Shown here: piece by piece, positions 1 to 24,646 of the stretch
Numbering within the stretch: the stretch's first letter is position 1
Layout of the letters: each line of letters starts with the position of its first letter
IMG/VR virus record: IMGVR_UViG_3300006751_000128
Span: 1-24,646 of that record
From: a virus
DNA length: 24,646 bases
Strand: one strand, 5' to 3'
The notes under the pieces: generated by a model
Told to the model about the DNA's origin: nothing
Database searches by the model: none
Seen by the model: only the letters and a program-made list of their open reading frames with translations
Translations under genes and position numbers: made by a program

Positions 1-71
1 ATGCGAATCCGGCTGCCCGTGTGACAGTTGGCAAAGTGAACACATTTCTACCTATTCGTTTGAAAATGGTC
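1..71 (+). other. Window edge: possible 3' end of an upstream gene, frame undecided
   Basis: All three + frames are open at the left edge. They stop at 24, 79 and 101. The frame ending at 79 reads CESGCPCDSW..., and the one ending at 101 is also plausible as protein, but both run into the promoter-like element at 72-85. The frame ending at 24 would leave a 47-base gap before that promoter, much like the 40-base gap between 2489 and 2530. I cannot choose among them. Confidence 0.25.
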
Positions 72-85
72 TATATTAAGAAAGT
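72..85 (+). promoter_or_regulatory. Promoter-like element P1 (TATNNTAARRRAGT)
   Basis: The bases TATATTAAGAAAGT form a sigma-70 style -10 hexamer (TATATT) followed by the AAGNNAGT tail shared with 563, 999, 1511 and 2530. The ATG at 104 follows 18 bases later. No -35 hexamer is evident at the usual spacing. The bases after it (CCCAAACG) resemble those after the copy at 2530 (CCAAACG). Confidence 0.55.
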
Positions 86-103
86 CCCAAACGCATTTTA
101 AAA

Positions 104-229
104 ATGATCGTTGACCCCAGGTTTGAAGAGGAGGCAATTGCTGCCCTTATGGAGGAGGCACTCTCTGAAACCAGTGATGACAAATTTGATATAGAAGAGT
201 ATTTCAACAGTGAGATTGACTATGCTTAA
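104..229 (+). CDS. Small acidic hypothetical protein (41 aa), first gene of a micro-operon
   Basis: This short ORF begins MIVDPRFEEEAIAALMEEAL and is strongly acidic (EEE, EE, DD and a second EE cluster). It has no membrane segment and looks mostly helical. I do not recognise a family. The start is the first ATG after the promoter element at 72-85, although no Shine-Dalgarno sequence is apparent. Its stop overlaps the start of the next gene (ATG at 222, stop 227-229), so the two are probably translationally coupled. The first of three tightly packed genes, it may be an early accessory protein. Reality as a gene is inferred from position, promoter and coupling rather than from homology. Confidence 0.5.
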   Translation: MIVDPRFEEEAIAALMEEALSETSDDKFDIEEYFNSEIDYA

Positions 230-368
230 TTGGATTCGCTTAGGCATCGTTGGATTCATTTTGATTTTTGGATTCAATGCGATGCTTGCACTGCGTGACA
301 GTGAAGGACTTAAGAGGTTGCAACAGCGTAACCAAAACATTGAAAACCTCATCTCACTTGCCAAATGA
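222..368 (+). CDS. Small single-pass membrane protein (48 aa)
   Basis: The product begins MLNWIRLGIVGFILIFGFNA and has one hydrophobic segment at about residues 4-24. A charged, helical, glutamine/asparagine-rich tail (about 26-48) follows, which could form a short coiled coil. That pattern is a single inner-membrane helix with a cytoplasmic tail. The start overlaps the end of the upstream gene by 8 bases, and its TGA overlaps the next ATG (ATGA at 365-368), the typical signature of translational coupling in a phage operon. I do not recognise a family. A host-membrane effector is possible, but nothing in the sequence identifies a target. Confidence 0.55.
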   Translation: MLNWIRLGIVGFILIFGFNAMLALRDSEGLKRLQQRNQNIENLISLAK

Positions 369-502
369 ACACAACCATCCGTTACTCATTCCCTAATGAC
401 CTGAAATTCAGGTACATGAGTTTTGACACTTATGAGAAGGCACTCAAATGCATTGAACTATTCAAACAGATTGAGGTTAAGGCAGAGGTAAAGGTCGGTT
501 GA
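365..502 (+). CDS. Small hypothetical protein (45 aa), third gene of the micro-operon
   Basis: This ORF reads MNTTIRYSFPNDLKFRYMSF and then a lysine/glutamate-rich second half (DTYEKALKCIELFKQIEV). It resembles a small alpha/beta protein with a strand-helix-strand pattern. It starts in an ATGA overlap with the stop of the membrane peptide upstream, which supports its being translated. A rho-independent terminator at 534-557 closes the operon 31 bases after the stop. I recognise no family and see no catalytic motif. Confidence 0.5.
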   Translation: MNTTIRYSFPNDLKFRYMSFDTYEKALKCIELFKQIEVKAEVKVG

Positions 503-533
503 CAAACTGGACTTTTTTATTAACGTATGTAAC

Positions 534-557
534 AAACCCCTTAATAGGGGTTTTTTA
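534..557 (+). terminator. Rho-independent terminator T1
   Basis: A perfect 7-bp stem, AAACCCC / GGGGTTT, surrounds the loop TTAATA and runs into six T residues. It lies 5 bases upstream of promoter element 563-576, ending the first operon and insulating the next gene. Confidence 0.9.
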
Positions 558-559
558 TT

Positions 560-576
560 TGGTATGATAAGGGAGT
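560..576 (+). promoter_or_regulatory. Promoter-like element P2 with extended -10
   Basis: TGG precedes TATGATAAGGGAGT (563-576), which gives a TGN extended -10 plus the shared tail. The region where a -35 would lie is occupied by the terminator loop, so an extended -10 promoter is the most natural reading. It drives the H1-like gene at 597. Confidence 0.6.
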
Positions 577-582
577 AAACAC

Positions 583-596
583 ACGAATCAATTCGT
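583..596 (+). promoter_or_regulatory. Inverted repeat abutting the start codon
   Basis: ACGAAT-CA-ATTCGT is a perfect 6-bp inverted repeat with a 2-base centre. It ends directly against the ATG at 597 and lies just downstream of the predicted transcription start. As DNA it could be a small operator. As RNA the loop is too tight for a full hairpin. Function is unproven, and chance is possible. Confidence 0.3.
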
Positions 597-959
597 ATGC
601 CTGTTAAGTCAAACACCCCTGCAACTCCTAAGGCAACTGCCCCAAAGAAGCGTAGAACCCGTAAGACTTCAACAACTGCAAAAGCAACACCTAAAGCAGT
701 TACTAAAAAAACACCCGTTGCAAAGGTCACAGTCACAACCTTTAAAGGTGGCAAAGCAGTCTCAAAGAAAACCACTTTGAAACGCCCTTCGACTGCCCGT
801 CTCATCACACCTCAAAGGTATGTTGCAGACATCCAAACCCGTTGGGCAATCCACAATTTTGAAATCCAGGAATTGATTTCAGACTTCGTGAAAGGGTTTG
901 ATATGGTAAGACCCTACCACACCGAACTGGTTAAAAGGATCAAAACAGTCAATCTTTAA
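597..959 (+). CDS. Histone H1-like lysine/alanine-rich protein with a C-terminal globular part (120 aa)
   Basis: Residues 1-66 are a low-complexity basic tail rich in Lys, Arg, Ala, Thr and Pro (PKATAPKKRRTRKTSTTAKA), like the tails of H1/HU-type nucleoid proteins. Residues 68-120 look folded and helical, including RYVADIQTRWAIHNFEIQEL. The basic tail suggests nucleic-acid binding, but the C-terminal part is the likely functional core and I cannot assign it. The gene is monocistronic, with an extended -10 promoter at 560-576 and a terminator at 972-993. No clear Shine-Dalgarno sequence precedes the ATG. An alternative is a lysine-rich linker on a small virion or early host-modifying protein. 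Confidence 0.75.
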   Translation: MPVKSNTPATPKATAPKKRRTRKTSTTAKATPKAVTKKTPVAKVTVTTFKGGKAVSKKTTLKRPSTARLITPQRYVADIQTRWAIHNFEIQELISDFVKGFDMVRPYHTELVKRIKTVNL

Positions 960-971
960 ACTGTCCCAACC

Positions 972-993
972 AACCCCCGAAAGGGGGTTTTTT
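972..993 (+). terminator. Rho-independent terminator T2
   Basis: The stem AACCCCC / GGGGGTT is closed by a GAAA tetraloop (979-982) and followed by T residues to 993. It begins 12 bases after the stop of the H1-like gene and lies about 5 bases upstream of the next promoter element. Confidence 0.9.
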
Positions 994-995
994 AA

Positions 996-1012
996 TGCTA
1001 TGCTTAAGGAGT
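996..1012 (+). promoter_or_regulatory. Promoter-like element P3 with extended -10
   Basis: TGC precedes TATGCTTAAGGAGT (999-1012). It has a TGN extended -10, a TATNNT hexamer and the shared AGT tail, placed immediately behind terminator T2. It drives the small gene at 1030. Confidence 0.6.
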
Positions 1013-1029
1013 CCAATCAACAAAGACCT

Positions 1030-1170
1030 ATGAACGAACTCAGAATCGAAGATTTGGCAGAACGCATTTTTGAGGAAATGGTCCTATCATTCAAAGACCT
1101 GACCCCATCAGATGAAAAGATCATATATGAATGTGCTTGCGAAGAGGCATTCAATCAGATCAATTTTTGA
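1030..1170 (+). CDS. Small acidic hypothetical protein (46 aa)
   Basis: The product begins MNELRIEDLAERIFEEMVLS. It is acidic and predicted helical throughout, with a Cys-Ala-Cys pair near the C-terminus (IYECACEEA). It is too short to assign. The gene has its own promoter element (996-1012) and its own terminator (1179-1204), so it is a complete one-gene transcription unit. No strong Shine-Dalgarno sequence is present. The ATG lies about 19 bases downstream of the likely transcription start. It resembles the many small early proteins of cyanophages in size and charge only. Confidence 0.55.
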   Translation: MNELRIEDLAERIFEEMVLSFKDLTPSDEKIIYECACEEAFNQINF

Positions 1171-1178
1171 ACTGTCCC

Positions 1179-1204
1179 AAGCACCCCCCACGGGGTGCTT
1201 TTTT
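1179..1204 (+). terminator. Rho-independent terminator T3
   Basis: A 9-bp stem, AAGCACCCC / GGGGTGCTT, with the 4-base loop CCAC runs into six T residues. It starts 8 bases after the stop of the 46-aa gene. Confidence 0.9.
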
Positions 1205-1208
1205 GATG

Positions 1209-1222
1209 TATAGTACTAAAGT
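1209..1222 (+). promoter_or_regulatory. Promoter-like element P4 (degenerate copy)
   Basis: TATAGTACTAAAGT keeps the TATNNT hexamer and the final AAAGT of the family but differs in the middle. It follows terminator T3 by 4 bases and precedes a gene that, unlike its neighbours, has a clear Shine-Dalgarno sequence. Confidence 0.5.
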
Positions 1223-1241
1223 AATCACAAAAGGAGCATTA

Positions 1242-1472
1242 ATGCAACTTCGCCAAATCGCTTCCAACATGACACAGTTGGACCTTGCAAACGGTGATTC
1301 AGTTCTTTTCTCATATAGAACACCCGTAGCAGCATTGACAGAAAATGGTTATTACAGGACTTCTCAAAAATGGAGCACCACAACATCCCGTCACATCAAT
1401 AAATGGTTAGACGGGGTACTAGCAAAGGAGCAACCCCAAGCATACTTTGATGGTTTATGTGCAGGTTTCTAA
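1242..1472 (+). CDS. Conserved small phage protein (76 aa; TPVAA / TTSRHINKWL motifs)
   Basis: The ATG at 1242 was chosen because AAGGAG at 1231-1236 sits 5 bases upstream and the promoter element is at 1209. A longer frame back to 1131 would run through the terminator and promoter. The protein begins MQLRQIASNMTQLDLANGDS and has the pattern LFSYRTPVAA, then YYRT, then TTSRHINKWL. I recall this as a widespread phage family of unknown function, probably a small beta-rich fold with a C-terminal helix. It is monocistronic, with a terminator at 1483-1505. No catalytic residues are evident. Confidence 0.8.
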   Translation: MQLRQIASNMTQLDLANGDSVLFSYRTPVAALTENGYYRTSQKWSTTTSRHINKWLDGVLAKEQPQAYFDGLCAGF

Positions 1473-1482
1473 ACTGACCACC

Positions 1483-1505
1483 AAACCCCCTAACGGGGGT
1501 TTTTT
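1483..1505 (+). terminator. Rho-independent terminator T4
   Basis: The stem AAACCCCC / GGGGGTTT has loop TAAC (1491-1494) and ends in a T tract. It starts 10 bases after the stop of the 76-aa gene and ends 2 bases before the next extended -10 element. Confidence 0.9.
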
Positions 1506-1507
1506 CG

Positions 1508-1524
1508 TGGTATATTAAAAGAGT
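1508..1524 (+). promoter_or_regulatory. Promoter-like element P5 with extended -10
   Basis: TGG precedes TATATTAAAAGAGT (1511-1524). It is the fifth copy of the element in the window and the third with a TGN extension. It lies 60 bases upstream of the nucleotidyltransferase-like gene at 1584, leaving an unusually long leader for this region. Confidence 0.6.
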
Positions 1525-1527
1525 GGA

Positions 1528-1553
1528 AGGGGTCTTTGATAAGTAGGACCCCT
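1528..1553 (+). promoter_or_regulatory. Leader hairpin upstream of the nucleotidyltransferase-like gene
   Basis: AGGGGTC at 1528-1534 and GACCCCT at 1547-1553 form a perfect 7-bp stem with a 12-base loop, and a U-G pair can extend it. It lies near the predicted 5' end of the mRNA and is not followed by a T tract, so it is not a terminator. It could stabilise the transcript or modulate translation. Confidence 0.45.
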
Positions 1554-1583
1554 CTCTACAAACAAACTTTTTTCCTGATTTTG

Positions 1584-2489
1584 ATGACAAAAAACATTCA
1601 CCTTGAGCATCCCGAAGATAGCATCCTTGACGGAACCCTTACCGTTTTGGATGCTTTTTTAAATGCTTTCGTTCTGTCCGTCAAGTATGATGGATCACCC
1701 GCCATTGTATGGGGTAAAAATCCATACACTGGTAACCAGTTCGTGGGGACCAAATCGGTATTCAATAAAAAGAAGATCCGCATCTGTGAAACACCTGAGC
1801 AGATTAAAGAATGGTATGGTGGCACACCTCTTGAGATCATTCTGGGGTCATGCCTGTGCAACCTGCCTTATACTGACCGAATATTCCAGGGTGATTTCAT
1901 CGGGTTTGGCGGTGAGCGTAAATACACCCCGAACACCATCACGTATGAATTTGGTGCACCTGTGGAAGAAGAGATCATCATAGCACCTCACACTGAATAT
2001 GTGACCCGCACCCATTTGCGTGATGCGGTGGCATACCCCCTTTGCAGGTTGAATCCATTTCCTGCCACCAACCCTGACGGGTCATATTTTGTGAAGTGGG
2101 TGACCCCTAAAGCATTTGGAAACTTTGAGAGTCTAAGGGATAGTGTCAACGCTGCAAAGACCTTAGCAAGTGTGGTTGAGTTTGTCAGTTCAAAGGAGGC
2201 GGCACAGTATAAGAAAGAATTGAATGCTTGCATCCGTGAGGGTCGTGAGGTCGATCCGTCAGAATGGGATAATTCCAACCTGATCAGTTTCTGGAAATTG
2301 GTCAAGGGCATAAAAGAGGATGCGCTTTTCTTATCATACCACACAGGCGGACCCGCTGCATGGATTGAATCAAAGCGTATTGATTCCGAAGGGTATGTGA
2401 TGCACACTGAGCACGGGTCATGGAAAATGGTCAACCGTGAGGTTTTCAGTCATGCAAATTTTGCCAATAGCAGGTTCGCCCGTGTGTAA
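1584..2489 (+). CDS. Putative covalent nucleotidyltransferase / polynucleotide ligase-like phage protein (301 aa)
   Basis: The motif order resembles the covalent nucleotidyltransferase superfamily (ATP-dependent DNA/RNA ligases, capping enzymes). KYDGSPA at 34-40 fits motif I, with K34 the candidate adenylated lysine. FQGDFIGF at 101-108 fits motif III, SEGYVM at 268-273 fits motif IV (EGxV), and WKMVN at 280-284 fits motif V. I recall T4-like phage homologues annotated only as a domain of unknown function, possibly DUF6267, and I am unsure of that number. The III-IV gap of about 160 residues is large and the IV-V gap is short, so substrate and activity are open. The ATG at 1584 is preferred because the conserved HLEHPEDS starts just after it. 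The frame extends to a TTG at 1536 inside the leader hairpin, which I reject. No terminator follows. Confidence 0.7.
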   Translation: MTKNIHLEHPEDSILDGTLTVLDAFLNAFVLSVKYDGSPAIVWGKNPYTGNQFVGTKSVFNKKKIRICETPEQIKEWYGGTPLEIILGSCLCNLPYTDRIFQGDFIGFGGERKYTPNTITYEFGAPVEEEIIIAPHTEYVTRTHLRDAVAYPLCRLNPFPATNPDGSYFVKWVTPKAFGNFESLRDSVNAAKTLASVVEFVSSKEAAQYKKELNACIREGREVDPSEWDNSNLISFWKLVKGIKEDALFLSYHTGGPAAWIESKRIDSEGYVMHTEHGSWKMVNREVFSHANFANSRFARV

Positions 2490-2529
2490 CGCTTTCTAAC
2501 ATTCCACCCCCATTCGTGCCGCCATGCCT

Positions 2530-2543
2530 TATACTAAGAAAGT
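2530..2543 (+). promoter_or_regulatory. Promoter-like element P6
   Basis: TATACTAAGAAAGT differs from the copy at 72-85 at a single base, and both are followed by CC(C)AAACG. No TGN extension or -35 is present. It lies in the 72-base gap after the nucleotidyltransferase-like gene, 18 bases before the ATG at 2562, the same spacing as at P1. Confidence 0.55.
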
Positions 2544-2561
2544 CCAAACGAATCAGACTCC

Positions 2562-2816
2562 ATGACCGCAACTCCGATGACTGACACCAAACCAACTTGG
2601 GAAGGATACAACGGATGGGCAAACTATGAGACCTGGAACGCTGCCCTTTGGATTCAGAACACAATGGCGTATTATGAGACTGCCTTAGGTTGCACCTCAT
2701 ATGCTCAGTTCATTGAAGAGGTTGAAACTCCATGCACAGGCGACGGAGTAAGATGGAATGATCCGATGATCGACCGTGATGAAATGGATGAGATGCTGGA
2801 TGAGTTTCACGACTGA
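2562..2816 (+). CDS. GWANYETWN-motif phage protein (84 aa)
   Basis: The core is GYNGWANYETWNAALWIQN at about residues 15-33, a motif I recognise from small phage proteins of unknown function (a DUF7249-like group, number uncertain). The C-terminal third is very acidic (DPMIDRDEMDEMLDEF). The aromatic, tryptophan-rich motif suggests a compact binding domain. I see no catalytic signature or membrane segment. A second in-frame ATG at 2577 gives MTDTKPTWEGY and is a reasonable alternative start, as neither has a clear Shine-Dalgarno sequence. The gene follows promoter element 2530-2543 and probably shares its transcript with the next small gene, with termination at 3044-3067. Confidence 0.75.
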   Translation: MTATPMTDTKPTWEGYNGWANYETWNAALWIQNTMAYYETALGCTSYAQFIEEVETPCTGDGVRWNDPMIDRDEMDEMLDEFHD

Positions 2817-2853
2817 TTCCAGCACTCAAACCCAACCCATCACCCTCAATCAA

Positions 2854-3045
2854 ATGAATCCATCATCCAACCGAATCGACTCACCCCATTTCATGCCAAA
2901 CAAGAAATGGAATCAGTATAAGAAATGGCAGGACACATCCTACATTTTCTTTGATCGGATCGCTAAGTCATTCGATCCCATGATCTTCAGACCGAATTAC
3001 TCAGGTCATTCAATCGTTTCAGTCACCACTCATTATACACGATAG
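2854..3045 (+). CDS. Small basic hypothetical protein (63 aa)
   Basis: The frame is open from 2776, but that start lies inside the upstream gene. I chose ATG 2854, which gives MNPSSNRIDSPHF; ATG 2893 (MPNKKWNQYKKWQD) is an alternative. The product is aromatic and basic, with the stretch YIFFDRIAKSFDPMIF. Its TAG overlaps the first bases of the terminator at 3044-3067. A frame ending exactly at a terminator supports this being a real gene. No Shine-Dalgarno sequence and no family are recognised. Confidence 0.5.
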   Translation: MNPSSNRIDSPHFMPNKKWNQYKKWQDTSYIFFDRIAKSFDPMIFRPNYSGHSIVSVTTHYTR

Positions 3046-3067
3046 GCGGGGTCACACCCGCCTTTTT
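3044..3067 (+). terminator. Rho-independent terminator T5
   Basis: The stem AGGCGGG / CCCGCCT surrounds a 6-base loop and is followed by TTTTT. It overlaps the stop of the 63-aa gene and closes the GC-richer left block. Confidence 0.85.
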
Positions 3068-3222
3068 CATGCGTTCGTGATTTGACAGTCGTCCGTGATC
3101 GGGCGGCGGCGGTTTAAAAACGGATGGATCCCCTAAGCTATAAACGACCCAGATCGACCTTTCGATATCACAATATATAAAAATTTTTTTCGCTATATAA
3201 AAACAACGGTAGAGATTACGTG
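3068..3222 (+). other. Gene-free stretch at a composition boundary, with AT-rich promoter-like DNA
   Basis: No convincing gene lies here. The first half is GC-rich (GGGCGGCGGCGG at about 3101-3112). The second half is very AT-rich, with TATATAAAAATTTTTTT near 3174-3190 and CTATATAAAAA near 3193-3203. A promoter for the gene at 3223 probably sits in the AT-rich half. The best hexamer pair I find (TCGACC, 16 bases, TATAAA) is weak, and no exact TATAAATA is present. Confidence 0.4.
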
Positions 3223-3390
3223 ATGCAAAAAAATTCCCCAGAAAATTTTACGACCATAGAGGTCGATCCAGTAACAGGGGAGTATAAGACAGTTATACCT
3301 GAATGGATCATTAATGATGAGGGGTGGTATGAAGGAACGGATCTACATTTTGATATCGTAGATGGGGACATTGTTATCAAGGAGAAGTGA
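3223..3390 (+). CDS. AbrB/MazE-like small protein (55 aa)
   Basis: Residues 25-55 read IPEWIINDEGWYEGTDLHF and then DIVDGDIVIKEK. This resembles the swapped-hairpin AbrB/SpoVT fold of transition regulators and MazE-type antitoxins (IP...LGW..G..L.....DG.I.I). The N-terminal part (TTIEVDPVTGEYKTV) would supply the first strands. Only about one AbrB unit is present, so it would act as a dimer if it is one. The TGA overlaps the next ATG by one base (TGATG), so the two genes are coupled. No toxin of MazF type is next to it. A transcription-factor role is an inference from pattern, not from a clear family match. Confidence 0.6.
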   Translation: MQKNSPENFTTIEVDPVTGEYKTVIPEWIINDEGWYEGTDLHFDIVDGDIVIKEK

Positions 3391-3560
3391 TGAAGACATA
3401 TCATATCTACTTAAATGGTAAAGTATTATTCAAAGATTTGGATCAGAATGAGTTTAATATTATCTGGGGAAGGTTGTTTCATTCATACTATAAGAAAGAA
3501 TTAGAATATTCGGTTATTACGCAAGAACCCTTAATGGCACATGAGGAATGTTCATATTGA
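3390..3560 (+). CDS. Small cyanophage-type hypothetical protein (56 aa)
   Basis: The product begins MKTYHIYLNGKVLFKDLDQN, then EFNIIWGRL. The layout (YxIYLxGK, FKDL, EFxxxW) matches a family of very small proteins I recall in many T4-like cyanophages, none with a known function. The gene at 4370 (YSIFIKGK...EKLTQFEYMERM) shares the layout and may be a diverged paralogue. It is coupled to the AbrB-like gene by TGATG. Its stop codon is embedded in the -35 box of the next promoter (TTGACA 3557-3562). No membrane segment or catalytic motif is present. Confidence 0.65.
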   Translation: MKTYHIYLNGKVLFKDLDQNEFNIIWGRLFHSYYKKELEYSVITQEPLMAHEECSY

Positions 3561-3585
3561 CAATTCATATATAAACTGATATAAT
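3557..3585 (+). promoter_or_regulatory. Perfect-consensus sigma-70 promoter
   Basis: TTGACA at 3557-3562 and TATAAT at 3580-3585 are both exact consensus hexamers separated by the optimal 17 bases. The likely start point is near 3592, leaving a leader of about 16 bases before the ATG at 3608. The -35 overlaps the stop codon of the upstream gene. Such a promoter should be recognised by host RNA polymerase without phage factors. Confidence 0.85.
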
Positions 3586-3607
3586 TGAAGTGTAATTACA
3601 AGACGTT

Positions 3608-4366
3608 ATGGCTAAAGGATTTACAGTAAAAGCAAATACTCCTACAAAGAAAAAAGCAGCCCCCGAATGGGATTACGACAAAGCAAAGGAGATGATTAAG
3701 GGAAAAACCGTCGTATTTTGTCTACCTGGTAGAGGAGTATCATACGTTTACCTAAAGAATTTCGTTCAGCTCTGCTTTGATCTTGTGCAAGCAGGTGCAA
3801 GTATACAGATTTCACAAGACTATAGTTCTATGGTGAACTTTGCAAGATGTAAGTGTCTTGGTGCAAATGTTCTCAGAGGACCAGATCAACTTCCTTGGGA
3901 TGGTAAGTTGAAATATGATTATCAACTATGGATTGACAGCGATATCGTATTTAATTCAGAAAAATTCTGGCAATTACTTCTTATGGATCAAGATATTGCT
4001 TCAGGATGGTATTGCACAGAAGACGGAAGAACTACATCAGTTGCACATTGGTTAGATGAGGAAGACTTCTCTAAGAATGGTGGAGTAATGAATCATGAAA
4101 CCATTGATAGTATTGATAAGCGTAAGAAACCATTTACTGTTGATTATGCAGGATTTGGTTGGTTATTAATTAAGCATGGTGTATGGGAACATGAAGAACT
4201 TAAGTATCCTTGGTTTGCTCCTAAGATGCAAGTCTTTGAATCAGGTGCAGTGCAGGATATGTGCGGAGAAGATGTATCATTCTGCCTCGATGCTATAGCA
4301 GCAGGTTTTGAAATTTGGTGCGACCCACGTATCAGAGTTGGTCACGAGAAGACAAGGATCATCTAA
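3608..4366 (+). CDS. GT-A-like glycosyltransferase (252 aa)
   Basis: After a basic N-terminal tail (1-20), KGKTVVFCLPGRGVSY (31-46) looks like the first strand of a nucleotide-sugar binding fold. WIDSDIVF at 109-116 contains the DxD-type metal and nucleotide-sugar motif (D110-S-D112). GEDVSFCLDA at 220-229 and VGHEK at 244-248 fit the acidic catalytic segment and C-terminal His of GT-A enzymes. It probably transfers a sugar onto phage DNA, a virion protein or a host glycan; the acceptor cannot be told from sequence. Similar genes occur in cyanomyoviruses. It stands between early-type small genes and the baseplate operon and is driven by a perfect host-type promoter, so early expression is likely. 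No signal peptide is visible, consistent with cytoplasmic action. Confidence 0.8.
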   Translation: MAKGFTVKANTPTKKKAAPEWDYDKAKEMIKGKTVVFCLPGRGVSYVYLKNFVQLCFDLVQAGASIQISQDYSSMVNFARCKCLGANVLRGPDQLPWDGKLKYDYQLWIDSDIVFNSEKFWQLLLMDQDIASGWYCTEDGRTTSVAHWLDEEDFSKNGGVMNHETIDSIDKRKKPFTVDYAGFGWLLIKHGVWEHEELKYPWFAPKMQVFESGAVQDMCGEDVSFCLDAIAAGFEIWCDPRIRVGHEKTRII

Positions 4367-4369
4367 GAA

Positions 4370-4537
4370 ATGAAGGCAGAAACTTACAGTATCTTTATAA
4401 AAGGTAAGGAAGTTCACGAAAAACTTACTCAATTCGAGTATATGGAGCGTATGGAGGACTTGTCGATAGAGTATTATCAGACAGGCACTCCACATCCAGA
4501 CGACATCACTACTAAAATCATCGAGGAAGAATTTTAA
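4370..4537 (+). CDS. Small cyanophage-type hypothetical protein (55 aa)
   Basis: The product begins MKAETYSIFIKGKEVHEKLT, then QFEYMERMEDLSIEYYQTGT. It is acidic, probably a strand-hairpin followed by helices, and has no known function. The layout (YSIFIKGK, then a helix with EYMERMEDL) resembles the 56-aa product encoded at 3390. It starts 3 bases after the glycosyltransferase stop and ends exactly where the next ATG begins, so it is cotranscribed with both. No catalytic residues are apparent. Confidence 0.7.
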   Translation: MKAETYSIFIKGKEVHEKLTQFEYMERMEDLSIEYYQTGTPHPDDITTKIIEEEF

Positions 4538-4690
4538 ATGGCAGTAAGAACCAAACAAGGCTCATGGGGATCAATGGAAGTAGTCGAGGCTACCCCGAAG
4601 AAAACTCGTCAAGGCAATGGAAAGCATACAAAATATGCTGCAACATCCCGTAACTCGGCTCGAAAACCGTATAAAGGACAAGGGAAATAA
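4538..4690 (+). CDS. Small basic conserved cyanophage protein (50 aa)
   Basis: The product begins MAVRTKQGSWGSMEVVEATP and ends in a strongly basic half (KKTRQGNGKHTKYAATSRNS, then ARKPYKGQGK). I recognise this composition and order from small conserved proteins in T4-like cyanophage genomes, often near structural genes. Function is unknown, and the basic C-terminal half suggests nucleic-acid or ribosome binding. It abuts the previous gene with no gap and is followed 5 bases later by a strong terminator. It is therefore the last gene of the transcript that begins at the 3557-3585 promoter. Confidence 0.75.
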   Translation: MAVRTKQGSWGSMEVVEATPKKTRQGNGKHTKYAATSRNSARKPYKGQGK

Positions 4691-4695
4691 CCGCT

Positions 4696-4719
4696 GCGTC
4701 TCGAAAGGGACGCTTTTTT
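4696..4719 (+). terminator. Rho-independent terminator T6
   Basis: GCGTCTC / GGGACGC pairs over 7 bp (one U-G pair) around a GAAA tetraloop, followed by six T residues. It separates the glycosyltransferase transcript from the late baseplate operon. Confidence 0.9.
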
Positions 4720-4740
4720 ATTGTTTTGTTAAGAAAAGAG

Positions 4741-4748
4741 TATAAATA
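4741..4748 (+). promoter_or_regulatory. T4-type late promoter for the gp25-gp6-gp7 operon
   Basis: TATAAATA is an exact match to the T4 late promoter consensus, 22 bases upstream of the gp25 ATG and 21 bases after terminator T6. In T4-like phages this box is read by host polymerase carrying the late sigma factor gp55 with its coactivator. Confidence 0.85.
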
Positions 4749-4770
4749 TACTTAAGTAAACTATTGACCA

Positions 4771-5172
4771 ATGCCTGTAAGTAGGATATCTAGATCATTT
4801 AAAGATATTAGTTTATCCTTTAAAGCACATCCAGTGACAAAGGATATAACGGTTCTGAAAAATGAGAACGCAATTAAAAGGTCTGTAAGGAATATTGTCC
4901 AAACTATTCCCACGGAACGCTTTTTTAACTCTATTTTGGGTTCTGATGTGCGTTCATCACTCTTTGGATTCGTTGATTTTGGTACTGCATCTGTTATTGA
5001 GAAGCAAATTAAGATTGCCATCGAAAACTTTGAACCCAGAGTGGATAATCTAGAGGTAAATGCTAATCCTAGACCAGATAACAACGAATTTGAAATAAAT
5101 ATTCTATTTGACATCGTTGGACAAGAGTTTCCTACACAAGAATTCACATTTATTTTAGAGGCAACGAGATAA
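4771..5172 (+). CDS. 25: gp25-like baseplate wedge protein (133 aa)
   Basis: Length (133 aa against 132 in T4) and sequence fit the gpW/gp25 family. In T4-like tails gp25 sits at the inner end of each baseplate wedge, joins the gp6 core bundle and helps initiate sheath assembly. Visible features are a basic N-terminus (MPVSRISRSFKDISLSFKAH), DITVLKNENAIKRSVRNI at about 25-42 and PTERFFNSILGSDVRSSLFG at about 47-66, the typical ERPF-like helical region. A C-terminal beta part follows (NEFEINILFDI). Older databases call gp25 a lysozyme, and that is not supported here. It is followed by gp6 after 1 base. Its start is set by the late promoter and by family length. Confidence 0.92.
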   Translation: MPVSRISRSFKDISLSFKAHPVTKDITVLKNENAIKRSVRNIVQTIPTERFFNSILGSDVRSSLFGFVDFGTASVIEKQIKIAIENFEPRVDNLEVNANPRPDNNEFEINILFDIVGQEFPTQEFTFILEATR

Positions 5173-5173
5173 T

Positions 5174-7102
5174 ATGCCTTTTACTAAGTTCCAAAACCTT
5201 GATTATGACCAAATAAAGACCCAAATTAAGTCTTATCTCCGTGCAAACTCAACTTTTACGGATTTTGACTTCGAAGGATCTAATTTTTCGGTTTTAATTG
5301 ATACTTTAGCGTATAATACGTATATTACAGCGTTTAACTCTAATATGGTTGTCAATGAATCCTTCTTGGATTCGGCAACATTAAGAGAAAACGTTGTTTC
5401 TTTAGCAAGAAATGTTGGTTATGTACCACGGTCTAGAAGTGCTTCTGTTGCTAATATAACATTTAGTGCAACGACAACTGCTAACACCCCTACACTGACC
5501 TTACAGGCAGGTTTGGTGGCAGTTGGCACTTATGATGACACTACATATACATTTTCCATACCTGAAACGGTTACAGCAACCACTACCCATACATATGACA
5601 ATTCGGGTAATGTTGCTAGTAGTACTGCTGTGTTTGGAACTGCAGCAGATCCTCTAAAGGTATATGAGGGAACGTTCCTATCTACAAAGTTTGATGTTGA
5701 TGCATCATTAGATCAAAAGTTTGTATTAAATAACTCCTTTATTGATACATCTACATTAGTTGTATATGTTGCTGCACCAGGGATAACTGGATTAGGTAGA
5801 GAGTATAAACAGGTAGATAATATACTACAAGTTAAGAAAGACTCTGAAATATACTTAATTCAGGAAGTTCAGGATGAAAAGTATGAGATACTCTTTGGTG
5901 ATGGTTTCTTTGGTAAGAAACTACAGGATACTGCTAGTGTAACCTGTAATTATATTATTACTAATGGCACTGCAGGTAATGGTCCTTCATCATTCGCCTT
6001 CTCAGGATCGTTTGTTACGTCTACTGGAGCAATAGCAACTTTAGATTCAACACCATCAATAAACACTATTACTAGTGCTGCTAATGGCGGTGAGATTGAA
6101 TCATTAAGTTCTATTAAGTATTTTGCACCTAGATTGTATTCTGCACAGAGTAGAGCAGTCACAAATAGGGATTATGAAGCAATTTTACCTACAATTTACC
6201 CAAATACTGAGTCAATTTCTGTTATTGGGGGCGAAGAAGTAGATCCACCACAATTTGGGACAGTTTTTATCTCAATTAAACCAAAAAATGGTGAAGCAGT
6301 CTCTGATTTTGATAAAATTCAGATTTTAACTAAACTTAAGAACTATTCTATTACGGGAGTCAACCAAAAGATTGTTGATTTACAAATATTGTATGTTGAG
6401 TTAGAAAGTTACATTTATTATAATACATCACAAGTTTCTAATGCAGGTAATTTAAAAACGAGAGTAACTGATGGATTAACTACCTATTCTAAGTCTACTG
6501 ATGTTAATAAATTTGGCGGTAGGTTCAAATATAGTAAAGTTTTGAGCGTAATTGATAAAATTGATGAGGCAATTACCTCAAATATTACTAGAGTTAAGAT
6601 TAGAAGGAATTTGGAGGCACTTTTGAACCAATATGCACAATATGAACTGTGTTTTGGTAACGAATTTAATGTAAAAACTGAAGGATATAACATTAAGAGT
6701 ACTAAATTTAAGATTGAAGGTGAAACTAGTGAAGTTTTCCTAACAGATACTCCAAATGCAGATAAAAAAGCAGGTGTTATTTCTATTATTAAGTTAAATC
6801 CTGCAACAAATACAAATACAGTTGTTGCTAAGTCTGCAGGAACAGTAGATTATATTAAAGGTGAGGTTATTTTGACAACAGTTAACATAACTAGCACTCA
6901 AAGAGCAAATAATATTGTTGAAATTCAGGCATATCCTGAGTCAAATGATGTTATTGGGTTAAAAGACCTATATCTTGATTTTAGCATCGGAAATAGTTCA
7001 ATAAATATGGTAAAAGACACTATTTCTTCAGGTGAACAAATATCTGGAGTTGGTTATAAAGTAACTTCAAGTTATAGCAACGGAGAAATAACAAGGAACT
7101 GA
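5174..7102 (+). CDS. 6: gp6-like baseplate wedge protein (642 aa)
   Basis: gp6 forms the iris-like ring that holds the wedges together around the tail hub. The length (642 aa against 660 in T4) is normal. The N-terminal 80 residues are strongly conserved in style (LDYDQIKTQIKSYLRA, FDFEGSNFSVLIDTLAYNTY, LARNVGYVPRSR). The baseplate-J-like core is visible around residues 300-350 (IKYFAPRLYSAQSRAVTNRD), and the C-terminal third is beta-rich. It lies 1 base after gp25 and 1 base before the giant gene, so all three are one late transcript. No Shine-Dalgarno sequence is evident, so coupling to gp25 translation is likely. No damage is visible. Confidence 0.92.
   Translation: MPFTKFQNLDYDQIKTQIKSYLRANSTFTDFDFEGSNFSVLIDTLAYNTYITAFNSNMVVNESFLDSATLRENVVSLARNVGYVPRSRSASVANITFSATTTANTPTLTLQAGLVAVGTYDDTTYTFSIPETVTATTTHTYDNSGNVASSTAVFGTAADPLKVYEGTFLSTKFDVDASLDQKFVLNNSFIDTSTLVVYVAAPGITGLGREYKQVDNILQVKKDSEIYLIQEVQDEKYEILFGDGFFGKKLQDTASVTCNYIITNGTAGNGPSSFAFSGSFVTSTGAIATLDSTPSINTITSAANGGEIESLSSIKYFAPRLYSAQSRAVTNRDYEAILPTIYPNTESISVIGGEEVDPPQFGTVFISIKPKNGEAVSDFDKIQILTKLKNYSITGVNQKIVDLQILYVELESYIYYNTSQVSNAGNLKTRVTDGLTTYSKSTDVNKFGGRFKYSKVLSVIDKIDEAITSNITRVKIRRNLEALLNQYAQYELCFGNEFNVKTEGYNIKSTKFKIEGETSEVFLTDTPNADKKAGVISIIKLNPATNTNTVVAKSAGTVDYIKGEVILTTVNITSTQRANNIVEIQAYPESNDVIGLKDLYLDFSIGNSSINMVKDTISSGEQISGVGYKVTSSYSNGEITRN
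7093..7097 (+). promoter_or_regulatory. Ribosome binding site of the giant gene
   Basis: AAGGA lies 6 bases before ATG 7104, inside the last codons of gp6. It is one of the few clear Shine-Dalgarno sequences in the window and decides this start over later in-frame ATGs. Confidence 0.7.
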
Positions 7103-7103
7103 T

Positions 7104-10100
7104 ATGATAACAACAGGATTAGATACTAGAGTAAATGTGCAACAGCTCATTGAGAGCCAGTTGCCTGAATATTTGCTATCAGAAAGTCCAAACTCTATAG
7201 ATTTCTTTAAGCAGTATTATGCTTCTCAGGAATTCCAGGGTGGAAATATTGATATTGTTGATAATCTTGATCAGTATCTCAAATTAGATAATTTAACACC
7301 AGAACGTCTTAATACTGGAACAACATTATCTGTTGGTATTGGTACTGATGATGATACTATAAACGTTACTAGTACTAAAGGTTTTCCAAAATCTTATGGT
7401 CTTTTTAAGGTAAATGATGAAATTGTAACATATACAGGTATCACAACTAACAGTTTTACTGGTTGTATACGTGGATTTTGTGGTATAACCTCTTATCATG
7501 AAGAAAATAACCCAGGGGAGTTGGTTTTTTCGACATCTGTTGCTGGTACAGCGTCTACAAGCACTACAGTTGTTAATTTAAGCACATTATTCCTTAAAGA
7601 ATTCTATAAAAAGCAAAAATTTGCTCTTACTCCAGGTTTAGAAGATACTCCTTTTGCAGAAGGTGTTAATGCTGGTACCTTTATAAAGGAATCAAAATCT
7701 CTTTATAGGTCAAAAGGAACTGAAGAGTCATTCAGAATTTTATTTAATGTCTTATATGGTCTTGATCCAAAGATAATTGATTTAGAACAACTTGTATTAA
7801 AACCATCAGCAGCAGAGTTTATTAGAAGAGAAATCCTAGTTACTGAAAGAGTTTCTGGTGATCCAAACAAATTAATCGGACAAACCATTACTTTATCTAC
7901 CGATGAGGATACATATGGTGCAGTTTCTGAAGTTCAACCAATAACAACTAAAGGTGGTAGTGTATACTATAAAGTAAGTCTATTTGTTGGTTTTAATGAG
8001 AGAGATCTAATACAAGGTACATTCAAAATTGCTGGTGCTAGTAGAGTTATTGGTAATACTGGTATAGGTGCTAGTGTTATAACTGTAGATTCTACTGTTG
8101 GATTTACGACTACTGGAACAGTTATTAGTGGAATAAACACTGTTACCTATACTGATAAGTCCGTTAATCAATTCTTAAATTGTAGTGGTATAACATCTTC
8201 TATTACTACTGCTGATAGTATTAGATCAGATGAAGTTGCTTATGGATATGAAAATGGAGATATTACTAAGAAAGTTGAATTAAGAATTACTGGTGTTCTA
8301 AACAAATTTGTTCCTACTAATGACATAATTTTAAGAGCTGAAAATGAAGTTATTGGAATAAGGAATGTAGGTGAAGAGATTTTAAATAGTGGAAAGACTA
8401 ATAAGGAAGTTTTTGCAAATTCTTGGATCTATAATACTTCATCAAGGTTCCAAATTGACGATACTTATAGTGCTTCTACTAAAACTACCCCAGTATTATC
8501 ATCTAAGGTTGATAGATCCAACTTAAGAGATGGTGATACTGTAGAAATCTTGGTTAGAGGAGAAAAAATTTCGAAGGCAACTGCTAAAGTAGATACCGTC
8601 TTATCTAATCAGCAAGACATTATTTTAATAAATTTAGAGCCTACAACATTTTCTCCTGTTCCTAATGAATATTATGATTTAAGAAGAGTTTTAAGAACAG
8701 CATCTAGTGTTGGTAATATTGTAGGTATTGGAACTTGGAATGTAGATAATGCAAAAGTAGATGTTGAATATGGTAATAATCTCCTTGTTTCTGATGTTCA
8801 GAATGTATATGTAGAAGAGAATTTAGATGAAAACAATTTTTACGTAGCATCCAACTCGTTACCATCCTATCAAATGGATGTTGGTATAGCAAAAACAAGC
8901 ATTTCATATAGTCATGTACCAGCACTTAATAATGCAATACAAGATTTAAATGTTTATACTCAACAGTATACAACCATAAACTTTGATGATAATGTTCCCT
9001 TTATTACTGGCGATCAGGTAATTTATACTACAACTGCAGCAACTTCAATACCTGGATTAATTGAAGGTGCTAGTTATTATGTTAAGGTATTGATAGATAC
9101 TTTAGGTAATACTAATAAGATTAATTTATATGCGTCAAGATCCTTTATTTTAGCACCAGATACTGTTCCATCTAAACCAACTAAGGTTGAATTTGGACTA
9201 ATTCCTCCAGATCCTGGGTATCATTCATTTACTTTAAAAAGGTATAGTAAAGAAAAAATAGGTTCTCAAAAGTTATTTAAAAAATTCCCAATAAATCCAA
9301 ATATTGGAAGTGGAGAAGCTGTTAAAACATTACCAGGTGGTGTTGGTATTTTAGCGAATGGTATAGAAATTGATAGTTATAAGTCATATGATAAGATATA
9401 TTATGGTCCAGTAGATGGTGTTACTGTATTCAAAGGTGGTAAAAATTATGATGTTATTAACCCTCCTTCAGTTAGAATTTCTCAACCACCAGCATATTTG
9501 TTAGTCCAAGCAGGTGTTGTTACTACTGGAGCAGGAGTTTCTGCAACAGTTAGACCAGTAATTAGTGGAAAAATTGATAAAATTCAGGTAGATCAACAGA
9601 ATTTTGATATTGATAGTGTTCAATCCATTTCAATTAAGGGTGGTAATGGGTCTGGAGCACTTTTACAACCAATTCTTAACCAAAGATTTAGGGAATTATC
9701 TTTTGATGCAAGAGTTAAGTCTAATGCATTAGTTGGTGGTGTTGATATTGTTCAAGAAAATATAATTTTTGATTCTACTCATAATTTGGAGGATGGTCTA
9801 AAATTAGTTTATGATAAAAATGGTAATAATCCACTCGGTATTAATGAATATAAGGGAAGTAATGCACAAAATATTGGTATAAACAGTACTTTACAGGATG
9901 GATCGACTTATTGGACTAAAGTTGTTGGTATAAGTTCAGTTAAATTATATCCATCTGAAACAGATTATAAATCTGGAATTAATACTGTTGGATTTACCAC
10001 ATATAATGCTTCTGGTACTCATAAATTTAGATTATATGAAGGTAGAAATCATTTACGTTCTGTTAAGGTTATAGATTCTGGATCTGGATATACTAATAGG

Positions 10101-13100
10101 AAATTAGATGTATATCCTGTAGGAGTTTCCACTGTTAGGGATAGTATTATATTTAATGATCATGGATTTAAAACTGGAGAATTTATTACTTATGCAACTA
10201 CTGGATCAGTAATATCTGGATTATCTGTAGCAAATCAATATAGAATTACTACATTAAATGAGAATGAATTTAGATTAACTAATGTTGGAGTTGGAGGAAC
10301 TAATACTTCAGATTATGATAGAGATAGGTATGTTAAGTTTGAAGGTAAGGGGACTGGAGTTCATAGTTTTGCATATCCTCCTATTGAACTTGTTGTTGAT
10401 GTAAAATATGCAAAAGTTGCAGTAGCATTAACAGAATCTCTTGTATTAACACCTGTAGTTAAAGGTAGTATAGAACAAGTATATGTTTATGATGGTGGAA
10501 CTGGATATGGATCTACTGTATTGAATTTTGAAAAGAATCCTAATGTCATAATAACAGTTGGTGAATTGGGTGAATTAAAACCAATTATATCAAATGGAAA
10601 GATATATTCTGTAGATATACAGAACCAAGGTTCAGGATATAATGCACCTCCAGATATTAGAGTTGATGGTGATGGTTATGGTGCTGATTTAAGGGCAATA
10701 GTAGAAAATGGTGTAATTGTAGATGTTAAGGTTCTTAATGCTGGAACGGGATATACTGATCTAAAAACATCATTATTCTTGACTTCTCCAGGTATTGAAG
10801 GATCATTAATTTCTAAAGTTAGAGGATTAACCTTAAATGATTATAGATTTGCTCAAACATTAGATAAGAAGTATAAATCTGCATTATTAACAGAATCTAA
10901 GAATGATCTTAAGTATTCTTTTGTTGGATATTCAACTGCAGTTGGAGATACTTATTTTAATGACCCTAATCCTACTACTGGACACTCGGCAATTATAGGA
11001 TGGGCATATGATGGCAATCCAATTTATGGTCCATATGGATATTTGGATCCAATGGATGATAACTCTTCAATAGGTATTTTAAAACCTGGTTATACTAAAA
11101 ATGAATGGTCTAGAGATGAGTCTACTGGTGTAATAGTTGGTGTTGTTAGTGATAGGCCAGTTGGATTTAGTAGTGGATTCTTTGTTGAAGATTATACTTA
11201 TGATGGAATAGGAGATCTTGATGAGAAGAATGGAAGATATTGTAAGACACCTGATTATCCTAATGGAACCTATGCGTATTTTGCTGGTGTATCTACAAAC
11301 CCAATAAGTGGTAATTTGGAACCACAATTCCCATATTTTGTTGGCGATTCATATAGATCTACCCCACAAACAGAGAATTTGATTGCAGGAGATCAATATA
11401 CGTTTGATTTTGTTGGAAAATCAATAGCTAGAAACACATTCCCATATAAAGTTTCTGATCCTTTTGCTGACAATGATTTCTTGGTTGAATCTAATGAATT
11501 AGTTGATCAAATTTCTGTTATTGACTCTATAACTAAGGGTTCAGTAAATTCTCTAGAAATTCTTGAAGGTGGTTCTGGATATAAAGTTGGTGAAAGTGCA
11601 ACTTTTGATAATACAGGAACTAATGGTGGTGGTTTAAGTGCTTCAATTAAAAGAATTACAGGAAAAGATATTTTCCATCTGAATACTATTTCTGAAAAAT
11701 ATGAAGGTGTTGTGTTTAAGTGGAATAGTGCTAAGGAAGTTGCTGGATATATTTCAACATCACATTCCTTATTTGAGAATGATAATATTACAATTTCGGG
11801 TCTTTCAACTTCAATAAATGCCCTTACATTACAAAATCATCAAATTGGTATATCATCAGATACTACCACACTATTAAAAGAACTTAGTACACAGGTTGTT
11901 GGTATAGTTACTGATATTTACGTAGCAAATATTCCAAAACAAGTTTCTGTCGGTAGCACTATTGCTATAGGTGATGAAGAATTATCTGTATTAAGTCTAT
12001 TTGAAACGAGAAATATATTACGTGTTAAGAGAGGATTGGGTAGTGCAGGTAGTGTAGGTATTCATACAATGTCTACAGAAGTTAGAACAGTTCCCAGTTT
12101 CTTTACAATACCTGTTGAAACCCCTTATTTTGCCTCTAGAATCAATGATAAGGTATATTTTAATGCCTCACAGTCAATTGGTGTTGGAACCGTTGTAGGA
12201 ATTGCTACAACTGTTGCTAATAGTATAGGGGAATCTACTGATTACATATCGATTCCAACTCAGAGTATTCATATTCCAAATCATCCGTTTTCGGATAATC
12301 AGAGGGTTACTTTTAGTGTTCCAACTGGTGCAAATCCAATTTCAATATCAACTACTAATAATGCTGGTGTAGCAGGTTGGGCTTTTGGTCCTAGTGGTGG
12401 TAGTGTAGATGCTTATATTATTAATAGGTCAAAAGATTATATTGGGATAACTACTCAACTTGGAATATGCACTAGTGGAGTATTTTTCCATAATAGTGGG
12501 TCTAACAATTCAGAATATTCATTTGAATCTAATTACGATCAAGTAACTGGTAAAGTTGAAAGAATTATTACAACAGTTGCGATATCTACATCATTAACAA
12601 CTTCTCATGGAATGTTGAATAATGATATTATTGGTCTTACTCTAAAATCAGATAGTACAGTTGGTGTTGGAACTGCTACTGCTGTTACGGTAAAATATTA
12701 TGATACTGATAAAAAGTTATTAATTAATCCAATTGTATTTGCTGCTTCTGGAGTTAGTTCAGCAACAAATACAATATCTAAGACTTTACATAATCTTACT
12801 ACTGGGCAGAAAGTATTTTATAACGGTGGTAATAATCAAATAGTTGGATTATCTACAAGATCATATTATGTTTATAAGGTAGATGATGATATTATTAAGT
12901 TGGGTGAAACTCGTTATGATGTAGTTAATGACCCACCAAGATTTTTAAACTTTACATCTACAGGTGGATCAGGGCAAGAGTTATCTCTAATTAATCCTCC
13001 ATTAGATATTGTAAGAGATAATAATATAAAATTTGATTTATCTGATAGTTCACTTCAAGGATATGAATTTAAGTTATTTTTTGATCATAAATTTAATAAT

Positions 13101-16100
13101 GAATATGTTTCCACAGGACAGACTTCTACTTCAGTAACTGTTGGATTTGGAACTGTAGGTGTAACAACAAATGCATCATTTACATTAAATCATTCAGAGA
13201 GTAACCCACAGAAATTATACTACTCTTTATCAAAAGCTGGTTATATAAGCACTTCTGATACTGATGTTGTAAATTCTTCTGAAATTAATTATGTTGATAG
13301 TAAGTATAATGGTGATTATTACATTAGTGGTGTAGGTGCAACCACCTTTAATATATCCTTAAGACAGTATCCAGAAAGTTTATATTATTCATCATCAAAT
13401 AGCATATTAAAGTATAACACATCTTCCCCTACTGCAACTGGTGGTATTGGTAGTATGACTATTGCTTTTGGTGGTATTGGATATAAAAACCTACCAAAAT
13501 TTACTGGAATATCATCAAGCAATGGTCAAGATGCTAACATTGTTCCAGAATCCAAAGAAGCTAATAGAATTAATGAAGTTAGAATAATTGATCCTGGGTT
13601 TGAATATTCTTCAGACCGTACTCTTAGACCAGAAGCTCTTATATCCCCAATAATAAATCTTAAGAATTCTTCTACTATTCAGTCTATAGAAGTTTTAACT
13701 GGTGGAACTGATTATCTTGCTAAACCAAATTTACTTGTTGTAGATCCTGAAACAAATCTTCCAGTTGATAATGGATTTATTGAGGCAGTTATGGATGCTA
13801 ATGCCATAACTAAGGTTGATATTATTGATCCCCCACAAGGATTAACTTCATTAGAACAGAGAATTGTATCTACTAATAATAGTAATGGAATTCAGATTAA
13901 TACTTTAGCATATAATTCTTCCAATAAGAGAGTAACTTTAACGGTACAAACACCAACATTAGGATTTACGGCACCTCCATTTGTTGAAGGTGATAATATT
14001 TTCGTAGAAGGTCTTCAACAATTTATTGCTCCAGGTGCAACTGCTGGTGATGGATTTAATTCAACAGATCATGGATATAAGTTCTTTAAGGTAAATTCAA
14101 ATACTGATGGATCATCATTAACAAGTAATCCAGTAAAAGTTGCTTTCCAAATAAATGAATTTACTTCTAATCCTGGTATTGCTAAGACAACTCAAAGTGG
14201 ATATGCTTCATTAGTTAAAGAAGCACATTATCCGACATTTAAAACCATACAAGATCTATCTCTTTTCCAAATTGGTGAAAAAATTGCAGTATTTGATAAT
14301 GGTGTATGGGTTTCAACAGATTTAATTATAACTGATTCTCAACCAACTTCAATTAAGGTTGGTGGAAAGTATAGAATGTTGGTAGATGATAGAATTAAAG
14401 GAGAAACAACAGGAACAATTGCCACAATTAATACTTTATTTGAAAATAAAGGATATTTTGATATTAAGTATTCTTTAAGGAAAGATGAGGGATGGAAAGA
14501 TGAAATTGGTAAATTGAGTGTAGATCATCAGTCTTTATCAAATAATGATTATTATCAGAATTTATCATATAGTATTAAGAGTCCTCTTGAATATGAAGAC
14601 ATCATAAGTCCAGTAAATAGACTTCTTCACCCTGCTGGAATGAAGAACTTTGCCGATGTTGGTATTAAGTCTTCAACAAAAGCAGGAATATCAACAGAAA
14701 CTGAAAATGCTACTATTATTAGTCAGGATTTAATATCTGAGAATAGAGTAGATACTATTAACATATATGATCTTGCGAAGGATGTTGATACTCAAAATAA
14801 TAGATCTAGATTTATATCAGTCCAAAATAAAAAATTATCAAGTTATATTTTATGTGAAACTAATAGAGTATTGGAAATAGATGATATTAGCAATGAATTT
14901 TCAAATTCATTGAATATAAACAGAGTATCTGATACTGTTGAGATTGATCCCGATTATTCAGAATTTTTAATTCAGGTTAAGAGTCCAATTAATACAGATT
15001 CTCAATTAACAGAGTTAACTATTTTCAGAGAAAATGATGATATATTTACTTTAGAACGTGGTAATATCCATAATACTACAAATGAATTAATAGCAATATC
15101 AGGTAAAGTTGAAACGGATGGTACTTCTAGATTACAATTTGTTCCTACAGATCCTACTGCTGATTATGATATTAAGATTTATACTAGTAAGTTTAATACT
15201 AATGTAGCAGGTCTTAATACAGCACCTATTGGATTTATTGATTTAGTTGGTGTAACTACTAATGTTGGTATTGGAACATCTACTCAACTGCTTTCTGTTG
15301 ATAAAGATAAATTAGATGCTTATCAGGCAAAAGTTGAAATTACAGATAATGTAAATGCTGATAAGACTATTGTTGATTTATATTTAACTCATGATGACAC
15401 AAATGTATATAAAGCAGAAGCATATACAGATAGCCAAACTCAGCAAGGGTTCTCATCTAATTTCATAGGAACATTCCATTCAAATATTACTAATGGAATT
15501 TTAACTTTAAATTATGAAAATACTAGCACAAATTCAGTATCTCTTAGGTCTAAAATTGTGGGATTTGGTACAACTGCAGTTGGAGTTGGAACACATAGGT
15601 TTAAAGATTCGGGACAAGCAGCTGGAACAGAAAGATCCGCAAAACTAGAATCTTCATTTGTTAATGTTGGTGTTTCAACTGGCGGCACTGCTTTTGATAA
15701 TACTACACCAGGTGCATATGTTGGTGATTCACCTACTGGTATTAGTTCAACTAATATAACATCTATTAAGAGCACTGTAAGGGTTTCTGTTGGTCAAACT
15801 AGTGCAATTCATCAGTTATTGACAATATGGGATGGTACAGATTCTTATATAACACATTACCCATTCGTTTCAATTGGAACTACTACTGGTATTGGAACAT
15901 TTAAGGCAAATATTACCAATGCAATACGTTTGCAATTTATTCCTGATGCTCAATGGAATGGCCAGAAACTTGATATTCAAAGATATGATGAAATACTTTA
16001 TAGTGATAGTGATACTGCAAATACTGCACCAGATTTAACAATTGGTGGAGTTACAGATTCTCTATCATTGATGGAATATAATGGAACAGGAAATAGATTG

Positions 16101-19100
16101 GATAAGACTGCTTTTGATTTAAAATATAAAGGTGTTCCAATTTTTGAGAAAGTATTTAATCCTGCTAGCGCAAGTATTGTCAATACAACAACTGGATTAT
16201 TTACAATTAAAGACCATTTCTTTAATACTGGAGAAAGGTTAATTTATACTCCAAATTCATCTTATACTGGAGTTGCAGGAACAGCAATGGAAACTGCACC
16301 TGGCACTGTTCTACCAACTGAAGTTTATGCAATAAGTGAGACTCAAGATACATTTAAACTTGCTACAACAAAAGCAAATGCTTTAGCAGGAACTAATGTA
16401 GTATTTACTTCTACAGGTGGTGGTAATATACATGAATTGGAAATGTATAAGAAGATGGAGAAGAGTATTGTCCAAGTAAGTGGATTATGCCAGTCTCCAA
16501 TAGCATTCAGTCCTCTAACTACTACATTAAAGAATAATGTAGGTAATGTTTCTGCAGCATCAACTATTATTGGTTTAGTTGGATTATCTTCAATTGTTCC
16601 GAATGATATCTTTAAAATTGATGATGAATTTGTTAAAGTTGAGCAAGTTGGTGTCGGCACAACTAGTGTAGGACCAATAACTGGAATTGGAACCTTTAAT
16701 TTGATTACTGTTGAGCGTGGACTTGTAGGATCTACTGCTGCAACACATAATAATGCAGCAACTGCTAGACAATATAAGGGATCATTTAATATAATTGGAT
16801 CTAAAATTCACTTTACAGATCCTCCAACAGGAGCAGGTACAAATTTAACAAATCAGTCAAATCTCAGTTTTGCAAAAGCAACGTTTGATGGAAGAGTATA
16901 TTTAAGGCAAGATTATAGAAATAATAGAATATTTGATGATGTTTCTCATGAATTCAATGGAATTGGTCAGACATTTAGAGCAAGTGTTGGTGGAGCAAAT
17001 ACTACTGGTATTGTCACTGGAAGTACCTTAGTTCTTATTAATGGAATATTCCAGATTCCTTCCACTACAATTAATACAGATAATAATTATAGTTTCATAC
17101 AAACTGGATCTGGTGTAACAGGTATAACCAGTGTCTCATTTACTGGTATTACTTCAGAAAATGGGGATCAAATAAAGAGTTATGTAGATCCAAATTTAAA
17201 TCAAGTTCCAAGAGGAGGTATGATAGTATCTCTTGGTTCTACTGGTGGATTGGGTATTGCACCTCTTGAGGCAGCAGTTATACGTCCCGTAGCAACTAAT
17301 AAGACTATTACTGGGTTTGTAGGTGTTTCTACTTGGGGATCTACCCTTGCAATTAGCACAGCATCATATAATAATGTCTCAGGTGAACTTAGGGTTACTA
17401 CAAATGAGGAACATTATTTTAGATATCCAAATGAGTTTGTAAATTTAGCTGGGTTGGCATTTACTTGTGGTGGATCTTATGATGTTACAGGAGCAACTTA
17501 TTATCAAGATACTGGTGAGTTAAAACTAATAATTGGATCTCATAATTTCAAACTTGGTGATAAGATTAAGATAAAGAATAATTCTCTTCAATTTACATGT
17601 AATACTGGTAGTGGCAATCATACTTATCCTCGTGCGGGAACTGACCCTGTTGCAGGTATAGCAACACCTATTACAGGAATTAGTGGAACATCAATTACGC
17701 TTAATGTTGGTATTGGAACTACAGCAATCCACACTTATAATGGTGGAACTGCTACTGATGCCGTAACCTTTGGAAGTCAATATGTTGGTGTAACAACTAC
17801 TATTTTCCCTAATGCTATCAATGATAAACCATTCTCTATAGTTGGTGTTCATTCTCCTACTGAATTTACTGCTCAGGTTGGTGTAAGTACTATTCGCCAC
17901 ATATATGTTGGTTCTGGTATTGCATCAGCATATTATGATCAATTAAATTGGGGATCTGGATACTCTGGAATACCAGGAATAGCGAGTGTATCTGTATATG
18001 ATGAAGAATATGCTCATAATTTTGTAAGTGCATCTAATAATGCTCTTACAGTTAACGCAGGAGGTATTGGTGCCAATTCCAATGTTACCCCTACAACTGC
18101 TTCATATGCTTCTGCAAGTGGAGATTTGGTAATATACAAGTCTGGTATTGGTAAAACTACTGGTTCATTAACATTTGATCGTCATACAACAGCATCTGGA
18201 ACACTTTATAGTGGAAGTGTTGGAATATTGACTGTTAGATTGGGTGCCAATCCAAGTCCTGCACTTGCAAATGGTCAGATAGTTTGTATTGATGATCTTG
18301 GTTTAACATTTACTTGTGCAGAAGATAATCATGCTACTGAGCACAAATATCCAAGATATAGTGATCCAGCAAGTAAGAGATGGTTCCCAATTAAGAATGT
18401 AGCTAGTAATATTCAATTTGAAATTAATATTTTAGATGCAATTCCTTCATCTAATGTAAGTCATCATATATGGAAACCTAGTGCTACAGGTTCAATCAAG
18501 AGGTCTGCTAACACAGTAGCAATTACAAATAATTCATTGTCATTCACTTGTTCTAGGGATAGTCATAGAACACAACATTCTTATCCTAGATCAACAGACC
18601 CTGTTTCTGGTTTAAACACTTCAATTATTTCTGCTCAAGAAGATTCTATTACAGTTAACGTAAGACCTGGTGGTGGTGCAGGAACAGGAGCAGTTATTGT
18701 AGGTGTAACAACAGATAATACTCACAGATATACGGGTGGAACAGCAACTAATGCTATATTCCAGAATACTTGGGGCAACAATCCTAAGAGTGTTACTGGT
18801 GCCGTATATACTCCATCTACTGGTCAATTAGTCTTAACTAGTGCTAGTCATGGATATTCTGCTAATAATACACTTGGAATTGGCACTGGTAAGGTAATAT
18901 TTGCTTGTGCTAGAGATAATTTCACTACAAATCATGGATATCCTCGTGCTGGATATGCACATTCATTCAGTTCTTCAGGAAGCACATTAACTAATGCTAT
19001 TGTTTCTGGTGGTGCATGGAATGGAACAGGACACACACCTACAGATGCTTCATATAATCCAACTACAGGTCTCCTAGTTCTAACAAAGGCAAGTCATGGG

Positions 19101-21296
19101 TTAACAACTAGTGATACTGTTGGAATTAGGACAGGATCTTTAGCATTTAAGTGTTCTAAAGATAATTATGCTACAGATCACACATATCCAAGAGTAACTG
19201 ATCCTATTGATGGTTTAGCTAATGTAGCAATTGTAGAAAAAACAACTAATACAATTACTATTCAAGTTGGAAGGTCATTAACAGGTGCTGACCCAATGGC
19301 AGGTATTTCTACAATACCAATTGATTCAGTAACTACTAATACGATTACTCTTAATGTTGGTGCTGCTCCAAAAGGAACTGGTGGATCATTATTATTCAAT
19401 GTTACTGCTCCTGGTAGTGGATATGTTAACCCTGCAATTGCAGTTTCCCCTCCAACATATGAAAATTTAGAAGTTGAAGGTGTTTCTAGAATATCTATAG
19501 GTGCTACAACCATTTTAGGTAATGCTTCATTAGTAACAGTTAATGTTGGTTCAGTATCTACTGTTGGAATAGGATCAACTTTACTTGGTGTAGAATCCTT
19601 TAAGATTGCAAGATCTGGATTTGGTTATGAGGTTGGAGATGTATTCAGTCCTGTTGGGTTAGTAACTGATTATAGAATACCTTCTTTAATCAGTAATCTT
19701 GAACTTACAGTTGAAGAAATATTTACAGATAGATTCTCATCTTGGGACTTTGGTGAATTTGATTACATAGATTCCATATATGCATTGCAAAATGGTGTTA
19801 GAACTAGATTCCCATTATATTATGATGGATCTCTGTTAAGTTTTGAGAAAGATCCAGGAAATATAAATTCTGCATTGATTGATTTAAATTCTTTATTATT
19901 AATCTTCTGTAATGGTGTATTACAGAATCCAGGAGAATCTTATAGTTTCTTAGGTGGTACATCTATAGAATTTAAAGTTCCTCCAGATGAAAATGATGAT
20001 ATTGCAATATTCTTCTATAGAGGCACAACAGGAACTGATAGTAGATTAGTAACTATTAGACAGAGTTTGAAAAAAGGTGATATCTTACAGATAAGAAAAG
20101 ATAATTCATTAACTACTGAACCTACTCAAAATTCAAGAACTGCAGTAAATATCTTTACTTCTGATATTCTTGAGACAGACATATATTCTCAGCAGGGAAT
20201 TGATGATCAGGTTTATAAACCTATGAGTTGGACAAGACAGAAAGTTGATAAAGTTATTAATGGTGAGATAGTTTACAAGAACAGAGATCTCTATGAACCT
20301 CTCGTTTATCCTACTGCAAGGATAATTGGTGATGTTTCTACTACAGACACTACAATATTTGTAGATAACGCAGATTTCTTTAAGGAAGATATTGCAGGAA
20401 GTATTCCTTCTGGTGTTAATGGATTACTTGTTCCATCATCAGTTTTAGTTCCTGCAGAACTTACTGCAACTGTTTCTGCAGCAGGAACTGTAAACCCATT
20501 AACAATTGTTAGTGGTGGTAGTGGTTATGTTGGAGCAACGACTTCTGTTGTTATTGGTATTCCTACTACTGGAATAGGAGTTGGTATTGGAACTACTGCT
20601 ACAGCAACAGCAACAATAACTAATGGTTCTATTAGTGCAGTTACAATTGTAAATCCAGGATGGGGATATACAAATAGAACTGGTCTTGCACCACAAGTTA
20701 TCGCACCAACACCAGTATTGACTGATGAAAAAGTGTCAAATATAGGTGCAATTCAAGGATTATCTGGAATAATAACTGGAATCACTACAATGAATCCAAG
20801 TTCTACTAAATTGGCACTTGAATTTAATTTACGTATAGCATCTGGCACATTTAGTAATCTGAGTGTAGGTGATCCAATTTACATTTATGATACTGCTATT
20901 GGATCTGGATCTACTTCTCTTTGGAATAATAGTAATAATAATGTTGTTGGTATAGGAACTACCTTTATAGACAATGTTTATCGCATAAGAACGCTTGTAA
21001 CATCTGGTGTTGGTGCTACTATTACCTGTTTCGTTCATACTGGTCTTACTACAACAACTCTTGGTAATAAGGGTGATAGGGCACCAGGTATTATTACAGG
21101 TAGGGATTATAATCTCGGTGGAGTTGCTAAATTCTCTTGGGGTAAGTTATCTTCCTTGTCTAGAGGGGCATCACCTATTGCTATAGGAGTTACTGGATCT
21201 ACTGTTGGATTAGCCACTCAGATCGGTATAACAACCTTCCCAACTATCCAAAGAAGAGGGCACGGATTGTTTGATAGCGGTGCTCTTGATATCTAA
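7104..21296 (+). CDS. 7: Giant gp7-like baseplate wedge initiator / virion structural protein (4,730 aa)
   Basis: Position between gp6 and gp8 and the N-terminus (residues 1-250, including FFKQYYASQEFQGG and YRSKGTEESFRILFNVLYG) indicate the cyanophage gp7 counterpart, though T4 gp7 has only 1,032 aa. Domains in order are: helical N-terminus; RG-type modules (100-132, 1620-1654, 3170-3215); a YHYH-like domain (GWAYDGNPIYGPYGY at 1299 to YAYF at 1390-1393); at least ten GxGY turns; many VGIGT/VGVST turns; five CxxD...H.YPR repeats (Cys 3499, 3738, 3816, 3935, 4017); and a conserved beta domain (about 4209-4440). The tail ends FSWGKLSSLS...TFPTIQRRG. The protein is almost all beta and low in cysteine. 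AAGGA at 7093-7097 supports the start. The frame is intact over 14 kb, so misassembly by frameshift is unlikely. It is expected in the outer wedge, perhaps bearing receptor-facing or carbohydrate-binding modules. Confidence 0.85.
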   Translation: MITTGLDTRVNVQQLIESQLPEYLLSESPNSIDFFKQYYASQEFQGGNIDIVDNLDQYLKLDNLTPERLNTGTTLSVGIGTDDDTINVTSTKGFPKSYGLFKVNDEIVTYTGITTNSFTGCIRGFCGITSYHEENNPGELVFSTSVAGTASTSTTVVNLSTLFLKEFYKKQKFALTPGLEDTPFAEGVNAGTFIKESKSLYRSKGTEESFRILFNVLYGLDPKIIDLEQLVLKPSAAEFIRREILVTERVSGDPNKLIGQTITLSTDEDTYGAVSEVQPITTKGGSVYYKVSLFVGFNERDLIQGTFKIAGASRVIGNTGIGASVITVDSTVGFTTTGTVISGINTVTYTDKSVNQFLNCSGITSSITTADSIRSDEVAYGYENGDITKKVELRITGVLNKFVPTNDIILRAENEVIGIRNVGEEILNSGKTNKEVFANSWIYNTSSRFQIDDTYSASTKTTPVLSSKVDRSNLRDGDTVEILVRGEKISKATAKVDTVLSNQQDIILINLEPTTFSPVPNEYYDLRRVLRTASSVGNIVGIGTWNVDNAKVDVEYGNNLLVSDVQNVYVEENLDENNFYVASNSLPSYQMDVGIAKTSISYSHVPALNNAIQDLNVYTQQYTTINFDDNVPFITGDQVIYTTTAATSIPGLIEGASYYVKVLIDTLGNTNKINLYASRSFILAPDTVPSKPTKVEFGLIPPDPGYHSFTLKRYSKEKIGSQKLFKKFPINPNIGSGEAVKTLPGGVGILANGIEIDSYKSYDKIYYGPVDGVTVFKGGKNYDVINPPSVRISQPPAYLLVQAGVVTTGAGVSATVRPVISGKIDKIQVDQQNFDIDSVQSISIKGGNGSGALLQPILNQRFRELSFDARVKSNALVGGVDIVQENIIFDSTHNLEDGLKLVYDKNGNNPLGINEYKGSNAQNIGINSTLQDGSTYWTKVVGISSVKLYPSETDYKSGINTVGFTTYNASGTHKFRLYEGRNHLRSVKVIDSGSGYTNRKLDVYPVGVSTVRDSIIFNDHGFKTGEFITYATTGSVISGLSVANQYRITTLNENEFRLTNVGVGGTNTSDYDRDRYVKFEGKGTGVHSFAYPPIELVVDVKYAKVAVALTESLVLTPVVKGSIEQVYVYDGGTGYGSTVLNFEKNPNVIITVGELGELKPIISNGKIYSVDIQNQGSGYNAPPDIRVDGDGYGADLRAIVENGVIVDVKVLNAGTGYTDLKTSLFLTSPGIEGSLISKVRGLTLNDYRFAQTLDKKYKSALLTESKNDLKYSFVGYSTAVGDTYFNDPNPTTGHSAIIGWAYDGNPIYGPYGYLDPMDDNSSIGILKPGYTKNEWSRDESTGVIVGVVSDRPVGFSSGFFVEDYTYDGIGDLDEKNGRYCKTPDYPNGTYAYFAGVSTNPISGNLEPQFPYFVGDSYRSTPQTENLIAGDQYTFDFVGKSIARNTFPYKVSDPFADNDFLVESNELVDQISVIDSITKGSVNSLEILEGGSGYKVGESATFDNTGTNGGGLSASIKRITGKDIFHLNTISEKYEGVVFKWNSAKEVAGYISTSHSLFENDNITISGLSTSINALTLQNHQIGISSDTTTLLKELSTQVVGIVTDIYVANIPKQVSVGSTIAIGDEELSVLSLFETRNILRVKRGLGSAGSVGIHTMSTEVRTVPSFFTIPVETPYFASRINDKVYFNASQSIGVGTVVGIATTVANSIGESTDYISIPTQSIHIPNHPFSDNQRVTFSVPTGANPISISTTNNAGVAGWAFGPSGGSVDAYIINRSKDYIGITTQLGICTSGVFFHNSGSNNSEYSFESNYDQVTGKVERIITTVAISTSLTTSHGMLNNDIIGLTLKSDSTVGVGTATAVTVKYYDTDKKLLINPIVFAASGVSSATNTISKTLHNLTTGQKVFYNGGNNQIVGLSTRSYYVYKVDDDIIKLGETRYDVVNDPPRFLNFTSTGGSGQELSLINPPLDIVRDNNIKFDLSDSSLQGYEFKLFFDHKFNNEYVSTGQTSTSVTVGFGTVGVTTNASFTLNHSESNPQKLYYSLSKAGYISTSDTDVVNSSEINYVDSKYNGDYYISGVGATTFNISLRQYPESLYYSSSNSILKYNTSSPTATGGIGSMTIAFGGIGYKNLPKFTGISSSNGQDANIVPESKEANRINEVRIIDPGFEYSSDRTLRPEALISPIINLKNSSTIQSIEVLTGGTDYLAKPNLLVVDPETNLPVDNGFIEAVMDANAITKVDIIDPPQGLTSLEQRIVSTNNSNGIQINTLAYNSSNKRVTLTVQTPTLGFTAPPFVEGDNIFVEGLQQFIAPGATAGDGFNSTDHGYKFFKVNSNTDGSSLTSNPVKVAFQINEFTSNPGIAKTTQSGYASLVKEAHYPTFKTIQDLSLFQIGEKIAVFDNGVWVSTDLIITDSQPTSIKVGGKYRMLVDDRIKGETTGTIATINTLFENKGYFDIKYSLRKDEGWKDEIGKLSVDHQSLSNNDYYQNLSYSIKSPLEYEDIISPVNRLLHPAGMKNFADVGIKSSTKAGISTETENATIISQDLISENRVDTINIYDLAKDVDTQNNRSRFISVQNKKLSSYILCETNRVLEIDDISNEFSNSLNINRVSDTVEIDPDYSEFLIQVKSPINTDSQLTELTIFRENDDIFTLERGNIHNTTNELIAISGKVETDGTSRLQFVPTDPTADYDIKIYTSKFNTNVAGLNTAPIGFIDLVGVTTNVGIGTSTQLLSVDKDKLDAYQAKVEITDNVNADKTIVDLYLTHDDTNVYKAEAYTDSQTQQGFSSNFIGTFHSNITNGILTLNYENTSTNSVSLRSKIVGFGTTAVGVGTHRFKDSGQAAGTERSAKLESSFVNVGVSTGGTAFDNTTPGAYVGDSPTGISSTNITSIKSTVRVSVGQTSAIHQLLTIWDGTDSYITHYPFVSIGTTTGIGTFKANITNAIRLQFIPDAQWNGQKLDIQRYDEILYSDSDTANTAPDLTIGGVTDSLSLMEYNGTGNRLDKTAFDLKYKGVPIFEKVFNPASASIVNTTTGLFTIKDHFFNTGERLIYTPNSSYTGVAGTAMETAPGTVLPTEVYAISETQDTFKLATTKANALAGTNVVFTSTGGGNIHELEMYKKMEKSIVQVSGLCQSPIAFSPLTTTLKNNVGNVSAASTIIGLVGLSSIVPNDIFKIDDEFVKVEQVGVGTTSVGPITGIGTFNLITVERGLVGSTAATHNNAATARQYKGSFNIIGSKIHFTDPPTGAGTNLTNQSNLSFAKATFDGRVYLRQDYRNNRIFDDVSHEFNGIGQTFRASVGGANTTGIVTGSTLVLINGIFQIPSTTINTDNNYSFIQTGSGVTGITSVSFTGITSENGDQIKSYVDPNLNQVPRGGMIVSLGSTGGLGIAPLEAAVIRPVATNKTITGFVGVSTWGSTLAISTASYNNVSGELRVTTNEEHYFRYPNEFVNLAGLAFTCGGSYDVTGATYYQDTGELKLIIGSHNFKLGDKIKIKNNSLQFTCNTGSGNHTYPRAGTDPVAGIATPITGISGTSITLNVGIGTTAIHTYNGGTATDAVTFGSQYVGVTTTIFPNAINDKPFSIVGVHSPTEFTAQVGVSTIRHIYVGSGIASAYYDQLNWGSGYSGIPGIASVSVYDEEYAHNFVSASNNALTVNAGGIGANSNVTPTTASYASASGDLVIYKSGIGKTTGSLTFDRHTTASGTLYSGSVGILTVRLGANPSPALANGQIVCIDDLGLTFTCAEDNHATEHKYPRYSDPASKRWFPIKNVASNIQFEINILDAIPSSNVSHHIWKPSATGSIKRSANTVAITNNSLSFTCSRDSHRTQHSYPRSTDPVSGLNTSIISAQEDSITVNVRPGGGAGTGAVIVGVTTDNTHRYTGGTATNAIFQNTWGNNPKSVTGAVYTPSTGQLVLTSASHGYSANNTLGIGTGKVIFACARDNFTTNHGYPRAGYAHSFSSSGSTLTNAIVSGGAWNGTGHTPTDASYNPTTGLLVLTKASHGLTTSDTVGIRTGSLAFKCSKDNYATDHTYPRVTDPIDGLANVAIVEKTTNTITIQVGRSLTGADPMAGISTIPIDSVTTNTITLNVGAAPKGTGGSLLFNVTAPGSGYVNPAIAVSPPTYENLEVEGVSRISIGATTILGNASLVTVNVGSVSTVGIGSTLLGVESFKIARSGFGYEVGDVFSPVGLVTDYRIPSLISNLELTVEEIFTDRFSSWDFGEFDYIDSIYALQNGVRTRFPLYYDGSLLSFEKDPGNINSALIDLNSLLLIFCNGVLQNPGESYSFLGGTSIEFKVPPDENDDIAIFFYRGTTGTDSRLVTIRQSLKKGDILQIRKDNSLTTEPTQNSRTAVNIFTSDILETDIYSQQGIDDQVYKPMSWTRQKVDKVINGEIVYKNRDLYEPLVYPTARIIGDVSTTDTTIFVDNADFFKEDIAGSIPSGVNGLLVPSSVLVPAELTATVSAAGTVNPLTIVSGGSGYVGATTSVVIGIPTTGIGVGIGTTATATATITNGSISAVTIVNPGWGYTNRTGLAPQVIAPTPVLTDEKVSNIGAIQGLSGIITGITTMNPSSTKLALEFNLRIASGTFSNLSVGDPIYIYDTAIGSGSTSLWNNSNNNVVGIGTTFIDNVYRIRTLVTSGVGATITCFVHTGLTTTTLGNKGDRAPGIITGRDYNLGGVAKFSWGKLSSLSRGASPIAIGVTGSTVGLATQIGITTFPTIQRRGHGLFDSGALDI
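17598..19190 (+). repeat. Five protein-coding CxxD...H.YPR repeats in the giant gene
   Basis: The translated motif F.C..D...T.H.YPR recurs with Cys codons at 17598, 18315, 18549, 18906 and 19152. The first copy lacks the Asp. Several copies are preceded by a strand pair such as TGELKLIIGSHNF or TGLLVLTKASHGL and followed by DP..G. Spacings in residues are 239, 78, 119 and 82, so the basic unit is about 80 residues with insertions. DNA identity between copies is low, which points to old duplication. Confidence 0.8.
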
Positions 21297-21310
21297 ATAA
21301 TCAAACATGG

Positions 21311-21318
21311 TATAAATA
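21311..21318 (+). promoter_or_regulatory. T4-type late promoter for gp8 and downstream gene
   Basis: TATAAATA lies 18 bases before the gp8 ATG and 14 bases after the stop of the giant gene. It identically matches the box at 4741, and both are followed by TA. No terminator separates it from the giant gene. Confidence 0.85.
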
Positions 21319-21336
21319 TAGGAAAAAGCTAATAAT

Positions 21337-22938
21337 ATGGCTGCAATTGTAACCGATCAATTTAGAATTCTAAATGCAAATAACTTTGTGGAGACCGTAG
21401 AGGACACCGCAAATTCTTATTATGTATTTTTAGGATTGAGTGATCCAGGTGCTGGTACGTATGGTCGAAGTGCCGACTTAGCAACTTGGAATGCTTCTGC
21501 TACTATGCCAGTTCCAGAAGATAGTTTTAATATACTTAATCATACTGGTGATACGATGATATTTGGTAGGAAGGTTACTTCCGACAATATCAGACGATTG
21601 ATTAAGAAAAGAACTTGGGCGAAAGGAACACGATATAACATGTATCGGCATGATTATAGTTCAACTAATAAAGCAAGTGGATCACAGGCAACTAGGTTAT
21701 ATGATGCAGATTATTATGTAATTAATAAAGATTATAATGTTTATATTTGTATAGACAATGGTGCTTCTGGAATTTCCACAACAGGTCAAGCATCTCAGGA
21801 TGAACCAACATTTACTGGATTAGAACCATCTAGAGCAGGTGAAAGTGGTGATGGATATACTTGGAAGTATTTGTTTACTGTTTCTCCTAGTGATATTGTA
21901 AAATTTGATTCTACTGATTACATTGCTGTTCCTAATAATTGGACAACAAGTGATTCAACACAAATTAAGGCTGTAAGGGAAAATGGTGATGCTTCGGTAA
22001 ACAATAACCAAATTAAAAAGGTTTATATTGATAATCAAGGAAATGGATACTCGGATGGATTAACTCAAGAAGTTAACATCTTAGGTGATGGTTCTGGTGG
22101 TAGAGTCGTCCTTGATGTAATTAGTAGTAAGATTACTAATGCTGTTGTATCTTCTGGTGGTCAAGGATATAGTTATGGGATAGTTGATTTAGGTAGATTG
22201 AATACTAATGTTAATGTAGGTGCTGGTGGTACTTATGCTAAGTTAATTCCAGTCATACCTCCAGGAAAAGGTCATGGTTCTGATTTATATAAAGAATTGG
22301 GATGCGATAAAGTTTTAATTTATGCAAGATTTGATGATTCGACAAAAGATTTCCCAATGGATGCAAAATTTGCACAAATTGGAATAGTTAAGAATCCAAC
22401 TTCAACTGGATCAACTTCAGTATTCACTCAAGGACAATTCTCATCCTTAGGTGCAATTAAATTTGTTGATACCACTACAGATATACCTGTAGTTGGTGAA
22501 AAAGTTAGTCAGACTCTGCCTAATGGTGAAAAAGCACATGGAATAGTTGCATCTTGGGATAAAGACACCAAGGTTATGAAATACTATCAAGATAGATCAT
22601 TATACTTTAATCAATCTACAGATGATCAGACTGATCATGTTGGAATATCAACTCAAGCCAGAGTTCAAGCATTTAATAATGATACTACTGGTGGTGCTAC
22701 TCCAGCAAACTGCGAGACTTCTAGTGGATTTGGTGCTGCAATTCAAACTGGATTTAGTGGAATCACCACAAATCCAACTGGAAACAAGTTGATTAGTTTG
22801 GGTATGGACTTTACAAGCGGTCTTGCTAGTCCTGAGATAAATAAAGGGTCGGGCGAAATAATTTACCTCGACAATAGATCATTAATCTCAAGAAATGAGA
22901 GACAAAAAGAAGACGTTAAAATCATCCTGGAATTCTAA
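21337..22938 (+). CDS. 8: gp8-like baseplate wedge protein (533 aa)
   Basis: The N-terminus (MAAIVTDQFRILNANNFVET) and internal stretches (RGTRYNMYRHDY-like region at about 97-108, ESGDGYTWKYLFTVSPSDIV, VLIYARFDDSTKDFP) are those of cyanomyovirus gp8, which bridges gp7 and gp10 in the wedge. It is longer than T4 gp8 (334 aa). Part of the excess is an inserted beta segment with two GxGY turns (about 232-241 and 272-281), the same module seen in the giant protein. It begins after its own late promoter at 21311. A GGAAA stretch lies about 12 bases upstream of the ATG, too far for an ideal Shine-Dalgarno sequence. The next structural gene follows after 6 bases. Confidence 0.88.
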   Translation: MAAIVTDQFRILNANNFVETVEDTANSYYVFLGLSDPGAGTYGRSADLATWNASATMPVPEDSFNILNHTGDTMIFGRKVTSDNIRRLIKKRTWAKGTRYNMYRHDYSSTNKASGSQATRLYDADYYVINKDYNVYICIDNGASGISTTGQASQDEPTFTGLEPSRAGESGDGYTWKYLFTVSPSDIVKFDSTDYIAVPNNWTTSDSTQIKAVRENGDASVNNNQIKKVYIDNQGNGYSDGLTQEVNILGDGSGGRVVLDVISSKITNAVVSSGGQGYSYGIVDLGRLNTNVNVGAGGTYAKLIPVIPPGKGHGSDLYKELGCDKVLIYARFDDSTKDFPMDAKFAQIGIVKNPTSTGSTSVFTQGQFSSLGAIKFVDTTTDIPVVGEKVSQTLPNGEKAHGIVASWDKDTKVMKYYQDRSLYFNQSTDDQTDHVGISTQARVQAFNNDTTGGATPANCETSSGFGAAIQTGFSGITTNPTGNKLISLGMDFTSGLASPEINKGSGEIIYLDNRSLISRNERQKEDVKIILEF

Positions 22939-22944
22939 AAAACA

Positions 22945-24646
22945 ATGCCACAGAAAACTAATTTAAATATCGGTCCTTATTATGATGATTTTAGTAAGGA
23001 CAAAAACTTTTACAAAGTCTTATTCCGACCAGGATATCCTGTGCAGGCTAGAGAGCTAACAACTCTACAGTCATCATTACATAATCAGATAGAGTCTTTC
23101 GGAAGTCATATGTTCAAAGAGGGATCTATGGTGATCCCTGGAAATGTTAGTTATAATCGTGAGTATTATTCTCTTAGATTATTGGATGATCATTTAGGTA
23201 TTCCAGTTTCATTATACATTTCAAATTTAAAGGGTAAAAGATTAAAAGGACAAAATTCTGGAGTAATAGTAAGTGTAGATGATTATAAATTAACTTCTGA
23301 TAGGGATGATATCACCGATACAACATTGTTCATCAGTTATGTGGCTTCTGGTGAAGATAATACTGGTGGTTCATTAGAAGATGGTGAGCAATTAATAACT
23401 GAAGAATCTTTTGTTTATGGAAATACTGCAATTAATGCGGGAGATACTGTTGCAACACTTGTTGCTTTAGATGCTACAGCAACTGGTTGTTCTGCTGGTA
23501 TAGGAAATGGAGTTTATTTTATTCGTGGAACTTTTGTTGATGTTCAAGAAGATAAGATAGTTTTAGATCCATATTCAAATACACCATCTTATAGAATTGG
23601 ATTGAATATTAATGAGGATCTTGTCGGTGCAAAGGATGATAATAGTTTATATGATAATGCTAGGGGATTTTCTAACTATGCAGCACCTGGTGCTGATAGA
23701 TTAAAGATATCAACTACTTTAACTAAAAAGGCATTAACGGATAATAATGATAAGAGTTTTGTTGAAATTCTTAGAATAGATAATGGAGAAATTAAGAAAA
23801 TACAGAATGAATCTCAATATAATCTAATTAAAGATTACTTTGCAAAAAGAACTTACGAAGAATCTGGGAATTATTCGGTTGGTAATTTTAAAGTTGATGT
23901 TGCAGATTCATTAAATGATGGGGTAGATGAAGGTGTCTTTACTTTAGAGCAACAAACAGATCAGGATAATACTCCTAACAGGGATTTATTAGCTGTTAAG
24001 GTTTCACCTGGAAAAGCATATGTTAAAGGATTTGATATTGATAAATCTGTAACAACTGTTTTAGATATAGAAAAACCAAGAGATAAAAAGACAATTAATA
24101 AGACTTTAATTCCTTTTGAATTAGGTACTAGAATAAAAGTAAATAATGTTCGTGGAGTTCCTCAGGTCGCTATTAATGCAAGTACTACAGTTAGTCTTCG
24201 TAGCCAACGTGCAAATGTTGGAGTTACAACAACTGCTGCATCTGGGACAGCAATAGGGGAAGCAAGAGTATATGCTTTTAATTTAGCAGATTCTCCATAT
24301 GTTAATACAGCATCTACATGGGATTTGTATTTGTATGATATTCAGACTTATACTTTCTTAGATTTGAATGTTAATCTTGGAACTGGTCAATTGCCAGTTG
24401 GTTCTTATATAAAAGGTTTACAAAGTGGTGCTTCTGGATATGCTGTTAGTGCTGGTGGTGATTATTTTACTCAAACTTCTGGATCTTTCTTATTAGGTGA
24501 ACAAATTTCAATTAATGGTTCTACTGCTATTTCAGCAGCAATTAAAGAAATTAAAGTATATGGTATTCGGGATGTAAAATCAGTATATCAAAATAGTTCA
24601 ACTATAGCTGGTTATTCTGCTGATTTTATTGCAGATACAAAATTAG
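22945..24646 (+). CDS. DUF4815-type virion structural protein, 3' end cut by window (567 aa visible)
   Basis: The frame begins MPQKTNLNIGPYYDDFSKDK and continues YKVLFRPGYPVQARELTTLQ, SSLHNQIESFGSHMFKEGSM and VIPGNVSYN. This opening is characteristic of DUF4815-containing virion proteins in T4-like marine phages. The family probably forms a baseplate or short tail-fibre component, but the exact role is unknown to me. The rest is beta-rich, with VAVSPGKAYVKGFDI-like segments (VKVSPGKAYVKGFD at about 353-366). A long domain with many Thr, Ser and Gly residues continues to the window edge, with no stop in 567 codons. It lies 6 bases after gp8 and probably shares its transcript. The start is the first ATG after gp8, and no strong Shine-Dalgarno sequence is seen. 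Confidence 0.82.
   Translation, partial: MPQKTNLNIGPYYDDFSKDKNFYKVLFRPGYPVQARELTTLQSSLHNQIESFGSHMFKEGSMVIPGNVSYNREYYSLRLLDDHLGIPVSLYISNLKGKRLKGQNSGVIVSVDDYKLTSDRDDITDTTLFISYVASGEDNTGGSLEDGEQLITEESFVYGNTAINAGDTVATLVALDATATGCSAGIGNGVYFIRGTFVDVQEDKIVLDPYSNTPSYRIGLNINEDLVGAKDDNSLYDNARGFSNYAAPGADRLKISTTLTKKALTDNNDKSFVEILRIDNGEIKKIQNESQYNLIKDYFAKRTYEESGNYSVGNFKVDVADSLNDGVDEGVFTLEQQTDQDNTPNRDLLAVKVSPGKAYVKGFDIDKSVTTVLDIEKPRDKKTINKTLIPFELGTRIKVNNVRGVPQVAINASTTVSLRSQRANVGVTTTAASGTAIGEARVYAFNLADSPYVNTASTWDLYLYDIQTYTFLDLNVNLGTGQLPVGSYIKGLQSGASGYAVSAGGDYFTQTSGSFLLGEQISINGSTAISAAIKEIKVYGIRDVKSVYQNSSTIAGYSADFIADTKL

Follow-up and report, generated by a model that had tools for sequence, protein, structure and literature searches.

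A predicted E1_FCCH-type module with an inserted Cys/HxYPR hairpin recurs in gp7-position baseplate proteins of marine cyanophages

The window, meaning the whole stretch of DNA analysed here, is a 24,646-base IMG/VR virus record representing a contig of a T4-like marine cyanophage, and the baseplate genes and modules described below lie on its plus strand. It encodes the gp25 baseplate wedge (positions 4771–5172; Pfam GPW_gp25, 4e-11; phrog_261), the gp6 baseplate wedge (5174–7102; phrog_219, 4.7e-187), a giant protein of 4,730 aa (7104–21296), and the gp8 baseplate wedge (21337–22938; phrog_438, 3.3e-153). The giant protein has phrog_2885, a baseplate wedge subunit, as its top PHROG (E=0), and the order gp25–gp6–giant protein–gp8 places it at the gp7 position. 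The identical order occurs in Prochlorococcus phage P-SSM2, whose giant protein is annotated as gp7, baseplate wedge. As regards similarity to T4 gp7, a search of PDB sequences with the whole 4,730-aa protein gave no match at E<=1. A protein with a DUF6267 domain (E 9e-65; 1536–2489) is encoded upstream and one with a DUF4815 domain (E 4e-34; 22945–24645) downstream of gp8, both from families of unassigned function, and the GC content is 42% in the first 4 kb of the window versus 31–37% elsewhere.

As had been read from the sequence earlier, the giant protein contains five copies of an F-x-C...H-x-YPR repeat; they lie at about 65–85% of its length, with Cys codons at positions 17598, 18315, 18549, 18906 and 19152. 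Copy boundaries were set by iterated profile matches in the open frame that begins at position 7092. Copy 1 spans 17484–17711 by profile (E 4.4e-21) and carries the loop variant CNTGSGNHTYPR. Copy 2 (CAEDNHATEHKYPR; 18189–18431; E 1.8e-19) adjoins copy 3 (CSRDSHRTQHSYPR; 18501–18662; E 6.4e-17), whose N-terminal hairpin or half is diverged, while the C-terminal half of copy 4 (CARDNFTTNHGYPR; 18792–18953; E 2.1e-13) has diverged beyond recognition. Copy 5 (CSKDNYATDHTYPR; 19035–19271; E 7.6e-27), with its invariant Cys codon at 19152–19154, is complete and was used as the AlphaFold2 input. Its profile end lies about 70 bases beyond position 19200, where the earlier note had closed the repeat region. 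That note had also described a CxxD element, which is present in four of the five copies and replaced in copy 1 by CNTGSGNHTYPR, and a preceding SHG/SHN, which holds for three copies and fails for the remaining two. Cysteine is otherwise scarce, as the note had stated, with 16 residues among 4,730. The motif C..D...T.H.YPR is observed four times against an expectation of about 6e-8 from the protein's composition, and never in 200 shuffles, so it is real and far above chance. The same protein has a YHYH domain at aa 1288–1399 (window 10965–11300; Pfam PF14240, E 5e-23), far from the repeats; this is its single Pfam YHYH match, with none in the repeat region. According to the prediction of a 2021 survey (PMC7824862), YHYH acts in phage tails as a zinc-dependent hydrolase.

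Copy 1 is surrounded by a sixth, related copy of the FxC...TTxFP type, with its own FxC and a Cys codon at 17466. The first part of this module (17352–17471; a weak profile match) is split by copy 1 after FTCGG. An insert in its post-Cys loop, of about 100 residues, holds copy 1 (17475–17774; defined by alignment to L007 and P-SSM2 gp7), after which the sequence resumes with SQYVGVTTTIFPNAINDKPF in a second part (SQYVGVTTTIFP...VGVSTIRHIYVG; 17775–17912; aligned to L007). In L007, a close relative, the surrounding module is uninterrupted and reads LHFTCGGYSGAGTTVIFPDAVNDKPF, whereas the gp7 of P-SSM2 has a module inserted at the identical site. These alignments indicate that copy 1 is a module nested within the loop of another module, a domain-in-domain arrangement. 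In the surrounding module the Cys and a TTxFP strand are retained, but the Asp and the His are both absent. Sister modules were observed at window positions 17352–17912 and in two other viral loci (L058, 2571–9218; L142, 6728–14203), and include both FxC...TTxFP and Cys-less forms such as GIGFSTPAGNITLP. They point to a probable wider superfamily of the module fold along related giant proteins, some of its members lacking the Cys.

The earlier note had proposed searching phage and bacterial proteins with a profile of the five copies. Searches with single sequences and a consensus as queries found the repeat to be widespread in marine cyanophages; the consensus matched at 961 places, spread over 335 phage records that all belong to Synechococcus or Prochlorococcus phages or to marine viruses without a name. 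From viral contigs, two scans yielded 155 loci, and an hmmsearch of these, of the window and of a small number of phage records gave 1,456 distinct aligned rows, of which 1,396 cover the Cys column. No plasmid gave a module match, and the sole match among bacterial genomes was a Hyphomonas FCCH protein without the Cys hairpin.

The number of copies per protein or locus fragment ranges from 1 to about 30, with uncultured fragments reaching 24 to 31. Counting partial profile matches as well, the gp7-position protein has one match in syn9, S-RIM2, S-RIM8, S-RIM12, S-MbCM100 and WH25-B, two in S-SSM5, six in P-HM1, seven in ACG-2014g, 11 in both P-SSM2 and Syn30 (part), 13 in both P-SSM4 and P-SSM7, and 20 in P-RSM6. 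The P-RSM6 structural gene (CPXG_00128; L087, 1–24191) is about 8,570 codons long, with about 20 modules. In S-WAM2 the modules occur in another gene, annotated as a short tail fiber. By profile, the gp7-position protein of S-PM2 (S-PM2d081, 3,048 aa) has no modules. As the copy number in annotated gp7-position proteins runs from 1 to 20, with none in that of S-PM2, the modules are best regarded as accessory, and they appear to be dispensable in at least one phage (S-PM2). VrlC has been said to substitute for gp7 (PMC7029224), but the VrlC-type proteins examined contained no modules, which makes that remark irrelevant to the repeat. Similarly, an evolution study of S-PM2d reported mutated structural ORFs (PMC9910659); since S-PM2d086, S-PM2d089, S-PM2d090 and S-PM2d081 all lack modules, it is uninformative about them. 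As for location in the virion, the S-SSM5 homologue falls in cluster T4-GC 969, and mass spectrometry of purified S-SM1 virions detected T4-GC969 (PMC3037559).

The repeated mini-domain that the earlier note had anticipated, some 80 residues long and built of paired strands, is borne out. Copy 5, modelled by AlphaFold2 from 116 sequences (pTM 0.74; pLDDT 85, and about 90 or higher over most of residues 1–80), is predicted to form six strands, with C40 following strand 36–39 and a single helical turn leading to strand 48–51, which carries H49 and Y51. DSSP strands 36–39 and 48–51 form a hairpin, whose strongest internal covariations (37–50, 39–48 and 37–48) agree with these strands and independently give the same register. 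In this register, L36, F38, C40, T47, H49 and Y51 share one face and the variable positions 37, 39, 48 and 50 lie opposite, the inner positions being hydrophobic or H/K/I/L/T. Judging from the strand register, we infer that the Cys is on the inner, core-facing side next to the His, and that it most likely serves as a structural residue buried in the hairpin core. A tandem pair from L092 was modelled with a pLDDT of 89 and a pTM of 0.58, each domain having the same strands; this pTM, with each domain well predicted, suggests independent beads with no confidently fixed orientation.

Fold searches with these models returned 26 matches at E <= 0.001 from a viral library, the named ones being marine-cyanophage proteins, and models of other cyanophage modules matched at E values down to 6e-8. 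A weaker match in the same library was to a cyanophage endosialidase (E 0.077). The recurring PDB neighbours were weak, namely the phi92 and NF endosialidases and Uba1 at E 0.4 or more, and every PDB fold match stayed above E 0.1 and so fell short of significance. The beta-barrel of the phi92 and NF enzymes was the recurring best PDB neighbour (probability 0.91–0.96 over 78–85 columns, 3.1–3.5 A), but with 14–20% identity, E values of 0.4 and above, and no Pfam endosialidase-barrel match. Matches of the tandem model to alphavirus spikes spanned about 26 A rmsd and were discarded as meaningless.

The earlier note had named no family for the repeat, and searches of Pfam, NCBIfam and PDB sequences returned no credible match to the module. 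A whole-chain PDB match to an iota-carbonic anhydrase (E 2.7e-4) had no single passing stretch and was set aside as compositional. A match of one copy to the Pfam PHD zinc finger (E 0.15) was set aside too. PHROGs 701, 18802, 1276 and 5342 are matched by all five window copies, but these families, like phrog 2885, represent whole large proteins from which the module is neither separated out nor given a function.

A relationship to one characterised domain did emerge from profile comparison. E1_FCCH (PF16190) is the FCCH domain of the ubiquitin-activating enzyme and is common in phage and alphaproteobacterial proteins. The five copies and their consensus gave no match to it up to E=10, against a threshold of 29.5 bits. 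Among bacterial sequences the consensus module recruited just one, the Hyphomonas Tad-like protein, with two Pfam E1_FCCH domains (6e-17); this Tad/TadE-like protein (L091, 6882–8918) also has a VWA match. A comparison profile was built from 77 distinct phage E1_FCCH-like domains, two of whose carriers are Pfam-confirmed, and hhalign aligned it to the module with a score of 32 (P 2.5e-6; best of 60 column shuffles, 17.6). Without the 26 hairpin columns, the score rose to 41 (P 1.3e-9; best of 60 column shuffles, 13.9), and reversed profiles scored 11–12. When an FCCH profile was run on all open frames of module-bearing loci, 117 of its 123 matches fell in modules, aligning across the hairpin, although modules make up 13% of the residues there; two of the six others were the Hyphomonas domains. 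These scores against controls, and this concentration in modules, lead us to conclude that the module probably belongs to the E1_FCCH superfamily and carries a hairpin as an insertion, although by threshold it falls outside Pfam E1_FCCH. The two align through H-G-x-x-x-G-D-x-V-x-I and through the final x-I-x-N-V-T-x-x-T-F-x-V strand pairs, with 41% consensus identity over 37 columns once the hairpin is removed; they differ in the Cys/HxYPR hairpin of about 25 residues inserted between the halves of the module. The predicted strands are compatible with an SH3-like barrel; Uba1 is among the PDB matches, but at E > 1.

The reading that we favour with some confidence is that the modules are E1_FCCH-type beads with an inserted hairpin, acting as accessory structural or adhesive elements at the baseplate periphery, with a buried Cys. 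Each copy would be a small, beta-structured member of the E1_FCCH superfamily (an SH3-like barrel), and the strands LxFxC and HxYPR would form its inserted hairpin, with the Cys on the inner face beside the Phe, the His/Lys position and the Tyr, and most likely buried. Several independently folded copies would sit as accessory beads on the giant gp7-position protein and most likely extend the periphery of the baseplate. By analogy with other tail repeats, they may make the surface that faces the cyanobacterial cell modular and weakly adhesive, and adhesion to the host surface is a plausible role. BACON and Ig-like repeats are likewise tandem accessory beta-domains of virion surface proteins, and have been linked to the binding of hosts or carbohydrates (PMC6949934). 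BACON is a different domain, however, and its arrays in crAssphage grew by single-domain duplications, in contrast to the old and diverged modules described here.

A more specific role, as a glycan-binding domain with a pocket formed by Y-P-R and the following D and directed at cyanobacterial cell-surface sugars, is conceivable but unlikely. It would suit the variable repeat number among phages, the phage endosialidase domains that are the nearest solved (though not significant) fold neighbours, the endosialidase beta-barrel proteins in the viral fold list, and the conservation of Y, P, R and D56 at about 95% or more. These residues could also be structural, given that syn9, WH25-B and S-MbCM100 have a degraded YPR-D; a pocket so strongly kept across phages of different hosts is not expected from host-specific binding.

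Across 1,067 near-complete copies of the module (effective number 390), the weighted frequencies are C40 100%, P52 99.8%, R53 96%, Y51 96%, G12 95%, D56 95%, F38 92%, H21 91%, Y7 90%, D43 88% and H49 74% (Lys in 20%). The Cys was found in all 1,396 aligned copies that cover its column, with no replacement by Val, Ala or Ser. Around it, the Cys-to-Tyr stretch is variable, with lengths of 9 to 17 residues where the case is clear; loop variants of 13 or 14 residues (CDFNGDGNTTQKT, CAFGGASGSAAQKD) nearly all have Lys at the His position, while 9-residue variants (CTQGGGNHT) have no Asp. In total, the Asp is missing from about 12% of copies, including the loop variants CTQGGGNHSYPR and CAFGGASGSAAQKDYPR, which retain the Cys. 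The His position is Ile, Leu or Thr in S-RIM2, S-RIM12, WH25-B, syn9 and S-SSM5, and phages with a single copy often have these residues there, together with a partly degraded YPR, while keeping the Cys and usually the Asp. In the L045 and L076 arrays, a DxNGDGN between the Cys and a Lys-x-YPR resembles a calcium-binding loop, again with Lys rather than His in nearly all copies.

The invariance of the Cys, and the H/K alternation at the adjoining inner position, might be taken to suggest covalent links, either disulfides between modules or subunits or, where the His is Lys, a Cys-Lys type bridge. We consider this quite improbable. Phages with one module keep the Cys, which argues that pairing between modules is unlikely and that a module–module pair within one chain is not general; most copies have His rather than Lys, so a Cys-Lys bridge would not be general either, and an inner-face Cys disfavours contact between chains.

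The earlier note had raised a metal-binding, reactive or cross-linking site built from the Cys, Asp and His. A metal (e.g., zinc or iron), bound in each module, might stabilise the domain or engage host uptake receptors, as the iron "Ferrojan Horse" proposal for phage tails has it. Besides the invariant Cys, this draws on the presence of the Asp and His in most weighted copies, the covariation of D43 with T47 and H49, and the placement of Cys and His on the same hairpin face. By register these residues are not scattered, so the geometry that the earlier note had named as a refutation is not what the model shows. Natural variants speak against the site itself: Lys replaces His in about a fifth of weighted copies, Ile, Leu or Thr replaces it in five phages, the Asp is lost from CTQGGGNHSYPR and CAFGGASGSAAQKDYPR with the Cys retained, and the sister FxC...TTxFP variant has neither residue. 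Metal binding is hence very improbable, and since the His and Asp vary while the Cys is constant, a Cys-Asp-His site conserved as a unit is excluded as a general function, leaving room for a role specific to the Cys. A structural or adhesive bead is more likely than a metal or cross-linking site.

The weakest proposal, recent tandem duplication without selected function, would account for repeats of variable number inside one protein, but it is as good as dismissed by sibling modules whose best identity is about 49% (median; none above 80%) versus 93% (median) for the best counterpart in another contig, a figure inflated by many near-identical strain contigs, and by the 961 of 975 modules whose closest counterpart is found in another contig rather than among their siblings. 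From these identities, the copies appear to be old and individually maintained, with no recent expansion.

A purely structural Cys normally tolerates Val, Ala or Ser in some copies, and by this measure the complete conservation seen here appears stronger than burial alone usually demands. There is a slim chance that the Cys is never replaced because the chemistry of its thiol is under selection, be it as a bridge, through a bound cofactor or in a redox-sensitive contact, with many such sites in each virion; if true, marine cyanophage baseplates would have a recurring switch or lock that works through thiols and is not known from any other tailed phage. More broadly, the analysis provides a placement and defined limits for a repeat within giant proteins annotated as "virion structural protein" or "hypothetical", one that is present in more than 300 records of marine cyanophages, which infect the most abundant phototrophs of the ocean. 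It also sets up a puzzle that can be tested, that of a single Cys kept in every copy while its supposed partner residues are not.
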